Shown here piece by piece: positions 1 through 59,884 of a stretch of DNA of 59,884 bases. This stretch comes from Spirochaetota bacterium (lineage in GTDB: Bacteria; Spirochaetota; GWE2-31-10; JAFGQB01). The number at the start of each line of letters is the position of its first letter. Positions within the stretch are counted from its first letter, which is position 1. The stretch covers positions 1 through 59,884 of the forward strand of contig JAFGQB010000135.1 of the NCBI GenBank assembly GCA_016935915.1. Reading direction: 5' to 3'. The position numbers and the translations under genes were made by a program. The notes beneath the pieces are model-generated. The model did no database searches and was not told where the DNA came from. It was given only the letters and a program-made list of their open reading frames with translations.

Positions 1-139
1 CCAAATGGGACGTAATGAACAAGGAATAAGCTTATTTATAACTTTTTAGTATGCTTTATAAAGTTTTTATAAGTTTTACTCAACGGAATAATTACTAAGC
101 AAGATATTTATGATTCATTGAAAAAGAAAGGAAATTAAA
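1..139. other. left-edge non-coding stretch
   Basis: No complete gene is visible here. A short frame entering from the window edge stops at 47-49. The rest is AT-rich leader for the gene starting at 140, with an AAAGGAAA-type ribosome binding site just before it. No promoter could be assigned with confidence. Confidence 0.4.
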
Positions 140-436
140 ATGAAATTTATTGAAAAAATATTAAAAAAGTTTCTTGAAAAAGATATTTATTACAAAGAAT
201 ATACTTCTAATACTCATTTTAATGTTAATGCTCAATCATATGTTAAAATACAAAGAAGATTTTCTTTTAAATCTGGAATATGTTATGTAATAGACATTCC
301 AAACATAGCATATGTAGGGAAAAATAAATCTAAGACTCTTTTAAGAGCCTTAGAACACGAAAGCATTGGAATGGCAAAATATAATATTTGTAAAGAATTA
401 CTAGTAAAAAAAGAAATTAAAAATTTTCATTATTAA
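140..436 (+). CDS. small protein of unknown function
   Basis: A 98-residue basic, lysine-rich protein that I do not recognise. The start has a good ribosome binding site (AAAGGAAA, 7 nt before ATG). The N-terminal half is strongly charged; the middle has a short aliphatic stretch (YVIDIPNIAYVG) that could be the core of a small alpha/beta fold. It has no signal peptide or membrane segment. It ends 15 nt before the endolysin on the same strand, so the two are probably co-transcribed and it may be a lysis accessory; that is inference from position only. Confidence 0.5.
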   Translation: MKFIEKILKKFLEKDIYYKEYTSNTHFNVNAQSYVKIQRRFSFKSGICYVIDIPNIAYVGKNKSKTLLRALEHESIGMAKYNICKELLVKKEIKNFHY

Positions 437-451
437 AAGGAGTGTAAATTT

Positions 452-1210
452 ATGGGTTTTTTCTATTACGGGAGTTATAATTCTCCATATATTGCTGTTT
501 GTTCTTCAGGACATGGAATTAATACATCAGGTAAAAGAACACCAGAAATTGAAGGTAAAAGTATTAAAGAATTTCAATTTAATCAACCGACAAAATTAAA
601 ATTATTGTCCGCATTAAAAAGATGTGGTATCGCTTGTTGCGATGCAAATTATGAATCAACAACAAAGGCAATTGATGTTTCAAGAAATGAACGCATAAAA
701 CGTGCAAATTCACTTATTAAAAACGATAATGATAAAAAACGTATAATTTACATTGAAATTCATTATAATGCTTATAATGGTAAATTTGATGATAAAAAAG
801 GCGGTCTTGAAATATTCTGTTATAAAGGAAGTGATAAAGGCAAAAAACTTGCGAACTGTATTATTCATTATTTAAAAAATGGTACAAAACAAGTCAACAG
901 GGGAGTAAAAGAGTGGGATTATGATGTTATTAAATATACATTAATGCCAGCTGCATTGAGCGAAAATGGTTTTATGGATCAGCTTTTCGAAGCGAAATTA
1001 ATGCTTAATGAAGATTTTCAAACAGAAGTAGCCGAAGAACATTGTAAAGGAGTTTGTGACTATTTTGGATTGGTATACATTCCACCAAAAAAAGAAACAA
1101 ATAAACTATATAAAGTGCAGGTTGGAGCTTTTTCAAAACGTGAAAATGCAAAAAATTTAAGGGATCTATTAAAAAAGGATGGTTATCCTGTTTATATTGT
1201 TGAAGATTAA
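452..1210 (+). CDS. endolysin, N-acetylmuramoyl-L-alanine amidase (Amidase_3) with SPOR domain
   Basis: A 252-residue lytic enzyme expected to cut the amide bond between MurNAc and the stem peptide at the end of infection. The N-terminal two thirds match the zinc-dependent Amidase_3 fold: the first zinc His lies in CSSGHG (His21), a second His in IEIHYNA (about residue 104), and the catalytic Glu in ALSENGFMD (about 170). The C-terminal 36 residues (KLYKVQVGAFSKRENAK onward) are a SPOR peptidoglycan-binding repeat. There is no signal peptide, so a holin is needed for export. The ribosome binding site is AAGGAG. It is convergent with the holin-like gene and shares a terminator with it. Confidence 0.93.
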   Translation: MGFFYYGSYNSPYIAVCSSGHGINTSGKRTPEIEGKSIKEFQFNQPTKLKLLSALKRCGIACCDANYESTTKAIDVSRNERIKRANSLIKNDNDKKRIIYIEIHYNAYNGKFDDKKGGLEIFCYKGSDKGKKLANCIIHYLKNGTKQVNRGVKEWDYDVIKYTLMPAALSENGFMDQLFEAKLMLNEDFQTEVAEEHCKGVCDYFGLVYIPPKKETNKLYKVQVGAFSKRENAKNLRDLLKKDGYPVYIVED

Positions 1211-1244
1211 TTTTTTTGATATAATTAATTAACCAGTATATCAT

Positions 1245-1293
1245 AAAAACTTTATTGACTTGTTTTGGGGAAGTTCAAGTCAATAAAGTTTTT
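1245..1293. terminator. bidirectional Rho-independent terminator between endolysin and holin-like gene
   Basis: A perfect 18-bp stem (1245-1262 with 1276-1293) built on AAAACTTTATTGACTTG, with a 13-nt loop. The A-rich left foot and T-rich right foot give a U tract on both strands. It sits between two convergent genes and touches the stop codon of the minus-strand one. Confidence 0.9.
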
Positions 1294-1619
1294 TAATTAT
1301 AAAATATTTTCAAAATAGCAGTAATGGCAGTCGCTGAGGCTGTTATTGTGCCAGTAATAATCGCACCAATCGCAATTACTTTCTTGTAAGACCATTCGCT
1401 CTTTACTGCTTCAAGCTCTGCTGGCTTATTACAATTATTTCTTAGTTCACTACATTCATTTTTCTTGATCATTTCTTCCTGGATTTTGGCAATTTTTTTT
1501 TCAATGTCTGTAAATTTTACCGACATATCAACTTTTATACTATTAAAATTGTCCCTTACTTCTGATCTCAGGTCTTTTATATTTTCAAGAATAATATCTA
1601 GTATTTTTTCTTCTCCCAT
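1293..1619 (-). CDS. holin-like protein (coiled coil plus one membrane helix)
   Basis: 108 residues. The first 60 form a heptad-rich coiled coil (ILENIKDLRSEVRDNFNSIK and following) and the last 30 are a single membrane helix (VIAIGAIITGTITASATAITAIL). This is the layout of XhlA/hemolysin-type and related small holins of Gram-positive phages, which permeabilise the membrane so the endolysin can reach the wall. It is the last gene of the late minus-strand operon, 15 nt after the fibre gene, and convergent with the endolysin. The holin assignment rests on topology and position rather than a motif. Confidence 0.65.
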   Translation of the reverse strand: MGEEKILDIILENIKDLRSEVRDNFNSIKVDMSVKFTDIEKKIAKIQEEMIKKNECSELRNNCNKPAELEAVKSEWSYKKVIAIGAIITGTITASATAITAILKIFYN

Positions 1620-1634
1620 AAAATACTCTCCCTT

Positions 1635-3380
1635 CTATTTAAAAACTTCTGTTACTATTATAAAGCTTGATGTTCCTAAACTCAAGGCATTTGCTGCGTC
1701 TGTATTATATTGGGCTGCCCTAGCTTGAATATAACCACCATCTAAACCAGTCAAAACAACAAATGTTTCTTTTACTGCCGAATAAGTTGTAGCATCGTTA
1801 GGCACTGCATATCTTACATCAGTTGATAAAAGATGAGATGAACTTCTTGTATTATTTGACGATGAAGGTTCAGATGATGCTGCTATTGCAGTTCCTCCCA
1901 TACAATACCTATTAGTTATTTGACTAACTCCAGAACTATCCCAATCTATTCTAGCATCCGGAGTGGCACTTCCTGAATTTCTTAAATTAAAAAATGCTTC
2001 AATTTTAAACATTCTATTTGCTGGCAATCTAATTAAAAAATCCGCTATAGCTGTAATTGTATTATTTACATATGATTGTGCAGTAAATAATTGATACATT
2101 CTAGGTCCCTTACTCCATTCATTATGCAAGTGTAAATCCCCATAATTTGAAGACACCGCAAAATCAGTAATAAGAGAATATCCATTAGCAGAATGGCACG
2201 ATATATATAGACAACCTTCGTCATCGGTATCTATACTTGTTTCATATTCTAGTATATGAATTTGTTCACCATTTTTATATAAAATTGCTCGACATGTATC
2301 ATTATCTTTTTCAAGTTTTATTATTATTCTTTCATTTTTCAGCAATGTATTTGTTAATGCAATACTAACATCACTACTTACTCCACCTTCGACAGCTTCA
2401 AGATAAAAAGTTCCATTATCACAATAAGCACAAATATAATTATTTGCATCTACATACCAACATAAACCCATTGTATAGCCTTCGTATTTGCTATATTGTT
2501 CTATATAAGCTATAAATGATTGAATTGTACAATAAATATGTATAATACTTGGATAACTCTGAGCAGGCATAAATAATAATCCCAACCTATTTATCCTGTC
2601 ATCCCACACAACACTAACAAGATCCATGATAACTTCAAACTTATTTTCCCATCCTGTAGTAAGTCCTTTATATTCCTGCAAAGCATTTAAATATCCAGAA
2701 TAAACAGGATCTTCTCTAACCATTTGCCAGTAAATACATGTTATATATGCATTTTGTGAGTTTATTAATGTTGTTGCTTCAATTCTTAAGTGAGTTATAT
2801 TGTTCCATCCTGGAGGTACTCCAACTGGTGTAAAATCTGATTTTGCAACCGCTAAATAATTAAATCCATTACTAAAACCACCAGCAGCGACAGCATATGT
2901 ATAATTATTTGCATTATCTTGTCCAAGTTTAAATTGAAAAGTATTAAATTTTGTTATATCAGTAATATAGAAAAATAGATATATTAAATCCGAAGTAGTT
3001 GATGACGATCCATCATTAAAAATACTCAGATCTAAAGCAGCAATATCTTTATATATTCCTATCCATCCAGCTGTATTGTCATTTTCTAAAAATTTTACTG
3101 AACTTTTATTAATAATATTATTTGTTGTGTCATCGGATGCAGTTGTTGATGCACTGCTCAAACTCCATTCTGTATAATCTTCGAAATCTTCTATTTCTTT
3201 AGTATTTCTTTCCCAGAAATATTCTTTCAATTTAGACTTTTCAAGATTAGTACATTGACTCCTTCTTAATTCTTCATCGGTTAACGAAAGTACTCCTTCA
3301 TGTGTCAATAAATTATCTGCATCTATTGGAGGAGATCCACCATTTACCCAAGCTATGGGAACGTAACTTCCAAATGCCAT
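1635..3380 (-). CDS. tail fibre / receptor-binding protein with two carbohydrate-binding-like beta domains
   Basis: 581 residues. A short N-terminal baseplate-type segment (about 1-60) is followed by two beta-rich modules. The first (about 65-235) has the look of a carbohydrate-binding jelly roll (DLIYLFFYITDITKFNTFQF, then GWNNITHLRIEATTL) and resembles the single domain of the gene at 13301-13798. The second (about 250-410) is LamG/concanavalin-like. The C-terminal part (about 420-581) contains Ser/Asn-rich loops. It lies last among the tail genes, just before lysis, which is the usual place for the receptor-binding protein. Exact family not identified. Confidence 0.6.
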   Translation of the reverse strand: MAFGSYVPIAWVNGGSPPIDADNLLTHEGVLSLTDEELRRSQCTNLEKSKLKEYFWERNTKEIEDFEDYTEWSLSSASTTASDDTTNNIINKSSVKFLENDNTAGWIGIYKDIAALDLSIFNDGSSSTTSDLIYLFFYITDITKFNTFQFKLGQDNANNYTYAVAAGGFSNGFNYLAVAKSDFTPVGVPPGWNNITHLRIEATTLINSQNAYITCIYWQMVREDPVYSGYLNALQEYKGLTTGWENKFEVIMDLVSVVWDDRINRLGLLFMPAQSYPSIIHIYCTIQSFIAYIEQYSKYEGYTMGLCWYVDANNYICAYCDNGTFYLEAVEGGVSSDVSIALTNTLLKNERIIIKLEKDNDTCRAILYKNGEQIHILEYETSIDTDDEGCLYISCHSANGYSLITDFAVSSNYGDLHLHNEWSKGPRMYQLFTAQSYVNNTITAIADFLIRLPANRMFKIEAFFNLRNSGSATPDARIDWDSSGVSQITNRYCMGGTAIAASSEPSSSNNTRSSSHLLSTDVRYAVPNDATTYSAVKETFVVLTGLDGGYIQARAAQYNTDAANALSLGTSSFIIVTEVFK

Positions 3381-3712
3381 TATTTTACACCTTCTTTTTT
3401 ATCAGTATTAAAAGGCTCAACTTTTGCATGTTTTATTGATATTCTCTTGAATTCTTTTTCTTTTTTCTTTTTTCTTCTTGGCATATCTATTGAAAATTTT
3501 AATAAAACTTCATTATCTTTGTCCTCAGCTTTTACATCAATTTCAATAAGTTCAATTTTAAAATTATAATCTTCTCTTAATTGATCAACAAAAGCTTTAC
3601 AAAAATTATTATATAAATTTTCTAACAATACGCTGTTTAAATCTTTTACATTTTTTATTTCTTTTGAATTTTGAACATAATTTTTTAAATTTATTCTTTG
3701 CTCAAATACCAT
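3380..3712 (-). CDS. small tail-module protein, unknown
   Basis: 110 residues, rich in Lys and Glu, with a basic stretch PRRKKKKEKEFKR near residue 80. Its stop overlaps the fibre start by one base, which suggests translational coupling. By position it may be a baseplate or fibre assembly factor. No domain recognised. Confidence 0.5.
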   Translation of the reverse strand: MVFEQRINLKNYVQNSKEIKNVKDLNSVLLENLYNNFCKAFVDQLREDYNFKIELIEIDVKAEDKDNEVLLKFSIDMPRRKKKKEKEFKRISIKHAKVEPFNTDKKEGVK

Positions 3713-3718
3713 GAATAA

Positions 3719-4219
3719 TCAGCCCCTTTCTATTTGATATTCCCATGTTACTTGTATTTCTTCACTTGCTATCTTATCTTCAACTGGATTTAATACTACC
3801 CTAGACAAAAGTAATCCAAAATCTTTTCCCGATCCTTCTAACCAATCAAATGATCCAGTTCCAGCATATAAACCAATTTCTCGTATTGTAGCAATACCAG
3901 CGGTATCCTCTGGTTGAGTATCTTTTAATATAGCTCTACAAATTATCGCACCTGTACCGGATCTAGCTTTATATATTATCGGTACTCGATAAATTTCATT
4001 GACTAACTTTGTCATTGTGTTAGTATTTGCTGTATTATCATCACCAAAAGCTATATGTCTTAATAACATGTTAGTGTTCCATACAGAATAAAAGCCTTTT
4101 ATCATTTCATCTAAAGCATTATCCATTATTCTATTTTTTATTATTTTAATTTCAGTTTCTCTGTTTTTAAACTTTTTTACAATTGTTACTATTCCACAAA
4201 TTGCAATTTTATTTTCCAT
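3719..4219 (-). CDS. baseplate/tail fibre-network protein (putative)
   Basis: 166 residues. The central part (MLLRHIAFGDDNTANTNTMT, then VYRVPI-type strands and TIREIGLYAG) resembles the small beta-sandwich proteins found between the tail hub and fibres of many Gram-positive phages; the EIGLYAG motif is typical of phage tail fibre-like domains. It overlaps the upstream hub gene by one base (TAATG type). Probably a distal tail structural component; family membership is inferred by eye. Confidence 0.45.
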   Translation of the reverse strand: MENKIAICGIVTIVKKFKNRETEIKIIKNRIMDNALDEMIKGFYSVWNTNMLLRHIAFGDDNTANTNTMTKLVNEIYRVPIIYKARSGTGAIICRAILKDTQPEDTAGIATIREIGLYAGTGSFDWLEGSGKDFGLLLSRVVLNPVEDKIASEEIQVTWEYQIERG

Positions 4220-5808
4220 TAATCACTTCCTCCCTCATTATAAGTTTCAGTATTGTTTATAGTACCAGGAAATAAATTTATAGCAAGGTACAACCCTCCC
4301 GGATCTGTTTCTGGATATAAACAATCTATACTATCAATTGTTACATCACCATCCCAGTCAATTGGTTCACTCTCACCTATAGGAATATTAACTATTGCAT
4401 CTTCTCTTATCTGGAAGAAATTTTGATCAGTTAACCACTTTTTGAAAAATTTTACCCAGCCACCAACAGGCTGTCCATCAGTAAACTCCACAACTCTTTT
4501 TAATTTATTTCCTACATCAGTGATTTTTAAACTTGTTACTAAATAACCATTAGCTCCTGTTGCATTTATATTAAAAGTTGGCAATACTAGATCACAAATC
4601 TGCCCAACTTTCCATCTATGGTTATATGATTCAACTTGAAATTTTTTCGCTATCCTACAATACTTATTTAACATTGCTTGGGCTTTTTCATTTCCTACAA
4701 CTAATCCAACTACATCAGATCCAGAGGTAATATTATAATATAATCCGCTTCCATTTTCGATTGTCGCTCTTTCATTTATCGCAGTAGTATTACTTTTAAC
4801 AACATCTATTTCAAATGTTCCTCGGTATTTTAATACTATATAATAACCAGCTGCTATCGCTGGTTCTTCTGAATTTTGATATATTTGATTGTACCCATCA
4901 GTATAAAACCATTGCGGCGTAGTTTCCAATCCACTTAATCCCATTGTTTGTCTTGTTGATTCAGGGGGATTAAATCTTTGCATCCATGTACATACATAGA
5001 TTGCAGGCTCACCTAAATCATCAGTTATAGGGAAATTGACAAAAAAGTTTTTATTCATTCCATCAGGAAAAGGTGAACACGTTTCAATTATCTCATCAGT
5101 AACATCTTTTACGCCCCTTAATACCTGAGTATTATAATATTCAGATCTATCATTTAAACTTTCTAATCCTTCTTTTAATACATTAATATATTCATGAGTA
5201 TATGATCCATTTTCAAAATTAATTTCGTGAAAATTAAATTTTTTATTTGGTTCAATATACCATTGCCATCCTAATAAATCTGCCAATTCTGTAAATACTT
5301 GAGTAGAATACACCCAAGGACAATTAATTGATATTTGTTTTGTAGTTACTTGAATAGAATTCGAATTATACCAAATTCCATCAGAATTTAGATATTTATC
5401 AATAATTTCTTTTACTAAAGTATGTATATACATTCTAGGATAGCCTTGATTAATTGCTATCCTATCACAAATTTGATGATGGTCAATCCCTTCAATTTGC
5501 AAGTACATAGTTCTTGCTTCGTTTATTTTTCTTGTTTTAGGTTCATCAAGTTGTCCTCCCCAGATTAATTCCCAAGAAGTTCCAACGTATTCCCATACTT
5601 GAATTAACCTTCCTATCAAATCATCTATATAAAATGAATTACTTTCATCCCTAATTGAAAATGATAAAACAGCCCTTGTCCCAGGTTCACCCTGTGAAAT
5701 ATTCATAGTTTTACTCAATACATAAACATTTTTAGGCCATCCGTAAAGTGATTCTTTTGTTATATCTTCTGGATGCTTACCATCCAAAGTTATTCTAAAT
5801 GCTGGCAT
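4219..5808 (-). CDS. tail hub / tail-associated protein (Dit/Tal or gp44-like)
   Basis: 529 residues directly after the tape measure gene in transcription order, overlapping it by one base. The N-terminal region (about 1-110) opens with a beta strand set and WEYVGTSWELIWGGQLDEPK, a pattern seen in phage hub proteins that carry a split-barrel domain. The remainder is a long beta-rich body with Cys- and Trp-containing segments. Such proteins close the tail tube and seat the fibres. No peptidase or lysozyme motif is visible. Confidence 0.6.
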   Translation of the reverse strand: MPAFRITLDGKHPEDITKESLYGWPKNVYVLSKTMNISQGEPGTRAVLSFSIRDESNSFYIDDLIGRLIQVWEYVGTSWELIWGGQLDEPKTRKINEARTMYLQIEGIDHHQICDRIAINQGYPRMYIHTLVKEIIDKYLNSDGIWYNSNSIQVTTKQISINCPWVYSTQVFTELADLLGWQWYIEPNKKFNFHEINFENGSYTHEYINVLKEGLESLNDRSEYYNTQVLRGVKDVTDEIIETCSPFPDGMNKNFFVNFPITDDLGEPAIYVCTWMQRFNPPESTRQTMGLSGLETTPQWFYTDGYNQIYQNSEEPAIAAGYYIVLKYRGTFEIDVVKSNTTAINERATIENGSGLYYNITSGSDVVGLVVGNEKAQAMLNKYCRIAKKFQVESYNHRWKVGQICDLVLPTFNINATGANGYLVTSLKITDVGNKLKRVVEFTDGQPVGGWVKFFKKWLTDQNFFQIREDAIVNIPIGESEPIDWDGDVTIDSIDCLYPETDPGGLYLAINLFPGTINNTETYNEGGSD

Positions 5809-8597
5809 TATTCAAATATCCTCCCTCCATACCTTCTAACTGTTGTATTCATCTCCTTCATGAAGTCGGTAACATTTTGAACACCATAAAAATTAAATGT
5901 TCCATTAACTGTTGTTCCTGCTTGTGCTGGAACACTTACTAAATTATCATTAATTTTTGACTGGTCTCCTAATAGTAAATCTCCTAACCAATCACTTAAA
6001 ATTAAACTTTTTGCCTTATCAAGACTTTTTAAAATAGGTCCACCAAAATTTAATTTATCTAAATCTTTTAATGGTCCTTCTTTTGCAGGTGAAAACGGCA
6101 AGAAAACTCTTACGGCATCACTCATTTTACTTGCCATAGCTTTTAATTCCTTTATGTAACTTTTTATGCCGCTAATAACTGACTTTACAATATTTTGTCC
6201 AGCTTTATAAAAGTTGGTTTCTTTTAATCCCTCAACTATAGCGTTGGCAAGTTGTTTTCCTGCACTTAAATAATTTTTTACAAATTTAACCGCACCGCTT
6301 GGAATACTTTTTAAATGAGCCAAAACTTTTGAAGCCATTCCTTTTATAATAGAAACACCAACAAATGACAGCTCGTTAAATACACTTCCAGTCAATTCAG
6401 CTAATTTTTTTACACTTAATACTCCATCAATAAACTTTGAAAATTCTTTTTTTACTTTTTTTACAAATGATGGACAAATTTCATCTCCTACAGTTTTTTT
6501 CATATTATCAAAATACTTAATTATAAATTTATAAACATTTTCAACATATTTATATAAAGCTCTTGCAAGGTTTAAAAATAGATCTTCTATACTCTTACAA
6601 AGCAATGAAAACCCTTCATTCACTCTTTTACTATCACCAGTTACAAAACCTAACAACATATCAAAAAATGAAGTAAAAATAGTAATAATATTTAGAATAG
6701 CTGCGATTAACTCAGGTATTATATTTATAAATGCAACAATATTTCCAATTAAAGATCCTCCTATTAAAAGTGCAAGACCTGTCGCAATTTTTAATAGATC
6801 TTTCCACATTGGAATGGAAGGTTCTAATGACTGATACAAGTCATTAAATGCGGTAATAATTGGCTCAACATCAAAATCTTTAAAAACATCTTTTACTTGT
6901 TTAAAAATAGGAATAATAAATTTTATAATTTTTTCTCCAAATTCTATTAAGTTATCACGAACTTCAATAACCTTATCCCTAAACGCAACAAAATCAATAA
7001 CCATTTGATGGAAATCATCTTTTAAATTCTGAGGGATTAATTTACTCATTGTTACTGTAAAATCTCCAAATTCACCTGTATTTAATGCATCAACGAATTC
7101 CCAAAATGCTTTTTTTATTTCATCAAAATGATTAATTATAAAACTTGCCGAGTCTTTTATCTTGTCTACTATATTCCCAAAATTATCCCTAATTGCTTTT
7201 CTTACTTTTTCAGATGATAAAATCAAAGCTCCAAAGCCAAGAACTAAACTTCCCAGAACTCCTATAACAATTAAAGCAGGAGCACCAATTGATGCTATTG
7301 TTCCAGCAATTAAAGATAATAATTCTATACTTCCACCAATAAAAGTCATTAGCTTTCCAAATCCTAATATTACTAATGGCAATACGGCTGTTATTCCTAG
7401 TAATCCAACTATTATTTCCTGTTGGGGAAGTGATAGTTGATTCATTTTATTAGTTAAAAGCCCTAAAATGTTCGAAAATTTATCAATTATTGGAACTAAG
7501 CTTTTTTTAAGTACATCATAAAATGATAATGCAGTTGATTTCAATTGACTTAAAGCTTTATTAAATTCAAACTCTAACGTTTCTTGAGTCCCCTTAAATG
7601 CTTCGTCCAACATTCCTGTAGAATTTTTCAAACTATCAAATATTTTTACATTTGATTCAACATTACCTCCCATCAGATCAAGAAATCCAGATAATGCCCT
7701 AATATTAGGGAAAACTTTTGCGACTGTATCTTCACCATATTTTTTAGTTAACTTATCAAGTTCCATTAATGTTGATAATAATCCATCATCTCTTAATTTC
7801 TTTCTCAGTTTTTCTGCCGAAGTTCCCATCATTAATAATGTGTCACTTGCTTCTTTACTAGGTTTTAATAAACTTGCCAATATTGCTTTTAACTGCACCG
7901 AAGCGGTATTTGCATCTGTTCCAGTTCTTGTCATTGCCGCAATTGCGGCTGACACTTCATCAAATTCAACACCCATAGCGGATGCAATTGGCAATACTCC
8001 ACCCATTGCCGAAGCCAATGCACTTGCTTCGGCTTTTCCTTCTCGAACTGCTGCTACTAATATATCTGTTGCTTTTGAAGCTGATAAGTTTTCCTTTCCA
8101 TATGCGTTCATTGCACTAGTTACCAGATCCGCAACAACCTTTGTCTCCCCTAGACCAACCGATGATGCTTTTGCTGACATAGTCAAAATATCTAAAGCCT
8201 CAGCACCTTTTAAACCTGCCGAAGTTATAAAAAATAATGCATCTGCTAGTTCATTAGGAGATTTTCCAAGTTCTGGTCCTAATTTTATCAAATCTTTTTT
8301 CCATAGATTAACTTGCTCTCTACTCACTCCTACAAGACCAATAATACTCTCCATTGATGTTTCGAAATCAGTACCCAATTTTAAAACAGCAGCACCAGCC
8401 GCTGCCAATGGCAAGGTTACAAATTTAGATAATGAACTTCCAATACTTGTAAATTTATTTCCCAATGAACTTAATGAGCTTCCAAAATTTGAAATAAAAG
8501 TATTTCCTGTTCCTCTAACTTGATTCAATCTTTGATTAAATGGATTTGTATTCGCATCTACTCTTGCAGTTAATTCTCCAATAACAAATGACATCAT
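5808..8597 (-). CDS. tail tape measure protein
   Basis: 929 residues, TP901-type. It starts with a region rich in Ala, Gly and Ser helices (ASALASAMGGVLPIASAMGV), has hydrophobic stretches in the middle (about 395-455 and 605-665) and ends in a basic helical tail and a short beta segment (TVNGTFNFYGVQNVTDFM). Such proteins set tail length and are ejected with the DNA. It follows the gpG/gpGT pair, the classic order. Two ATGs sit side by side (8597 and 8594); GAGGTG precedes them and better fits the second. The predicted protein would imply a tail of roughly 130-140 nm by the usual 1.5 A per residue rule. Confidence 0.9.
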   Translation of the reverse strand: MMSFVIGELTARVDANTNPFNQRLNQVRGTGNTFISNFGSSLSSLGNKFTSIGSSLSKFVTLPLAAAGAAVLKLGTDFETSMESIIGLVGVSREQVNLWKKDLIKLGPELGKSPNELADALFFITSAGLKGAEALDILTMSAKASSVGLGETKVVADLVTSAMNAYGKENLSASKATDILVAAVREGKAEASALASAMGGVLPIASAMGVEFDEVSAAIAAMTRTGTDANTASVQLKAILASLLKPSKEASDTLLMMGTSAEKLRKKLRDDGLLSTLMELDKLTKKYGEDTVAKVFPNIRALSGFLDLMGGNVESNVKIFDSLKNSTGMLDEAFKGTQETLEFEFNKALSQLKSTALSFYDVLKKSLVPIIDKFSNILGLLTNKMNQLSLPQQEIIVGLLGITAVLPLVILGFGKLMTFIGGSIELLSLIAGTIASIGAPALIVIGVLGSLVLGFGALILSSEKVRKAIRDNFGNIVDKIKDSASFIINHFDEIKKAFWEFVDALNTGEFGDFTVTMSKLIPQNLKDDFHQMVIDFVAFRDKVIEVRDNLIEFGEKIIKFIIPIFKQVKDVFKDFDVEPIITAFNDLYQSLEPSIPMWKDLLKIATGLALLIGGSLIGNIVAFINIIPELIAAILNIITIFTSFFDMLLGFVTGDSKRVNEGFSLLCKSIEDLFLNLARALYKYVENVYKFIIKYFDNMKKTVGDEICPSFVKKVKKEFSKFIDGVLSVKKLAELTGSVFNELSFVGVSIIKGMASKVLAHLKSIPSGAVKFVKNYLSAGKQLANAIVEGLKETNFYKAGQNIVKSVISGIKSYIKELKAMASKMSDAVRVFLPFSPAKEGPLKDLDKLNFGGPILKSLDKAKSLILSDWLGDLLLGDQSKINDNLVSVPAQAGTTVNGTFNFYGVQNVTDFMKEMNTTVRRYGGRIFE

Positions 8598-8598
8598 T

Positions 8599-9293
8599 TC
8601 ACCTCATTTTATCTATACCAGTATTTATTGATTCGTCATCATACTCAACAAAATTTCTATTTTCTTTATTTTGTAACCATCTTGCATACGCTGAATCGCT
8701 TGGCAATTCTTTTACTAATACAATAAATCTTCGCCATGTTATTTCATTATTGAAACAACATCTATTTAAATCTATTTGATAATAGCGTAAAAAATCAGCT
8801 TCTAAAGCAGACCATGCCCATATTACAATTCTTGGCTCGAAATTTTTTTTTGTAAGTCTTTAACATTCTCGTTATCTATATCATATCCCCATTGTTTCAT
8901 TACAAAGGGAACAATGGTTTCATTTACAAATTCAATACTCACATTTACATTGTTACTTGTTTCTAAAGCTATCAAAAATTTTTGACCAAACATCAGCTTT
9001 ATAAATTGCAAAATCTTATCATCTGGTATCGAAACAACTTGTTGTCCACCAACTTTTTTTATGCAATATCTAAGAAAAAAAGTTGAGAAATTAAAAGGCA
9101 CTGATTGTGGTAACTCATATATCTTGCCTAAAAATCTAACTGTAAAACGTTCTTTCTTTTTTACATATTCTTCTAAGGCTTTGTCAAAGTCGCAAGTTAA
9201 TTCACTTTCTTGCCTTTCTTTTATCTCTTCAAATTTATTTTCTAACAATTCAAGTCTTTTTTCATTTTCAATTTTTATTTGTTCTTCTGTCAT
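8599..9293 (-). CDS. tail assembly chaperone gpGT, -1 frameshift fusion product
   Basis: The gene at 8823-9293 contains a run of nine A on its coding strand (8843-8851). A -1 slip there leaves the frame that ends at 8823 and enters an open frame that runs to a TGA at 8599-8601, adding about 80 residues beginning NFEPRIVIWAWSALEADFLR. The added part has the Trp-rich helical look of the T domain in phage tail chaperones, and no start codon with a ribosome binding site serves it independently. The stop lies two bases before the tape measure start. The family is known for exactly this programmed frameshift; the event itself is inferred. Confidence 0.8.
8823..9293 (-). CDS. tail assembly chaperone gpG-like
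   Basis: 156 residues, lying between the tail tube gene and the tape measure gene as in most siphoviruses. The N-terminal third is charged and helical (EEQIKIENEKRLELLENKFE); the rest is a compact alpha/beta core. It coats the tape measure protein before tube assembly. The last 11 codons follow the slippery A run, and the frameshifted form (8599-9293) is the partner product. Homologues in Gram-positive phages are often of this size. Confidence 0.75.
   Translation of the reverse strand: MTEEQIKIENEKRLELLENKFEEIKERQESELTCDFDKALEEYVKKKERFTVRFLGKIYELPQSVPFNFSTFFLRYCIKKVGGQQVVSIPDDKILQFIKLMFGQKFLIALETSNNVNVSIEFVNETIVPFVMKQWGYDIDNENVKDLQKKISSQEL
8840..8852 (-). promoter_or_regulatory. programmed -1 ribosomal frameshift site
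   Basis: The coding strand reads CAAAAAAAAATTT with zero-frame codons CAA AAA AAA ATT, so A-AAA-AAA is a classic slippery heptamer for two lysyl-tRNAs. Slipping back one base joins gpG to the T frame. No strong downstream stem was obvious by eye. Confidence 0.75.
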
Positions 9294-9328
9294 ATTTATT
9301 ATTCCTTTCTTATTTTCATTTCATATAA

Positions 9329-9772
9329 TTAACTACCTGGCACTACCTCAGTTACTGAATTAACTCTAAATGTTGATTTAAACTTATATACACCACTTAC
9401 ATCCCCAGTTTCATTAAATGCGGTAAAAAAGCCATTCAGAATATCGCCATAACCTGTATTTCTTATTCTTCTTATTGTAACTATTTTACCTTTTTGTGCT
9501 GCATCTTTTAATTCACTTTGACCAACATCTCTTCCAGAAGTAGTTCTTTCTATAGTTATTCCTTCAATTGCTGCTGTTTCGTTTACTGCAATCGGGGTGA
9601 ATTCCCCATGTAAAACATCAGTTCCAGGAATAACATTTTCAGCTGCGGTAACGTCTTCCTCTGAAATACTAGTATCATTGTTAAAAGCTGTTACTTTTGC
9701 AACAACTAATCCATCTATAAGAACGGCAGTTCCTGCGAATTTAACTTCATACCCTGTATTTACTGTTGACAT
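9329..9772 (-). CDS. major tail tube protein
   Basis: 147 residues, beta-rich and Thr/Val/Gly-rich (VKFAGTAVLIDGLVVAKVTA; TAAIEGITIERTTSGRDVG), matching the size and composition of tail tube subunits that form stacked hexameric rings. It stands between the tail terminator-type gene and the chaperone pair, the standard siphovirus order. There is no neighbouring sheath gene, which argues against a contractile tail. The ribosome binding site is GAAAGGAAGTG before ATG. Confidence 0.8.
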   Translation of the reverse strand: MSTVNTGYEVKFAGTAVLIDGLVVAKVTAFNNDTSISEEDVTAAENVIPGTDVLHGEFTPIAVNETAAIEGITIERTTSGRDVGQSELKDAAQKGKIVTIRRIRNTGYGDILNGFFTAFNETGDVSGVYKFKSTFRVNSVTEVVPGS

Positions 9773-9789
9773 ACAATCACTTCCTTTCG

Positions 9790-10206
9790 TTATAATCTAT
9801 ATGCATTTTCAATTGTTGTTATTCTCAATCTATAACTTACAGTATATTCATGCCTATTATTATCATCCTTACCTATTCCATAAGGTACAATATCAACAAA
9901 ACTAGCAGTTACAATATTATCACTTCCAGCAATTAATGGAGATCCACCAAAACCAATAAAACTTTTATGAATTTCCATTAAAATTCTTTTTGCTTCTTGT
10001 TTTTGATTGTTTCTTGCAACAATTCTGATCCCTATCTGGTCAACACTTAAAGAACTCGATTCAGGAATTGATGGCGCTTGATAGTCATATACAGCTATTT
10101 GATTATCTGGATCATTAGGTTGAAAATTATCAAATATATTCCCATTATCTGAAAAACTTCCAAATCCATTATTTTCTAACCATTTACAAAATTCATCAGC
10201 TATCAT
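9790..10206 (-). CDS. minor capsid / tail completion protein (Minor_capsid_3 type)
   Basis: 138 residues. The opening (FCKWLENNGFGSFSDNGNIF) and the following beta strands resemble the small minor capsid / tail terminator family of Firmicutes phages, which caps the tail tube and joins it to the head. It overlaps the preceding gene by four bases (ATGA). Assignment is by recognised pattern plus gene order. Confidence 0.65.
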   Translation of the reverse strand: MIADEFCKWLENNGFGSFSDNGNIFDNFQPNDPDNQIAVYDYQAPSIPESSSLSVDQIGIRIVARNNQKQEAKRILMEIHKSFIGFGGSPLIAGSDNIVTASFVDIVPYGIGKDDNNRHEYTVSYRLRITTIENAYRL

Positions 10207-10574
10207 AGTATCTTTTCCACCTCTTCTTTTATAAAGTCTTTTAATTTATTAGCTGCCAACCTATTAAAAGGATCTCTTAAATAAAAAGCTTTTCTTCCAT
10301 GTTGGAAATTTGCTGTTGTCTCATGCCATCTTATTGCATAGGGTACTATAGGAAAACCTGTTCCTTGACCACCACCAAACGTTATACAACACGCTGGCTC
10401 GTTACCTGCTGCCATGATAACTATTCCAGAATCTCTCAGAGTACCTTCGTCCAAAGGAACTTCATTTTTTGCAGCTGCTAAAACAATTTCCCCAGTTTTA
10501 CGAACTGCTTCTACACATGCAATATTCGTCAATTGTATTACTTTATCTCCATACCAAACTTTCCAACCATCCAT
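10203..10574 (-). CDS. minor capsid / head-tail joining protein (HK97 gp10 or Minor_capsid_2 type)
   Basis: 123 residues. AAKNEVPLDEGTLRDSG is the typical signature of the HK97 gp10 / minor capsid 2 group (residues about 35-52), and PYAIRWHETTANFQHGRKAF is the usual second block. These proteins sit at the head-tail interface. The gene is in the standard connector cluster and overlaps its downstream neighbour. Confidence 0.75.
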   Translation of the reverse strand: MDGWKVWYGDKVIQLTNIACVEAVRKTGEIVLAAAKNEVPLDEGTLRDSGIVIMAAGNEPACCITFGGGQGTGFPIVPYAIRWHETTANFQHGRKAFYLRDPFNRLAANKLKDFIKEEVEKIL

Positions 10575-10578
10575 ATAA

Positions 10579-10917
10579 TTACCTCACTATACATTCATAA
10601 TGATGGGTATTACCTGCGTTAGTTGGATCATCTACTGGATCTATCTGCAATACTTCCATAGACGGTCTACTCTGTGAAGCATGATTTATTTTCCAGTATT
10701 CATGGTTTACATCAATAGAACTATCATTTTTCAAAAAGATAATAGCCGTTGACATTATTTCCTCACCTGTTTTTAGTTTTATCATTTTATTTCCGTACTG
10801 ACAAAACCCTTTTTCAGAATAAGTAATAATATCTTTAAAATTTCCTTCTTTTGTTCTCGCTCTTTTTATTAGCTCTATTTGATGTGTCATCAAATTATTA
10901 AAAATAGATATGCTCAT
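10579..10917 (-). CDS. head closure / minor capsid protein (Minor_capsid_1 type)
   Basis: 112 residues with a small beta-barrel look (QIELIKRARTKEGNFKDIIT, then VNHEYWKINHASQSR). Its size and place between the connector adaptor and the gp10-like gene fit the head-completion stopper family that closes the portal channel after packaging. Confidence 0.65.
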   Translation of the reverse strand: MSISIFNNLMTHQIELIKRARTKEGNFKDIITYSEKGFCQYGNKMIKLKTGEEIMSTAIIFLKNDSSIDVNHEYWKINHASQSRPSMEVLQIDPVDDPTNAGNTHHYECIVR

Positions 10918-11324
10918 TTAATCATCAACTCTCTTTTAATAATTCCAGAACTAATTAAAATACTATCAATATATCCCATTGATGAAGGCAAAATTTGATT
11001 ACTTGAAGAACTTCCCTTTTGAACTGAAAACCTTCCAAGTGATACACCTTTTATATTATTTACTGTTGTCCCATTAATAACCATTTCTTGAATCATTGAA
11101 GCTACCCACATTTTTACAGCTTCTTTTTGGTCTGTTGTCACTATATAATAATTATCAACATACCATGTTGAATTAGTTGTATCTATTTTATATCCATTTG
11201 AATAAATACCATGATTACCTATTCGTGAATCGAGTAATTTACAAGCCTGTCTAATTAATAAAGTTGTAGCTTCGGAAGATGGTCTTCCTGTATATGTATT
11301 GTATTCTGTTGCAGTTAGATACAT
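10914..11324 (-). CDS. head-tail connector adaptor (gp6-like)
   Basis: 136 residues, starting MYLTATEYNTYTGRPSSEAT, a common opening of phage gp6-type adaptors, then helices (LIRQACKLLDSRIG; EAVKMWVASMIQEMV). These bind the portal ring below the capsid. It overlaps the next gene by four bases (ATGA), so the connector genes form a tightly coupled operon. Confidence 0.7.
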   Translation of the reverse strand: MYLTATEYNTYTGRPSSEATTLLIRQACKLLDSRIGNHGIYSNGYKIDTTNSTWYVDNYYIVTTDQKEAVKMWVASMIQEMVINGTTVNNIKGVSLGRFSVQKGSSSSNQILPSSMGYIDSILISSGIIKRELMIK

Positions 11325-11325
11325 T

Positions 11326-11580
11326 TTATTCCCACCTTCCTTTCACCCCATTTAAAGCTAAAATCATCGACTCCCTTGTTCCAACCGCTGGTAATTTATT
11401 TATTTTACATAATTTTCTAAGCTCTTTATATGGAAGATCTTCTATATTATTTTTTGGTGTTTCACCTTTGTATAATACCGCTTTTTTACATTCCATATAT
11501 GCTTTTGCTTGAAGTAATTCCAAATCAACAACATTACCAGCTTGATAGTTCCCTATATCCTTTATAAACTTAACTTTCAT
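11326..11580 (-). CDS. small head protein with SAP/HeH-like C-terminus
   Basis: 84 residues. The N-terminal half is a short beta segment (VKFIKDIGNYQAGNVVDLE). The C-terminal half (DLPYKELRKLCKINKLPAVG followed by TRESMILAL) has the helix-extension-helix pattern of SAP/HeH domains. Proteins like this are common right after the capsid gene and are often called head fibre or Rho-termination-like. Role unproven. Confidence 0.55.
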   Translation of the reverse strand: MKVKFIKDIGNYQAGNVVDLELLQAKAYMECKKAVLYKGETPKNNIEDLPYKELRKLCKINKLPAVGTRESMILALNGVKGRWE

Positions 11581-11585
11581 TACTT

Positions 11586-12581
11586 TTAAGATCCTTGTTT
11601 ATGATATACAGCAAATGGATATCTTGTTGTTTCATTAGTGTTTAGCCTGTTTATAGGATTAGGAACTTGCCAAGCCAACCTCATTGTTGCTCTAAGTGCT
11701 ATTGCATTTTGTTGTGGTAAATTAATCAAAATTTCTTTTGTAACTGGATCCTGTAAAACCGCTTGGTCTAATAGTTTCCAACTTACATCTTCTCTAATTG
11801 CATACATCAATTGACGCCAATCTCCCGAAATCTGCATACTTAAGTCAGGAATAATACTTCCATTACGTGGGAATATGCAATCATCTCCATCAAGTTTATA
11901 AACTGTTTGACCCTGAACACCTTCTTTGACTAGAGCTTTAAAAATAGGTTCCCCTGTTGAAGCTCTTAACCCTCTAAAATACGAACGCATCTTCATAGCA
12001 CATACATGGCCATCACAGAAATATCCATCTTCCTCAACCTTAGATATTAATCCATCTACTCCTAAAATATCAGCGTAAATATCGCCTAAAGATCCCATTA
12101 CAACACTATTTCCAGCAGCTATCGCAGATTGGACAATTGGTGTTGGCCATATTGCTGGAGCATCAACTCCGTAAAATACAGCTTGATCAAAAGCAGCACC
12201 AAATGCTTCAAGAAGTTTTGGTTTAACCTCTGCCCATATATCATACGCAGAATCATTTAATACAGCTTCAGGAATTACAATTATTACATTTAATCCTTCA
12301 GCATCTAAATATTTATTTTCCCATGCCATTCTTGATAACTTTTTCCATTGTTCACCTTCTTGAACTGATCCGGGTCCTGGATTTTCAAAATATGTAACTG
12401 GTAAAACAGAAACACAGGGAATCCTTCTTTGTTTTCTTGACATATTTTGAGCTTTATAGCCTAACCTCATAACCGCAGACATTTCAGGAACACTATCTAC
12501 TATATCCCTCGAATATTCTTCAGGCATCAATGCATCAACATCATACCTTGGAATGTAATTTTCTCCTGCCAAAATAATCAC
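11586..12581 (-). CDS. major capsid protein, HK97 fold
   Basis: 331 residues, the expected length for a capsid subunit without a large delta domain, since a separate scaffold gene precedes it. N-terminal arm (about 1-60), E-loop region (PVTYFENPGPGSVQEGEQW), then A- and P-domain features including VIIVIPEAVLNDSAYDIW and MKMRSYFRGLRASTGEPIF, all familiar from the HK97-like capsid family. It assembles the icosahedral head. Located directly after the scaffold gene and before the connector genes. Confidence 0.9.
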   Translation of the reverse strand: MIILAGENYIPRYDVDALMPEEYSRDIVDSVPEMSAVMRLGYKAQNMSRKQRRIPCVSVLPVTYFENPGPGSVQEGEQWKKLSRMAWENKYLDAEGLNVIIVIPEAVLNDSAYDIWAEVKPKLLEAFGAAFDQAVFYGVDAPAIWPTPIVQSAIAAGNSVVMGSLGDIYADILGVDGLISKVEEDGYFCDGHVCAMKMRSYFRGLRASTGEPIFKALVKEGVQGQTVYKLDGDDCIFPRNGSIIPDLSMQISGDWRQLMYAIREDVSWKLLDQAVLQDPVTKEILINLPQQNAIALRATMRLAWQVPNPINRLNTNETTRYPFAVYHKQGS

Positions 12582-12588
12582 CTCTTAA

Positions 12589-13155
12589 TTATTTAAATTG
12601 TCTTGCTTGACGAATGATTGAATTAAAATCATTCCCATTACTTTTTAAAGGATTGTTGCTTTTGTTATTTTTTGTATCGTCGCCTGTCTTTGCCGGCTGT
12701 GTATTTTGTTTTAATAACCAAGGTTTCTCAGTTATTAACAATTTTAAAGCTTTTTCAACTCCAACAACATCACCTTTTTCGTTTACTTCTATTTCATCTT
12801 TATCTAATAATTTATATGCTGCCGATGGATCAATAATATTTAAACTTGAAGCTATGTTTTTAACCTCTGCCTTTATCAATCTTGTATTTGCAATAACTTC
12901 CTTTTCACTAGCTTTCTTTTCAGCTTCTTCAATTTGAAGTTTTAACTTCTCTTTTTCAGATAATTCATTTTGTCTTTTTTCATTTTCTCTTTTTTCATTC
13001 TCAGCTTTTAAAGCTTTCGCAATTTTTCTACTTACTATGGCATCAAATGTTTTTTGGTTTTCAAAAGTTATTTTTTCATCCTTAACAACATTTTCATTAT
13101 TTTCAACATTATTTTCATTTGTTTCATCTACATTTACATTGTTTTCCTCTGCCAT
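12589..13155 (-). CDS. capsid scaffold protein (GP20/DUF4355-like)
   Basis: About 188 residues from the ATG at 13155, which has AAAGGAAG 8 nt upstream; a frame-compatible ATG at 13173 lacks a good site and would lie inside the leader. The N-terminus is acidic and Asn-rich, the centre a long coiled coil (KALKAENEKRENEKRQNELS and on), and the end a basic tail, the usual scaffold layout. It would organise procapsid assembly and then leave. First gene of the capsid operon, with a promoter upstream. Confidence 0.85.
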   Translation of the reverse strand: MAEENNVNVDETNENNVENNENVVKDEKITFENQKTFDAIVSRKIAKALKAENEKRENEKRQNELSEKEKLKLQIEEAEKKASEKEVIANTRLIKAEVKNIASSLNIIDPSAAYKLLDKDEIEVNEKGDVVGVEKALKLLITEKPWLLKQNTQPAKTGDDTKNNKSNNPLKSNGNDFNSIIRQARQFK

Positions 13156-13228
13156 TTCAACTCTTCCTTTCATCCATATTATTTACGCCTTGTCAGGCTC
13201 ATTTTTACGTATTAACGCTCGTCAGCTC

Positions 13229-13274
13229 AATTAGTACTAATTATTATTATATACGATAATCAAAAGTAAATAAA
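13229..13274 (-). promoter_or_regulatory. putative promoter and palindromic operator of the capsid operon
   Basis: On the minus strand, TTTATT (13269-13274), 17 nt, then a perfect TATAAT (13246-13251). Just downstream lies a perfect 14-bp palindrome AATTAGTACTAATT (13229-13242), placed where a start-site operator would be. The 130-nt gap also holds two small hairpins with GACG/GACA loops between here and the scaffold start. Confidence 0.5.
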
Positions 13275-13300
13275 GTATTATATAAATTTTCCACGTAGAA

Positions 13301-13798
13301 TCATTTAATTTCTATTTGGTCAAAATTAACTTTTTCTGTTGCATTATCAATAGCTAAATTAATAGTAAATCTAAGGCCTTTTATTGTCTTCCAATCAGCA
13401 GCACCATTTTTTGTAAAAGTATTAAGTGGTATTTCAAAAGTATTCCAACCATTTACAGGCAGTAAAAAAGTAACATAGTTAACTCCATAGTTAAAAGGTA
13501 TTGTCGTAAAAAAAAGAGCTGAAATACTTGCGATATTTGCATTATTCGCAACATAGAATCTAAATTTTAGACTAAAATAATTACTAAGATCATCAACACA
13601 GACAACATCAGCCATAAAATAGCCTACAATCAATGCATTTTTAGTAAGTTCAATTGAAGCATTGCCAACCATTTTATTTATTGTATCCAATGAACATGTA
13701 CAACCTTGCAAAGTAAGATCTCCTATATTTTCACATTTAGATAGAATAAAACTATTTTTTATCTTTTTCTTATTGATTCCTAATCCTAACCCTTGCAT
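13301..13798 (-). CDS. virion decoration/adhesin-like protein with carbohydrate-binding-like domain
   Basis: 165 residues. It starts MQGLGLGINKKK, an N-terminal tag almost identical to that of the plus-strand gene at 43008. The rest is one beta-sandwich with the pattern of carbohydrate-binding modules (GWNTFEIPLNTFTKNGAADW, TIKGLRFTI, ending FDQIEI) and resembles the first domain of the tail fibre at 1635-3380. It lies upstream of the scaffold promoter, following the gene at 13810. I read it as a head or tail decoration that binds sugar; which virion part it attaches to is unknown. Confidence 0.5.
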   Translation of the reverse strand: MQGLGLGINKKKIKNSFILSKCENIGDLTLQGCTCSLDTINKMVGNASIELTKNALIVGYFMADVVCVDDLSNYFSLKFRFYVANNANIASISALFFTTIPFNYGVNYVTFLLPVNGWNTFEIPLNTFTKNGAADWKTIKGLRFTINLAIDNATEKVNFDQIEIK

Positions 13799-13809
13799 TT
13801 TATCACTTC

Positions 13810-14175
13810 CTATTCCTCATCTAAACCCTGATAAGCAATTATAGTTCCTGAGACTATTGTTATTTCTGTAAATCTTCCTTCAAAGACTGATCCAGCTTCA
13901 AAAGTTATGTTTGTTATACCTGAGACATTCCCATTGCAAGTTAATGCAGCATCCGTTACTATTCTTACACCTACAAATATATGGCCATCATCTGGAGTTA
14001 TTGTTGCAGCTCCACTGTATTGCCCCCCATATTGTCCCATTGAAGCTTTTATAATATGTTTTGTTTCATTGATATGCATCTTTATCTCATTGTACATATC
14101 TTCAATATATGCAATACTTCCATCTTTCTTATATAATTTACTTGATTGCGGTGAATATAAAGAATCTTTAGACAT
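13810..14175 (-). CDS. structural/decoration protein, putative
   Basis: 121 residues. The N-terminal 45 residues are helical (KDGSIAYIEDMYNEIKMHIN), followed by a compact beta domain (GQYGGQYSGAATITPDDGH to the end) that ends YQGLDEE. Small proteins of this shape occur as head fibre or decoration proteins in Firmicutes phages. It lies 11 nt upstream of the carbohydrate-binding-like gene and just after tandem terminators, so it likely opens a new transcript. Confidence 0.45.
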   Translation of the reverse strand: MSKDSLYSPQSSKLYKKDGSIAYIEDMYNEIKMHINETKHIIKASMGQYGGQYSGAATITPDDGHIFVGVRIVTDAALTCNGNVSGITNITFEAGSVFEGRFTEITIVSGTIIAYQGLDEE

Positions 14176-14195
14176 TATATCATCTCCTTAATAAA

Positions 14196-14269
14196 AAAAA
14201 TCTTATATATCATTATATAAGATTTTTCTTATTAAAAGGAATCTATTATTTTTTTAATATAGATTCCTT
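14196..14269 (-). terminator. tandem Rho-independent terminators after the primase operon
   Basis: Two hairpins in series. One pairs 14196-14209 with 14214-14227 (14 bp, 4-nt loop) and is followed on the minus strand by a T tract. The other pairs 14236-14246 with 14259-14269 (11 bp) and covers the primase stop codon. They separate the primase operon from the capsid-side genes. Confidence 0.85.
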
Positions 14270-15320
14270 ATTTATTTTTTATTAAAGCATATGTGTACTT
14301 AATACTTGAATAAAAATTTCTTTGATTTTTTACATAGAATTCATTTATATCCTTATGATTTTTTAATGTAAAAATAAACGTTTTTAAGCCTAAATTTCTT
14401 ATCTTTGTATCTAATAAATTACAAGCTTCTTTTCCTTTATTATCATTATCAAAAGACAAAACAAACTTTACATTGTTTTTGATTAGTTGAGCAATATATT
14501 TTTCTAACTGATCAATAAATTTATTAATCATGCTAATTGAATTTAAAGAAATTGCTTTAAATCCAATATTTTCATAAGAGAGAGCATCGAAAATACCCTC
14601 AGTAATAAAAATTATATCTCCTTCTTTTGCTTTATAAAGATAGTTGATGTTGAAAATCTTCAAAGGAATATCTTTCAGATTTAAAACTTTTAATCCATTA
14701 GTTGAATACTTATCGTCCCTTCTGAGTATACAATTTTTAATTTGATTACCTTCCCATACAGGAATGATATTAGTATACATATATATTCTTTTCGAATCAG
14801 GTAATATATTTTTAGGAAATACCTTTACAGGATTAGAAATTATAATTTTATACTTTTCAAATAATTTCTTATTATTAATTCCTCTTTTATAAAAATATTT
14901 ATATTGCCAATCTTGCATATTTTTATAAATATTTGATATGATAATAGTTAAGTCTATATCATATTGTTTTTTGTTTGTTTCAACTTTTGTTTGTTTATTG
15001 TTATTTTGTGGTCTATCTATCTTAGATAGATCACATCCTAATATAATAAGTCCTTTTTCTATAATCTTAGTAAAATCTTTTACAATATCAAGTCCCTCAA
15101 TAATTGAAATAGCGCTAAGTGAATCACCTTTTATTCCACAACTACAACAACATATATTATTTTTTACTGTTAAACTATTTTCAGGCGTTTTGTGTCTATT
15201 TGCTAAACATTTCCAATTTCCTTTTGGTGTTTTTGGTTCTTGTAAACCATAGTATAATAATATTTTTTGCAAATTATCTTTTATATACTGCTTATCCTCT
15301 TCTTTATAAAATTTCCCCAT
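14268..15320 (-). CDS. DNA primase-like protein (CHC2 zinc finger and Toprim)
   Basis: 350 residues. An N-terminal zinc-ribbon (WKCLANRHKTPENSLTV then CCCSCG, about residues 37-62) is followed by a primase core and a Toprim domain with the Glu in FITEGIFDALS (about 237) and the Asp pair in SFDNDNKGK (about 285). Such proteins make RNA primers for phage replication. There is no fused helicase; the helicase functions are elsewhere (44.7-48 kb). It is the last gene of the 17068-14268 operon. Confidence 0.82.
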   Translation of the reverse strand: MGKFYKEEDKQYIKDNLQKILLYYGLQEPKTPKGNWKCLANRHKTPENSLTVKNNICCCSCGIKGDSLSAISIIEGLDIVKDFTKIIEKGLIILGCDLSKIDRPQNNNKQTKVETNKKQYDIDLTIIISNIYKNMQDWQYKYFYKRGINNKKLFEKYKIIISNPVKVFPKNILPDSKRIYMYTNIIPVWEGNQIKNCILRRDDKYSTNGLKVLNLKDIPLKIFNINYLYKAKEGDIIFITEGIFDALSYENIGFKAISLNSISMINKFIDQLEKYIAQLIKNNVKFVLSFDNDNKGKEACNLLDTKIRNLGLKTFIFTLKNHKDINEFYVKNQRNFYSSIKYTYALIKNK

Positions 15321-15328
15321 AACTCACC

Positions 15329-15916
15329 TCAGATATATTTTATAGTTATTTCATTATCAGTTAAAAAGAATTGATTCATTAATTCTCCAGTATCTTTGTT
15401 TACAATTTCATCATCTTTAAGTATTAGATTATTTTTTATAAAGTCTTTGTCAAACTCTTCTTTAAACTGATCTTTTACTTTAATTCCTTGCTTCTTGATA
15501 TAAATTTTATATAATGGTAACTTGTAACATAGATAATTATCTTTTTCTTCGAAAAGTGAATTATCCAAAATATCATTCTCAACAGCAGCTTTTAATTCAT
15601 CAAGTATTCCTTTTGCAATTTTTTGCTCAAGATCCTTAAAAATATTCTTAGTTTCTTTTAATTTATTTTCATACATAGAAATCATTGCGTTACATACACT
15701 ATTAAATTTATCAAATCTAAATTTCTGCGATTGTGTTCTTTCCATTTCTTCACTATTATAAATGTCCTCAGCTTCTTTTAATTTCTTTTTATATTTAGAG
15801 ATCATTGTATTACAAACTATGCAAGCTTTATCAATTTTCATTTTTTGAAACTGTATTTTTTCTATTTCTTCAATTATGTATATATCAAGACTTATTGATT
15901 CATCCATATTAATCAT
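15329..15916 (-). CDS. coiled-coil protein with an internal duplication
   Basis: 195 residues. The first half contains two copies of a ~38-residue unit: EEIEKIQFQKMKIDKACIVC with NTMISKYKKKLKEAEDIY, and EEMERTQSQKFRFDKFNSVC with NAMISMYENKLKETKNIF. The second half (FIKNNLILKDDEIVNKDTGE) echoes the C-terminus of the gene at 16544-17068 (LLVRKDDKFIDDKGNEV), so the two may be distant paralogues. The layout of a helical hairpin plus small C-terminal domain recalls phage Gam or Gp157-type host-nuclease inhibitors. Function not established. Confidence 0.45.
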   Translation of the reverse strand: MINMDESISLDIYIIEEIEKIQFQKMKIDKACIVCNTMISKYKKKLKEAEDIYNSEEMERTQSQKFRFDKFNSVCNAMISMYENKLKETKNIFKDLEQKIAKGILDELKAAVENDILDNSLFEEKDNYLCYKLPLYKIYIKKQGIKVKDQFKEEFDKDFIKNNLILKDDEIVNKDTGELMNQFFLTDNEITIKYI

Positions 15917-16328
15917 ATCTTTTCCCTTTTATCTTTCTTAAAAATTTTAAGTATTTTTCTTTTAAACTACTTTCATTTGTATAAAAAATAATATTTTTTT
16001 CTCTAAATATATTTTTTTCATCTTTCAAAATAAATTGATTTTTTATAGCTTCTTTCTCGTTACTAAAAATAGTTATTTTGCAATATCCTTCAAATTTTGA
16101 ATACTGTAAATTATTTAAATCTTCATCATAAAATTCAATATTATTTTCTTTCAACCTATCAACAAATTCAATAGTATTTTCTTTTTCCTGAAGCAATGAA
16201 ACATTACTTTCATTTAATTTATCAAAAATTTCATTTTTAGTATAATTTGAATTTTTATAGATAACAGGTATCCATAAAATTATACAAATCATCAGCAATA
16301 TAAATATTAAAATAAAAAAGTTTTTCAT
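15909..16328 (-). CDS. membrane-anchored protein, unknown
   Basis: About 140 residues from the ATG at 16328, which has GGAGG 9 nt upstream. One N-terminal membrane helix (FFILIFILLMICIILWIPVI) is followed by a hydrophilic, probably extracellular or cytoplasmic alpha/beta domain of about 110 residues. No family recognised. It overlaps the coiled-coil gene downstream by a few bases. Confidence 0.5.
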   Translation of the reverse strand: MKNFFILIFILLMICIILWIPVIYKNSNYTKNEIFDKLNESNVSLLQEKENTIEFVDRLKENNIEFYDEDLNNLQYSKFEGYCKITIFSNEKEAIKNQFILKDEKNIFREKNIIFYTNESSLKEKYLKFLRKIKGKRYD

Positions 16329-16329
16329 T

Positions 16330-16563
16330 TTAATTATCCTCCTCTTCATCATTAATAAATAAATCTCTCAATTTAAAATCCAACGCAACTGCTATTTTTC
16401 TATATATTGTTAATTTAATTGTTTTATTTTTGTTACCTTCAATAGCTCGAAATGTCTGAATACTTATCCCAGATTTTTCAGCTATTTCCCTTTGTAATAA
16501 ACCTCTAAAAATTCTCAATTTTTTTATTCTATTCTTCTTTATTCTATTCTTTTCCATCTTCAT
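16330..16563 (-). CDS. XRE/Cro-type transcriptional regulator
   Basis: 77 residues with a full helix-turn-helix (LRIFRGLLQREIAEKSGISI, then QTFRAIEGNKNK) spanning residues 15-55, the form of Cro/CI and plasmid-type regulators. A weakly conserved acidic tail ends the protein. It sits second in the operon starting at 17068, so it may control that operon or the nearby promoter at 17103-17131. Confidence 0.8.
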   Translation of the reverse strand: MKMEKNRIKKNRIKKLRIFRGLLQREIAEKSGISIQTFRAIEGNKNKTIKLTIYRKIAVALDFKLRDLFINDEEEDN

Positions 16564-17068
16564 CTAATATCCTTTCTATTTCATTTTTTAAAATTATTTC
16601 TATTTCATTACATTTTTTAATATAAAGGCCTTCGACTTCATTTCCTTTATCATCAATAAACTTATCATCTTTTCTTACTAATAGTTTACAATAATTCTCC
16701 CAATCAATTTCGTTACCTTCTACGAACTGAGGATTAGTATTATTAATAAATTCAACTAATTTCTGAGTGTTTCTTTTTACTTTTACATTTTCTTTTTTAA
16801 TTTTTATATCTGCCGAAAAAACTTTTAAAACATTATTCTTTATTAATTGGGGACATTCTTCTTTAATTACACTTATTTGATTTGATATATTATCATAGAT
16901 TTTTTCTTTTTCTTCCAAGTAAACTCTATTAAGTTTATTAATTTTCTCTTGCAGATCTTTCATTTTTGCATCGGCGATTTGTTTTAATTGATCTTGAATT
17001 CGAATAAGTTCTTTTAACTCATCAATAGAGTTTTCAATGTTTAAAGTTGTTTTTCTATAGTTTTTCAT
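16544..17068 (-). CDS. coiled-coil protein, possibly Gam/host-nuclease inhibitor-like
   Basis: 174 residues. The first 80 form a long helix pair (ELKELIRIQDQLKQIADAKM, KDLQEKINKLNRVYLEEKEK); a small basic beta segment with KIKKENVKVKRNTQKL follows, then a short C-terminal block. This shape is seen in Gam-type and Siphovirus Gp157-like proteins that protect DNA ends or modulate replication. First gene of its operon, 35 nt from promoter 17103-17131. Identification is tentative. Confidence 0.4.
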   Translation of the reverse strand: MKNYRKTTLNIENSIDELKELIRIQDQLKQIADAKMKDLQEKINKLNRVYLEEKEKIYDNISNQISVIKEECPQLIKNNVLKVFSADIKIKKENVKVKRNTQKLVEFINNTNPQFVEGNEIDWENYCKLLVRKDDKFIDDKGNEVEGLYIKKCNEIEIILKNEIERILDEDGKE

Positions 17069-17102
17069 AGTATCAGTTCCTTTCTTTTTGTTAATTTAAT
17101 AC

Positions 17103-17131
17103 AATATATCACATATCAATAATAAATGCAA
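17103..17131 (-). promoter_or_regulatory. promoter of the 17068-14268 operon
   Basis: TTGCAT (17126-17131), 17-nt spacer, TATATT (17103-17108) on the minus strand. It belongs to the TTGCAT-type promoter family seen at 38.9, 39.9 and 41.5 kb, although its spacer differs. Confidence 0.65.
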
Positions 17132-17152
17132 CGTAGAATAAAAAAATAATAA

Positions 17153-17179
17153 AAAAAAAGGAGCGGATCTCCTTTTTTT
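17153..17179 (-). terminator. terminator after the glycan module
   Basis: Stem 17153-17163 with 17169-17179 (AAAAAAAGGAG / CTCCTTTTTTT), loop CGGAT, with long T runs on both strands. It lies 60 nt after the last glycan gene and upstream of the next operon promoter. Confidence 0.8.
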
Positions 17180-17238
17180 ATGGATTGAAATATAGGGAAC
17201 TGATAAAAACATAATAACAAAAATATTATATCATATAT

Positions 17239-18369
17239 TCACTTTATATTTAAAGATGTTGCTATTTGGTTTAAATATTTTGCGGCTAATTTACCAGCCT
17301 GCCCCCTTATTTTTTCAGGATATATAGTATCAATAAATTCCTTTGATTTGTCTTTCATTCCGTATTTTAAAGCTATTTCTATTAATTCATTTAGATGGTT
17401 TATATCTGCAGCATGATAGCCAATATTTTCATTATATATTTTATACTCAAAATTATTAGGATCATCTTTAAAATGAGCCAACACATCTCTCTTACAAATC
17501 CAATCAGGAAAAATAACTGGTTTTCCTAATATCCAAGATTCGTAAATTGTGCTTCCTGCATCTGCAATAATTACATCAGCATCAATTAACTCTTGAAAAG
17601 TTGGTGTATGTTTAATGTTGCTGTTTAGCTTACTTGTAGGATGTAAAGCTATACTTTTTTCGTAATTGTTACTTATATTATTAATCAATGATAAACATTC
17701 AGGATATGAGCTTCTTCCACTATGAGATCCATTGTATCCATGAGTAGGCATCCAAACTATATATGGCTTTTTTCTTTCTGTCTTTTTAACCTCACCATTT
17801 ATTAGAGGATCTAATTTTGTATATCCACAAACAAAAATTTCCCCCTTATAGCCTGTTTCTCTCATTCTTTTTTGCCATGCAGGACCAGGGACAAAAGCAT
17901 AATTATAATCTTTTATATTTTTACCAATCCAATAATTTTTATCACCTATTCCATGAGAAAAAAAGACATCATATGGACCAACAGGAACTTTCATAAATTG
18001 ATTAATTCTTTTTGATGAGAAAAAGCGACAATTTATTGTGGTTAATGGTCTATTGCTATATCCAGCATTTTTCAAATATTTAATTATTGGATTTGATAAT
18101 GCTTGAATAGCATATTTGTATGACTCTCCAGCATACTGGCTTTGAATGTCATAGCAAAAATTAAAAGTTTTTCCATTGTGTTTAAGCCCTAATGATTCCA
18201 TAAAACTTTTATTATTAGTTCGATTAACTCTTAATTGCTTATAGCATCTAAGGTTTCTAAATTCTTCTTGAGCTGGAGACATATCCAAAATTACTTCTTT
18301 AAAAGCAGGGAATAACTTATCTCCTACTTTAAGATCAAAATGTGCAGTATTTAAAACAGTTACCCTCAT
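17239..18369 (-). CDS. CDP-polyol phosphotransferase, teichoic acid type (TagF/TarF-like)
   Basis: 376 residues. The C-terminal half matches the CDP-glycerol/CDP-ribitol glycerophosphotransferase family: VWMPTHGYNGSHSGRSS, IALHPTSK, DADVIIADAGSTIYESWILG and PVIFPDW are its typical blocks (about residues 205-300), with the His in MPTH and the HP motif as likely catalytic/phosphate residues. It would move a polyol phosphate from CDP-polyol to a glycan or teichoic acid chain. With the IspD-like and SDR genes just upstream, CDP-ribitol is the most economical donor guess. Final gene of the module. Confidence 0.8.
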   Translation of the reverse strand: MRVTVLNTAHFDLKVGDKLFPAFKEVILDMSPAQEEFRNLRCYKQLRVNRTNNKSFMESLGLKHNGKTFNFCYDIQSQYAGESYKYAIQALSNPIIKYLKNAGYSNRPLTTINCRFFSSKRINQFMKVPVGPYDVFFSHGIGDKNYWIGKNIKDYNYAFVPGPAWQKRMRETGYKGEIFVCGYTKLDPLINGEVKKTERKKPYIVWMPTHGYNGSHSGRSSYPECLSLINNISNNYEKSIALHPTSKLNSNIKHTPTFQELIDADVIIADAGSTIYESWILGKPVIFPDWICKRDVLAHFKDDPNNFEYKIYNENIGYHAADINHLNELIEIALKYGMKDKSKEFIDTIYPEKIRGQAGKLAAKYLNQIATSLNIK

Positions 18370-18382
18370 ATTTTCATTCCTT

Positions 18383-18991
18383 TCATTTTATAGTCAATAT
18401 TTGTCCATCTAATTTTTCACCATTAATTATTAAATTATAAACAAAATCCGCTACATCAGCAGGCTTTAACATATTTATAAAATCATCATCAGGATTAATA
18501 TAATGTCTCATGTCTGTATCAACCGCAGATGGACAAACACAATATACTTTTATTCCATAATCTTTTAATTCTTCGGCTAAACTAAGACTGAAATTTATAA
18601 TTGCCGCTTTTGTAGCAGCATAAGCTGCCCTTCCTGGTCTGGCTCCCAAACCAGCGGTTGAAGCAATATTGATTATTTTACCTTTTATTTTTCTTTCAAT
18701 ACAGTGTTTTATATATGTTTTGCAACAATTAAATGTTCCATGAACATTTACATTGAACTGTTTTTTCCAATCATAGCTTGTTAATTCACTTACATTCCCT
18801 ACTTTGATAATTCCAGCATTATTTATTAATACATCAATATTATAAGGATCGGTTAAAATATAATCTATGCAATTAGATTTTCTTACATCTGTTTTAGTAG
18901 TTACTCCATAAATACGTCCCCCTAATTTGATACATCTTTCTGAAATTGCATTTCCTATTCCTCTACTACTCCCTGTTATTATAATATTCAT
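18383..18991 (-). CDS. short-chain dehydrogenase/reductase, candidate ribulose-5-phosphate reductase
   Basis: 202 residues, a compact classical SDR. The dinucleotide loop is TGSSRGIG (residues 6-13), then NNAG (about 57-60), the catalytic Ser in IASTAGLGAR (about 112) and YAATKAA with the Tyr and Lys (about 123-127). It overlaps the cytidylyltransferase gene by 26 bases. The same two domains are fused in the bifunctional CDP-ribitol synthase Bcs1/Acs1 of Haemophilus, so this is probably the reductase that makes ribitol-5-phosphate. The substrate remains an inference. Confidence 0.75.
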   Translation of the reverse strand: MNIIITGSSRGIGNAISERCIKLGGRIYGVTTKTDVRKSNCIDYILTDPYNIDVLINNAGIIKVGNVSELTSYDWKKQFNVNVHGTFNCCKTYIKHCIERKIKGKIINIASTAGLGARPGRAAYAATKAAIINFSLSLAEELKDYGIKVYCVCPSAVDTDMRHYINPDDDFINMLKPADVADFVYNLIINGEKLDGQILTIK

Positions 18992-19628
18992 AAATACCCT
19001 CCGCTATTACCAAATCTAAGGGAGTAGTAATTTTAATATTACATTGTTCTCCTTTTAATACCTTTGGCTTAATATTTGAAAAATTCATAACCAGTGCCGA
19101 GTCATCAGTAAAATTAAGCAAATTTGTCTTTTTTGCCTTTTCATGACATTCATTAAGTAATTTAAATTGATACTTTTGAGGCATTTGAACTTCACCACAG
19201 AAATCCCTATCAATTACTTTGCCAAAATCCTGTATTACTGTTGAATAAAAAGAACTCCTAGGGACAATAAAGTCTCCTGTAAATTTTAAAACTTTTCTAA
19301 TTAATTTTTCAGAACAAAATGGCCTTACAGCTTCCATAATTAAAACATAATCAGTTTCACACTTTTTCAATGCATTATATACAGATAATTGCCTAGTTTC
19401 ACCTTTTTCAACTAGTTCATAATTTTTGATATAGTAATCAGTTAATATCATTTCAGTTTTATAAAAATTATTTGCTGATATAATAATTTTTCCTATCTCT
19501 TTAATTTTTCTTAATGTCTCAAGACCATATATTAATATAGGTTTTCCCTTCAACCTTGCAAACTGTTTCGGATATCCTAAATCAGCTCTTACTCCAGATC
19601 CACCAGATAAATAAATAACATCAATCAT
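18966..19628 (-). CDS. IspD/TarI-like cytidylyltransferase, candidate CDP-ribitol pyrophosphorylase
   Basis: 220 residues. The N-terminus YLSGGSGVRADLGYPKQFARL is the signature nucleotide-binding loop of the IspD/TarI group, and TDYVLIMEAVRPFCSEKLI and PQKYQFKLL are further family blocks. Members activate either methylerythritol phosphate or ribitol-5-phosphate with CTP. Coupling to an SDR and to a polyol-phosphate transferase favours ribitol-5-phosphate over the isoprenoid role. Starts 1 nt after the small gene upstream. Confidence 0.8.
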   Translation of the reverse strand: MIDVIYLSGGSGVRADLGYPKQFARLKGKPILIYGLETLRKIKEIGKIIISANNFYKTEMILTDYYIKNYELVEKGETRQLSVYNALKKCETDYVLIMEAVRPFCSEKLIRKVLKFTGDFIVPRSSFYSTVIQDFGKVIDRDFCGEVQMPQKYQFKLLNECHEKAKKTNLLNFTDDSALVMNFSNIKPKVLKGEQCNIKITTPLDLVIAEGIYEYYNNRE

Positions 19629-19629
19629 T

Positions 19630-19836
19630 CTAATTACCTACCTTAAATTCATTTTTATGTTGACTTATAAACTCAAGCGACTTAACAAAAGACCTCATAT
19701 CGTTTAAGTCACTGTTTATTTGTTCAAAACATGCAGATTGATATTTATTTAAATCTCCATCTTTTGATTTTAGAGTGTTTAAATCTTTAAATAATTTTAT
19801 AGTATTGTGTAATTGTCCTAATAATTCTTTATACAT
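19630..19836 (-). CDS. small helical protein, unknown
   Basis: 68 residues, all-helical and amphipathic (LGQLHNTIKLFKDLNTLKSK, DLNDMRSFVKSLEFISQH). I do not recognise it. It sits between the methyltransferase and cytidylyltransferase genes of the glycan module with good spacing, so it is likely real. Confidence 0.5.
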   Translation of the reverse strand: MYKELLGQLHNTIKLFKDLNTLKSKDGDLNKYQSACFEQINSDLNDMRSFVKSLEFISQHKNEFKVGN

Positions 19837-19861
19837 ATTAATCAGTCCCCTTTATTTCAAT

Positions 19862-20446
19862 TTATTTTTTCTTCAATATCCATGCAAAATATTTTTCTAA
19901 ACCTTTAATTAAATAACAACTTCTTTTCTCAATAAGTTTATATCCATACTTTTCAAATATCTTTTTATAATCTCTTAAATTTAATTCAATTAATATAATA
20001 TATTCACTTGCTATATTTGCCATTTCTTTTAAAATCCAATTGCTATCAACATGAATATGTTGCAATACCGCCATTGTATAGATGGTATTGAATTCATTTT
20101 CTTTAAATTTTAAAACACAATCTTCAATTGGCTTATTAATAATTCTTGCTTTTAATTCAGGAAAAAACTCTTTTTGTTTTTTTACTGCTTCTGTGCTAAT
20201 TTCAACACCTGTCAACGATTTATAGCCATCAATAAATAAACCATTTAGATTTCTTCCACAATTACAGCCTATTTCTAATATTTTCTTATTCTTAGGCACT
20301 TTATATTTAGCTAATAAACTTAATAAATATCTTGTCCTTTGTTCAGTATGTGGCCTAATATAATTTTCTGTTTTATTATGATCGTGCGGTGATTGCCAAT
20401 AATTCAAACATTCTTCAAGGCTATTCTTTCTAATATCATAATTCAT
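19862..20446 (-). CDS. class I SAM-dependent methyltransferase of the glycan module
   Basis: 194 residues. The SAM-binding loop is KILEIGCNCGRNLNGL (about residues 55-70), the acidic residue ending strand 2 is in LTGVEISTEAV, and the post-motif strand is NTIYTMAVLQHIHVD. It probably methylates a sugar or lipid-linked glycan intermediate. It overlaps the GT29-like gene by four bases, so the two are co-translated. Confidence 0.7.
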   Translation of the reverse strand: MNYDIRKNSLEECLNYWQSPHDHNKTENYIRPHTEQRTRYLLSLLAKYKVPKNKKILEIGCNCGRNLNGLFIDGYKSLTGVEISTEAVKKQKEFFPELKARIINKPIEDCVLKFKENEFNTIYTMAVLQHIHVDSNWILKEMANIASEYIILIELNLRDYKKIFEKYGYKLIEKRSCYLIKGLEKYFAWILKKK

Positions 20447-21231
20447 ATTTTAGATCTCCATTCTTTAAGTATTTTATTATCAATAATAATTCTATCATCA
20501 TTTCTAAATACTTCTAATAGTAATTTTATTTGTATGTTGTAATTATGAACTAATTTTCCTTTTCTTCTTTTCTTGCCATCAACTCTTACAAGTTTCTTCT
20601 CAAGATCATCCCATTTTAAAGTTTCCACTGGTAAACTATAAAATGGATGATAGCCCACCGAATAAAAGTCACACCCAACTATTTCTAATGATTTTATGTC
20701 CATACTTAAGATATGTAAAATTGTCAAAGTACTCATATTTGGATCACTTCTGTTTAAAATAGTTTGAAGTTCACCCAGAAATATATTTGTTACTGGGACT
20801 ATAGTAATTTGTTTATTCTGTCTTTTAGCTTTTTCAAAATCTGAATTAATTTTTATGAATTTACCTAAAAAAGCTTTATCCCTCGAAGATCCATTCAATG
20901 GATCTCGTTTAGAGACAAAATATTTTATACCATCACCTTGTAACATTTGAATTCTTCCTAAGTTGAACTTATTTGCTGTATAATGCAACATAGTATTAAT
21001 AGCACCTGTGTGATATAAAACATCAGTACGAGATCCTATATCTTTATGATACTTTTTTTGTGACATAACTGGATAAGATTGATTCATTCGTACCACTACA
21101 TCAGCAGCATTAATTTTCTTTCCCAATCCACTATTTTTTAATGATTTACTAGGACCAACTAAAATAACTTTTTTACCTTCTAAATATTTTCTATAATCTT
21201 TTATATTATTCTGGTAGTTCTGCATGTTCAT
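20443..21231 (-). CDS. sialyltransferase-like glycosyltransferase (GT29 type)
   Basis: 262 residues. KKVILVGPSKSLKNSGLG with KINAADVVVRMNQS (about residues 19-50) is the sialylmotif-L-like signature of family GT29, which transfers sialic or other nonulosonic acids from a CMP donor. A second block near MSTLTILHILSMDIKSLEIV and GCDFYSVGYHPFYS fits the motif S/VS region. In this operon, with nonulosonate-pathway genes, the natural donor would be a CMP-nonulosonate made by the neighbouring enzymes. GT29 domains are known mostly from eukaryotes and a minority of bacterial capsule loci. Confidence 0.65.
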   Translation of the reverse strand: MNMQNYQNNIKDYRKYLEGKKVILVGPSKSLKNSGLGKKINAADVVVRMNQSYPVMSQKKYHKDIGSRTDVLYHTGAINTMLHYTANKFNLGRIQMLQGDGIKYFVSKRDPLNGSSRDKAFLGKFIKINSDFEKAKRQNKQITIVPVTNIFLGELQTILNRSDPNMSTLTILHILSMDIKSLEIVGCDFYSVGYHPFYSLPVETLKWDDLEKKLVRVDGKKRRKGKLVHNYNIQIKLLLEVFRNDDRIIIDNKILKEWRSKI

Positions 21232-22318
21232 CCCATCCTATTATTTGTTTTATTATTTTTAAATATTCATTGTATAATAAATCAATTTCCCTTAATGTAT
21301 TTCTTGTAATATCAAAGTTACTATCAATTTCTTTTTGCAATATAGATATTATTTGAGTAATATTTATATTACTTCGTCTTCCTAAATCACTAAGTATCAA
21401 AGAATCTTCTTTTATCTTAATTGCTTCTTTTTTTACATAATCAGGAGCTGCATGAATACCTAAACCGTTAAAAGTTACTAAATGTCCCCATCCACGTCCA
21501 TCCTCAGCTATTAAAAATGATGGTTTTCTGTTTTTTAAAAACCATTTATGTGCGTGAAGTCTAAAACCTATATGCATATCTATATTGTTGTAATAATCTA
21601 AATTGCTGGAATCTCCTGATAAATCAACATACTTTTTATATAATCTTTCATCACTAAGTACTTGATGAGTCGTTAAAATTACCTTAAATTTAAAATGTTT
21701 TTCAAGTTCATTCTTTAACTTATCAACTTCTTTATAATAATAAATATTATGTGGAAGTGAAATTGCGATTTTATTGATAGAATAACATTCTAATGATTTT
21801 TTTATTTTAATTTTATCAAATAAAGCTAAATCGCCCAAAACAGGCACTTCTAAACCATTATATCTTAACAAATTACTTGTTAAAACATCTCTACAGGTTA
21901 CACAACTGTTTTCATCATTTAAAAGATATTTTAATAATGCTTTTTCATATGAATTAATTTTGTTTTTAGTCTGGGCAATTGTTCCTGGATATACACACCA
22001 CGAACATCCTAAAGCAAAAACAGGAATATTTAACCTTATAGCTTTTTCAAGATATTTAATTCTAGTTTTTAAATTCTCTTGACCTTCTAAAGATATTCTA
22101 AAAGCAGGCATTAATATTTTGTCATAATGATCTTTTAAATTTAAAGAATTAAATAATTGTTCTCTATTTTCTGTTGATTTTGCTATTGATACCACATCAA
22201 AATATATTTCTTTTTTAGAATGATCTTTGATTAATTTTATTAATGACTCAACTATTAGATCATCCCCTGAATTTCTAAGTCCATCAATCGCATAGGGTGT
22301 TAATATTAATAAATTCAT
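21206..22318 (-). CDS. polysaccharide pyruvyl transferase-like protein
   Basis: 370 residues. The N-terminal YAIDGLRNSGDDLI with a GD motif (about 9-22), ALGCSWCVYPG, TCRDVLTS and the late HIGFRLHAHKWFL (about residue 240) are typical of the PS_pyruv_trans family, which transfers pyruvate from PEP to form ketals on exopolysaccharides or wall sugars. It overlaps the GT29 gene by 26 bases. The sugar acceptor cannot be read from the sequence. Confidence 0.75.
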   Translation of the reverse strand: MNLLILTPYAIDGLRNSGDDLIVESLIKLIKDHSKKEIYFDVVSIAKSTENREQLFNSLNLKDHYDKILMPAFRISLEGQENLKTRIKYLEKAIRLNIPVFALGCSWCVYPGTIAQTKNKINSYEKALLKYLLNDENSCVTCRDVLTSNLLRYNGLEVPVLGDLALFDKIKIKKSLECYSINKIAISLPHNIYYYKEVDKLKNELEKHFKFKVILTTHQVLSDERLYKKYVDLSGDSSNLDYYNNIDMHIGFRLHAHKWFLKNRKPSFLIAEDGRGWGHLVTFNGLGIHAAPDYVKKEAIKIKEDSLILSDLGRRSNINITQIISILQKEIDSNFDITRNTLREIDLLYNEYLKIIKQIIGWDEHAELPE

Positions 22319-22328
22319 ATATTACCTC

Positions 22329-22892
22329 TCAATCAATAAGATTCTTTATATAACAAGTTTCTTTATTAAAATTAAAATACATGCTATTATAATATTTACC
22401 ATTGTAATATTTTCTATTTGGTAATATTGCAATTTCACTTCCATTAAATTCATCAATCATCTTTTCCCAAAACTTTATATGTGGCGAACACGAATAACAT
22501 TCTCCAAAAATATTTTCTAAATTCAAAGATGAAAAGCCCCATTTTAATAATTGATAACAAGCAATTCTTCCATATCCTTTACCTATATATTCAGGGTTAA
22601 CAATTAAACTTATTTCGCCCAATCTATTTTCCCATTGAATACCTACAATTCCTATACATGCAATCAATTTCAAATCTGGCATATTTCCATACATACCTAT
22701 ATATCTATGATTAGAATTTCTATTACATATTTCATTATGATAAAAATTACTTTGCATTTCCTTTGTTAATTTTTGAGTAGTTCTGAGAATATTCCCATCA
22801 AGAAGATTTCTCCATTTACGAACTAGATCAAAAGATTTTTCACACAAACTATCTAACTTGAAATTCATGGGTATATTTATATCGAGTTCCAC
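22329..22892 (-). CDS. GNAT N-acetyltransferase, PseH-like candidate
   Basis: 187 residues. The acetyl-CoA loop is GEISLIVNPEYIGKGYGRIA (about residues 98-117; the R/Q-x-x-G-x-G/A motif is IGKGYGR), followed by the last GNAT strands (ILPNRKYYNGKYYN). It overlaps the cytidylyltransferase gene by 44 bases. In pathways making pseudaminic acid, an acetyltransferase (PseH) acts on the 4-amino sugar from PseC, which fits the neighbourhood. GTG at 22892 is the likely start; the ATG at 22868 is the alternative. Confidence 0.65.
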   Translation of the reverse strand: MELDINIPMNFKLDSLCEKSFDLVRKWRNLLDGNILRTTQKLTKEMQSNFYHNEICNRNSNHRYIGMYGNMPDLKLIACIGIVGIQWENRLGEISLIVNPEYIGKGYGRIACYQLLKWGFSSLNLENIFGECYSCSPHIKFWEKMIDEFNGSEIAILPNRKYYNGKYYNSMYFNFNKETCYIKNLID

Positions 22893-23571
22893 TCAAATCG
22901 CCTTCTTTCATTACATACATTTTAATAATATCTGATACCTTATTAAATTCTTCTAAAGTATCTATACTCCATTTATCTCTAAATAATGTTTTATCATCTG
23001 AGCCAGCATAATAAGAATTAAATGTTCCAATTTTATATTTATCAGGTCTATTCTTAAATGCCAATGTTACATGTTCCCTTTCTTCTTTATTAGCAATATT
23101 ATTTATAGCAATCATAGCTTTTTTAGTCATTGCTTCAACATCAAGACCACTGCAATAATTACCTTTATTATGCGAAAAGTCACATTCATTATATATATGA
23201 TGCATCATTATTTCATCAATTAAATAAGAATTGAAAGCCAATAACGGACAATCATGTGTTAGTCTTACAATGTTTTCAACTTCACAGTCAAGACCTTTTT
23301 CAATTTCTTCAACAGTCTCAACAAATCTTCCTAGAACATCATTTCGATCTTCCATATTGCTTATATGTACATATGCATCCTCATAATAATCCATTATAAA
23401 ATTAACATCTTTAGGACTATTTGTCGTTGCTAAAACAACATGATCAATTGTCTTCGCTCGTCTACCTGCAGCGATTACATATTCAAGTAATGTATTCACA
23501 CCTATTTTTAAACCTGCTTTTCCTGGAAGCCGACTAGAATCAATTCTAGTCGGTATTATTACTATATTCAT
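22849..23571 (-). CDS. CMP-nonulosonate cytidylyltransferase (PseF/SpsF family)
   Basis: 240 residues of the CTP_transf_3 fold: PTRIDSSRLPGKAGL (residues 7-21) is the nucleotide-binding loop, and NIVRLTHDCPLLAFNSYLID carries a metal-binding Asp. SpsF of spore coat and PseF of pseudaminic acid pathways are the closest types. It would activate the nonulosonic acid with CTP, giving the donor for the GT29-like enzyme downstream. Located one gene after the synthase block. Confidence 0.75.
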   Translation of the reverse strand: MNIVIIPTRIDSSRLPGKAGLKIGVNTLLEYVIAAGRRAKTIDHVVLATTNSPKDVNFIMDYYEDAYVHISNMEDRNDVLGRFVETVEEIEKGLDCEVENIVRLTHDCPLLAFNSYLIDEIMMHHIYNECDFSHNKGNYCSGLDVEAMTKKAMIAINNIANKEEREHVTLAFKNRPDKYKIGTFNSYYAGSDDKTLFRDKWSIDTLEEFNKVSDIIKMYVMKEGDLSGTRYKYTHEFQVR

Positions 23572-23588
23572 TGTTTCTCCTCATTTCT

Positions 23589-23927
23589 TTACTCATAATA
23601 AAATAACCATTTTTTTACTTGTTTCCATTCTTTTATACTTTCAAAAAATTTTCTTTCTTTTTCTTCTTTCATTTGTTTAATTATCATAAAAAAATATTTT
23701 ATAAATTTATCATCTTTCAAAAGAATATCAGTTAAAATAAAATAATGTTCATTTCCACAAATTGTTCCAAATACACTAGTTTTATATATTTCTTTATTAT
23801 GATAATTTATTTCGTAAAAATCATCATAATTATAATTTAAAAAACTGTGAAGTCTTATCCTTGTATAATGCAAATTTTTATAATTAAATGAATAATTATT
23901 TTTAAATATAATTTTTTTCTTATCCAT
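23589..23927 (-). CDS. unknown protein of the glycan module
   Basis: 112 residues, aromatic and basic (Tyr/Phe/Lys-rich, KKIIFKNNYSFNYKNLHYTR), ending WKQVKKWLFYYE. No domain recognised. Its start overlaps the preceding gene and it precedes the cytidylyltransferase, so it belongs to the operon. Confidence 0.45.
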   Translation of the reverse strand: MDKKKIIFKNNYSFNYKNLHYTRIRLHSFLNYNYDDFYEINYHNKEIYKTSVFGTICGNEHYFILTDILLKDDKFIKYFFMIIKQMKEEKERKFFESIKEWKQVKKWLFYYE

Positions 23928-24204
23928 TCTTAACTATTTTACCATTCTTTAAAATATATCCTTCTCTTCCACTATTTCTAAAATCATATATTTTATAGGC
24001 CTGATTATAAACTTCCTTTTCTATATCAAGTTTCTGCGATATTTGTTTCAAAGGGGCAACTAAATTTAATAAATTTCCAGACATCTCAGTATCATTATTA
24101 TAATAATATGCGATATCCGCTTTCCTTTGATAATCAGCTATTTTAAATGCAATTGCATCTATTACTCTTTTTCTGAAAACATTTTTTTTAAATATATCTA
24201 GCAT
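23920..24204 (-). CDS. small helical protein of the glycan module, unknown
   Basis: About 94 residues from the ATG at 24204, chosen because GAGG lies 9 nt upstream; the longer frame would start inside the synthase gene. Mostly helical with a C-terminal YILKNGKIVKNG tail. It starts 1 nt before the synthase stop. Function unknown. Confidence 0.45.
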   Translation of the reverse strand: MLDIFKKNVFRKRVIDAIAFKIADYQRKADIAYYYNNDTEMSGNLLNLVAPLKQISQKLDIEKEVYNQAYKIYDFRNSGREGYILKNGKIVKNG

Positions 24205-24205
24205 A

Positions 24206-24823
24206 TTACAATACCTCACTTAATTGCTCTGGAGTTCTTGCAAATTCTCCAGCATCTAAACCTGTTGAATCTTCTAATTTATAATGCCATTCAATAACAC
24301 TAGGAAGTAAATTTTTAAATAAATTAAAATTTGTTGTATGATCTGAGATTATACAACCAGGTTTTAATTTCATTTTTAAATAGTCTTTTTCATCTGCTGG
24401 ATAATTACTAATACACCACATTTGCTTATAATTCTTTTTATTTCTTTCTAAATATAAAGGCACATTTGAAGAAATATATAACATCATATTATCAGGAATG
24501 TATTTTATTAAATAATGCAAATCTGTATTATTTGCAATCTTCACAAAAGGAATATCATAACTTAATAAAAAGTTTAATGATGCCCTGTCAAAAACTGATG
24601 CAGTCACCCAATATCCTAATTCACGTCCATACCAATATGCATAATCAAACGATTGTCTACTCAGAGGTATATTATCTCCTGCTTCACGAAATAACTGCCA
24701 TTTTACAATTATTTCATGTCTTCCGGTATCAATTTCTTTTAACTGATCATACATCTTCGATATATAATCTTTTGAATTTTTGCAAGTGTTCCCACTTCCA
24801 AAATCTAATATAATTGTACTCAT
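24206..24823 (-). CDS. short NeuB/PseI-family nonulosonic acid synthase-like protein
   Basis: 205 residues, clearly related to NeuB/PseI/SpsE but lacking the ~60-residue C-terminal antifreeze-like (SAF) domain and shortened elsewhere; family members are about 330-350 residues. Matching blocks are IIVKWQLF (VKFQ block), TASVFDRASLNFLLSYDIPF (about 70-90), VKIANNTDLHYL (KIAS-type), then NYPADEKDY, CIISDHT and EWHYKLEDSTGLDAGEFART near the end. The normal reaction condenses PEP with a 6-carbon amino sugar to give a 9-carbon nonulosonic acid. Whether this minimal form is active is unknown; some substrate residues may be missing. Confidence 0.65.
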   Translation of the reverse strand: MSTIILDFGSGNTCKNSKDYISKMYDQLKEIDTGRHEIIVKWQLFREAGDNIPLSRQSFDYAYWYGRELGYWVTASVFDRASLNFLLSYDIPFVKIANNTDLHYLIKYIPDNMMLYISSNVPLYLERNKKNYKQMWCISNYPADEKDYLKMKLKPGCIISDHTTNFNLFKNLLPSVIEWHYKLEDSTGLDAGEFARTPEQLSEVL

Positions 24824-24829
24824 TTTATT

Positions 24830-25156
24830 TTATTTTCCTTTCATTTTAACAATTAATTCTACTCTATTCCTACAATAAGTTTTATCAAAGATATTTGTAA
24901 CATGTTTCTTTACTGTATTTTCAGTAATAAAATGTTTAATAGCTATTTCTTTATATGATAAACTTGTAAGTAAGTCTCCTAATATTTCATTCTCTTTAAT
25001 ACTCAAATTTGAAAGATTTATATTATTAATTAAAGCCAATTTACCTGAAAAATATTTTAATTTATCAATGCTTTCTTTTACCTTGAATCCTCTCTCGATT
25101 CTTTCCTGATATAAAATAATTGCAGTTTCATAATATAATTTTTCAAACATCTTCAT
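24830..25156 (-). CDS. LuxR/GerE-type regulator with C-terminal HTH
   Basis: About 108 residues from the ATG at 25156, which overlaps the end of the rha gene (a longer frame uses a TTG). The C-terminal 60 residues are a LuxR-type helix-turn-helix: LSIKENEILGDLLTSLSYKE, then IAIKHFITENTVKKHV and NIFDKTYCRNRVELI. The N-terminal part is helical with no response-regulator domain. It precedes the synthase gene by 6 nt and may control the glycan genes. Confidence 0.7.
   Translation of the reverse strand: MKMFEKLYYETAIILYQERIERGFKVKESIDKLKYFSGKLALINNINLSNLSIKENEILGDLLTSLSYKEIAIKHFITENTVKKHVTNIFDKTYCRNRVELIVKMKGK
25131..25154. repeat. 24-bp direct repeat, copy 1 (flank of rha insertion)
   Basis: TAATATAATTTTTCAAACAT plus CTTC, identical to 26048-26071. 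This copy spans the stop of rha and the start of the LuxR-type gene. Confidence 0.9.
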
Positions 25157-25892
25157 TAACACCAATTTTTTCAATTTCAATATTTGGTAATATCTCTTTA
25201 AATCCTAAACTCTTTGACATTTCAATAACTCTTTTTTTTGCTAATTGAAATATATCTTTGTAATACATTTCATTATTCATTCCTTCAATTATTGCAGTTT
25301 TAACAATCATATCCGCTACAATAATCTTAGATAATTGTTGTATATTTAAAATTTCACGAACATTTTTAAATTTTTCTTTAAGTATAAAAAACGCTGAATT
25401 TTCCATTTTACTATAAATCATATAATATTTATCTGAACTCTTAGACCCTTGTTTCTTAGCGTATTCTATAAATATTTTTATTATATCTGTCTCTTGCTTT
25501 CTTTCAATTTTACTTTGATTTCTGGTTTCAATATATTGTTCATTCTGCTTTTGTGTTTTCTGCTCTATTATCCATTTTTTCATTTGATGAAATTGTTTTG
25601 ATATTTTAAGTTTCATTTTCATAACTGTATCAATTTCGTTGGCTTTTGTTCTCATATTCATAATTAAAAATATAAATTGTTCTTCATTTAAGTAATAAAC
25701 TTTTAAAGGCGCACCACCTTTTTTAGTTTTAGGTTTTAGCATCTCAAATGCTAAAACCCCTAATGTTTTTAATTCTTTTTCATATGTTTCAACCAATTTA
25801 TAAATAGTTCTATGTTCCCTTTTTAATTCATTTGCAATAATATTTGTTGACACATAGATTTCATCTCTTTTCACTGTCAATAAATTATTCAT
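25143..25892 (-). CDS. Rha-family phage regulatory protein (pRha)
   Basis: 249 residues. The N-terminal ~100 residues match the pRha domain: VSTNIIANELKREHRTIYKL, KTKKGGAPLKVYYLNEEQF and LIMNMRTKANEIDTVMKMKL. The C-terminal part is helical with a long Lys/Glu coiled coil. Rha proteins are phage regulators, and several act as antirepressors or interfere with host factors. It has its own promoter (25969-25997) with inverted repeats overlapping it. It lies inside the glycan operon flanked by a 24-bp direct repeat, so it looks like a later insertion. Confidence 0.82.
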   Translation of the reverse strand: MNNLLTVKRDEIYVSTNIIANELKREHRTIYKLVETYEKELKTLGVLAFEMLKPKTKKGGAPLKVYYLNEEQFIFLIMNMRTKANEIDTVMKMKLKISKQFHQMKKWIIEQKTQKQNEQYIETRNQSKIERKQETDIIKIFIEYAKKQGSKSSDKYYMIYSKMENSAFFILKEKFKNVREILNIQQLSKIIVADMIVKTAIIEGMNNEMYYKDIFQLAKKRVIEMSKSLGFKEILPNIEIEKIGVNEDV

Positions 25893-25913
25893 AGTAAATA
25901 AACCTTCCTATTG

Positions 25914-26014
25914 GTAAATTTTATTTACTACATTTGAAATGTAGTAAACATTTAATACATCAATAAGCATTATACATTAATTACTTTATAGTGTAAATAA
26001 TATTATCTATTTAC
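25914..26014 (-). promoter_or_regulatory. rha promoter with three overlapping inverted repeats
   Basis: The minus-strand promoter is TTTACA (25992-25997), 17 nt, TATAAT (25969-25974). Three inverted repeats surround it. One is GTAAAT-TTT-ATTTAC (25914-25928). A second has 12-bp arms TTTACTACATTT around a central base (25924-25948). The third, GTAAATA and TATTTAC (25993-26014), covers the -35 box. All share the half-site GTAAAT or GTAGTAAA, which suggests repressor-controlled autoregulation. Confidence 0.75.
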
Positions 26015-26047
26015 CAGATTTTAGTTGTTTTCAAAAGTTAGTATTAT

Positions 26048-26071
26048 TAATATAATTTTTCAAACATCTTC
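26048..26071. repeat. 24-bp direct repeat, copy 2 (flank of rha insertion)
   Basis: Identical to 25131-25154. Here it covers the last codons of the aminotransferase (IEDV-stop) and the bases just downstream, which duplicate the LuxR-type gene start. Confidence 0.9.
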
Positions 26072-27151
26072 TATTAATAATTTCATATTATTTTCCCAGT
26101 TAATAATTTTACCAATTATTAAACTTTGTTGTCCTTCAGATAATGTATAAAAAATTGGGATACTTACTACTTGACCATAAATAGTAGCAGTATATGGACA
26201 ATTAACACAGCTTTTTTTATGGTATGGATGGTCATATACAGGGGGATAATGAACTACACACATTATATTATTAGCTTTCATATACTCAATAAATTTATCT
26301 CTATTATGAGTTTTTATAATAAATAAATGCCATACATTTTCAAACTGTTGTCTAACTACTTTTACATTTACCATGTTTTCAAAAGCTTTTAAATATTTAA
26401 TGGCTATTTCTTTTCTTTTTATTATAAATTTGTCAATCTTTTTAAGTTGAGAGTTCCCCAGAGCTGCGTTAATATCTGGCATTCTATAATTATATCCAAT
26501 ATGTAGTTGTTTATTATCAAATGTTTTATACCTTCCATGATTTCTAAATGTCTTTACTAAGGTATCATAAAACATATCATTTGTTAAAACTGCACCACCT
26601 TCACCTGTTGTTATATGCTTTACTGGATGGAAACTATAACAAATTATATCAGGTGTAGCAATTTTTGATTTTTTTGTTATTGCACCAAACGCATGACAGC
26701 TATCAGATATAAATACTAAATTATGTTTTTTACAAATTGATTTAATTGTTTGATAGTCAACTAATTGTCCACCCATATCAACGGTTATAATTGCCTTTGT
26801 TTTTGGTGTTACAAGGTTTTCAATTATGTATGGATTAATAAGTAAAGACTCGTTAACATCACAAAATACAGGTTTCGCCCCTAAGTAACAAACTGCATTC
26901 GCTGTGGCTGTAAAAGTTATTGATGGAACAATAACTTCGTCACCTTCTTTTATTCCTGCTGCAAATAACGCACAATGAAGAGCAGCCGTTCCACTGTTAA
27001 CCACTGAGCAATATTTAAAACCTGTATAATTTGATAAATTTTCTTCGAACTTATCAATCACAGATCCGCCTGTTAAAGTATCACTTTTTAAAACTTCAAC
27101 GACTGCATCAATATCTTTTTGATCTATATATTGTTTTCCGTAACCTATCAT
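26060..27151 (-). CDS. pseC: DegT-family PLP aminotransferase, PseC-like
   Basis: 363 residues. The start MIGYGKQYIDQKDIDAVVEV is the PseC-type opening (close to PYGKQYIDEDDIKAVVEVL in reference enzymes). The cofactor region has SDSCHAFGA, and the PLP lysine lies in YSFHPVKHITTGEGGA (about residue 180). It transfers an amino group to the 4-keto sugar from PseB, giving UDP-4-amino-4,6-dideoxy-sugar. It overlaps pseB by four bases (ATGA). C-terminal residues are within the duplicated 24 bp next to rha. Confidence 0.85.
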   Translation of the reverse strand: MIGYGKQYIDQKDIDAVVEVLKSDTLTGGSVIDKFEENLSNYTGFKYCSVVNSGTAALHCALFAAGIKEGDEVIVPSITFTATANAVCYLGAKPVFCDVNESLLINPYIIENLVTPKTKAIITVDMGGQLVDYQTIKSICKKHNLVFISDSCHAFGAITKKSKIATPDIICYSFHPVKHITTGEGGAVLTNDMFYDTLVKTFRNHGRYKTFDNKQLHIGYNYRMPDINAALGNSQLKKIDKFIIKRKEIAIKYLKAFENMVNVKVVRQQFENVWHLFIIKTHNRDKFIEYMKANNIMCVVHYPPVYDHPYHKKSCVNCPYTATIYGQVVSIPIFYTLSEGQQSLIIGKIINWENNMKLLIEDV

Positions 27152-28116
27152 TTTATTAATTTCTCCATTTCTTTTATATTTATTTCATCTTGATCCATTG
27201 AACTATAATCATTATTATTAAAAAACATTCCTTTATGATTATCCCATCTGTCATAATTTAAATTTAATTTATAAATAGATGGGTATACTATAAAGAAAGA
27301 ATTATCAATTTCTATAGTCCTTTGAGATTCTTCTTTAGAAAATAAAATCTCGTGCAATTTTTCTCCCTGTCTAATACCTATCATTTTAATATTTTTATCA
27401 TTAGTAAATAACTGAGCTAATTTTCTAACTTCCAAACATTTTAATTTAGGAATAAAAATTTCTTCACCTTCCATTAATTTCAATGATTTTACAACAAATT
27501 CAACAGCATTTTCTATTGTTATCCAAAATCTAGTCATATTAAGATCAGTTAATGAAATATGTCCTTCATCTTTCATTTGTTTGTTCCATAATTCAATTAC
27601 ACTTCCACGACTACCAATTACATTTCCATATCTTACACATGAAAATTTAGTATTTTTATTTCCACAATAATTATTACCATGTATAAATAATTTTTCCATA
27701 ACTGCTTTTGTACAACCATATAAATTAATAGGTTTTACTGCTTTATCAGTGCTAATTGATAGTACTTTTTCGACACCTCTATCAATAGCAGCATTTATTA
27801 TATTTTCAGCGGAATTTATATTTGTTTTTACTGCTTCAATGGGATTGTATTCACATGAAGGAACGTGTTTCTGAGCAGCCGCATGTATTACATAATTGAT
27901 TCCCTCAAAAGCTCTATACAATCTATCCTTATCCCTTATATCACCTATTAAATATTGAATTCTTTCATCTTTAAATTGTTCCCTCATTTTCCATTGTTTA
28001 CATTCATCCCTTGAGAAAATATAAACTTTTTTTACATCTTCTTTTAATATTCTTTTTACAAAAGCATTTCCAAACGTTCCAGTTCCACCAGTTATTAATA
28101 TTTTTTTATTTTTCAT
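27148..28116 (-). CDS. pseB: UDP-N-acetylglucosamine 4,6-dehydratase/5-epimerase, PseB-like
   Basis: 322 residues of the extended SDR family. The NAD loop is TGGTGTFGNAFV (8-19), then IFSRDECKQWKMREQF, IGDIRDKDRLYRAFEG and YVIHAAAQKHVPSCEYNP, all characteristic of PseB; the catalytic triad region is STDKAVKPINLYGCTKA (Asp/Lys/Tyr, about 128-144). This dehydratase starts pseudaminic acid synthesis from UDP-GlcNAc with C5 inversion. An AAAGG ribosome binding site is followed by ATG at 28116. Upstream lies the paired hairpin element. Confidence 0.88.
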   Translation of the reverse strand: MKNKKILITGGTGTFGNAFVKRILKEDVKKVYIFSRDECKQWKMREQFKDERIQYLIGDIRDKDRLYRAFEGINYVIHAAAQKHVPSCEYNPIEAVKTNINSAENIINAAIDRGVEKVLSISTDKAVKPINLYGCTKAVMEKLFIHGNNYCGNKNTKFSCVRYGNVIGSRGSVIELWNKQMKDEGHISLTDLNMTRFWITIENAVEFVVKSLKLMEGEEIFIPKLKCLEVRKLAQLFTNDKNIKMIGIRQGEKLHEILFSKEESQRTIEIDNSFFIVYPSIYKLNLNYDRWDNHKGMFFNNNDYSSMDQDEINIKEMEKLIK

Positions 28117-28138
28117 AAATTTTCCTTTCTGTATTAAA

Positions 28139-28239
28139 AAAGAAGTTTTGCAAATCTAGATCGCAGCTCGATTTGCAAAACTTCTTTATACTATTTTTTA
28201 TATAGTTTGGTCTGGCTGCGATTCAGACCAAACTATATA
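28139..28239. promoter_or_regulatory. two long hairpins with complementary loops upstream of pseB
   Basis: Hairpin 1 pairs 28139-28156 with 28170-28187 (18 bp, no mismatch) and has a 13-nt loop. Hairpin 2 pairs 28199-28214 with 28224-28239 (16 bp) and has a 9-nt loop. The loops contain ATCGCAGC (28160-28167) and GCTGCGAT (28215-28222), exact reverse complements over 8 nt, so they could kiss. On the minus strand, hairpin 1 is followed by six T and reads like a terminator or attenuator just before pseB. Confidence 0.85.
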
Positions 28240-28265
28240 ACATAGATATTGTATCACAAATCATT

Positions 28266-28808
28266 TTATTTGCCAATTAAATATCCTAAATTTAATTTCT
28301 CTAATTTATCAAATTCATTCCTGGTTAATTTACCAAAAAAACTCAGCAAACTAGGGAATGGAGCTGACGAGGTACAACCATCAAAAACAAGTCTTCCCCT
28401 TATAAATAATAAACAATCAGCACTTATAATATAATCGTGGAAATAGCTCGTATCAGTTCTAGCAGGAGATAAAATAATTATCTTAGATTTACTAATACTT
28501 GCCTTAGCAAACCATTTTTTTAAATCTCTACCATATGGAGGATTCAACCATCCCCAACCTTTAAATAACCAAGGATCTTCGAGTGAATTATCCTTAATTG
28601 ATAAATACTTTTCTACTTTTCTATTTTCATGATCAGCCGCAAGATCTATTTTAAATCTAAAGATAGAATTTAATTGATTAAAAAAATTATCTGGAGTTTC
28701 ATAATCATGTTTTTCACTACTAAATAACGCCCCTTTTGTATCAACGAAATTAGGATTAGTAAAAATTATGGCACTTGAAGGATTATTATTTTTTTTATCA
28801 CTATTCAT
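28266..28808 (-). CDS. phage DNA N6-adenine methyltransferase (Dam type)
   Basis: 180 residues of the phage Dam family: YETPDNFFNQLNSIFRFKID opening, DLAAD in place of the usual SAM loop, the catalytic WGWLNPPYGRDLKKW (about residues 83-97) and late IFIRGRL-type block. It would methylate adenine in phage DNA, giving protection from host restriction. It lies upstream of the pseB hairpins and 18 nt after a helical small gene. Confidence 0.85.
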   Translation of the reverse strand: MNSDKKNNNPSSAIIFTNPNFVDTKGALFSSEKHDYETPDNFFNQLNSIFRFKIDLAADHENRKVEKYLSIKDNSLEDPWLFKGWGWLNPPYGRDLKKWFAKASISKSKIIILSPARTDTSYFHDYIISADCLLFIRGRLVFDGCTSSAPFPSLLSFFGKLTRNEFDKLEKLNLGYLIGK

Positions 28809-28825
28809 TATTATTATTTCCTTTC

Positions 28826-29197
28826 TTAAATATTATCAAGTTGTCTAGTCATAAGCCTTAGAATACATATCATTCCACTTTTAAAATCTGAATTAAAATC
28901 TGAATTATTATTACCTCCTAGATCTTCAATCATACATTTAATAAAATTTTGTAGAGCATCAATTCCTCTAGAATAGCCATCAACTTCTTTTTTCTCTATT
29001 TCAAGTAGATTTTTCAATGATTCTATTTCAGTTGATTGTTCATTATCATTTGATTCAAAGTCATTCAAAATAATTAAATCTATAGTATGAATTACTTTAT
29101 TAACAATATCTTTCAATGTTTTCAATGACATTCCATTTTCATTATTCAACCCGTTTCTTAACTCATTTTTTAATTCTATCAATTCTTTAATATCCAT
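28826..29197 (-). CDS. small helical acidic protein, unknown
   Basis: 123 residues, coiled-coil-prone (IKELIELKNELRNGLNNENG) and acidic, no recognised domain. It sits between two adenine methyltransferase genes, with 17 nt and 8 nt gaps, so co-expressed with them. Confidence 0.5.
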   Translation of the reverse strand: MDIKELIELKNELRNGLNNENGMSLKTLKDIVNKVIHTIDLIILNDFESNDNEQSTEIESLKNLLEIEKKEVDGYSRGIDALQNFIKCMIEDLGGNNNSDFNSDFKSGMICILRLMTRQLDNI

Positions 29198-29205
29198 ACA
29201 AACAC

Positions 29206-29697
29206 CTATCCTTTTTTATTTATTTCTTCAAATACAATTTTTTCTGGCAACATACCATTGCATATATACCAATTTTGAAATGGTGGAGCTCCACCCTTTT
29301 TAAATACAATTCTTTTATCAAGTACCATTAATTCAAAATTATTTTGACTAAATAATTTAAACCGTTTAGCTTCAAAAATTCCATGAGAGCCTAACAACAT
29401 TGCAAAAGGTTTATTAAGTTCATACAGTCTCAATAATACTTCATATTTTAACGAATAAGGAGGATTAGAAATTATATAGTCACAATTACATATAGTATTA
29501 AAAAAATCATCTCCTTCGTCAATATGACTATAAACTACAGTATGGTTAAATTCATTAAATACTTTTACATATTGTGAATTCTCAGTATCAAATGGACACC
29601 AAATTATAGAATTTGGCTTTAAATACTTTAACAGTGGTATTACTGCATATCTTGGAGTATAATATTCGTCATCTTTTTTAAAGTTTCTTATTTCCAT
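29206..29697 (-). CDS. second adenine-specific DNA methyltransferase-like protein
   Basis: 163 residues. DEYYTPRYAVIPLLKYL, IWCPFDTENSQYVKVF (SAM side) and CDYIISNPPYSLKYE (NPPY catalytic motif, about residues 69-83) show an N6-adenine methyltransferase core, shorter than most. Similar phage proteins are sometimes labelled sugar nucleotidyltransferases, but the NPPY motif argues against that. Its start shares a base with the stop of the small membrane ORF upstream. Confidence 0.7.
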   Translation of the reverse strand: MEIRNFKKDDEYYTPRYAVIPLLKYLKPNSIIWCPFDTENSQYVKVFNEFNHTVVYSHIDEGDDFFNTICNCDYIISNPPYSLKYEVLLRLYELNKPFAMLLGSHGIFEAKRFKLFSQNNFELMVLDKRIVFKKGGAPPFQNWYICNGMLPEKIVFEEINKKG

Positions 29698-29780
29698 TAA
29701 TAACCTCCTTCACTTAACATAAACCAGACAAACCCACCAAATAACAACGATATTATAATACTTATTACTAATATCAACAT
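29697..29780 (-). CDS. tiny single-pass membrane protein
   Basis: A 27-residue frame starting MLILVISIIIS and ending FMLSEGGY, essentially one membrane helix. A GTG at 29789 would add three residues. Its stop overlaps the next gene's start (TAATG), which supports translation. It follows the minor head gene. Function unknown. Confidence 0.45.
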   Translation of the reverse strand: MLILVISIIISLLFGGFVWFMLSEGGY

Positions 29781-29799
29781 ATATTTCACACTTCTTTCA

Positions 29800-30990
29800 T
29801 TAGTGAGCTTTTTTAATCTGCTCCCTCTCATATTTTCTAGGTAAATAAGGATTTTCTTTTAAATGTTCTCTTTGTTTTGCTTGCCATATTCTAACTTTTT
29901 TACTGCTAAAATCTTTACTTCCAGAATCTATTGATACCGTTTCCCTTCTTTTCCAATTTCTTATTTTTCTTTCTATGTATCTTTGTTTCTGTTTTGCTTC
30001 GTATGCTATTTTTTGGGCTTCATCTCTACCATACTCGTCAATTAATCTTTGTTCCCCATCACTTACACTAGGAATAATTTCATCACTTATTCCTTCAAAA
30101 TAAGGCGATAAATCGTGAATACAATTGCAATGATACAAGCCGTTTCTAATAGCATCATCAAGACTTTCATATACTTGATGCCCAGGATTAATTGATAATG
30201 TTTGTCCCTCATAGGGCGAACAAAGTTCACAACACATAAAATGTGCGGAAACAATTACCAAATCCCATCCTGATTGCATATATCTATTTAAATTTGCCTG
30301 TATAGCACACCTTGAAGTCAACGTCCTTCCAACCATTTCCGAATATGTATCAATACTATATCTAGCTCCGTTTTTGTATGTTATTGATTGCACACCCTTG
30401 CGAGCAAATTCATCCAACATTTCTTGTGAAAACTTTCTTCTTGTAAAAATATCCATTTCGTTAAAATTATTCTCAGCAACCATTGATGCTGTTTGACGAA
30501 ATAAATCATCAGAATATCTCATTATTTGAACTTGTTGACCATCTAATGAATAATAAGCTGACTGCCTAAACACACCAAAAAAAGTCTCATGGTCTGCATA
30601 TTTACCACTAAATAACATACTAACTTGTCCTGGAATTGCTGGTATTGCTGGAGGTATCGGAAATTCTCTTAATAGCATCCTTCCATTAGTTATAGGATCA
30701 GTTATAGAAGAATTGACACCAACTTTTGATAAATTATTTTCAGCATCTTTAATACCCTTGATATAAGCTGTTGGCAAATCTTCATCAGCCCACTTTTTCC
30801 AATTAATATCAAATTCTTTAGCTATCTTTGATATTTTCTTATCATATATTTTTTTATATTTATCAATATTAGTAGGATCTTTAATAATTGATTTCTGTAA
30901 TTCTTTGTAAGCTTGGCCAACAGAAAAAACCACTTCTTGAGAATCAAAAATTAAATTATCTGCATACTTTGAATATCTATCTATATTCAT
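29800..30990 (-). CDS. minor head protein (phage min_cap2 type)
   Basis: 396 residues in the Phage_min_cap2 family. The N-terminal half is helical, the middle has FGVFRQSAYYSLDGQQVQIM, and the C-terminal part carries SAHFMCCELCSPYEGQTLSI (CxxC block) with a VYESLDDAIRNGLYHCNCIHD Cys/His signature. These proteins are internal head or morphogenesis factors downstream of portal. Separated from the portal gene by two small genes with their own promoter. Confidence 0.8.
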   Translation of the reverse strand: MNIDRYSKYADNLIFDSQEVVFSVGQAYKELQKSIIKDPTNIDKYKKIYDKKISKIAKEFDINWKKWADEDLPTAYIKGIKDAENNLSKVGVNSSITDPITNGRMLLREFPIPPAIPAIPGQVSMLFSGKYADHETFFGVFRQSAYYSLDGQQVQIMRYSDDLFRQTASMVAENNFNEMDIFTRRKFSQEMLDEFARKGVQSITYKNGARYSIDTYSEMVGRTLTSRCAIQANLNRYMQSGWDLVIVSAHFMCCELCSPYEGQTLSINPGHQVYESLDDAIRNGLYHCNCIHDLSPYFEGISDEIIPSVSDGEQRLIDEYGRDEAQKIAYEAKQKQRYIERKIRNWKRRETVSIDSGSKDFSSKKVRIWQAKQREHLKENPYLPRKYEREQIKKAH

Positions 30991-30994
30991 CTTA

Positions 30995-31387
30995 TCAATT
31001 CCTTTTTAATGTTCTCAGGTATTCAAAACTAGAAATCTTAGTAAAACAAGTTCCAATTTCAATAAATTTTCCAACTTCAATAATTTTTTGTGAGTTTTTA
31101 TCATCTTTTAAATCAAGTCCTACTAAAATTTCATAGCCTTCGATGTAATATTCTAAAGCTTCTTTTAAATGGCCATATGAAATTTTATATTTTTCAGGAA
31201 CATTTAAAATCAATAAATTATCATATTGTTTTTTTATTCCATTTTTCATTATTTTAAAATCATTAATAGTATTTCCTTGTTTATTCATATTTAGATATTT
31301 AGATACTTGATTCGAAATATTTATGATATTTTCTCTATACTCATATTCCCAATCGCTTTCATTTGGTAACTTTATTAGTTTTTCCAT
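30995..31387 (-). CDS. unknown small protein between portal and minor head genes
   Basis: About 130 residues from the ATG at 31387, preceded by AAGGGGTG; the longer GTG frame lacks its own site. Mostly helical (YKISYGHLKEALEYYIEGYE), no domain recognised. Shares the small-gene cluster and promoter with the antitoxin-like gene upstream. Confidence 0.5.
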   Translation of the reverse strand: MEKLIKLPNESDWEYEYRENIINISNQVSKYLNMNKQGNTINDFKIMKNGIKKQYDNLLILNVPEKYKISYGHLKEALEYYIEGYEILVGLDLKDDKNSQKIIEVGKFIEIGTCFTKISSFEYLRTLKRN

Positions 31388-31571
31388 TATCAACACCCCT
31401 TATTTCTAATAAATCAATATTATTTTTTTCAATAAAAGTATAATCAAGAATTACTTTATCAGGTTTATTATTTTTTAAAAGTATTATATATCCTATCTCT
31501 TCAATTAACCTTGAATATTTTCCATAATTTCTTATGAACTCAGTTAATGAAATTATATGTTTCATATTCAT
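31359..31571 (-). CDS. Phd/YefM-like antitoxin-type protein, orphan
   Basis: About 70 residues from the ATG at 31571, with GAGGTGA 9 nt upstream; the longer frame lacks a site. KHIISLTEFIRNYGKYSRLI and IGYIILLKNNKPDKVILDY match the two blocks of the Phd/YefM antitoxin fold (ISxTEFxxN, then VxLxNGKPxAVxxxY). No toxin gene is beside it. It may be a standalone anti-toxin or DNA-binding moron. It overlaps the gene downstream by 29 nt. Confidence 0.55.
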   Translation of the reverse strand: MNMKHIISLTEFIRNYGKYSRLIEEIGYIILLKNNKPDKVILDYTFIEKNNIDLLEIRGVDNGKTNKVTK

Positions 31572-31593
31572 TTTTTTTATCACCTCGTAAAAA

Positions 31594-31647
31594 ATCATAA
31601 TATAAAAACGTGAAATTGTCAATATAATTATACTGACAATTTCACGT
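31594..31647 (-). promoter_or_regulatory. promoter of the antitoxin-like gene nested in the portal terminator
   Basis: TTGACA (31617-31622), 17 nt, TATGAT (31594-31599) drive the antitoxin-like gene. The -35 falls in one arm of a perfect 14-bp hairpin (31608-31621 with 31634-31647) that ends in TTTTT and terminates portal transcription. Confidence 0.75.
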
Positions 31648-31651
31648 ACTA

Positions 31652-33133
31652 TTATAATACCTCTGGAGTTATACCTTGGTCTTTTAATATTCTGTCGGTC
31701 TCAGCTTCAATATTAGCATCATCCCAATCAGGGTGCTGTATCTTAACTTTTGTATATGTTGATACGGCTTTTGCCATATCCAAATTCTTTAAAGTTTCAG
31801 ATAGTTCCTTTTGGTCTGTGACTATTGAATCCTGTAATTCAATCGATACATCCTCTATATTATAAGACTTATATAAATTTGAAGATTGATCAAACTTTTG
31901 AACTTGATATAATAATTCCTTTATTGCAGGCAACCAGTATCTTCCTTTGGTTTCTCTGGTTAATTGACTTTTATGTTCTAATATTTTTAAAGCTGTTCCA
32001 CTGGCAACATTCCCATGTTGCCCAATACCAAAAGTTTGTGGAGAATAACCACACTGAGTAACTATATTAAAAAATAATTGTTCACAAGTGTTTTTATGCT
32101 CTTCCATCCTTATATCAAATTGTATGTTTTCAATAGGTTTCACTCCTGAATCTCCACCCATCTTCCAGCTTGTTAAATTCAGTTTTACAAAAGCTCTTTG
32201 ATATTTACTGAATTTATTTAATTCTACTACTTCACCTGTTGTTTGATTTTGAGATTTATTGAGCAGCTCTTCATCAATAAAAATCTGTGCCATTCCAAGT
32301 TCCAAATCCCTCATCCATGAAGTCCATGTAATATCTAAAGAATCCATCATTGAAATTGATGTTGAATAGTCATTAATTCCCAAATATGACCCAGGAATTA
32401 ACTTGTTAGGTCTTTTATTAGGAATGTAAACACATCCTAAACCTTCTATATTTGAAAATCGTATATTCTCTAGATTTATATTCTCAGTTTCTTTAATAGA
32501 ATTTAATTCTATTTGTTCACCAACTGAACTATTAGAGCCTTGATATAATTCATATTCTATTAATAAATCTTTTCCTTCACGACTTCTTCTTTCAAATAGT
32601 CTCCAAACTTTTTGTGTATCTGAATTTGTTTTAACTATTCTAAATGTTATTATTTCCCATAGCCTTCCCCTCCAAAACACTGGGAAAAACTGTTGTGGAG
32701 TCACAATACTTACGATTGGAACCCTCAATAAATCAGGTTCGATATCTATTTTTAATAGACATCCAGACAGAGCTGCTGATAACTCAGCACCCTCCAATAG
32801 TAAATTTTCAAAACCATTTTCCGATATAAATTCTTTAATTCTTTTACCACCTTCGGTATTTTCATCATACTTGAATTGTGGAACTTCCGAAAATAGTAAA
32901 TTCGCAGATGTTGATGCAATATCGTTAGCCGCTGGTAAATGTACAACCCCACATAAGTCCTCTATCCTTGCCCACATCCTAGATTGTGCAATCAGATCAC
33001 CTATGGCATTTATATTGTAATAATCATATAGAATTTTCTGATCCCCACTATACCACGCTGCCCATTCATCATATTTATTAAACCAAAATTTCCACTCAAC
33101 AGGCGGAAATTCTGATTTTGGTTTGAAGAACAT
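31652..33133 (-). CDS. portal protein (SPP1 gp6 / Phage_portal_2 type)
   Basis: 493 residues, the usual portal length. N-terminal wing and clip regions (PVEWKFWFNKYDEWAAWYSG), stem and crown helices later, with the LGMAQIFIDEELLNK and AKAVSTYTKVKIQHPDWDD blocks near the C-terminus seen in Firmicutes portal proteins. It forms the 12-mer DNA gate. Located next to the small gene cluster and the minor head gene, and downstream of the terminase in transcription order. Confidence 0.85.
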   Translation of the reverse strand: MFFKPKSEFPPVEWKFWFNKYDEWAAWYSGDQKILYDYYNINAIGDLIAQSRMWARIEDLCGVVHLPAANDIASTSANLLFSEVPQFKYDENTEGGKRIKEFISENGFENLLLEGAELSAALSGCLLKIDIEPDLLRVPIVSIVTPQQFFPVFWRGRLWEIITFRIVKTNSDTQKVWRLFERRSREGKDLLIEYELYQGSNSSVGEQIELNSIKETENINLENIRFSNIEGLGCVYIPNKRPNKLIPGSYLGINDYSTSISMMDSLDITWTSWMRDLELGMAQIFIDEELLNKSQNQTTGEVVELNKFSKYQRAFVKLNLTSWKMGGDSGVKPIENIQFDIRMEEHKNTCEQLFFNIVTQCGYSPQTFGIGQHGNVASGTALKILEHKSQLTRETKGRYWLPAIKELLYQVQKFDQSSNLYKSYNIEDVSIELQDSIVTDQKELSETLKNLDMAKAVSTYTKVKIQHPDWDDANIEAETDRILKDQGITPEVL

Positions 33134-33231
33134 TAGATCACCTCATTTTTTTTATTAGAATCTTCTATCAATCTATCTAAAAATTTACATGCTATCTTAT
33201 TTGATAATTCATGATCAATATTTGATGGAAA
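33133..33231 (-). other. displaced C-terminal frame of the HAD/dNTPase-like gene
   Basis: In the +1 frame relative to the gene above, 33133-33231 reads FPSNIDHELSNKIACKFLDRLIED and on to a TAA that shares its A with the portal ATG. This looks like the original end of the HAD gene, separated by a one-base change in a T run at 33229-33235. Confidence 0.5.
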
Positions 33232-34129
33232 ATTTATCTTGTATTATACAAGATAAATTACTTTGCCATGCATAATACATACTGCCTTCAGACTTATCAC
33301 TTTTCAATTCATTTGAAATAATTTTCATAGCTTCTTCATATTTTATATTATTAAATTTTATATTTAATAACCTTTCGATTTCAAGTGAATTATTTGCAAT
33401 TTCATTAACTAAACATTCTTCGACATTTGTAAATTTTTTATCAATATGCATTGATAAAATTAAAACTATTTCTTGGTTTCTATCTTGTAATTTCTTAATT
33501 TCTTTCTCATAATCAAAAACTGGAATTGGCAAAATTTCATTATTTTGTTCAAAAATATCATTGCATAAGGTATTAAGCATGTCAAAAATTTCGTTAGGTT
33601 CTTTTTTTGTACCTTCTATTTCAGTTCCATAAAATATAAATCTTGAATTTGTTAAAATTGATGCAGCTGCCAATAACATTCTACCTTCCAATGTCTCTTT
33701 AAATTCAAGTTTATTCATATAATCATTTGATATATTATCTTGTTTTATACATAAACTACCCATACCATCTTTTAATTGTGTCCAAGGTTTAAAATTCTCT
33801 ATTTCATCAATTAAAGAAGAAATGTTACTAGGATTAAAACAAATTGCCCGATCGTCAATTGTCAAATAAGCTGGAGGCTTATCAATTACAACATCATCAA
33901 CTACAATGTTATGTTCATTACAATAGTATTCAATACAATTTATTCCCTCTAATTTACTGCATCTTGATGAATGAATAACAACTTTATATCCTTTTTTTCT
34001 TAATTGTTCTATAACTTCTTTTATTCCTTTTACTGGCTGGTCATTTGCAACATCTACACCTTGCCAACCGCTTGCATAACTATGTATTACGCCATCAAAA
34101 TCAAATACAATTATTTTTCCTTTTCCCAT
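33215..34129 (-). CDS. HAD-type phosphatase with C-terminal dATP/dGTP pyrophosphohydrolase-like region, frameshifted
   Basis: 304 residues as read. The HAD motifs are IIVFDFDGVIHS (motif I), VIHSSR (motif II) and DKPPAYLTIDDRAI (motif IV), about residues 6-110. The rest resembles a phage nucleotide pyrophosphohydrolase C-terminal module, with EGRMLLAAA and YYAWQSNLSCIIQD. A one-base slip in a T run near 33230 ends it early at the TGA of SIKY-stop; the adjoining frame continues with FPSNIDHELSNK and stops exactly at the portal start. Likely a damaged or miscalled gene for dNTP or nucleotide turnover. C-terminal assignment is uncertain. Confidence 0.5.
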   Translation of the reverse strand: MGKGKIIVFDFDGVIHSYASGWQGVDVANDQPVKGIKEVIEQLRKKGYKVVIHSSRCSKLEGINCIEYYCNEHNIVVDDVVIDKPPAYLTIDDRAICFNPSNISSLIDEIENFKPWTQLKDGMGSLCIKQDNISNDYMNKLEFKETLEGRMLLAAASILTNSRFIFYGTEIEGTKKEPNEIFDMLNTLCNDIFEQNNEILPIPVFDYEKEIKKLQDRNQEIVLILSMHIDKKFTNVEECLVNEIANNSLEIERLLNIKFNNIKYEEAMKIISNELKSDKSEGSMYYAWQSNLSCIIQDKFSIKY

Positions 34130-34145
34130 CTAAATCATATCCTTT

Positions 34146-34667
34146 CTATTTATAAAATTTTTCACAAATTTCAATAATTAATATTTCTGCCCATTCAGGA
34201 ACATGGATATTATCTTGATTTCTTTTATAATATTCTAATGCAGTATCATTAAATTTAAACCCCATTGCAATCCAATCAATAATCATATGTACACAATGTA
34301 AAAGCTGCATTCTTGGATAACTATATCTTTTTTTTGTCCATGTTTCATAATGATGATCATTTTTTTCTTTATGGTTATTCCATGCATTATCAAAATTTTT
34401 GTTTATAATATCATTTTTTTTGTTATTATCATATTTATAAAATCTATCTCTATATTGTGTAAATTCTTCCTTATCAAGTTTGGATAAATCATGGTTTCTT
34501 ATTTCATTATCCAAAATAGAGAATTCAAAATCATCATATATAAATTTTTCATCTTTGCATTTTTCTTGTACAAGTTTCCAAGCTTTTTGTACATTGTTAT
34601 AATGTTCTTCAATATAATCTAAATATTCTTTAGTTTTTTCTATTTTTTCATACATTAAATTTTTCAT
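34146..34667 (-). CDS. HD-like phage protein (DUF5662 type)
   Basis: 173 residues. The pattern NEIRNHDLSKLDKEEFTQYR, KEKNDHHYETWTKKRYS and RMQLLHCVHMIIDWIAMGF has the H..HD..D arrangement of HD-like metal phosphohydrolases, and matches DUF5662 as I remember it. Substrate unknown; the HAD gene beside it suggests a nucleotide role. Clean operon spacing. Confidence 0.5.
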   Translation of the reverse strand: MKNLMYEKIEKTKEYLDYIEEHYNNVQKAWKLVQEKCKDEKFIYDDFEFSILDNEIRNHDLSKLDKEEFTQYRDRFYKYDNNKKNDIINKNFDNAWNNHKEKNDHHYETWTKKRYSYPRMQLLHCVHMIIDWIAMGFKFNDTALEYYKRNQDNIHVPEWAEILIIEICEKFYK

Positions 34668-36158
34668 TTACTCATATCCTTTCAATTTATTGTTTTTTAA
34701 CCTTCCAACTTGTATATCTATATCAGATAGTAACTTATATCTACTAGCTGCCCACGCAATTAAACTATCTGGATAATGGTCATCCTCTTTAGCTATTATT
34801 CCAAGCTCTACATTTTTATAATGATATTTTTTCATTTTATCCTGACATATTTTATCACTAATGTTTAAAAGATTATTTTCAAGTAAGAATCTTAAAACAT
34901 TTATCGCAATATCTTTCCACTTTGAAAAAGCTACTGGCACTAGTTTTGTGCCCGTTCTTTTCGATTCTAATATAGTTTTTAAAGTTATATTGCTATCCTT
35001 GGGATTACTATCTGCATATATTACAGATATTTTTCTATCAATACATATATCGGCAATTTCACGACATCGTTGTGTTAATTCAACTAGTTCAAATGGATGA
35101 CTTTCAAAATTTTTATATTTTTCTCTGGTATCCTGAATTAAATTTAATACAGTTACATTATATCCCCAATCAATACCAGCTTCTGAATATAAGCTTTTAT
35201 CATATTTATCCATTCTTCCCCTTGAATACGCTCTATCAACACTTTCAAAATCAAAAATTGAATCCCCAATTTTTGGCCTTTTTAATAAATATTCAGCTTC
35301 CCACATGGCCTTAGGAATTTGTTTCTTTTTTCTTTCTATCTCTTCTTTTTCCCAAAATCCACTAGGATATATTACCTCATTGACACACCAGGGATATAAA
35401 TTAGCACCCAAATCGAATCTATTATCAATTATTCTACTCATTAATCCAAAAGCATTATGGAGCGTACTTGAGATAATAATATTATCTTTAATTCCCCAAC
35501 TTTTTTTAGGCTGCCCCATTGCTGCGTTATATATCTTTTCATCCATCTCGTCAACTTCATCAAGTCTTAACTTTTGAGGATGTGGTCCTCTAACTGATTT
35601 AGTTGATGCTGCCAATGCATTTACCCAAGATCCATTAGATAATTTGTAGCCCCTACCTGCTATATCTTTATTTTTGCCTAGTAAATTATTTGATACTTCG
35701 GAAGTACAAATAATATCCTTATATTCATATGATCGAGTAGGCTTAATATTTATATCTGCAATATCAACATTTTTAAAACTTTTCCATGTTTCCCACATGG
35801 TTTTTAAGTACGAAACCGCCCTTGTAGACTGTTCAAGTGATCCACCTAAAACATTTATACCACAATGAGGTTTAAAAACCGACTCAATAAATGATAGCAA
35901 TGAGAGATCATAAGTTTTGCCAGTTCCCCTCATTGCATACCATATTGAATAGTAATCCAACTCAGCATAAGCAGCCCACATAGCATCAAGCGGTGACTTG
36001 TGATCATTCTTAACACAAAAGTCATCCATTGACGATGGATAAGGTAATCGACAATTAAAGACAATCGATAAGTACAAAGCTAGATGTTTTTTTGATCTAG
36101 GAGCTTTTAATTCAAATGTCTCACCTAGATCCTTAACAGGAAGTTTTATTTCTTTCAT
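34668..36158 (-). CDS. terminase large subunit
   Basis: 496 residues. The ATPase has a Walker A loop at YAMRGTGKTYD (about 74-84), a Walker B in KLRLDEVDEMDE (about 195-206) and the downstream motif III region (IIISSTLHN). The nuclease half begins around EAGIDWGYN (about 326) with the conserved Asp, and ends in a C-terminal Asp/His region (AKEDDHYPDSLIAW). Packages DNA with the small subunit, which it overlaps by four bases. Confidence 0.92.
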   Translation of the reverse strand: MKEIKLPVKDLGETFELKAPRSKKHLALYLSIVFNCRLPYPSSMDDFCVKNDHKSPLDAMWAAYAELDYYSIWYAMRGTGKTYDLSLLSFIESVFKPHCGINVLGGSLEQSTRAVSYLKTMWETWKSFKNVDIADINIKPTRSYEYKDIICTSEVSNNLLGKNKDIAGRGYKLSNGSWVNALAASTKSVRGPHPQKLRLDEVDEMDEKIYNAAMGQPKKSWGIKDNIIISSTLHNAFGLMSRIIDNRFDLGANLYPWCVNEVIYPSGFWEKEEIERKKKQIPKAMWEAEYLLKRPKIGDSIFDFESVDRAYSRGRMDKYDKSLYSEAGIDWGYNVTVLNLIQDTREKYKNFESHPFELVELTQRCREIADICIDRKISVIYADSNPKDSNITLKTILESKRTGTKLVPVAFSKWKDIAINVLRFLLENNLLNISDKICQDKMKKYHYKNVELGIIAKEDDHYPDSLIAWAASRYKLLSDIDIQVGRLKNNKLKGYE

Positions 36159-36760
36159 TTTTCTTCACTTTCTTTTTCTTCTATTGCTTTTGATACATTT
36201 GGATATAATACGTCAAAAGCTTTTTCGATTAAGTCATCAGAATATTTATTCTTTAATTCTCTAATATCATTTGTAATTTCATCCAATTGCCCTTCAATTT
36301 CCTTATCAACTCTTTTAAATTGCTCTGGACATGCGTTACATAACGCAAAAATTAGCAAGCTTGGAACTGGCCTTGCTTTTCTTACGTTTTTCTTTACTTT
36401 TACAACTTCATTGTATTGTATCTCATAAATTATATCTCCATTTTCATCCCTAAGATATTTACCCTTATTATCTTTTGTTGCTACTTTTAAAGGTTTTCTT
36501 TCAATAAACTTTTCTTCCTCTTCATAATCATAGCCAATTGCCTCTTGATATAGAGATTTTTTAAGATTCAAAATTAATAATTGTTTTGATCTCTTTAAAG
36601 CTTCTTCAAGCTCTGAATGTTCATTTTTATATTTTTGCAATGTAGAATAAGCAATTCCCAAATTTTGGGCGATTTGCTTTTCTGTCTGCCCTTCTTCTCT
36701 CCATCCTATTATAAATTTTATGTTTGGCTCAACTAGCTCGCTATACCTTCCCTTTGCCAT
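36155..36760 (-). CDS. terminase small subunit
   Basis: About 201 residues from the ATG at 36760, preceded by AAAGGA; the longer frame starts at a TTG. The N-terminal helix-turn-helix (EEGQTEKQIAQNLGIAYSTL) is the DNA-recognition part. The rest is helical. It binds the packaging start site and feeds DNA to the large subunit. Confidence 0.8.
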   Translation of the reverse strand: MAKGRYSELVEPNIKFIIGWREEGQTEKQIAQNLGIAYSTLQKYKNEHSELEEALKRSKQLLILNLKKSLYQEAIGYDYEEEEKFIERKPLKVATKDNKGKYLRDENGDIIYEIQYNEVVKVKKNVRKARPVPSLLIFALCNACPEQFKRVDKEIEGQLDEITNDIRELKNKYSDDLIEKAFDVLYPNVSKAIEEKESEEK

Positions 36761-36777
36761 TTTCAAATGTCCTTTCT

Positions 36778-37413
36778 TTAAAATAATTTTTTATGTTCTT
36801 CCCTAAGTATACAAGGCACTGCTTTTTTCCATAATATCTTATGATGAATTCTTTTTTCAACTGCACCCATCCTAATTATTCTTACACATGAAGGGCAATA
36901 AATTACACTGTAAAAACTTTTTACATATGTTCCCTGATCCTTATATATTTCAGTCAAGCCACCTGAACTTGACTGCGTTTGAACTTGCCCAATCGAAACA
37001 CAGCTTATTGTAAAAAATAATTTTCCCTCACTTCCCCATCGAACATATGCATTGACGTCCTCATTTACTCCTCCTAAAAAAGTAAATGGTCTTTCATTAC
37101 TACAAATTTGTGTATTCATAGCTTTCCTACGCATAAGAATATTTACTCCCATTGCACTATTTTGTCCCCCGATAAAATCACCATTTTGAGCGAAAGACAA
37201 CGATGTTATACTCTTTGTATTCTTATAAAATTTTAAAAGCTTTTCAAAGAGATCATCAAGTGTATTATAAAGTCTAATGTGTTTAAATTCACCTTTTACA
37301 TTAAACCTTAATCCAAAGTCGGTATAATCATCATCAAATTCCATGAAGTATTTTATTTTAAGTTTTTTTGCAAGCTCAAAACAATAATTTCGAGCAAAAA
37401 CAACTAAATTCAT
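36778..37413 (-). CDS. phage GT-A glycosyltransferase, C-terminal part (TET-associated type), frameshifted
   Basis: 211 residues. It starts in the middle of a fold: NLVVFARNYCFELAKKLKIK and EFDDDYTDFGLRFN hold the DDD/DxD metal site of a GT-A transferase. The N-terminal part is in another frame at 37410-37634 (SHGRPDKIHTLRTFERQKYT). A -1 shift within AAGAAAAAG (37447-37451) would join them as DKKK-VTVDRADNF. Together they resemble the glycosyltransferases associated with phage TET/JBP-type base modification. Its partner oxygenase was not seen, so DNA modification is a possibility, not a claim. Confidence 0.5.
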   Translation of the reverse strand: MNLVVFARNYCFELAKKLKIKYFMEFDDDYTDFGLRFNVKGEFKHIRLYNTLDDLFEKLLKFYKNTKSITSLSFAQNGDFIGGQNSAMGVNILMRRKAMNTQICSNERPFTFLGGVNEDVNAYVRWGSEGKLFFTISCVSIGQVQTQSSSGGLTEIYKDQGTYVKSFYSVIYCPSCVRIIRMGAVEKRIHHKILWKKAVPCILREEHKKLF

Positions 37414-37634
37414 ATTATTAAAGTTATCAGCACGATCAACCGTAACTTTTTCTTGTCAAAGATAATAATTTTATCACCATATAATTTTATATATTCATCT
37501 TTTGTTTTATCATCATTATCAATTAAAATATAATATCGTCCTGTATATTTCTGTCGTTCAAATGTTCTTAATGTATGTATTTTATCAGGTCTGCCATGCG
37601 ATAAAATAAAGATACAAAAGTTATTAGGTAACAT
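37410..37634 (-). CDS. phage GT-A glycosyltransferase, N-terminal part (TET-associated type), frameshifted
   Basis: From ATG at 37634 (GGAG 11 nt upstream) this gives NNFCIFILSHGRPDKIHTLR and YYILIDNDDKTKDEYIKLYG, the GT-A opening of the family. It then runs out of frame at a short A run into LRLIVLITLII and a stop at 37410. The partner frame begins within the same bases. The start overlaps the ParB-like gene by 11 nt. Confidence 0.5.
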   Translation of the reverse strand: MLPNNFCIFILSHGRPDKIHTLRTFERQKYTGRYYILIDNDDKTKDEYIKLYGDKIIIFDKKKLRLIVLITLII

Positions 37635-38481
37635 TATCATCAAACTCCTTTTCTTTTGATTCAATACCATCCTCATATACATCATTAACAAACTGAGTAA
37701 ATCCATATTCTATAGCCTTGTTAAAATCTATTATTACCATTGCAAGTTTTTCCATTATTTCTTGAGTTTTTTTACCTTGATGACAATAGAACTCAGCTAT
37801 ATTTTCATAGTTAAATACTATAAATCTATAAGCAGCGAAAATTAAAAAAGATTCAAGATCCTTTTCAAATTTCTTTGATTTTATTTCTTTTATTAAATTC
37901 ATACATTTTTCATAATTAATGCAGTCTTTTAATTCAGGTGGGTTTTCTTGTTTAGGCTCGTATATTGGAGCTTTTATTTTTTCTGTATATGACTTTACAT
38001 CATTTTCGTTTTTACTCTCTCCTCCTTCAGAATTGTTACTATTTTTACCTGTCACTCCTTCAGTATTTACACTTCCTTCGAATTCGCTTATAATTTTTTC
38101 AAATTCCCCATCGGTAAAACCTGTGAAATTAAATAATTCATTACAATTGATTTTAATATCATCTAATAAACTTTGTAACTTTTCAAAATCCCAAGATCCA
38201 TCAATTTTATTGAGTGCAATATTTAGTGCCTTTTCATCATATTCTCCAATATCTACCTGTACAACATCAATAACTTTATATCCCAACTCTTTTAATACTG
38301 GAATTCTTTGATGGCCTGCAATAACTTTTAAATCATTATTGCAGATTATCAAATCAACATATCCAAACTTTTGTATACTTCTTTTTAATTCTTCATAAGC
38401 ACGATCCCCAGGTTTTAATTTTATCCTAGGATTGTAATCAGCTAAAATTAATTTATTTACATCTACTTTTATAATTTTCAT
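37624..38481 (-). CDS. ParB-like nuclease domain protein
   Basis: 285 residues. The ParB/Srx fold is clear at the N-terminus: ILADYNPRIKLKPGDRAYEE, KSIQKFGYVDLIICNN and VIAGHQRIPVLKELG (residues about 10-75). The C-terminal half is helical and acidic. Such proteins are frequent just before terminase small subunit and may handle DNA ends or modification. The upstream gene overlaps by four bases. Confidence 0.75.
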   Translation of the reverse strand: MKIIKVDVNKLILADYNPRIKLKPGDRAYEELKRSIQKFGYVDLIICNNDLKVIAGHQRIPVLKELGYKVIDVVQVDIGEYDEKALNIALNKIDGSWDFEKLQSLLDDIKINCNELFNFTGFTDGEFEKIISEFEGSVNTEGVTGKNSNNSEGGESKNENDVKSYTEKIKAPIYEPKQENPPELKDCINYEKCMNLIKEIKSKKFEKDLESFLIFAAYRFIVFNYENIAEFYCHQGKKTQEIMEKLAMVIIDFNKAIEYGFTQFVNDVYEDGIESKEKEFDDNVT

Positions 38482-38804
38482 GATTTCACCTTCTTATTTA
38501 TTCTTTTTAATTTTTCTATCAATTTAGAATTTTCCCAGCCTAATTTTTCAGATATTAAAGTTAATTCTTCATCTTCTAAATATTCAGGTGGTATATATTC
38601 GAGTCCCCCCTCATATCCTCCATATGATACAATATCATAGCCTAAAAAAATAAGAGTATGCTTATAATAATTTACACTTCTTTTACTGCTTAAATTTAGA
38701 GATTCAACGAGTTCACTTGTTTTCATTCTTCCATTTTTTTTAAGCAATTCAATCATTTTTAAACAATTTTCTAATTTTCTAGTTTTTATATATCCATAAT
38801 CCAT
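38478..38804 (-). CDS. winged-helix DNA-binding protein
   Basis: About 108 residues from the ATG at 38804, with AAAGGTGA 8 nt upstream; the longer frame begins at a GTG within that site. KMIELLKKNGRMKTSELVES and LNLSSKRSVNYYKHTL form a winged helix-turn-helix. The C-terminal part is acidic. It may regulate the packaging genes it precedes. It has the leader repeat (38851-38870) but without a GGAGG core. Confidence 0.6.
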   Translation of the reverse strand: MDYGYIKTRKLENCLKMIELLKKNGRMKTSELVESLNLSSKRSVNYYKHTLIFLGYDIVSYGGYEGGLEYIPPEYLEDEELTLISEKLGWENSKLIEKLKRINKKVKS

Positions 38805-38899
38805 ACAGTATGTCACCTTTCATTTTAATTAATTTTATGTTATAATGAGTTCCTAAAAATTTAATTTACTAGTTTGTTGTTTTGGTTTACTATTTTATA

Positions 38900-38921
38900 A
38901 GAGGGGAAGAACTTCCCCTCT
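38900..38921 (-). terminator. intercistronic/terminator hairpin
   Basis: Perfect 10-bp stem AGAGGGGAAG / CTTCCCCTCT with a two-base loop (38910-38911). On the minus strand it is followed by TATAAAATAG and an AACCAA motif, then the leader repeat. It lies after the gene at 38960. Confidence 0.6.
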
Positions 38922-38942
38922 TTTGATTTATAATCATTCTAT

Positions 38943-38971
38943 ATTATACCACGTTACTTCTATACATGCAA
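38943..38971 (-). promoter_or_regulatory. TTGCAT-family promoter P1
   Basis: TTGCAT (38966-38971), 17 nt, TATAAT (38943-38948), on the minus strand. It overlaps the last codons of the gene at 38960-39595 and would drive the winged-helix gene and ParB-like genes. Confidence 0.75.
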
Positions 38972-39595
38972 AGTGGTTTTCTTTTGTCTCCTTTCATTCT
39001 GTTCATGAATCTTTCTATTTACATAAAACATTCCATCTTTTTTGAAGTTTTCACAGTCTTCAATAGTTGTTATAAAGTTCCATATTTTAGAATTCCCAGA
39101 TGTATGGTCCATTATGAAGTCAAATACACTTTTCTCTTTTACCCTTCTATCACTCATTGTATAGCCTTTATTTCTCATCAATGTTATAAATTCTTTTCTT
39201 GTCTCTCCTTTACTGGTAACTGTCACATATCCCATTTCACCCATTTTACAAATACCTTTATAAATTACAACTTTTTTATTTTTAGCTGCAGCTGGTTTTG
39301 CAGCTGGTAATAATTTCTTTAATTCATTATTTAAGTTTGTTATAACTTTTAATTTTTCTATTTCATTTTTAGCTCTATCAATCAGCTTTTTAAAACTATA
39401 GTTTTTCATTAATTTTTCAACTGAGTGATCACATTTAATTTCTATTTTAGTATTAGCAATAAGCTCCATAGCTTCGATTGAATCTTCTAACTTTTCTTTC
39501 AATTCTGCCAATAATTGCAATTGTCCCAATCTACCTGAGATTATTTCCATCACCTTATTTGCCAATTCTTTCTTTGAAATATTATTATTTGTCAT
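38960..39595 (-). CDS. helical phage protein, unknown
   Basis: 211 residues. The N-terminal half is a coiled coil (ELANKVMEIISGRLGQLQLL, KEKLEDSIEAMELIA), a flexible AAAKPAAAK-type linker follows at about 97-105, then a compact C-terminal beta/alpha domain (VVIYKGICKMGEMGYVTVTS). No family recognised. Preceded by the conserved leader with GGAGG. Confidence 0.5.
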   Translation of the reverse strand: MTNNNISKKELANKVMEIISGRLGQLQLLAELKEKLEDSIEAMELIANTKIEIKCDHSVEKLMKNYSFKKLIDRAKNEIEKLKVITNLNNELKKLLPAAKPAAAKNKKVVIYKGICKMGEMGYVTVTSKGETRKEFITLMRNKGYTMSDRRVKEKSVFDFIMDHTSGNSKIWNFITTIEDCENFKKDGMFYVNRKIHEQNERRQKKTTLHV

Positions 39596-39640
39596 TGTTA
39601 TTTCCTCCTAAAAATTTAATTTATTTTATTTTGGTTACTC

Positions 39641-39662
39641 AGAGGGGATTTATGTCCCCTCT
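39641..39662. promoter_or_regulatory. intercistronic hairpin before the gene at 39595
   Basis: AGAGGGGA / TCCCCTCT, 8-bp stem with a 6-nt loop. On the minus strand AACCAA and the TTAAATTTTTAGGAGG leader follow. On the plus strand TTTTT follows, so it could also stop plus-strand transcription. Confidence 0.55.
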
Positions 39663-39664
39663 TT

Positions 39665-39847
39665 TTAGTCTTGCTTTATGATTTCTACTTTTTTAATGTT
39701 ACCTACTGTTGTTATCTTGATGTGGAAGCTGTGGTTGCATTGATTACACCAATATGTTGTAAGTTTGATGTGACCTTTTTCAAGTTCCCCCAGCTGCTCA
39801 GTATTTGTGCTATTACATTGATGTCTTGGACATTTACATTCTTTCAT
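39665..39847 (-). CDS. small zinc-ribbon protein
   Basis: 60 residues. CKCPRHQCNS and TTYWCNQCNHSFHI give two CxxC-like pairs, a plausible zinc-ribbon. Such proteins often bind RNA polymerase or nucleic acid. Driven by promoter P2 (39871-39899), start about 20 nt downstream of it. Confidence 0.55.
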   Translation of the reverse strand: MKECKCPRHQCNSTNTEQLGELEKGHIKLTTYWCNQCNHSFHIKITTVGNIKKVEIIKQD

Positions 39848-39870
39848 TGTCTCACCTACTTTCTATATAT

Positions 39871-39970
39871 ATTATATCACGTTACACATATACATGCAAT
39901 GAAGCATGAATAATGTAATATAAAAGTAATAAAAAAGAGCCATAATGTTAAGTTATGACTCTTTTTTATT
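39871..39970 (-). repeat. repeated promoter-terminator cassette, copy A
   Basis: Contains promoter P2, TTGCAT (39894-39899), 17 nt, TATAAT (39871-39876), and a hairpin 39928-39970 built on AATAAAAAAGAG / CTCTTTTTTATT that terminates the upstream operon. About 90 bp is nearly the same as 41485-41587. Confidence 0.85.
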
Positions 39971-39971
39971 A

Positions 39972-40448
39972 TTATTTTAATCCTATATATTCATCAAAAG
40001 CTTCTTTAAATTCTTTATAATCAATCTTTTCGATTTCTGGTCCTCCTAGCGGTGTAAAATCATCTTTATGCTTTAGCTTCTTAGTATATTGATTAAAAAT
40101 AAGTTCCTCGTCATTATAGCTCCAGAATATGTGAGTATACACAAAAACATCAACTCTATGTTCATATCTCTTTTTTATTTCAAAATCAATTAACCTAGTT
40201 CTTTTTATTTTATCAAGATCTAGTTCATTTCCTTTGCTATCATAAAATATCATGCAATCAGCTTTTACAAAATTAATTTGAGCCCTTGTAACATGTCTAT
40301 TATATTTACTATGATCATCAATCCCATTATCAATACATATTTCATGCAATTTTTTTAATGCATCAATCTCTGAATTCGCAATAATTGTATCCTTAAATAC
40401 TGTTTTAATTTTGTTGTTTTCATTTACCCATACATCGTATTTAAACAT
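39972..40448 (-). CDS. unknown protein of the repeated-promoter operon
   Basis: 158 residues, mixed alpha/beta, acidic C-terminus. MFKYDVWVNENNKIKTVFK opens with a beta hairpin; no domain recognised. Directly after the gene at 40500-41444 in the same operon, with a hairpin and the leader repeat in between. Confidence 0.5.
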   Translation of the reverse strand: MFKYDVWVNENNKIKTVFKDTIIANSEIDALKKLHEICIDNGIDDHSKYNRHVTRAQINFVKADCMIFYDSKGNELDLDKIKRTRLIDFEIKKRYEHRVDVFVYTHIFWSYNDEELIFNQYTKKLKHKDDFTPLGGPEIEKIDYKEFKEAFDEYIGLK

Positions 40449-40486
40449 TTCAAAATCCTCCTAAAAATTTAATTTTATTATGTTGG

Positions 40487-40511
40487 TTAGGGAACTTGTT
40501 TAATTCCCTAA
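40487..40511. promoter_or_regulatory. intercistronic hairpin at the end of the gene at 40500
   Basis: TTAGGGAA / TTCCCTAA, 8-bp stem overlapping the LGN-stop codons; then AACCAACATAATAAA and the leader repeat on the minus strand. Confidence 0.5.
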
Positions 40512-41444
40512 TCTTCTTATCATTTTTTCAGCCAATAATCTGCATTTTTCATAATCAAGGTTATTATCAGTTAATAATAAATATTTCTGTAGTTCAACGA
40601 TTGCTTTTTCCTTTTGTTCTTCAAGATTTTTATTATTATGGATTTCTGCATTTACTTTTAATTCCTTGTCTTGAAGTTCTTCTTTAATCTCAGATAAATA
40701 CATATCTTTAAATCTTTTATAATCTACACTCTCAGGATCTAAAGTTTTTAATATTTCTGTTTTTTCATGTTGTCTTCTTTTCAATTCTTCAATAGTCTTT
40801 TCAAGTTCATTAGTTAAGTTTTTGCAGATTTCTTCGTTTTTACCATTCATCATATCAATTCCATATGTCTTATGCAGATATTCGATCCTAGCTTCTTTTG
40901 TTACAATTCTAGTAGATCCATTATTTTTATCAACTACAGATATTCCAGCTTCAAATATTTGTCTCTCTCTCATTAAGTCTCCGATTTCTTTTGTTTTATA
41001 AGCTATTGAATAATTAGGATCATCAATTATTTTAACTATTTCAAACCATCCAGATGCATTTAACCCATCCCCATGATTGTAAAGAAGTTGACCTACTTCA
41101 AATTTATTTCTTTTATTAGTTTCATATAAGCTGCAATTAGTGCAATTATTACAAAAATTTCTGGTATATTCATTTTGATATGTTTTAAAATATTTACAAT
41201 CTGTTTTACATTGAGGAACATTAATAAATTCTGTGTATGCTTCAACAATCAAATTATATTCAAATTCAATTATTGATTTTTTTAATCCTGAAGCTAATAT
41301 TGAGCTATTTCCACCAACACTTATATTATTTTTTTCTCTATTTTCAAAAGCCTTTTTAAAATATTTATCAGAAATCCCTTTTCCCATAGTAACCATTATC
41401 TTATTAAGTTCTAAACCTTTTTTAATCATTTCACTTTTAGTCAT
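40500..41444 (-). CDS. unknown protein, paralogue of 41603-42025
   Basis: 314 residues. The N-terminal SVGGNSSILASGLKKSIIEF and the C-terminal IVELQKYLLLTDNNLDYEKC then RRLGN-stop match the shorter gene at 41603 (HSSILSNGLKKSTLQSE and TQKYLLSVNVKMDHNN to RQLGN). The middle has a Cys-rich stretch (FCNNCTNCSLYE). No known family. First gene after promoter P3. Confidence 0.5.
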   Translation of the reverse strand: MTKSEMIKKGLELNKIMVTMGKGISDKYFKKAFENREKNNISVGGNSSILASGLKKSIIEFEYNLIVEAYTEFINVPQCKTDCKYFKTYQNEYTRNFCNNCTNCSLYETNKRNKFEVGQLLYNHGDGLNASGWFEIVKIIDDPNYSIAYKTKEIGDLMRERQIFEAGISVVDKNNGSTRIVTKEARIEYLHKTYGIDMMNGKNEEICKNLTNELEKTIEELKRRQHEKTEILKTLDPESVDYKRFKDMYLSEIKEELQDKELKVNAEIHNNKNLEEQKEKAIVELQKYLLLTDNNLDYEKCRLLAEKMIRRLGN

Positions 41445-41484
41445 TGTTAATTCCTCCTAAAAATTTAATTTACTTACTATAATA

Positions 41485-41587
41485 ATTATACCACATTACA
41501 CATATACATGCAATAAAGGCATGGATAATGTAATATAAAAGTAATAAAAAGAGTCATAATGTTAATGTTACGACTCTTTTTATTACT
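41485..41587 (-). repeat. repeated promoter-terminator cassette, copy B
   Basis: Promoter P3 is TTGCAT (41508-41513), 17 nt, TATAAT (41485-41490). The terminator hairpin pairs 41540-41555 with 41572-41587 (16 bp). This cassette is nearly the same as copy A at 39871-39970. Confidence 0.85.
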
Positions 41588-41589
41588 GA

Positions 41590-41614
41590 TTAGGGAATTT
41601 GTTTAATTCCCTAA
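41590..41614. promoter_or_regulatory. hairpin overlapping the stop of the gene at 41603
   Basis: TTAGGGAATT / AATTCCCTAA, a 10-bp stem that covers the LGN-stop codons, the same element as at 40487-40511. Confidence 0.5.
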
Positions 41615-42025
41615 TTGCCTTGCTATTCTATCAACTAATATTTTACAGTTGTTATGATCCATTTTAACATTAACTGATAATAAGTATTTTTGTGTATCAT
41701 TGATTATTTCTTCTTTTTTACTAATTTCAAACCTTTTAACAATAAAACTTAGTTTTGATACATATTTAGTCATGATGTCAACTTCACTTTGTAATGTTGA
41801 TTTTTTTAAACCATTTGATAAAATGCTACTATGATTTGTCCACTCAATTCCCCATTGAATCCTGTTACTTTTAATCTCAGAAAACATCTTATCCCAAGTT
41901 TTATTAAACCTGTCTACAAAATTTGAATCTTTGGAATTGCCTGCTTTGTTAAACAAAGATTCTAAAACTTCCCAACATTCTTTCCCATTTGCCATAATTT
42001 CTTTCTTAGTTAACTTATTATTCAT
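41603..42025 (-). CDS. unknown protein, shorter paralogue of 40500-41444
   Basis: 140 residues, helical. It shares the SSIL-GLKKS block and the QKYLL..LGN C-terminus with the larger gene. No known function. Driven by P4 (42066-42094). Confidence 0.5.
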   Translation of the reverse strand: MNNKLTKKEIMANGKECWEVLESLFNKAGNSKDSNFVDRFNKTWDKMFSEIKSNRIQWGIEWTNHSSILSNGLKKSTLQSEVDIMTKYVSKLSFIVKRFEISKKEEIINDTQKYLLSVNVKMDHNNCKILVDRIARQLGN

Positions 42026-42065
42026 TGTTAATTCCTCCTAAAAATTTAATTTACTTACTATATAC

Positions 42066-42094
42066 ATTATACTACATTGCATGTATTTTGTAAA
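42066..42094 (-). promoter_or_regulatory. promoter P4
   Basis: TTTACA (42089-42094), 17 nt, TATAAT (42066-42071). The spacer contains TTGCATGTAT inverted (ATACATGCAA on the minus strand). Confidence 0.75.
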
Positions 42095-42187
42095 GAGGAG
42101 TTGTCCATTTAATATCCAATAATTTACATATAACAATATTAAGTCCATGAATCCAACATTATACAAGCGTTCCAGAGAATAAAAAAA

Positions 42188-42210
42188 ACAGGTGAATTTT
42201 TTTCACCTGT
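42188..42210 (-). terminator. terminator of the gene at 42226
   Basis: ACAGGTGAA / TTCACCTGT with a 5-nt loop, followed by a long T run on the minus strand. It lies 15 nt after the stop of the gene at 42226-42864. Confidence 0.85.
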
Positions 42211-42225
42211 AATATTAAGTCTATG

Positions 42226-42864
42226 TTACAAACTCAAATATAATTTAATATATTTAAAATAATGGCATGCAATTTCAACATAATATTTATTATCTTCATC
42301 ACATGAAATTGTTAAATTATGAAAATTTAATTTCCCTTTATCACTTGAACAAATTCTCCATCCAGCTGGTTCTTGAACTAGATCTCGACACAATTCTTTT
42401 TTATTAAGAATTACACCTTTATTATAGCCACATTCCTCATCGTCAAAATAATCATCAGTTGTCTGTCTTTTGATTACTGCTTTTTCAATTTGACCATTAA
42501 GTAACATTTTCTTTAGATCATTTAAAGTAAATTTAGTCTTTTCTATATTTACTTTTTTCGGTGTTATAAAGGGATTGAATACATATTTTGAATCAAAATT
42601 TCTATAAATTTTCTCGTACTCAGTCTCAAATAAATTTGGGTTAATTAATATTTCTTCAATATCTGGTCTTTCTGATACTTCAATTATTCCCATAATAATA
42701 ACAGTTCTACATTGACAGCCCCTTTTCATTGCTGCGTGTATATCGGTTATGTGAATACTATCTCGGTATCTCCTGTATGCAACATCTATATTTTTAATAT
42801 AAATAGTGCAAATATCTTTCTTAAAAAGTTCTTCATTATCTTTGATTTTTTCAATAATTAACAT
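42226..42864 (-). CDS. unknown protein, first gene of the promoter P5 unit
   Basis: 212 residues, mixed alpha/beta. It has Cys-containing RGCQCRTVIIMGIIEVSE (about 48-66) and ends in a basic YVEIACHYFKYIKLYLSL. It has the conserved leader with GGAGG. No family recognised. Confidence 0.5.
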   Translation of the reverse strand: MLIIEKIKDNEELFKKDICTIYIKNIDVAYRRYRDSIHITDIHAAMKRGCQCRTVIIMGIIEVSERPDIEEILINPNLFETEYEKIYRNFDSKYVFNPFITPKKVNIEKTKFTLNDLKKMLLNGQIEKAVIKRQTTDDYFDDEECGYNKGVILNKKELCRDLVQEPAGWRICSSDKGKLNFHNLTISCDEDNKYYVEIACHYFKYIKLYLSL

Positions 42865-42903
42865 TGTTATCCTCCTAAAATTTTAATTTATTTTGTTTAT
42901 TCC

Positions 42904-42932
42904 ATTATATTACATTGCATGTATTTTGTAAA
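42904..42932 (-). promoter_or_regulatory. promoter P5
   Basis: TTTACA (42927-42932), 17 nt, TATAAT (42904-42909). The inverted ATACATGCAA element lies in the spacer, as in P4 and P6. Confidence 0.75.
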
Positions 42933-43007
42933 TATAACAAAAAACTAAAAAAATAATATTTAAAAAGGTTTTAAATATTATAAAATAAAAAATAAAAAGA
43001 AGGTGAC

Positions 43008-43841
43008 ATGATACAAGGATTAGGATTAGGATTAAATAAAGATAATTTTCTAAAAAAATACCCACTAGATTTAATTACTGGAGCTGTCAATTCATTAGTC
43101 CTCGGATTTTCATTTTATAAGCTAACAAATAAATACAATGGATATTGTATTCAAGTTACAAGGGATTCAGATTTACAAACAATGGACATTGGATTTGTAG
43201 ATGGATATATTGATATTACAAGTATTGAAACTTTTTGTACTGGTACAACAGGAAGAATAAGTATTTTTTATAATCAATCTCAATTTACAGGAATAAAAAA
43301 TGCAATTCAGGTAACATTAAATAATATGCCAATTATTTATCAAGCTGGAACATTTATAAATACTGGAATTAAATTTATTTCAGCTAATAATTCCAGAATG
43401 ACAATTGATGATTATCCAGCAATCGACATTAAATCTCCTGAATTATCAATCTATCTAAATTATTATCCAATAAATTCAACAGGTTACATATTTGGAAAAT
43501 TTTTAGATCCCTTAACATTAATGCAATATGCAGCAACGAGCGAAACCAATTTTATTTATACTTTTTTATATGATTGGACGGTTAGGACTTTAGCAGATCA
43601 GAATTCAACAGTAAATAAATATCTATTCAATTGGATTAATAAAAATGCGAACGGATTAAGAATAATTAACCAGATTGGAAATATAGATACAACATTATCA
43701 AACGATTTGTTAAATGGCGGAGATTTAACATTAGGATATTGTTTTGGTGATCCTACATTTCTTTTTAATGGAGATTTAAAAACATTTTTAATCTTTAATA
43801 GTAATCAATACAATAATTATTCAAATTTATCAAACTTATAA
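43008..43841 (+). CDS. virion adhesin-like protein with arabinofuranosidase-like beta domain
   Basis: 277 residues. The N-terminal MIQGLGLGLNKDN tag matches that of the minus-strand gene at 13301 (MQGLGLGINKKK). After it, LITGAVNSLVLGFSFYKLTN, YNGYCIQVTRDSDLQTMDIG, TFCTGTTGRISIFYNQSQF and so on match the arabinofuranosidase-like module common in phage fibres and decoration proteins (pattern: G-A, A-Y-S-L-R, D-x-D-IGF, YDQS). No catalytic role is implied. It stands alone on the plus strand next to the origin region; a mobile virion-surface moron. Confidence 0.6.
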   Translation: MIQGLGLGLNKDNFLKKYPLDLITGAVNSLVLGFSFYKLTNKYNGYCIQVTRDSDLQTMDIGFVDGYIDITSIETFCTGTTGRISIFYNQSQFTGIKNAIQVTLNNMPIIYQAGTFINTGIKFISANNSRMTIDDYPAIDIKSPELSIYLNYYPINSTGYIFGKFLDPLTLMQYAATSETNFIYTFLYDWTVRTLADQNSTVNKYLFNWINKNANGLRIINQIGNIDTTLSNDLLNGGDLTLGYCFGDPTFLFNGDLKTFLIFNSNQYNNYSNLSNL

Positions 43842-43842
43842 T

Positions 43843-43885
43843 TTTTTTAGTGGTACTTAAATAGCACCTGAGTACCACCAAAAAA
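43843..43885. terminator. bidirectional terminator after the adhesin-like gene
   Basis: GTGGTACT / AGTACCAC, 8-bp stem, inside flanking T6 and A6 tracts. It would stop both plus-strand transcripts from the adhesin gene and minus-strand read-through. Confidence 0.75.
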
Positions 43886-44417
43886 TTTTAAAAAAAATAC
43901 TCGGTAGCACCTAGGTAGCACCTAGGTAGCACTAATTTTAAAATTGTGACTTTTTGAAACTTTTTAAATATTAACATATGTATATATTTTCATAATATTA
44001 TTTAGAAAATTATATTAACAAGTATATTCGTTTGTAACCAGTTACTTTTTTTAAAAAAACCGCGTAACAATTGGTATTACTGCGTTATAATACATTTGTT
44101 ACCTGTTACCTATTTTTTAGTATATACACTTATATATAAACATAAATATAAATATATATACTCTTATATATATTTATATTTATAAGTAACAATATATATA
44201 TAAGAGTATATAATATAGTAATAGCTTAAAAAACTATGTTACTTTTTTTGTGACCAACTGTAGCAAAAACCATGTTATTAGTTACAAAAAATTATTTTTT
44301 GTTGATATTAGTGTATTATAGATGATTATAAAAAAAAGTAACTATAAAAAAATAATACGATATCGAAATTTCTTTCAAAAACACGCATATAATTGATTTT
44401 AAATTTGGAGGTATAAT
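43886..44417. other. candidate replication origin / regulatory region
   Basis: A ~530-bp gene-free stretch. It holds three tandem 11-bp iterons (43903-43934) and at least eight GTAAC/GTTAC pentamers between 44034 and 44342. There is also a 17-bp inverted repeat (44157-44173 with 44194-44210; arms TATACTCTTATATATAT) in a very AT-rich unwinding-type tract. It lies directly upstream of the replication operon. Confidence 0.55.
43903..43934. repeat. three tandem 11-bp iterons
   Basis: GGTAGCACCTA repeated twice, then GGTAGCACTA. An additional TAGCACCT lies at 43862-43869. The 11-bp period is close to one helical turn, as in iteron origins and phased operator arrays. Confidence 0.85.
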
Positions 44418-44522
44418 ATGCTATCTTTTTTATTTGAAATGTCTTACGGCATAAATCTGTTCGAAATTTTAGTATGTGAAGTATTTTTTTTAATTGATAA
44501 AAAATATATTGTGTTTTTATAG
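44418..44522 (+). CDS. small hydrophobic protein in the replication region
   Basis: 34 residues (MLSFLFEMSYGINLFEILVC then FFLIDKKYIVFL), preceded by GGAGG 6 nt before ATG. Hydrophobic, possibly a membrane peptide or a leader peptide. Position just before the RHH gene. No match known to me. Confidence 0.4.
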   Translation: MLSFLFEMSYGINLFEILVCEVFFLIDKKYIVFL

Positions 44523-44568
44523 ATATATATATATAATATTTGTACTTTAATTAATAGGAGGTAATATT

Positions 44569-44733
44569 GTGAGAGTATTAAAAAGTATTTTGATGGATTC
44601 AGATCTAGCATTAAAAATTGATAACTACGCAAAAGAAATGAAGTTAAAAAGTAAATCAAAATTTATTGAAAATTGTGTTATTGATTTTTTTAAAAAACTT
44701 GAGCAGCAACAAAAAATAAAACAAAGTAGGTGA
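44569..44733 (+). CDS. small ribbon-helix-helix protein
   Basis: 54 residues from a GTG start with AGGAGG 6 nt upstream. RVLKSILMDSDLALKIDNYA and MKLKSKSKFIENCVIDFFKK have the strand-helix-helix rhythm of CopG/Arc-type regulators. First real gene of the plus-strand replication operon; it may bind the GTAAC-type repeats or the iterons. The stop lies 4 nt before the DUF927 gene. Confidence 0.65.
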   Translation: MRVLKSILMDSDLALKIDNYAKEMKLKSKSKFIENCVIDFFKKLEQQQKIKQSR

Positions 44734-44737
44734 TAAC

Positions 44738-46546
44738 ATGGATAAAAACAAAAACATGGATAACACCTATGAAGAATTTATTTTTAAGGAAAATAAATTA
44801 AACTTAACTATATCTAAAACCTCAATTATAAGTTATATAGATATTTCACTTAGAGGACAATTTGATGAAATATCGCAAGCTGTGTACAATAAATATAATA
44901 TTCAGCTCGTGATCTATGAAACGTTTAAAGGCCTTATAATTCCAAAGCAATTCAGATTTACAAGTAATGGCATAGAAACCATTAGAGTTATCAATGATGA
45001 CAAAAGAGAACAAATTACAATTAGTAATAAATGGATATATGTTGAATCTAAAGTATATAGTAAATATCATGGAATATATCAATATGAAGTTACCGCATAT
45101 GATCCAATAACAAAAAAATATCAGCGTAGTTTATGCATAGCATCAACACTAGGCAGATATTATCAATGTATAAATTTTTGCATGGATAATTTAAACATTG
45201 TTACAAATGAAAACTATAAAAAAGAACTTATTGACTATTTTAATAAATTTTTATTAATGAATAATACAACAATAAAGAAAAAAGAAACACTTCCAAGATT
45301 GGGCTGGAATGATAACTGCACAGAATTTTTGCCATATTCAGAAAATATGGCTTTTGATTTCACTAATGATAAAAGTAGATATTTAAAAGGAATATTTGAT
45401 TCATTCAAGAAGAAAGGAAGCAAAACAAAATACCTTGAAAAAATAAAAGAATTTACTACAGATAATTCAGATGCAGAATTTATAATTGGATGTAGTTTCG
45501 CTGCACCATTATTAAAACCATTATCGTTAAGAAGTTATGCGTTAAATTTTTATGGCGATTCAGGAAGTTACAAGTCTTTAGCTTGTAAACTCGCGATGTC
45601 AATCTGGGGAAATCCTGATAAATTATATTCAGCTGGGAATCATACTTCAAATGTAATTATTGAAAAACTTGCAAAGTTTCACAATTTACCTTTTTACATA
45701 GATGAAATAACCGAAAATTCACTTGATATTTATCAAACTGGTAACGAATCAGGAAGGCATAGATTAACACAACAGGGAGAAATAAAAGAAGCTATAAGTT
45801 GGAGAACCGTTTTATTCTCTACCTCTGAAATATCGATGGATTCTGAAAATAAAAAACATGGCGAAATAAATAGATTTTTATCATTTAAAGTAAACTGTGT
45901 CCCTTCTTTTGTTAATAATAAAGATGAATACGCAAGGGAATTATATTCTTTTATTAGTAATAATTATGGATTATTAGGCAATGATTTTATAAATTATGTA
46001 ATAATTCATAAAATCAAAATTAACGATCTTTATAAAGAAATTTATAAAAGAATATATAATTCTAATATAAATAATCAACACTTATCAATGATTGCGTGTG
46101 GGTATCTAGGATTATATCTTTATAGATATATTTTCCTCAACATTGATGATCTTGAATATGTTATAAATAGAGATAAAAAAATAATACCAAAAATTAAAAG
46201 TATCCAAGAACTAGACCCAATAAGAAAAATGTATAGAACAATAGTTGAGTTTTATGAAATAAATAAAAGTGCTTTTATGGTAAATGGAATACCTCAAAAA
46301 ACTAATTATTGTTACGGGATGATCAAAGATAATAAAGTATTTTATTATCTAGGTCCTTTAAAAAAATATCTATCTGATAATGGGTTTAACTGGAATGAAA
46401 AACGATTATTAATAGAAAGTAACTTAATTGAGTATAAAAACTACAGAATAAATAATGAAGTTGGTAAAAGAATTATCATTGACTTAAATTCTGATTTTAA
46501 TTATGAAGAAATAGAACGGGAGGGAATCGAAGACGATGAATCTTAG
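44738..46546 (+). CDS. DUF927 replicative ATPase/primase-helicase
   Basis: 602 residues. The ATPase core shows a Walker A variant FYGDSGSYKSLACKLA (about 272-287) and a Walker B LPFYIDEIT (about 319-327), with the DUF927 features RHRLTQQGEIKEAISWRTVL and GEINRFLSF. Such proteins act as helicase-primase in phages and plasmids. It overlaps the next gene by 11 nt, so replication genes are coupled. Confidence 0.75.
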   Translation: MDKNKNMDNTYEEFIFKENKLNLTISKTSIISYIDISLRGQFDEISQAVYNKYNIQLVIYETFKGLIIPKQFRFTSNGIETIRVINDDKREQITISNKWIYVESKVYSKYHGIYQYEVTAYDPITKKYQRSLCIASTLGRYYQCINFCMDNLNIVTNENYKKELIDYFNKFLLMNNTTIKKKETLPRLGWNDNCTEFLPYSENMAFDFTNDKSRYLKGIFDSFKKKGSKTKYLEKIKEFTTDNSDAEFIIGCSFAAPLLKPLSLRSYALNFYGDSGSYKSLACKLAMSIWGNPDKLYSAGNHTSNVIIEKLAKFHNLPFYIDEITENSLDIYQTGNESGRHRLTQQGEIKEAISWRTVLFSTSEISMDSENKKHGEINRFLSFKVNCVPSFVNNKDEYARELYSFISNNYGLLGNDFINYVIIHKIKINDLYKEIYKRIYNSNINNQHLSMIACGYLGLYLYRYIFLNIDDLEYVINRDKKIIPKIKSIQELDPIRKMYRTIVEFYEINKSAFMVNGIPQKTNYCYGMIKDNKVFYYLGPLKKYLSDNGFNWNEKRLLIESNLIEYKNYRINNEVGKRIIIDLNSDFNYEEIEREGIEDDES

Positions 46547-47990
46547 ACCATATCAAGTAAATTTAATAAATGAGATTAGAAAAAATATTAAATTTAATTC
46601 AATCTGTGTTCAATCACCTTGCGGATCTGGTAAATCAGTTATTCAGGGAATGATCGCTAAAAATGCAACCATGAAGAAAAACAGAGTATTATTTTTAGTT
46701 CACCGAAAAGAACTTTGCAACCAGATAGAACAAACATTTATATTATGCAATGTTGATTTTCATTACTGCAGCGTTAAAATGGTTCAGACTGTATGCAGAA
46801 ATGTCGAAAAAGAGCCAGAGCCTAATATTATTATAACCGATGAAAATCATCACTGTTTAGCAATGAGTTATATTAAAATTTACCAGGCATTTCCCAATGC
46901 GATAAAATTAGGTTTTACTGCTACTCCCATTAGGTTAGGTGGGAAAGGTCTAGGATCTATGTACAAAGTATTAATAAAAGGTCCAGATATTGATTGGTTA
47001 ATACAAAATAAATACTTAGCACCCTTTAAATTATTTTCGAAACAAATAGTAAATACCGATGATCTACATATCGAAAATGGGGATTATAAAAAAGATGAAG
47101 TAAATGAATTAATGGAGAAAACTTTTATTTATGGCCAAACAATAAAAAACTATACTGAACTAGCAAAGGGTAAAAAAACTATTGTTTACTGTTCGAGCAT
47201 CAAATCATCTATTGATACAGTAGAAGAATTTAATAATAATGGATTTACAGCAGCCCACTTAGATGCAAAAACACATAAAAAAGAAAGGAAAGAAATTGTT
47301 AATAAATTCAGAAATAATGAAATACAAATTCTAAGTAATGTTGATTTATTTGGGGAAGGTTTTGATGTTCCCGACTGTGAGTGCGTAATCTTATTAAGAC
47401 CGACAAAATCATTATCTTTATATATTCAACAATCAATGAGGTCTATGAGATATAAAGAGAATAAAACAGCTATAATAATTGATCATGTAGGCAATTGCTT
47501 CGAACATGGTCTTCCTAACCATAAACATCAATGGACATTAAAAGACTGGCCTAAGAGAAAAAAAGCTGAAAAGGAAGAAAAAATAAAACAATGTCCAGAA
47601 TGTTTTGCCGTTTTTGAGCCTGGAATAAATACTTGTCCTTATTGTGGTTACGAATTTACAGTAAAAAAGAAGCCTGAAAAAAAGGTTAAGGATATCATAC
47701 TTGAAGAAATAACACAGACCGACATATTAAAAATGAAACCTTATTCGTACTATAAAAAGATAACCACATTAAAAGAATTAATTGCATTTTCAGAGGTGAA
47801 AAATTATAAAGCTGGTTTTCTAATTTATAAACTAGATGAATTAAAAGATCAATTAGAAATAACATTTGATGATCTGGTTTATATTCAGAAAAAATATAAA
47901 TATAAATTCGCATGGGTTATTCATAGAGCTAGGACATATAAAGTTTCTATTCCAGAAAAATATAATAACTATGAAAGGCATATATCATAA
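46536..47990 (+). CDS. DEAD/DEAH-like SF2 helicase with zinc ribbon
   Basis: 484 residues. VQSPCGSGKSVIQGM (Walker A), IITDENHHCL (DENH in place of DEAH/DEAD), LGFTATPIRL (SAT-like), IVYCSSIKSSIDTVEEF, FGEGFDVPDCECVILLRPTK and QQSMRSMRYKENKTA (motif VI) trace a full SF2 helicase. A C-terminal zinc ribbon, KQCPECFAVFEPGINTCPYC, follows at about 350-370. Type III/UvrB-like helicases near DUF927 and VRR-NUC are common in such phages. Confidence 0.85.
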   Translation: MNLRPYQVNLINEIRKNIKFNSICVQSPCGSGKSVIQGMIAKNATMKKNRVLFLVHRKELCNQIEQTFILCNVDFHYCSVKMVQTVCRNVEKEPEPNIIITDENHHCLAMSYIKIYQAFPNAIKLGFTATPIRLGGKGLGSMYKVLIKGPDIDWLIQNKYLAPFKLFSKQIVNTDDLHIENGDYKKDEVNELMEKTFIYGQTIKNYTELAKGKKTIVYCSSIKSSIDTVEEFNNNGFTAAHLDAKTHKKERKEIVNKFRNNEIQILSNVDLFGEGFDVPDCECVILLRPTKSLSLYIQQSMRSMRYKENKTAIIIDHVGNCFEHGLPNHKHQWTLKDWPKRKKAEKEEKIKQCPECFAVFEPGINTCPYCGYEFTVKKKPEKKVKDIILEEITQTDILKMKPYSYYKKITTLKELIAFSEVKNYKAGFLIYKLDELKDQLEITFDDLVYIQKKYKYKFAWVIHRARTYKVSIPEKYNNYERHIS

Positions 47991-48298
47991 TGACCGAACA
48001 TAATTTTCAAAACTATGTACGAAAAGAATTATCAAAACTTGGATACATTACATTTAGATGTAATGTGGGAAAAATTAGAACTATTGATAATAGATGGTTT
48101 GATACGGGATTACCGAAAGGATTTTCTGATTTAATAGCTCTGAAAAACGGAAAACTATTCTTCATAGAAACAAAAGCACCAAAAGGGAAACCCTCTACAG
48201 ATCAGATTAATTTTATCAATCAAATGAAAAAAAATGGTTTTGCTGCTGGCATTGCTTACAATATGAATGATGTATTTGAAATTTTGAAAGGAAGCTAA
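47990..48298 (+). CDS. VRR-NUC domain nuclease
   Basis: 102 residues. RTIDNRWFDTGLPKGFSDLI, LFFIETKAPKGKPSTDQINF and NQMKKNGFAAGIAYNMND are the family blocks, with catalytic GxxD...ExK. A phage Holliday-junction or flap nuclease for replication intermediates. Its start overlaps the helicase stop. Confidence 0.85.
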   Translation: MTEHNFQNYVRKELSKLGYITFRCNVGKIRTIDNRWFDTGLPKGFSDLIALKNGKLFFIETKAPKGKPSTDQINFINQMKKNGFAAGIAYNMNDVFEILKGS

Positions 48299-48302
48299 GA
48301 AC

Positions 48303-48491
48303 ATGGAAAAAGAATTAAATAGATTAACTGTATTACTACAAATGAATACAGAACTAAACATTGTAAATTCAAGGCTTATAGATGTATTAGAGCTAAAGCC
48401 GGATCAACAAAAAAAATATGCTAAAGAAATTAAAGATCTTAAAGATGAGAAAAAGAAATTAGTAAAAATTATTAAAGAATTTAATAAATAA
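48303..48491 (+). CDS. small coiled-coil protein
   Basis: 62 residues, all helix and charged (LTVLLQMNTELNIVNSRLID; KEIKDLKDEKKKLVKIIKEF). No domain recognised. Last gene of the replication operon. Confidence 0.55.
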   Translation: MEKELNRLTVLLQMNTELNIVNSRLIDVLELKPDQQKKYAKEIKDLKDEKKKLVKIIKEFNK

Positions 48492-48492
48492 A

Positions 48493-48519
48493 AAATAGCT
48501 GGTATAATACCAGCTATTT
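48493..48519. terminator. bidirectional terminator of the replication operon
   Basis: Stem AAATAGCTGGTA / TACCAGCTATTT with loop TAA (48505-48507). It ends the plus-strand operon and the minus-strand envelope operon. Confidence 0.85.
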
Positions 48520-48598
48520 AAAAATTTTTTAGATGCATACTCAACAAACATAAGAATATTATTATTATAATAGCTGCATAAAAAATTATTTTCTTCAT
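48518..48598 (-). CDS. 26-residue membrane peptide
   Basis: MKKIIFYAAIIIIIFLCLLS then MHLKNF, one membrane helix after two lysines. Its ATG overlaps the stop of the gene at 48598 (TGATG), supporting translational coupling. Possibly a lipid-associated or small inner-membrane peptide; function unknown. Confidence 0.5.
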   Translation of the reverse strand: MKKIIFYAAIIIIIFLCLLSMHLKNF

Positions 48599-49272
48599 CA
48601 AGCACCACCACCATTAATATATAATGAAAACCATTCTATGGATTCAGCAAATAGATCTTCCATGATAAAACCATTTCCACGATCTTCTTCATCACAATTA
48701 GTAATACATTCAAAAAATCTTTCTTTTGTTGTATATCTCAAGTCTGGATATATTTTTAAACTATTATCCAGTGAATAACTTGCAATAATACAAGGTACTT
48801 TATGCCACATTATTTCACGTCCTATTATTTCTTTCTGGTAATCAATCATATTGAAATTAACAGGATGTTCATTGATATTAAAAAGTAACATTCTGGCTCT
48901 ATTGATTCCCCAATCAAGATCCCTAGCAATAAAACTATAAAAAGGAAAACCATTTCTTAATATTTTTATAGAGTAATTGCCTTCTATGCTTGCCTGATTA
49001 TATTTATATTTATAATAATTATTTGCCTCTATATTATATCCCCATTGGCAGGGATGACCATTGAACTCCATTAAATTTGAATTTGTTGGTGTGAGATTTC
49101 TTACACAGCACCAATAATTATTCTCTCCCCAATGTCCTCCAATAGAATGGACATATCCTTCAATCCTATAGACATCAACTGGTCGATCATTATGCCATGT
49201 ATCCCATCCCATTTTTTCAATATTCAAAATGCTTAGATCTGTCTTATCAGTTATTAATTTGATCTCAGTCAT
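48598..49272 (-). CDS. unknown protein, surface or envelope module
   Basis: 224 residues, Trp/Tyr-rich (MGWDTWHNDRPVDVYRIEGY, HPCQWGYNIEANNYYKYK), with no known domain that I can see. No signal peptide. Followed by a coupled membrane peptide. Its role is unclear. Confidence 0.5.
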   Translation of the reverse strand: MTEIKLITDKTDLSILNIEKMGWDTWHNDRPVDVYRIEGYVHSIGGHWGENNYWCCVRNLTPTNSNLMEFNGHPCQWGYNIEANNYYKYKYNQASIEGNYSIKILRNGFPFYSFIARDLDWGINRARMLLFNINEHPVNFNMIDYQKEIIGREIMWHKVPCIIASYSLDNSLKIYPDLRYTTKERFFECITNCDEEDRGNGFIMEDLFAESIEWFSLYINGGGA

Positions 49273-49285
49273 TTACTTAATCTCC

Positions 49286-49447
49286 TTATCTTAATTTTAA
49301 TCCACAAACATACATTGCCAAGGTCGCTGCAAATATAACTAACTCAGCTGTAAATATATATTTTCTTCTTGAAGTCTTCATCAAACAAAGTACTTCAATT
49401 ATTAATATAATAATATATATAAGATGTTCTTTACCGCTTAATCCCAT
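49286..49447 (-). CDS. two-helix small membrane protein
   Basis: 53 residues: EHLIYIIILIIEVLCLM and IFTAELVIFAATLAMYVCGL, separated by a KTSRRKY loop. Start follows the preceding stop immediately (TAAATG). A small-membrane-protein shape like a holin or immunity peptide. Confidence 0.5.
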   Translation of the reverse strand: MGLSGKEHLIYIIILIIEVLCLMKTSRRKYIFTAELVIFAATLAMYVCGLKLR

Positions 49448-49744
49448 TTAAATATTATTCCTTTCTTCAATCTCAATTATTTTAATACTATAGTTTATTT
49501 CATTTTTATTTTTATTTATAGTTTTTTTTATAGAAAATAAAATTATTGGCTCACAATTAAACTCAGAAATAACTAAATTAATTAATTCTCTTCTTGCTTC
49601 GTTATCCAGGTATTTTTCAATATTATCATTATAATTTATATTTATACTTTGTTGTCTCAATACTGCATAATCATTTTCTTTTAATTTAAATTTTTGTCCA
49701 TTAATTATGAATTTTTTCATTTGTTCAATAAATTTGTTAATCAT
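49448..49744 (-). CDS. unknown small protein of the envelope operon
   Basis: 98 residues, charged alpha/beta (FIEQMKKFIINGQKFKLKEN), no recognised domain. The start overlaps the previous gene's stop; the end is joined to the two-helix membrane protein. Confidence 0.45.
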   Translation of the reverse strand: MINKFIEQMKKFIINGQKFKLKENDYAVLRQQSININYNDNIEKYLDNEARRELINLVISEFNCEPIILFSIKKTINKNKNEINYSIKIIEIEERNNI

Positions 49745-50192
49745 ATTTTTCCCTTTCTATTTTTAAAAATACAATATTCTTGCAATAATTTCTATTAAAT
49801 GATCCTATTAATTTATTTATGTTTTTCTCAGCAACTTTATAATTAGAATCATTAATCTTTTCATAATAAATACGAGTATTATTATTGGTAATTTCTATTT
49901 TTACGGGATAGAAATTATTATCAAATTCATTAAGAAATTTTAAAAGTATCAATCTATCAAAAATTAATGGCTCTCTATTTCTATATTGTTTTGTTAGTAC
50001 TGAGTATATTTTTATTTTTATCATTTTTTTATTACTATACATGTTTAACAAGAATTTAAGATCCTTGTTAAACATGTATACTCCTTCTATATAAATTATA
50101 ATTGCTAAATATCCAAATGCATTATCTTTTAAAATAATATATGCACTCAGCAATCCAGCAAGACAATATATATTAATTAATGCTTTTATCAT
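49737..50192 (-). CDS. membrane protein of the envelope operon
   Basis: About 151 residues from the ATG at 50192, which overlaps the lipoprotein gene's end. Two N-terminal hydrophobic helices (ALINIYCLAGLLSAYIILKD and YLAIIIYIEGVYMF) precede a hydrophilic domain. Possible partner of the lipoprotein. Confidence 0.45.
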   Translation of the reverse strand: MIKALINIYCLAGLLSAYIILKDNAFGYLAIIIYIEGVYMFNKDLKFLLNMYSNKKMIKIKIYSVLTKQYRNREPLIFDRLILLKFLNEFDNNFYPVKIEITNNNTRIYYEKINDSNYKVAEKNINKLIGSFNRNYCKNIVFLKIEREKYD

Positions 50193-50724
50193 TAAGAATA
50201 TCATAAACACATTCACCATTAACAATAGTTAATATATGTTTGTCTGTATTTTGATTGTTAATTACAGCAATAAAAGTATTTTTCTTAATTTCTTTCACCT
50301 GCTTAGAAATAGTTATCAATGATTCTTTTAAACTTTTCCAATTTTCTATTGATGCAGGATCTCCATTCTTAGCAAGTAAGACACCATACATAAAATACTT
50401 ATCTTTTGGAATTATTTTAATTATATTTTCTTTTTTATCATATTTTATATCTGCAATTCCCTTATAACTAGTTTTTAATATATCAAGCACCATGTCCATT
50501 GTTAATAAATTTTCAGGCGTTTTTTCTGGTTTTGTTGATGTTATTGTTTTTTCTGGTTTTGATGTTTCATTCTTTTCAATTTTTGGTGTTGATTCTAATG
50601 TTTTTTCTGGTTCAGGCGTTGGAGCACTCACAGTTAATCCACATGACATAAATATTAAAAACATTATGAATATAAGAGATCCTATAATTATTTGTTTTGC
50701 CTTTTTTAAATCTTTGTTATACAT
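50173..50724 (-). CDS. putative lipoprotein
   Basis: About 183 residues from ATG at 50724 (GGAGG 8 nt upstream). MYNKDLKKAKQIIIGSLIFI then MFLIFMSCG is a lipoprotein signal with Cys in the lipobox. A low-complexity linker rich in TPEPEKT and KPEKT repeats (about 30-65) spans the wall, then a folded domain. A phage lipoprotein on the outer membrane surface could block DNA injection by other phages (superinfection exclusion); this is inference. Confidence 0.6.
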   Translation of the reverse strand: MYNKDLKKAKQIIIGSLIFIMFLIFMSCGLTVSAPTPEPEKTLESTPKIEKNETSKPEKTITSTKPEKTPENLLTMDMVLDILKTSYKGIADIKYDKKENIIKIIPKDKYFMYGVLLAKNGDPASIENWKSLKESLITISKQVKEIKKNTFIAVINNQNTDKHILTIVNGECVYDILNDKSIN

Positions 50725-50830
50725 TTTAAAATCCTCCATTTAATTTATTTATCAAGCACCCCACCGAACTTAATAATTCACATCCATGAACTCACCCAAC
50801 ATGTAATCCCTCAGATATAATTTATTTTAC

Positions 50831-50980
50831 TTATTTTGAATCTTTCATTTTAAATTTAATCATTCTATAGCCAAAGAAACCAATTACAATTAATGATAAA
50901 CCAACTATTAAACTATTTTGATTACTCAATCCAAATATTCCTAATCCTATCATTCCTGTTTGTGGCAATGTTTTATACAT
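50831..50980 (-). CDS. LPQTG-anchor mini-protein
   Basis: 49 residues: MYKTLPQTGMIGLG, then a hydrophobic helix (SLIVGLSLIVIGFFGYRM), then a positively charged tail (IKFKMKDSK). This is the complete sortase anchor (LPXTG, membrane helix, basic end) with no N-terminal domain or signal peptide. AAAGGGG lies before its ATG. It may act as an accessory to sortase or be a remnant of a surface protein gene. Confidence 0.7.
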   Translation of the reverse strand: MYKTLPQTGMIGLGIFGLSNQNSLIVGLSLIVIGFFGYRMIKFKMKDSK

Positions 50981-50995
50981 TTTAAATCCCCTTTC

Positions 50996-52027
50996 TTAAT
51001 TCCAATTTATTTTTTTTCTGAAAACAACATTTTTAATACTAACGAAAAATACAAACATATCAAAGTAAAAGTATAACATTTGAGGGATTATAGTAAATAA
51101 TATCAAATATACTTTCCAATTTTTATATTGAATATATTTTATTCTTACTAAATTATTTATAAGAATAAAAGTTATATTAAAAATCAAAAAATAAAAATTA
51201 AATGAAAATTTTGTTTGAATCAAATCTACAACTAAATACATTTGTAAAAAAGAAATAAGTAAATATGTTAATAAATATAAAAAGTCATTTCTGGTATATT
51301 TATTAACTTTATGTTTTAATAAATCAATAATTCCACCAGTTGACCATCTTTCCCTTTGGATATAAAGTTCTTTTATATTCAAAGGAACATCAGTATAGGC
51401 CTTTATTTTTCTTGATGATGATATTTTCCATCCATATTTTTTTAAAGCTAAAGTTAATTCGTAATCTTCTGTTATTGATCTAATATCAAAGATATAGTTT
51501 CTCTCATTTTTTATCTGTTGAAGAGCTTTTTTTCTATACATTGAAAACATTCCACGACAACAAAAAATATTGCCCTGAGCTTCAACATGCGAAGAGTCTG
51601 ATAATCCATACTCGATATTTTGTAAATACCATAATAAATTTCTCTTATTCTTCATAACTCCAGCGACACTACATACAGCACCATTCGAATAATATTTATT
51701 TAAAAATTTTACTCCTTCAGCAACTGCAAATTTATCCAAGACTGTATCAGCATCCATTATTAAAATATGTTCTCCCATGTTATCAAAATAATAATTAAAT
51801 AACTGGTTTAAAGCTCCTGATTTTTTATTTTTATTATTCACAGTTTTGAATACTTTTACATTCATATTACTTTCAAAGTTATCATTGATGATTTTCTCTG
51901 TATTGTCATTGCAGTTATCTAAAACAGCAATGATTTCAATATCCCAATATGATTGATTCAATAAACTTTGAATTGAATCTTTTATTATTTTCTCTTCATT
52001 GTGAGCTGGCAATATTATTGTTACCAT
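50996..52027 (-). CDS. processive membrane glycosyltransferase, GT2 (HasA/IcaA-like)
   Basis: 343 residues. N-terminal GT-A domain with VTIILPAHNEEKIIKDSI, DNCND, the metal DxD in LIMDADTVLDK, RSITEDYELTLALKKYGW (TED acceptor motif) and IQRERWSTGG (QxxRW). The C-terminal part has two or three membrane helices. This is the layout of hyaluronan, cellulose and poly-GlcNAc synthases and their relatives. Product and role (capsule-like polymer or receptor masking) are inferred. Confidence 0.75.
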   Translation of the reverse strand: MVTIILPAHNEEKIIKDSIQSLLNQSYWDIEIIAVLDNCNDNTEKIINDNFESNMNVKVFKTVNNKNKKSGALNQLFNYYFDNMGEHILIMDADTVLDKFAVAEGVKFLNKYYSNGAVCSVAGVMKNKRNLLWYLQNIEYGLSDSSHVEAQGNIFCCRGMFSMYRKKALQQIKNERNYIFDIRSITEDYELTLALKKYGWKISSSRKIKAYTDVPLNIKELYIQRERWSTGGIIDLLKHKVNKYTRNDFLYLLTYLLISFLQMYLVVDLIQTKFSFNFYFLIFNITFILINNLVRIKYIQYKNWKVYLILFTIIPQMLYFYFDMFVFFVSIKNVVFRKKINWN

Positions 52028-52047
52028 TATTTCAATCCCCTTTCAAT

Positions 52048-52073
52048 TTTGAGAGATCTTAAGATCCCTCAAA
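52048..52073. promoter_or_regulatory. small hairpin before the GT2 gene
   Basis: TTTGAG-GATC with TTAA loop and complementary arm at 52063-52073, one G-U pair on the minus strand. Possibly an intercistronic stabiliser or attenuator; no T tract follows. Confidence 0.35.
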
Positions 52074-52292
52074 TTATTTATCTTTCTTAAAAAAACTAAA
52101 AAATCCATAAGTTTTTTTGTTATTATCTGCCCTATTTATTCTTTCTTGAGAATCAAGTTTATTTTTATTTTTTACATTTTCTTTGATTAATTTTGAATTA
52201 TCCTGTTCCTTTAAACAACTTCCAAAAATTTTAGTACATTTATTATTTTGCTTGAATCTACAATCACTATAACAGCTATCCCCATATGCCAT
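52074..52292 (-). CDS. small Cys-rich protein, unknown
   Basis: 72 residues. The N-terminal part has four to five Cys (YGDSCYSDCRFKQNNKCTKI, then FGSC), possibly a metal cluster or disulfide-rich fold; the C-terminal part is basic. Good ribosome binding site (AGGAGATG). Confidence 0.5.
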   Translation of the reverse strand: MAYGDSCYSDCRFKQNNKCTKIFGSCLKEQDNSKLIKENVKNKNKLDSQERINRADNNKKTYGFFSFFKKDK

Positions 52293-52308
52293 TTCACTTC
52301 ATCTCCTT

Positions 52309-52542
52309 TCAAATAAATAATTTTCCCCAATCATAACTATCTTCATTTATAAAATTTTCTTCGGTATAATTATTTAAAATCATCTCATTACATTCCCTAC
52401 TACTTTTTATTGTTACAGGTTCTAATAAGCTATTATTTAAATAGTTATACCATCCTCCAGAAATTTCACATGTTTCATCACTACATTTAAAGTTATCTCT
52501 ATTTATATTAATAACCTCACTTCCACACACTGGACATGTCAT
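52309..52542 (-). CDS. small zinc-ribbon protein
   Basis: 77 residues. MTCPVCGSEVININRDNFKC with a second CETC-type pair nearby (SDETCEISGG) suggests one zinc ribbon, then an acidic helical tail. Preceded by a long-range inverted repeat in its leader. Confidence 0.55.
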   Translation of the reverse strand: MTCPVCGSEVININRDNFKCSDETCEISGGWYNYLNNSLLEPVTIKSSRECNEMILNNYTEENFINEDSYDWGKLFI

Positions 52543-52565
52543 AATACAAATTCCTTTCTTTTATC

Positions 52566-52654
52566 AGTTAGAGTAAATCTTTTCGACTTTTAATTTTAAA
52601 AATATTGCGGTATCCTTAGAATCAATTTTACAGATTACTTGATTTACTCTAACT
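52566..52654. repeat. long-range 14-bp inverted repeat
   Basis: AGTTAGAGTAAATC (52566-52579) and GATTTACTCTAACT (52641-52654) are perfect complements 61 nt apart. They lie in the leader of the zinc-ribbon gene. Possible structured 5' leader or operator pair. Confidence 0.7.
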
Positions 52655-52664
52655 AATACAATAA

Positions 52665-52820
52665 TTATCTATTATACTTGTAACCTATACAATTATAATA
52701 ATCTTCGGCTAGTAATACTTTTTTAATTAATACAGTGAATCTCTTTTCATTATTTTGTTTCTGTCTTTTGTCTTTAGCTTTTTTTAATTTTAAAAGTTTT
52801 CCAGCTCTTACATAAGACAT
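52665..52820 (-). CDS. small basic protein, first gene of the minus-strand envelope operon
   Basis: 51 residues, MSYVRAGKLLKLKKAKDKRQ to the C-terminal YNCIGYKYNR. AAAGGAAG lies 9 nt before the ATG. Strongly basic, perhaps nucleic-acid-binding. It faces the RHH gene across a divergent promoter region. Confidence 0.5.
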   Translation of the reverse strand: MSYVRAGKLLKLKKAKDKRQKQNNEKRFTVLIKKVLLAEDYYNCIGYKYNR

Positions 52821-52948
52821 CTAATCACTTCCTTTTTTTATCAAATTTACTACATATATATATTATATTATATGTGTTACTTTGTCAATGTTTTTTTGTA
52901 GCAAAGTATTACTTTTTATGATAATATATAATAAAGGAGATGATAAAA
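52821..52948. promoter_or_regulatory. divergent promoter region between RHH gene and envelope operon
   Basis: On the minus strand, TTGACA with a spaced TAATAT/TATAAT run (about 52863-52890). On the plus strand, AAAGGAG and AT-rich -10-like sequence near 52925 precede the TTG. TTACTTTG and CAAAGTA half-sites (about 52877-52912) could be an operator for the RHH protein. Confidence 0.5.
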
Positions 52949-53110
52949 TTGAGTAAAGTTAAAAAGACATATACTTATAGAGTAGAAGAGAGTATTTATG
53001 AAAAAGCTGAAAAACTAATAAAAGACAAAACAGGTTTAGGAGTTGGAACATTTCTCAGGATGCAGTTAATAAAATATTTAAATGATAATAAAGATGAAAA
53101 TAAAAAATAG
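52949..53110 (+). CDS. small RHH-type regulator
   Basis: 53 residues from a TTG start, AAAGGAG upstream. VKKTYTYRVEESIYEKAEKL and IKDKTGLGVGTFLRMQLIKY form a strand then two helices, the Arc/CopG pattern. It is a candidate repressor of the divergent operons on either side. Confidence 0.6.
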   Translation: MSKVKKTYTYRVEESIYEKAEKLIKDKTGLGVGTFLRMQLIKYLNDNKDENKK

Positions 53111-53128
53111 GCCTCGTGCCTATTTTTT
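53102..53128 (+). terminator. terminator of the RHH gene
   Basis: AAAAAATAGGC / GCCTATTTTTT, 11-bp stem with 5-nt loop, beginning in the stop codon. Confidence 0.85.
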
Positions 53129-53182
53129 ATAACTTATATCAGATGTATAGAAGTTTAACATTATTGTATTGATAATTTAATT

Positions 53183-53485
53183 TTAACTCTTTTTCAAACA
53201 AACATCAACATTTCTATTATGATTTAAATTACTGCAGCATTTTTCATCAATGGTATTTGTTCCACAAATTCTACATAATTTTTTCCCAGATGAGTTTATT
53301 GAAGGATCTCCAAAAGCTTCACAGCTTTTGGGATAATCTTCATCTAAATTACATGTTTCTGGTATTCCTGATAAATTACAAAAAATCCAATAAAATTGAT
53401 TTTCTTTTGATATTTTCTGTCCATTAGGAAGTTTTGTGACTTCTTTTATTTCTTTCATATATTCACAGTCTCTACATTTCAACAT
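53183..53485 (-). CDS. Cys-rich zinc-binding small protein
   Basis: About 100 residues from the ATG at 53485, which overlaps the helicase end. CRDCEYMKEI and KLCRICGTNTIDEKCCSN plus the ETCNLDEDYPKSCEAFG segment give eight or more Cys, so one or two zinc knuckles. Function unknown; it is the last gene of the early operon. Confidence 0.5.
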   Translation of the reverse strand: MLKCRDCEYMKEIKEVTKLPNGQKISKENQFYWIFCNLSGIPETCNLDEDYPKSCEAFGDPSINSSGKKLCRICGTNTIDEKCCSNLNHNRNVDVCLKKS

Positions 53486-56400
53486 TTTCAATTCGCTCCT
53501 TTAAATATGTATTTCTTTTTAATAAATTATTTCTTTTTACAATTTTACTTGTTAGACCTTTATTACTTATTAATATTACTGTCTGTTTACCTCTGGTAAT
53601 AGCTGTATAAAGTAATCTACTATCTAAAATAATTGAATCCTGGGGAATTATTATTACAATGTATTTAAATTCTGATCCTTGAAGTTTGTGAACTGTTGAG
53701 CAATATGAAAGTATAAAATTTTCCCAGACATCAAGATCCTTTTTATAAGTTATGAATTTTTCAAGTTCTTTGTAATATACTGTAAAAGTTGTATTATCAA
53801 TATTGGTTATCCTGCCAAACTCACCATTATAAACATCATTTTCTTTATCATTTTTTGTATTCATAATTTTATCATTAATATCAAAAGGGAATTTATCTTT
53901 TGATGTCTTTTTATTATGTTTATCTTTGATAATTTTATTTATATTTTCAACACCAACGTCCCCTTTTTTTACTGGGGATATAAATTGAACTTCCGAATAA
54001 AAAGAGTCTATTGATGAATATTTTGATTTTAAATACTCATAAAAATATAAAATAGTATCTATATATTGGCTTGGTGTTTCTGCTTCCTTTGCGTAAAAAT
54101 CAGCTTTTTTGATGTATTCAAAATCATTATTATTTCGAACACTTGTTGCAATATCAATAATGTTTGAGTCTTTTGATTGCCTGAATGTTTTTACGAGTTT
54201 AAATACATTAAACTTGTTACTTTCTATTAAATCATTCAAGATATTTCCGGCCTGAACTGAGGGCAATTGTCCTATATCACCAACAAATATTATTTTATTA
54301 AAATCAATTGCACTATTATCCATACTCAACAATAAATCACTTAATAATTCAGTATCAATCATTGACGATTCATCAATAATCATTACACCATTTTTAGTAG
54401 TGTAATAGTCATTAGATTCATTTAAAAAACGATGTATAGTTGTTGCCTTTTCTCCTGTAGCTTGTGACATTCTACGAGATGCTTTACCTGTTGGAGCTGT
54501 TAAAAATAATCTATATCCTATTTCTTTTAAAACAAATATTACACATTTTAAAAGAGTAGTTTTACCACTATTACCAGTAATAAATATATTATTATTTCTT
54601 CTTAAAATTAATTTTCCTGAATTCACTGTAAAACAATATTTATATCCATCAATAGTTTTATAACTATTGATGGATGTTTTTTTATGTGTTTTTCTTTTGT
54701 CTCTACATAATGATGGTAAATTATTTTTTGAAAAACTAACATTGTATTCTATTGACTTCCTTTTATATTCCTTTCCATCTATAGAATATATTTCACCTAC
54801 TCTATTATTGATTGAAATATAAGATCTATAACCACAAACACTTCCTACAAATTGTATAAAATCAGCATCTTTTTTTATTGTAGTTGTCCATCTTTTTTTA
54901 TTTATAAAATCACCATCCCAATAAAAAATTTCATTATATATAATTTCAAATTGTTTCTTTGTGCAATTATACCAATTATGACCAAAATTTTTAGTAGTTT
55001 TATAATTAAATGAAAATCTTGTATAATTATTATCTAAATTAGATTCTTTATATAATATATTGTTTTTTTCTAATAGTAATCGTATTCTTTCTTTTTTTCT
55101 TTCTTTTTTTAAATTTATTGAACAATAATCATTATCTTTATAATAACTACCATCTGCTTTAATAGCTATTTGAAGCCTAATTTCCCATTCATCACATTTA
55201 ATTCCAATTCCATTATAATTAAATGTAGTTATAAATTTGCCTTTGAAACTTGTTTTATTATGATTTTCCCGTACTTCTTTAAATGTTTTTTTATACAGAT
55301 TATTTTTTGAAGTTATATAAAATACATTGTGTTCGTCGCTTAAACACTGATCAATTCCATATTTAGTTTTAAAATACCATAAATAATCAGATTTATATTT
55401 ATGGTATTCAATAGGATATACTAATTCAGAATTTCCAAAATGGTTATATTGAAGAACTTTATCTCCTTTTTTATATTCTGATATTTTTTTCCATTCATAA
55501 CCATTAAAATACTCTGTGTCACAATCAACACAACCAGCTCCACCAGTGATTATTGAAACATTATCATTAATTGATCCTTTAATTGCTGAAATCTGGTAAC
55601 TATCAAATTTTATTTTATTTATTTCCTGAAATTTATTTATCAAAGATTCTATTTTATATGTATCCAACTTTTCTACATTCTTTTTATTTTTTAATACATT
55701 AAGATGTCTAGGAATCATTGTTTCAGCAAAAAACATTGATTTCGTATATATTTTATCACCATCACAAACCAGTCTATTATTATTTTCAAAATCAATATTA
55801 TTTAGACCAAAACTGTTTAGCTGTTCAATTAACTTATTTCTTTCTATATAGCAGCTTCCAGTCATTTCGTAACTTTTTACAATGTATTCGACTAAATATT
55901 TTAATCTATTTACATTGTCAATCTTTATTCCCATTGATAATGCTATTTTATCAGCTTTTTTAAAACTAAAATCATTCATTTCAATCAATATTTTATATGG
56001 ATCTTCTTTGAATTCTTCGATACCATGATCTAATACTTCTATACATTGAGTTACTTTTTTGATAACTGCTGGAGAAAAGTTTCCTCCTAACATCATAGTA
56101 ACATTTTTAAATATTTTCATTTGATCTAATTTTTTTAAACCTTCTTTTATTAACATAATCTTTGCATTTCCAATGCCTTTTATTTGCGGATAATCATCAG
56201 TTCTATAGATATTTATATCATCTATTTTTGATAGTATCAAAGAAGCTGTTGCCTCTTTGATACCATCTATTGACATTAATAAATTCTTTTGAGCTTCCTT
56301 ACTGTTTACATCAAACTCCTCATATTTACAAATAAAACTTTTTTGTCCTTGATATGTCCCCATTACACCTGTAAGAGTTTTTTGACCTTGACAGAGTTCG

Positions 56401-56516
56401 AAACCATCAGTTTTTACACTTAATTCCTCAAATGAATTATTGAATTTCGCAGCATATATATGAAAATCATTATTCATATATATTTCTTTTAATATTTCAC
56501 ATCTTATAGTATCCAT
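53472..56516 (-). CDS. RecD2-type helicase interrupted by an intein
   Basis: 1014 residues before splicing; about 693 after. N-terminal helix-hairpin-helix-like domain (DGIKEATASLILSKIDDINI, PQIKGIGNAKIMLI). The Walker A is TGGAG-SGKTTLLK when the intein is removed, Walker B is MIIDESSMID, and C-terminal VHKLQGSEFKYIVIII and YTAITRGKQTVIL are helicase motifs of the RecD2/TraI group. It unwinds DNA 5' to 3' in recombination or replication. The intein (329-649) splits the P-loop, so the helicase is inactive until it splices out. Confidence 0.88.
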   Translation of the reverse strand: MDTIRCEILKEIYMNNDFHIYAAKFNNSFEELSVKTDGFELCQGQKTLTGVMGTYQGQKSFICKYEEFDVNSKEAQKNLLMSIDGIKEATASLILSKIDDINIYRTDDYPQIKGIGNAKIMLIKEGLKKLDQMKIFKNVTMMLGGNFSPAVIKKVTQCIEVLDHGIEEFKEDPYKILIEMNDFSFKKADKIALSMGIKIDNVNRLKYLVEYIVKSYEMTGSCYIERNKLIEQLNSFGLNNIDFENNNRLVCDGDKIYTKSMFFAETMIPRHLNVLKNKKNVEKLDTYKIESLINKFQEINKIKFDSYQISAIKGSINDNVSIITGGAGCVDCDTEYFNGYEWKKISEYKKGDKVLQYNHFGNSELVYPIEYHKYKSDYLWYFKTKYGIDQCLSDEHNVFYITSKNNLYKKTFKEVRENHNKTSFKGKFITTFNYNGIGIKCDEWEIRLQIAIKADGSYYKDNDYCSINLKKERKKERIRLLLEKNNILYKESNLDNNYTRFSFNYKTTKNFGHNWYNCTKKQFEIIYNEIFYWDGDFINKKRWTTTIKKDADFIQFVGSVCGYRSYISINNRVGEIYSIDGKEYKRKSIEYNVSFSKNNLPSLCRDKRKTHKKTSINSYKTIDGYKYCFTVNSGKLILRRNNNIFITGNSGKTTLLKCVIFVLKEIGYRLFLTAPTGKASRRMSQATGEKATTIHRFLNESNDYYTTKNGVMIIDESSMIDTELLSDLLLSMDNSAIDFNKIIFVGDIGQLPSVQAGNILNDLIESNKFNVFKLVKTFRQSKDSNIIDIATSVRNNNDFEYIKKADFYAKEAETPSQYIDTILYFYEYLKSKYSSIDSFYSEVQFISPVKKGDVGVENINKIIKDKHNKKTSKDKFPFDINDKIMNTKNDKENDVYNGEFGRITNIDNTTFTVYYKELEKFITYKKDLDVWENFILSYCSTVHKLQGSEFKYIVIIIPQDSIILDSRLLYTAITRGKQTVILISNKGLTSKIVKRNNLLKRNTYLKERIENVEM
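54570..55532 (-). other. intein with LAGLIDADG-type homing endonuclease, inserted in a helicase P-loop
   Basis: Residues 329-649 (321 aa). The N-terminal CVDCDTEYFNGYEWKKISEY and KKGDKVLQY and the C-terminal VNSGKLILRRNNNIFITGN are standard Hint blocks; Cys329 is first, His/Asn end as GN, and Ser650 is +1. Block B is LSDEHNV. The endonuclease domain shows two LAGLIDADG-like helices: LQIAIKADGSYY (about 448) and YNEIFYWDGDF (about 527). P-loop insertion is a favoured intein site. Confidence 0.9.
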
Positions 56517-56547
56517 TTATTTAACCTCCTAAAATTTGTATACTATA

Positions 56548-56576
56548 ATTATATCACGTTGCATGTATAATTGTAA
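56548..56576 (-). promoter_or_regulatory. promoter P6 (helicase operon)
   Basis: TTACAA (56571-56576), 17 nt, TATAAT (56548-56553), minus strand, with ATACATGCAA in the spacer; the same regulon element as P4 and P5. The leader TAGGAGG follows. Confidence 0.75.
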
Positions 56577-56584
56577 AGAAGAAA

Positions 56585-57376
56585 TTATAACTCACTCATT
56601 GCCATAGAAAAAGTGATACAATCAACTTTTTTATGGTAATCTTCTATAATATCAATAATATTTCCGAAAAATGTAATAAATTCATTTGTAATAATATTAT
56701 CACTAACCTTGTTTACTATTTTTAAATGATAATTCAATATATTCATTTCAATTCTCAATGATTTATTTTCAGCAATAATAATATTTTCATTTGATACTTT
56801 TATTAATTTTAGTAATAACTGTATTCTGATTGTTTCGAACACTGTATTTGCCAAACTGTCCAATACTTCTTTAAAAATCTTTTTCAAATTATCATCTATA
56901 GAATAAATTTCATTGTTTAATCTAGTTAAATATTGAGTTTTTTTAGTTTGTATATAGTGGTCAATTGTTATATTTTTGTTTCTTTCTATCCATTCAAAAT
57001 TAATATCATTATTTATTTTTAATCTTTCTAAATATGCATTAAAATTTGATATTATATTTTTATTATTTTTTTTAAATTTTCCCATATTTATTGAGTCAAT
57101 AATTATTTTACTATCAGATAGAAAAAATATATTTAATCCATCTCCTAAATTACCTGCTTTTTGTTCTTTTTCAATGAATTGCAAAGCCCAAAAAATAGCA
57201 AAAAATTCCATATCAGAGGTTGCCATACTCTGAACTACTGAGTGAGTTATATAGATTACTTCGTTACTGCTCTTACTTCTTTTTATACACAAACCTATAA
57301 TACTTTTATTTGTATTCTCAATATGTGTAATATCTGTAAATACAAACAATCTTTTTTCAATTATTCTTTTTGTCAT
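56585..57376 (-). CDS. RNase H-like protein
   Basis: 263 residues. LFVFTDITHI (first Asp), SDMEFFAIFWALQFIEKEQK (Glu helix), IFFLSDSKIIIDSINMG (third Asp) and FEWIERNKNITIDHYI follow the RNase HI fold. The C-terminal ~130 residues are helical and unique. It may remove RNA primers, or be a derived dsRNA-binding form. Overlaps the AbrB gene by 20 nt. Confidence 0.65.
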   Translation of the reverse strand: MTKRIIEKRLFVFTDITHIENTNKSIIGLCIKRSKSSNEVIYITHSVVQSMATSDMEFFAIFWALQFIEKEQKAGNLGDGLNIFFLSDSKIIIDSINMGKFKKNNKNIISNFNAYLERLKINNDINFEWIERNKNITIDHYIQTKKTQYLTRLNNEIYSIDDNLKKIFKEVLDSLANTVFETIRIQLLLKLIKVSNENIIIAENKSLRIEMNILNYHLKIVNKVSDNIITNEFITFFGNIIDIIEDYHKKVDCITFSMAMSEL

Positions 57377-57554
57377 CTTCTTTACTTTCCTTTACTATAA
57401 ATTTTTTTAATATAAGTTGTTGCCCATCATTATAGATTAAGACTTGATCATTCTCAGGATCTATCCCTAGATCCGTCAACATATTCTTAGGCAAAACAAG
57501 TGAAAAACTTGCTTTGCCTACTTTAACTAAATTTTTAAGTGCTAACTTTTTCAT
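57357..57554 (-). CDS. AbrB/MazE-like small DNA-binding protein
   Basis: 65 residues. KNLVKVGKASFSLVLPKNML then TDLGIDPENDQVLIYNDGQQ is the SpoVT/AbrB swapped-hairpin signature (K-x-G-x-S-x-V-x-L-P). A regulator or antitoxin-type protein. It starts inside the end of the Bet/RecT gene. Confidence 0.75.
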   Translation of the reverse strand: MKKLALKNLVKVGKASFSLVLPKNMLTDLGIDPENDQVLIYNDGQQLILKKFIVKESKEDDKKNN

Positions 57555-58440
57555 TTACTTTTTTCTTCTCCTCTTCTTTTGCTTTTTTCTCTTTTAATGC
57601 TACTGTCTTTTTAATCCATTCAATAGCAGTATTTAACTTATGAACTGGTATTCTTTTATCATTAATTATTTTATTCTTTATAAGTTGATCGATTACATAC
57701 TCAACTAATTTATTAGAATTTATTTCGATTTTTTCACTCTTAGCTGTTTCATAAAGAATTTTCATTTGTTCTTCATTTGCAAATTCTTCAATATTTTCAT
57801 AATTTACATTTATTACATTTTCATTTTCAGGATCAGAGGTTTCCCCAAATTCTTCAGGAGAATATAATCCTGTAAAAGATTTAGGAAATGCTTTTCTACA
57901 TCCAGAGGTAATTGCACACTTAACAATCATAGTCGCTGGCATAGTTCCCCATTGTCCCATCGGTTTCATTTTTTTTGTGTCTTTGTCATAATACTCCCTA
58001 TAATATTCGTCAAAACTTATACTCCAATAAAATTCATTTTCCCAGCCCTTTCTTTTTACTCCAAACCAAGCACCTACTATTTTTTCTGTTTTTAAATGAA
58101 ATGCTCCTTTTCTTTCACTTACTTTTCCTCCTGATTCAACTAATAAACCAGCTTGCCAACCTAAACATGATGGATGTTCATTTAATCTATTAGTAAAAGT
58201 ATCAACTCCTACAACCTTTTGAACTCTACCGTTTACATAAATAAAATGAACTTCTCCCAAAAATGGATCTAGTTTTTGATGCTCGCAAAGTTTCAAAAAT
58301 GTGTAAACTTCAACATCTTTGACCTTTTCATCAATATTTAATGCAGTCCTAGCAAGCTGCAAATTTAACTTTATTTCATTACCAGTATTCGAAACATAAT
58401 TTGTTTCATAATTTACAATTTGATTTTGATTTTGATTCAT
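57535..58440 (-). CDS. single-strand annealing protein, Bet/RecT family
   Basis: 301 residues. EVYTFLKLCEHQKLDPFLGE then VHFIYVNGRVQKVVGVDTFT are the Bet signature (about 44-82). Core strands and MGQWGTMPATMIVKCAITSG, CRKAFPKSFTGLYSPEEFGE follow. The C-terminus is a charged coiled tail. It anneals single strands during recombination. No neighbouring exonuclease was recognised. First gene of the early operon after P8. Confidence 0.82.
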   Translation of the reverse strand: MNQNQNQIVNYETNYVSNTGNEIKLNLQLARTALNIDEKVKDVEVYTFLKLCEHQKLDPFLGEVHFIYVNGRVQKVVGVDTFTNRLNEHPSCLGWQAGLLVESGGKVSERKGAFHLKTEKIVGAWFGVKRKGWENEFYWSISFDEYYREYYDKDTKKMKPMGQWGTMPATMIVKCAITSGCRKAFPKSFTGLYSPEEFGETSDPENENVINVNYENIEEFANEEQMKILYETAKSEKIEINSNKLVEYVIDQLIKNKIINDKRIPVHKLNTAIEWIKKTVALKEKKAKEEEKKKVNEKVST

Positions 58441-58463
58441 AATAAAACTCCTTTTTTTTCTTT

Positions 58464-58492
58464 ATTATAAATTAAAAAGTATATAATGTAAA
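58464..58492 (-). promoter_or_regulatory. promoter P8 (bet operon)
   Basis: TTTACA (58487-58492), 17 nt, TATAAT (58464-58469). It faces the plus-strand promoter at 58523-58551, so this is a divergent control point. Confidence 0.75.
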
Positions 58493-58522
58493 TACATTTT
58501 ATACTTTAATAAAAAAACGTAC

Positions 58523-58551
58523 TTGATTTATTTTATTTTTTATTGTAATAT
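58523..58551 (+). promoter_or_regulatory. plus-strand promoter of the RHH gene
   Basis: TTGATT (58523-58528), 17 nt, TAATAT (58546-58551), 28 nt before the ATG at 58579. Confidence 0.6.
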
Positions 58552-58578
58552 GAAAATAAAAAGGCAGGAAATTTAATT

Positions 58579-58731
58579 ATGACAATATTAACAGTCAAAG
58601 TTTCAGACGAGGATTATATAAAACTAAAATACCTGAGCAAAAAACGAAAAATTAAAATGGGTGAATTATTAACAGAAATAATAAAAAATAAAATTCAATC
58701 TGATATTAAAATTGATATTAATATCAGTTAA
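58579..58731 (+). CDS. small RHH (CopG-type) regulator
   Basis: 50 residues: ILTVKVSDEDYIKLKYLSKK and RKIKMGELLTEIIKNKIQS form strand-helix-helix. AGGAAA before ATG. It is divergent from bet and probably represses that early operon or itself. Confidence 0.65.
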   Translation: MTILTVKVSDEDYIKLKYLSKKRKIKMGELLTEIIKNKIQSDIKIDINIS

Positions 58732-58767
58732 TATAAATATATTATTATATTGTGGAGGTCTTTTTTT

Positions 58768-59013
58768 ATGATAAAAAAAATAATTGCTCGGCTCAATGGC
58801 AATCCAAAAACAGTGACATCTAGGGACGAATTAATAAAAGAAATTTCTACATACAATTATTTAAATTCTATTCATTTATCAATAGAATTTGATGATTGTG
58901 ATCCTATTGAATTATCTATATTATCCGCAGTCTATTTTATACTTTCTGGAGATATACAAAGTAATATTTTAAAAAATAAAAAAATTATAAAAATTTTGGA
59001 GGAATTAAAATGA
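58768..59013 (+). CDS. unknown small protein of the right-end operon
   Basis: About 81 residues from ATG at 58768, with GGAGG 9 nt upstream; a longer frame from 58750 would overlap the site. Alpha/beta (KKIIARLNGNPKTVTSRDEL, IHLSIEFDDCDPIELSIL). No family known. Confidence 0.5.
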   Translation: MIKKIIARLNGNPKTVTSRDELIKEISTYNYLNSIHLSIEFDDCDPIELSILSAVYFILSGDIQSNILKNKKIIKILEELK

Positions 59014-59681
59014 GTAGAAGTGAGTTTTTAAATTTTTGTGTTTCAAATGCAGTTATATTAATAGTGGTTTATACATTGTTTATTATCTTTTTTGTAGGAT
59101 ATATTACAAAAAAAGTCTTAAACATGAAAAATATGTTTGATAACTATCTAACAATTACACAAAATAGTTATCAAGATTTTTTAAGGGAATCAAATACAAT
59201 AGATAAACAGTCATGGCAAATAAAAAAGAATCAAGAAAAAGCAATTATTGATATAAATTATATCTTATCACTACTTGACCAATACAAGGGACAAAAGTTC
59301 AATACCGAAATAAATCACCAGGTATCAAATGAAATCTTATCTAAAATAAACGAAAATCTTAAATCATCAGTTAACGAAATATCTATAGAGAATACAAAAT
59401 CAATTGTTGAAAATAGTTACAATGATGATTTATTTAACTTATATGAACAAATTGAAAAAGATGATCAGCATGAATATTCTATAAATAATAAAATAGGAAT
59501 TAATAATCAAAATAGATTTTCAGAGATCGTCGAAAATACAATTGATTTTGGTCAAAAAATAGGAAATAAATTATCAAAAGTTATGAAAAATAATTCTAAT
59601 GACATTGAATCTAAATTATTAAATGCCATGAATAACAATTATTATGATTATGATAATAAATTTATGAGGGAGTTAAAATAG
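59010..59681 (+). CDS. membrane-anchored coiled-coil protein, unknown
   Basis: 223 residues. One N-terminal membrane helix (NAVILIVVYTLFIIFFVGYI) then a long charged helical region (QSWQIKKNQEKAIIDINYIL), Asn-rich to the end. It overlaps the previous gene by four bases. It could anchor replication or conjugation-like complexes; unproven. Confidence 0.5.
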   Translation: MSRSEFLNFCVSNAVILIVVYTLFIIFFVGYITKKVLNMKNMFDNYLTITQNSYQDFLRESNTIDKQSWQIKKNQEKAIIDINYILSLLDQYKGQKFNTEINHQVSNEILSKINENLKSSVNEISIENTKSIVENSYNDDLFNLYEQIEKDDQHEYSINNKIGINNQNRFSEIVENTIDFGQKIGNKLSKVMKNNSNDIESKLLNAMNNNYYDYDNKFMRELK

Positions 59682-59682
59682 T

Positions 59683-59838
59683 ATGAGCTTGATTGATGAT
59701 AAATGGAAACCAATAAAAAAGAGAGTAGGCCAAATAAAAGAAGAAAACAAAAGTAAAAATATAACCACAATAGCTAAAGAATTCAATGATAAAAGTGGGG
59801 GTGGGGAACTGTTAGCGAAAACTTATAACAAATTATAA
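59683..59838 (+). CDS. small basic protein at right edge
   Basis: 51 residues, DDKWKPIKKRVGQIKEENKS with a Gly-rich SGGGELLAKTYNKL end. Starts 1 nt after the previous stop. No domain recognised. Confidence 0.5.
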   Translation: MSLIDDKWKPIKKRVGQIKEENKSKNITTIAKEFNDKSGGGELLAKTYNKL

Positions 59839-59842
59839 AAAT

Positions 59843-59860
59843 CCTATAAAACGTTATAGG
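59843..59860 (+). terminator. small hairpin after the right-end operon
   Basis: CCTATAA-AACG-TTATAGG, 7-bp stem with 4-nt loop, followed by TTCGTGG. T tract is short, so it is a weak terminator. Confidence 0.45.
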
Positions 59861-59884
59861 TTCGTGGCGAATGTATTGTAAATC

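Follow-up and report, generated by a model that had tools for sequence, protein, structure and literature searches.

Twin hairpins with complementary loops upstream of a pseB-like gene in a putative phage contig

Introduction

Purine riboswitches contain two neighbouring hairpins, P2 and P3, with loops that are able to pair with each other. To our knowledge, it is uncommon, apart from the known riboswitches, for two loops of a single short leader in bacteria or phages to pair naturally. Kissing hairpins are also used by antisense attenuators, where they act on the terminator of a leader, and the known kissing regulators carry interior loops in their stems (PMC4878617). Stem-loops at the very 5' end of a transcript stabilise the mRNA, as in ompA (Emory 1992 and Arnold 1998, cited in PMC2777011). 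The double-hairpin elements of mitochondrial genomes are dispersed mobile repeats. Here we analyse two long hairpins upstream of a pseB-like gene, which an earlier note had described as a possible kissing-loop element.

Results

The analysed stretch of 59,884 nt, hereafter the window, belongs as contig C129 to a genome bin of 3.7 Mb and reads as phage with 27% GC. Its phage genes encode an SPP1-type portal, minor capsid protein 2, a Dam methyltransferase and a sugar cassette, and all likely genes surrounding the twin hairpins are on the minus strand. Upstream of the hairpins lies the gene for a phage Dam-type N6-adenine methyltransferase (dam, 28266-28808, minus strand, PF05869, E 9e-20) and downstream, after an intergenic gap of 149 nt, the first gene of the glycan cassette, which encodes a pseB-like UDP-GlcNAc 4,6-dehydratase (27148-28116, minus strand). 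This gene matches the TIGR03589 PseB model (E 1.2e-119) with 399 bits, slightly short of the cut-off of 407.75, and also Polysacc_synt_2; the genes at the head of the cassette match the PseB and PseC models with scores under the curated cut-offs. The cassette (19862-28116) contains PseB-like, PseC-like, short PseI-like, cytidylyltransferase-like and acetyltransferase genes, and it adjoins a minor capsid gene also in the related phage contigs L024, L025, L153 and L195, where pseB is just 49-56% identical. The order on the minus-strand RNA is hairpin H2, 10 nt, hairpin H1, U run, AAAGGA and pseB start, and our best reading is that the element sits at the boundary of the structural and the glycan modules.

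Folding of the minus-strand RNA predicted for H1 (28139-28187; arms 28139-28156 and 28170-28187) an 18-bp stem without mismatch at -22.1 kcal/mol, and for H2 (28198-28240; arms 28198-28214 and 28224-28240) a 17-bp stem without mismatch and a 9-nt loop, AAUCGCAGC, at -22.7 kcal/mol. The folded loop of H1 is 13 nt long in this RNA (GAGCUGCGAUCUA), and on the plus strand 2-3 extra inner pairs with one mismatch are possible. An A/U-rich linker of 10 nt (28188-28197, minus strand) joins the hairpins. The whole leader folds at -47.9 kcal/mol, as compared to -22.2 +/- 3.2 kcal/mol for shuffled sequences (z = -8.0). The twin hairpins with complementary loops are thus confirmed, with small corrections: both long perfect stems are present and H1 has the 18 bp given before, the perfect stem of H2 measures 17 rather than 16 bp, and the close spacing is 10 instead of 11 nt.

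Such pairs of stems are rare. When pairs were counted with a minimum of 12 bp per stem and a distance of up to 40 nt, H1/H2 was the only pair in the window, none was found in 220 kb of DNA from the same phylum, and none in 1.57 Mb of fetched viral DNA. The viral DNA gives a rough background, as its AT content is on the whole probably lower than that of the window. The 165 kb of other contigs from the same bin hold one pair, with loops that share 3 nt, and hence no pair comparable to H1/H2 with matching loops was present in about 2 Mb (1.96 Mb) of other DNA. The element occurs once in the 3.7 Mb bin, and it is therefore not a dispersed or mobile hairpin repeat of the double-hairpin or REP-like kind. 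Inverted duplication of one hairpin could be rejected as the source of the complementary loops, since the H1 arm aligns with one third of random 17-mers as well as it does with the H2 arm, and the two stems are thus unrelated in sequence. A comparison with Rfam gave no match above the gathering score across the whole window and just sub-threshold hairpin look-alikes at the site, in agreement with the remark in the earlier note that it fits no standard riboswitch.

The loops hold an exact complement of 8 nt. In the minus-strand RNA the H2 loop carries AUCGCAGC (28215-28222) and the H1 loop GCUGCGAU (28160-28167); on the plus strand these positions read GCTGCGAT and ATCGCAGC, respectively, and are the exact reverse complements that had been reported. 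The duplex of the two motifs is contiguous, Watson-Crick paired and predicted at -12.3 kcal/mol, and 5 of its 8 pairs are GC in a genome of 27% GC. When random 9-mers and 13-mers were drawn from the window, an 8-nt complement appeared in 8.3e-4 of the draws (about 1 in 1,200), so the complementarity is beyond chance, although somewhat less rare than the 1 in several thousand estimated before. A complement with at least 5 GC appeared in 3 of 2,000,000 draws, about 1 in a million; this GC condition was picked after the loops had been seen, and 8.3e-4 is therefore the cautious figure. As the window holds only one such stem pair there is little multiple testing inside it.

At least 120 IMG/VR stretches contain the pattern ATCGCAGC-N(32-62)-GCTGCGAT, and since it is short and palindromic, recurrence by chance is expected. 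None of the 80 loci checked among these matches (L028-L107) had either motif within a hairpin loop, which led us to reject the motif as a conserved loop element elsewhere. A region in the relative L023 (2917-2992), where loops share TATGTATAC, was also rejected as a second example; it is a low-complexity AT region with TATATA and GGTTTC repeats, does not precede pseB and is probably an origin. The larger AT-rich region around it (2784-3220), between divergent genes, is full of GGTTTCA/TGAAACC repeats and of TATATA hairpins whose loops are complementary, and looks like a replication origin; the window has a similar AT palindrome region at 44106-44215.

H1 is followed by a U run, UUUUUU (28136-28141, minus strand), 23 nt ahead of the pseB start, as the earlier note had said in describing a T run just before this gene. 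If the stem is counted as 18 bp, the first three U are paired to the upstream AAA. In our own implementation of a published terminator formula, H1 scores +4.8 with a 15-bp stem and -24.7 with the 18-bp stem that includes the AAA/UUU pairs, and H2, with no U run on either strand, scores -64. A simple terminator scan that accepted loops of 3-8 nt only did not list H1 with its 13-nt loop. By these scores H1 is terminator-like on the minus strand but borderline, depending on whether the three A-U pairs at its base are counted.

Upstream of H2 we found a predicted promoter, TTGGCA-17 nt-TACAAT with an extended -10 TG (28248-28276, minus strand, TGATACAAT), which matches the consensus at 10 of 12 positions plus the TG. 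It is the strongest such site on the minus strand within the gap between dam and pseB, and it overlaps the dam stop. Extended -10 sites of this quality occur 6 times on the 60 kb minus strand, so about 0.005 are expected per 45 nt. From this consensus match, transcription would start at about 28241-28243, at the foot of H2, and the twin hairpins would therefore form the leader of pseB. The earlier note did not include a promoter; with one predicted upstream, the element reads as a 5' leader rather than as a boundary terminator alone. H1 lies only 23 nt before the start codon, so there is no room for a promoter after it. The Shine-Dalgarno-like AAAGGA of pseB (28122-28127, minus strand) is unpaired in the predicted fold.

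Pairing of the loops is constrained by geometry. In a crude rigid-rod estimate (2.8 A per pair and 6 A per linker step) the 10-nt linker reaches about 66 A, as compared to the 105-120 A needed for full stems and an 8-bp loop helix at 120-180 degrees, and both complete stems and the loop helix do not fit together unless the stem bases fray or the stems fold back at less than 64 degrees. Kissing in cis is thus implausible in this model as long as both stems (17 and 18 bp) are complete, and since the 10-nt linker is too short, loop pairing would need opened stem bases, or would have to occur in trans or co-transcriptionally. The length conflict disappears if each stem is opened by about 5 pairs at its foot, and in H1 these pairs include the terminator base. 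As long as the 3' arm of H1 is still to be transcribed, the energies of the loop-paired state and of the best nested fold lie within about 1 kcal/mol of each other (pseudoknot penalty 9.6 kcal/mol). Once H1 is complete it is strongly favoured by the energies, and any switch must therefore act during transcription. In the energy model the loops pair on top of both stems at no cost in strain, so the numbers beyond this stage overstate the kissing state. According to these estimates loop pairing, if it occurs at all, would act in cis during transcription or in trans between molecules.

Relatives were searched for with portal, terminase, dam, minor capsid and pseB. IMG/VR gave portal relatives down to 29% identity, among which only L148 is close (portal 82%, minor capsid 85%, dam 66%). 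Its contig ends at 4196 inside dam, eleven codons before the end of the gene and about 60 nt short of the start of the twin hairpins; strong hairpins may break assemblies at this point. The genome collections gave no portal or minor capsid relatives and only weak dam matches (29-30% identical), and the sole match in a DNA-level blastn against phage records was the dam gene of an Acinetobacter phage. Syntenic relatives have a pseB that is 49-56% identical and one hairpin before it, unrelated in sequence to H1 and H2. In L024, L025 and L026 the junction consists of minor capsid, a small gene and pseB, with one clear terminator about 50-60 nt before pseB (score 14.7 in L024 and 30.8 in L025). L152 and L153 have a 17-bp hairpin with a U run that abuts the pseB ribosome-binding site, and L195, with the closest pseB of the syntenic set (56%), has a weak A/U hairpin alone. 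A hairpin upstream of pseB is thus present in all three other syntenic junction types. Neither a second hairpin nor loop complementarity was found in any of these readable syntenic relatives, so covariation lends the loop pairing no support. Lack of conserved loop complementarity in relatives is one of the two observations that the earlier note named as refuting, although these relatives are distant and the nearest one, L148, stops before the site. In the sequences at hand, a hairpin before pseB is common to the relatives and the twin arrangement with loop complementarity is seen once.

Other hairpins were observed in the window. A near-perfect palindrome at 31608-31647 (ACGTGAAATTGTCA...TTGACAATTTCACGT) overlaps a TTGACA promoter that follows the portal gene; the corresponding TTGACA promoter is present in L148 (about 1555-1585), but the palindrome is not. 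Two similar intergenic hairpins with AAAAGAGYCATAA stems and the loops TGTTAAG and TGTTAATG lie 1.6 kb apart (39927-39971 and 41540-41587), and the A and T runs on either side of them point to a bidirectional terminator that is repeated. A 21-bp A/T hairpin at 14188-14235 is another that precedes a gene; its foot touches the ribosome-binding site, GGAG, of the gene at 13810-14175.

Discussion

The explanation that we tentatively favour, while giving it rather less than even confidence, is that the element is the 5' leader of the glycan cassette, with a 5'-capping H2, a terminator-like H1 and a loop pairing that tunes read-through into pseB. We infer promoter use, termination, loop pairing and the direction of its effect as follows. 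Transcription would start at the extended -10 promoter overlapping the end of dam, giving an RNA that begins with H2, which would cap the 5' end. H1 and the U run, right before the pseB ribosome-binding site, would form a weak terminator or attenuator, and H1 may also stop read-through from the structural operon. The complementary loops would have been selected to pair. The H2 loop would be free when the H1 loop sequence leaves the RNA polymerase, and the 8-bp pairing could then form before H1 closes. As 10 nt cannot span two complete stems, we propose that pairing in cis strains the stem bases, including the A/U-rich terminator base of H1, and this strain should favour read-through into pseB. 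Consistent with such a leader are the z-score of -8.0, the improbable loop complement, the unrelated stems, the single copy, the promoter start at the H2 foot, the hairpins in relatives and the small energy gap between the loop-paired and the nested fold before H1 is complete. Against it stand the lack of a second hairpin and of loop complementarity in the relatives, a promoter that is a consensus match, the H1 score of -24.7 when the AAA/UUU pairs are counted, the energies that strongly favour H1 once it is complete, and the perfect stems, which differ from those of the known kissing regulators. The kissing-loop reading is thus plausible and statistically supported, but neither conserved in the available relatives nor easy in cis. 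Its most far-reaching form is a ligand-free, self-contained RNA switch, in which cis loop pairing during synthesis would mechanically open the A/U terminator base and let the polymerase read into the glycan operon; to this we assign only a small probability.

The chief rival, in our view somewhat unlikely, is that H1 and H2 are two ordinary hairpins, the former a boundary terminator or an RNase processing hairpin and the latter a 5'-end stabiliser of the ompA type, with a loop match that is a rare coincidence without a role. The relatives, which have a single hairpin or terminator at this place without a loop partner, agree with this, as does the recurrence of hairpins before genes in the phage group (window 14188-14235 and 31608-31647; L153 6866-6911; L023 12071-12111); 5'-terminal mRNA-stabilising stem-loops are in themselves established, as in ompA (PMC2777011). 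Such a coincidence would have a chance of 8.3e-4 for any 8-nt complement and of about 1e-6 for one as GC-rich, which argues against it.

The length limit in cis, about 66 A of linker as compared to 105-120 A, does not apply to pairing in trans. The partners that dimerise by H1-H2 kissing would then be two leader RNAs, or a longer mRNA and a putative short leader transcript that is terminated after about 110 nt, and the dimer would alter the stability or translation of pseB mRNA; a terminator after the twin hairpins would yield an abundant short RNA. We regard this as improbable: functional RNA oligomers are reportedly seldom observed in nature (PMC7357161), and perfect stems without interior loops are expected to stall at the kissing stage (PMC4878617). 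Perfection of both stems is equally what would be seen if the feature belonged to the DNA, with palindromes that arose from template switching or replication fold-back or that serve as operator or recombination sites, and no role in RNA. The promoter palindrome at 31608-31647 is missing from L148, which keeps the matching promoter, so at least that palindrome is not shared by the nearest phage. Template switching accounts for the stems, but not for why two stems of unrelated sequence should carry complementary loops. Hairpins with 17-18 bp arms and loops of 9-13 nt exceed the usual operators in length, and the element is single copy, all of which makes a feature at the DNA level quite improbable as well.

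If loop pairing controls termination, the locus would have a compact regulatory design without ligand or protein and would show how a phage sets the expression of its genes for the modification of surface sugars. If it has no such role, the locus is still a clean case in which to ask if loop complementarity of such rarity is a sign of function.

As compared to described systems, H1 and H2 resemble P2 and P3 of the purine riboswitches in being adjacent with loops that can pair, and differ in having far longer stems, no closing P1 helix or ligand core and no Rfam match. They share two adjacent hairpins with the mitochondrial double-hairpin elements, from which the single copy sets them apart. 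The stem of H1, its U run and its boundary position are those of the intrinsic (Rho-independent) terminators at phage module boundaries, where L024 and L025 have a clear terminator; unlike these, H1 has a long A/U-rich stem, a 13-nt loop and a preceding second hairpin with a complementary loop. Like the stabilisers of the ompA type, the leader (about 125 nt) has a strong hairpin at whose foot transcription is predicted to start, a second hairpin and an unpaired Shine-Dalgarno sequence; it differs from them in the complementary loops and the U run on H1. A leader hairpin with a kissing-capable loop and a terminator-like hairpin before the gene are found also in the pT181 antisense attenuators (PMC4878617), but here the partner loop is in the same RNA and the stems are without their interior loops. 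A single leader whose loops pair with each other would be a variant of both the antisense attenuators and the ompA-type hairpins.

Follow-up and report, generated by a model that had tools for sequence, protein, structure and literature searches.

A LAGLIDADG-bearing intein that splits the Walker A motif of a RecD2-like phage helicase, and its relatives at a short shared motif in unrelated host genes

Introduction

Clustering of inteins in P-loops has been reported, and the inteins of mycobacteriophage TerL, which lie in the Walker A motif of a phage P-loop ATPase, show endonuclease activity against intein-less alleles; their "classic" site is located between the Lys and the Thr of the loop (PMC5050341, in the portion available). 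Ectopic movement of inteins has been argued to be very rare, since flanking homology is missing (PMC1635734, available text), and at most one ectopic event was supported in the set of another study (PMC4071816, available text). In the accessible part of PMC5050341, a single pair of related class 3 inteins is described, one member being in RecB and the other in TerL. Our literature search, judged by titles and the beginnings of abstracts and with most subscription journals outside its range, returned no paper that describes a single intein family distributed among many P-loop genes.

By definition, class 3 inteins possess a Cys at position C2:4 and have no Cys at position 1. The AceL NrdHF split intein (PDB 6zgq), with Ala1, an MCT triplet and neither block-C His, splices by the class 3 route (both points from the accessible part of PMC7891396). 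The VMA inteins TliVMA (PDB 7qss) and PI-SceI, of archaeal and yeast origin, share with the intein described here a Hint domain with a nested two-motif LAGLIDADG endonuclease over the whole length. They differ from it in sequence (12-15% identity), in their greater length and in their host gene. That gene we take to be the one for the V-ATPase.

The intein reported here, which lies in a RecD2-like helicase gene of a phage, is a new member of this known kind. The novelty is in its family, whose members share an insertion motif although their hosts are unrelated, and have two cysteines in the active site.

The helicase gene and its insert

The window, i.e., the whole stretch of DNA that was analysed, comprises 59,884 nucleotides of contig JAFGQB010000135.1 from a Spirochaetota bacterium (GCA_016935915.1). 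This contig (C129 in an assembly of 310 contigs, estimated completeness 78%) carries phage genes recognised by PHROG, including portal, major head, tape measure, small terminase and endolysin; scanning the window against Rfam and for tRNA genes gave no matches. The frame at 53472-56516 on the minus strand is a single open one and encodes a RecD2-like phage helicase of 1014 aa. Pfam matches above cut-off in this protein are HHH_RecD2 (46.6 bits), AAA_30 and UvrD_C_2, with SH3_13 just under it (38.9 against 41). The host is called "RecD2-like" because the intein-split precursor scores 425.1 bits, over two stretches, with the NCBIfam RecD2 equivalog, below the cut-off of 500.

The insert of 321 aa (54570..55532, minus strand; precursor residues 329-649) is in frame. 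It starts with Cys329 and ends ITGN before Ser650, and the flanks are ITGGAG and SGKTT. Its N-extein (residues 1-328; 55533..56516, minus strand) bears the HHH_RecD2 match and ends in the upstream half of the P-loop target, TGGAG, encoded at 55533..55547 on the minus strand by actggtggagctggt directly 5' of the intein. The C-extein (residues 650-1014; 53475..54569, minus strand) begins with the downstream half, the +1 Ser650 followed by GKTT, encoded at 54555..54569 on the minus strand by agtggtaaaactact directly 3' of the intein, and contains the remainder of Walker A together with AAA_30 and UvrD_C_2 (Pfam, NCBIfam). In PHROG 4412 (exonuclease V), positions 10-355 of the profile align with the first 328 residues (from residue 4) and positions 356-740 with the part that starts at residue 650; the two halves abut at 355/356, so the intein joint is exact. 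The initial annotation had placed an intein here, with Walker A split after TGGAG, a Cys329 start and GN before Ser650, and both the location and the borders hold against the translation, the PHROG profile and intein-free relatives.

The closest relative of the host protein (L114) is intein-free, with 64.5% aa identity over 692 aligned extein positions and a continuous P-loop, IPGSAG/TGKTT, and it is syntenic with the window, RecT and RNase H-like neighbours being found in both. It is also the nearest intein-free extein; the comparison turned up no near-identical phage in which the site is empty. Two more distant intein-free proteins (L102, L103) each align to the joined extein as one stretch, L104 and L105 are likewise continuous at the site, and intein-free RecD2 in bacterial assemblies of the same phylum reads GGPG/TGKT or GAAG/TGKT at the site. 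Alignment to intein-less homologues had been named in advance as a way to check the annotation, and these continuous loops rule out the reading of the segment as a normal RecD2 domain. On the evidence of sequence and structure model, 54570-55532 is confirmed as a complete intein that includes an endonuclease and interrupts Walker A of a RecD2-like helicase, with splicing and cutting as predicted activities.

Of viral RecD2 homologues, 80 were sampled with an alignment query, a query with the C-extein only having given no RecD2 relatives in viral contigs. The P-loop was readable and intein-free in 72 of the 80, three carried the family intein (one of them, L176, being the same contig as L021), two a different intein, and in three the P-loop was unreadable in the frame used. 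Exteins of the occupied L021 and the empty L169/L170 are 91.7% identical in aa, with 27 of 30 nucleotides shared across the joint. The different intein (L131/L132, near locus 4001) lies in the same gene family and the same Walker A loop; it ends THN and is inserted at GK/TT, so inteins occupy two sites in the RecD2 family, separated by three residues.

The intein family and its host genes

With the intein as query and a threshold of E 1e-5, tblastn gave 134 phage records, a number that rose to 150 when the threshold was E 0.01. Thirteen loci were taken from the E 1e-5 set, 80 from 102 confirmed viral contigs and all three from genome-contig matches, which with the window made 97; removal of 18 at ≥90% identity left 79 non-redundant members. 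The genome to which the window belongs has no second copy of the family intein. Representatives were given host names from Pfam or PHROG, and these were extended to the others via BLAST clusters, except that one member (L017) was taken out of its cluster because Pfam gives a kinase/RNA ligase; the labels of L056 and L058 (terminase), L006 (kinase) and L048 (unknown) are weak.

The 79 relatives span 13 named host families, among which RtcB and SpoVR have no P-loop. The terminase large subunit is the host of 29 inteins, followed by SNF2-type helicase (12), DnaB/primase-helicase, RecD2 and RtcB (8 each), SpoVR (3) and kinases, PhoH and Pif1 (2 each), with single inteins in a NadR-like AAA_28 protein, a clamp loader, a polynucleotide kinase/RNA ligase, FtsK and an unknown protein. 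The intein nearest to that of the window (L015, 65% aa) is likewise in RecD2.

Matches to PHROG_32482 ("PhoH-like") were rejected as evidence of PhoH, being traced to the intein itself; this profile largely represents the family intein and mislabels unrelated hosts, and its name spreads wrong annotation. In Klebsiella phage FKP3 (L005, record PP895363), the AAA_28 protein that hosts the intein is annotated as RNA ligase. At 3294-4781 of L048, a family intein, sister to an RtcB intein, lies in a host of 184 aa (extein joined) that has no Pfam match and a PHROG match based only on the intein.

Architecture and conserved residues

Three segments can be distinguished in the intein, all encoded on the minus strand. 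The N-terminal Hint segment (residues 1 to about 106; 55215..55532; border chosen by us) contains Cys1 and block B, Ser65 to His68. The nested LAGLIDADG homing endonuclease (residues about 107-245; 54798..55214) has helices at 115-127 and 192-202, with Asp127 and Asp206 as the presumed catalytic residues, and matches I-DmoI and PI-SceI. The C-terminal Hint segment (residues about 246-321; 54570..54797) contains YC300F, T319, G320 and N321. The block names used here are the customary ones, and those tied to the description of class 3 follow PMC7891396.

Across the 79 members, C1, H68 and N321 are invariant, residue 65 is Ser (68) or Thr (10) in 78, and the Asp residues of the two LAGLIDADG helices are kept in 78 (D127) and 77 (D206). 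The SDEHNV context of the block B His, which had been thought slightly unusual, is therefore normal for the family. Cys300 is present in 79/79, a count to be read with the fact that most rows came from a scan with a YCF pattern, and in all 14 rows of an alignment (A1) found without it. The penultimate residue is Gly320 and not the common His; Gly at this position is a fixed family trait, occurring in all 78 inteins with a complete C-terminus. The +1 residue is Ser in 43, Cys in 24 and Thr in 11 of 78 sites, the window having Asn649-Ser650. Two RecD2 inteins of the family (L164, L167) have a degenerate second endonuclease motif that has lost WDG, which is what a homing cycle in decay would be expected to produce.

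The intein segment alone gave no matches in Pfam, NCBIfam or PDB (phmmer), and a profile of 74 relatives had one clearly significant sequence-profile match in PDB, the AceL NrdHF intein (E 2e-8). An AF2 model built from 61 rows (mean pLDDT 96.5, pTM 0.93) shows a Hint fold with a nested two-motif LAGLIDADG domain. Its best Foldseek match was the TliVMA intein (E 8.7e-13), with an I-DmoI-like match to the endonuclease. In VIA-align, inteins occupied the top matches, with TliVMA at Z 22.8 (285 residues, rmsd 3.9), PI-SceI at about 19 and AceL NrdHF (6zgq_B) as the best Hint-only match at Z 18.6 (145 residues, rmsd 2.2). The Hint blocks and two LAGLIDADG-like helices of the initial annotation are thus borne out by conserved residues, model and PDB matches alike. 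Comparison with the nearest relative (dN 0.276, dS 2.2, the latter saturated) points to purifying selection; for distant pairs dN/dS is unusable, dS being undefined or saturated.

Insertion sites and the shared motif

The window intein is inserted between Gly and Ser, three residues earlier than the "classic" mycobacteriophage TerL site. In the family, 54 of the 79 sites read |xGK in the usual P-loop register and 4 are in register with an altered GK, while 9 are of other kinds, 8 are the RtcB sequence VG(V/S)DIG/CGM, 3 are in SpoVR and 1 is truncated. The residue before the insert is Gly in 70/79, and almost every site conforms to G/(S/T/C)G. T7-like primase-helicases carry the insert directly after the loop's first Gly (TAG/SGLGKS, AGG/SGLGKT), two residues off the usual register, which indicates that the feature kept is the local G/SG motif and not the structural position. 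Two other uninterrupted G/(S/T)GK sites are present in the window phage, in a DEAD helicase at 46623 (plus strand) and a presumed terminase at 35927 (minus strand), the latter named by position and motif as it has no PHROG match; both have GGA before the joint.

We propose that this phage intein family settles at the short motif G/(S/T/C)G(K or M) in any gene encoding it, which would account for its presence in many unrelated P-loop proteins and in the RtcB active site. The nested LAGLIDADG nuclease would cut intein-free copies of the site, and repair would copy the intein in; between genes, the route may be cutting followed by illegitimate or short-homology repair. The explanation as a whole, an endonuclease-bearing P-loop intein from a phage family settling at a short motif, is given a probability of about 0.87, with the insert, the family and the phylogeny seen directly and with splicing, cutting and the route as its predicted parts. 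Such a family would explain in a simple way some of the excess of inteins seen in P-loop ATPases. A bolder form of the proposal is offered tentatively, as slightly short of an even chance: the codons of Walker A and of the RtcB active site may be a general landing site, where the endonuclease accepts GGN/(Ser/Thr/Cys)-GGN-A in non-homologous genes, so that movement would be routine and not only allelic homing, and the combined class 1 and class 3 nucleophiles of the active site may form a bridge between the classes.

The motif could also have its origin in splicing chemistry and not in DNA targeting. Insertion would then be broad, and the survivors would be those at Gly-then-Ser/Thr/Cys-Gly sites in essential active-site loops, which splice well and cannot be lost. 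This is quite possible, if not the account we favour, and it agrees with the frequency of Gly at -1 and with a Ser, Cys or Thr at +1 in 78/78 sites. Third codon positions are also mostly unconstrained: of 12 codon positions around the insert, 11 did not differ significantly from the gene's own codon usage. The one that departed was the -1 Gly codon (p 0.0075, among 12 tests), which ends in a pyrimidine in 51 of 70 cases against 37.8 expected (p 0.0012, post hoc and with relatedness ignored); in intein-free RecD2 the same codon ends in a pyrimidine at 32 of 66 distinct sites against 36.7 expected. This bias speaks against a purely chemical origin, though weakly, since it was picked after 12 tests. 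The silent-position signal for targeting at the DNA level is therefore weak and confined to the -1 wobble base. As the wobble bases around the target are mostly unconserved beyond codon usage, the case for DNA-level targeting is weak, and the shared motif could result from selection for junctions compatible with splicing.

Splicing class and proposed mechanism

The family carries the class 1 nucleophile Cys1 together with the class 3 internal Cys. The class 1 features found in the window intein are Cys1, the block B SDEH, the modelled Hint fold and Asn followed by Ser, the penultimate His being absent; the class 3 features are the C2:4 Cys (C300) and Thr319 (C1:5). By definition the intein is filed as class 1, and judging from these residues either cysteine could act first.

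A class 3 route, in which Cys300 and not Cys1 forms the first thioester, is rated unlikely, though by no means negligible. The universal block F (C2:4) Cys and the C1:5 Thr (67/79) fit it, as does the resemblance to the class 3 AceL NrdHF, the best Hint-only match, with which the C2:4 Cys, the C1:5 Thr and the missing C1:6 His are shared (PMC7891396, available text). However, Cys1 is present in 79/79, whereas class 3 is defined by its absence and AceL has Ala1; and residue 70, equated with N3:12 by our own count, is Val and not Trp (V 47, M 13, I 8 of 79 in the family). AceL NrdHF further differs in being a split intein, in its ribonucleotide reductase host subunit, in Met at N3:12 and in lacking a LAGLIDADG domain, whereas the present family is continuous and endonuclease-bearing. 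Cys1, the C2:4 Cys and GN are also kept at a greater distance, in seven relatives from phages or plasmids that are 22.3-27.2% identical. Distant relatives of this kind (L196, L194, L195, L200) occupy non-P-loop sites, in a mycobacteriophage primase, a staphylococcal phage nicotinamide phosphoribosyltransferase and a cyanobacterial plasmid protein. With its two cysteines, the active site opens the relation of class 1 to class 3 splicing to experiment.

In the proposed mechanism, the Hint domain would excise itself from the precursor after translation by an acyl shift at the N-junction and transfer to Ser650, and cyclisation of Asn649 followed by ligation would yield a continuous ITGGAGSGKTT loop. 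The penultimate His that usually serves Asn cyclisation is missing, which is a point against this mechanism; this His is common but not strictly necessary, and the functional AceL intein lacks it too. Splicing and homing of the window intein are what we infer from its catalytic residues and from the occupied and empty allele pairs, which come from relatives and not from the window copy.

With its P-loop split, the helicase would be inactive until splicing is done, and the intein might then be kept as a regulator whose conditional splicing (redox, temperature, DNA damage) times the helicase in infection. Besides this placement, Cys1 and Cys300 are redox-sensitive residues, and conditional splicing of mycobacterial DnaB inteins has been reported. 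This regulatory role is nevertheless improbable, since the intein-free L114 and the 72 intein-free viral loci show that the helicase does not need the intein, and the intein retains an intact endonuclease, which a selfish element would be expected to have.

Phylogeny and movement between genes

A phylogeny of the intein against its host, likewise named in advance as a check, places the inteins of different host genes among one another. The quick tree of 79 rows requires at least 24 changes of host label, and 200 label shuffles require 42-50. The observed number is below the shuffled range but above the 13 that would suffice for 14 labels; hosts are thus clustered, far from a single origin each. 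A careful tree, without the long row L101, requires 23 changes (22-24 in 200 of its 1000 bootstrap trees). Strongly supported mixed-host clades include DnaB L001 with RecD2 L002/L003 (100/100), L019 DnaB with the NadR-like protein and the polynucleotide kinase (100/98), SNF2 L088 with Pif1 (100/100), and terminase with kinase and PhoH (100/100). The window intein pairs with the RecD2 intein L015 at 100/100.

Exchange of modules between inteins contributes to this pattern, as some mixed-host clades rest on one domain only. When seven of them were checked by domain, DnaB/RecD2 and SNF2/Pif1 were recovered in both trees, three in one only and two in neither; the clade of DnaB L004 with TerL comes from the endonuclease only, and those of FtsK with SNF2 and of L006/L049/L039/L090 from Hint only. 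Domain swapping as the sole cause was rejected, because 23 changes are required even on a tree of Hint alone and 29 on one of the endonuclease alone. The AU test rejected a RecD2-only clade (22-row set, p-AU 1.38e-6) and with it vertical inheritance along host genes.

An ordinary allelic intein would home into RecD2 P-loops only, its likeness to inteins of other genes would be ancient, and intein and host would have mostly co-diverged. The RecD2 host of the nearest intein, the host-specific groups formed by RtcB, most TerL and most SNF2 inteins, and a count of changes far below the shuffled range are in keeping with this account. It is very improbable all the same, being largely refuted by the AU test and by the reciprocal sister phages described below, and also opposed by the sister relation of DnaB and RecD2 inteins (99-100 in both domain trees), by the non-homologous hosts RtcB and SpoVR and by the register shift in T7-like primase-helicases. 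From these trees, the family appears to change host genes much more frequently than is assumed for inteins, and it supplies at least a dozen moves to non-homologous sites, the reciprocal pair of the sister phages included, set against a literature view of very rare events (PMC1635734, PMC4071816, as far as their available text goes).

Sister phages with reciprocal occupancy

The Enterocloster phages CB473P1 and CB457P2, whose annotated genes are largely collinear, each contain one intein copy in the 100 kb examined. In CB473P1 the intein is in DnaB and RecD2 is empty, and in CB457P2 it is in RecD2 and DnaB is empty. The two inteins are 78.0% identical in aa and 83.8% in nt, and the exteins 95.3% (DnaB) and 91.0% (RecD2) in nt. 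At +1, DnaB has Ser in the occupied and Gly in the empty allele, and RecD2 has Cys and Arg, respectively; the occupied alleles therefore have a splicing nucleophile and both empty ones have none. Around the DnaB site, from about -100 to +300, identity per 50 bases falls from 94-100% to 80-94%, a dip of the kind that co-conversion should leave. In the RecD2 pair the entire upstream half is diverged, and there is no sharp dip.

More widely in RecD2, the +1 residue of intein-bearing genes is Cys in 5 and Ser in 2 (n=7 of the 79), and that of intein-free genes is Thr in 31, Ser in 17, Val in 11, Met in 10 and Cys in 3 (n=72). These counts, from related rows, fit import of the +1 codon together with the intein. 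The reciprocal pair comes from a named host strain collection, which makes ectopic intein invasion directly testable.

Other features of the window

Two further loci of the window, both on the minus strand, may be recorded. At 17239-28116 lies a phage-borne sugar operon resembling one for the synthesis of nonulosonic (pseudaminic-type) acid. It encodes PseB-like and PseC-like proteins just under the NCBIfam cut-offs and a NeuB-like fragment, along with cytidylyltransferase, acetyltransferase, GT29 sialyltransferase-like, IspD-like and SDR genes. At 36778-37706, a TET-associated glycosyltransferase (PF20691) extends over two overlapping frames, 36778-37413 and 37410-37706, as the result of either a frameshift or an assembly error.
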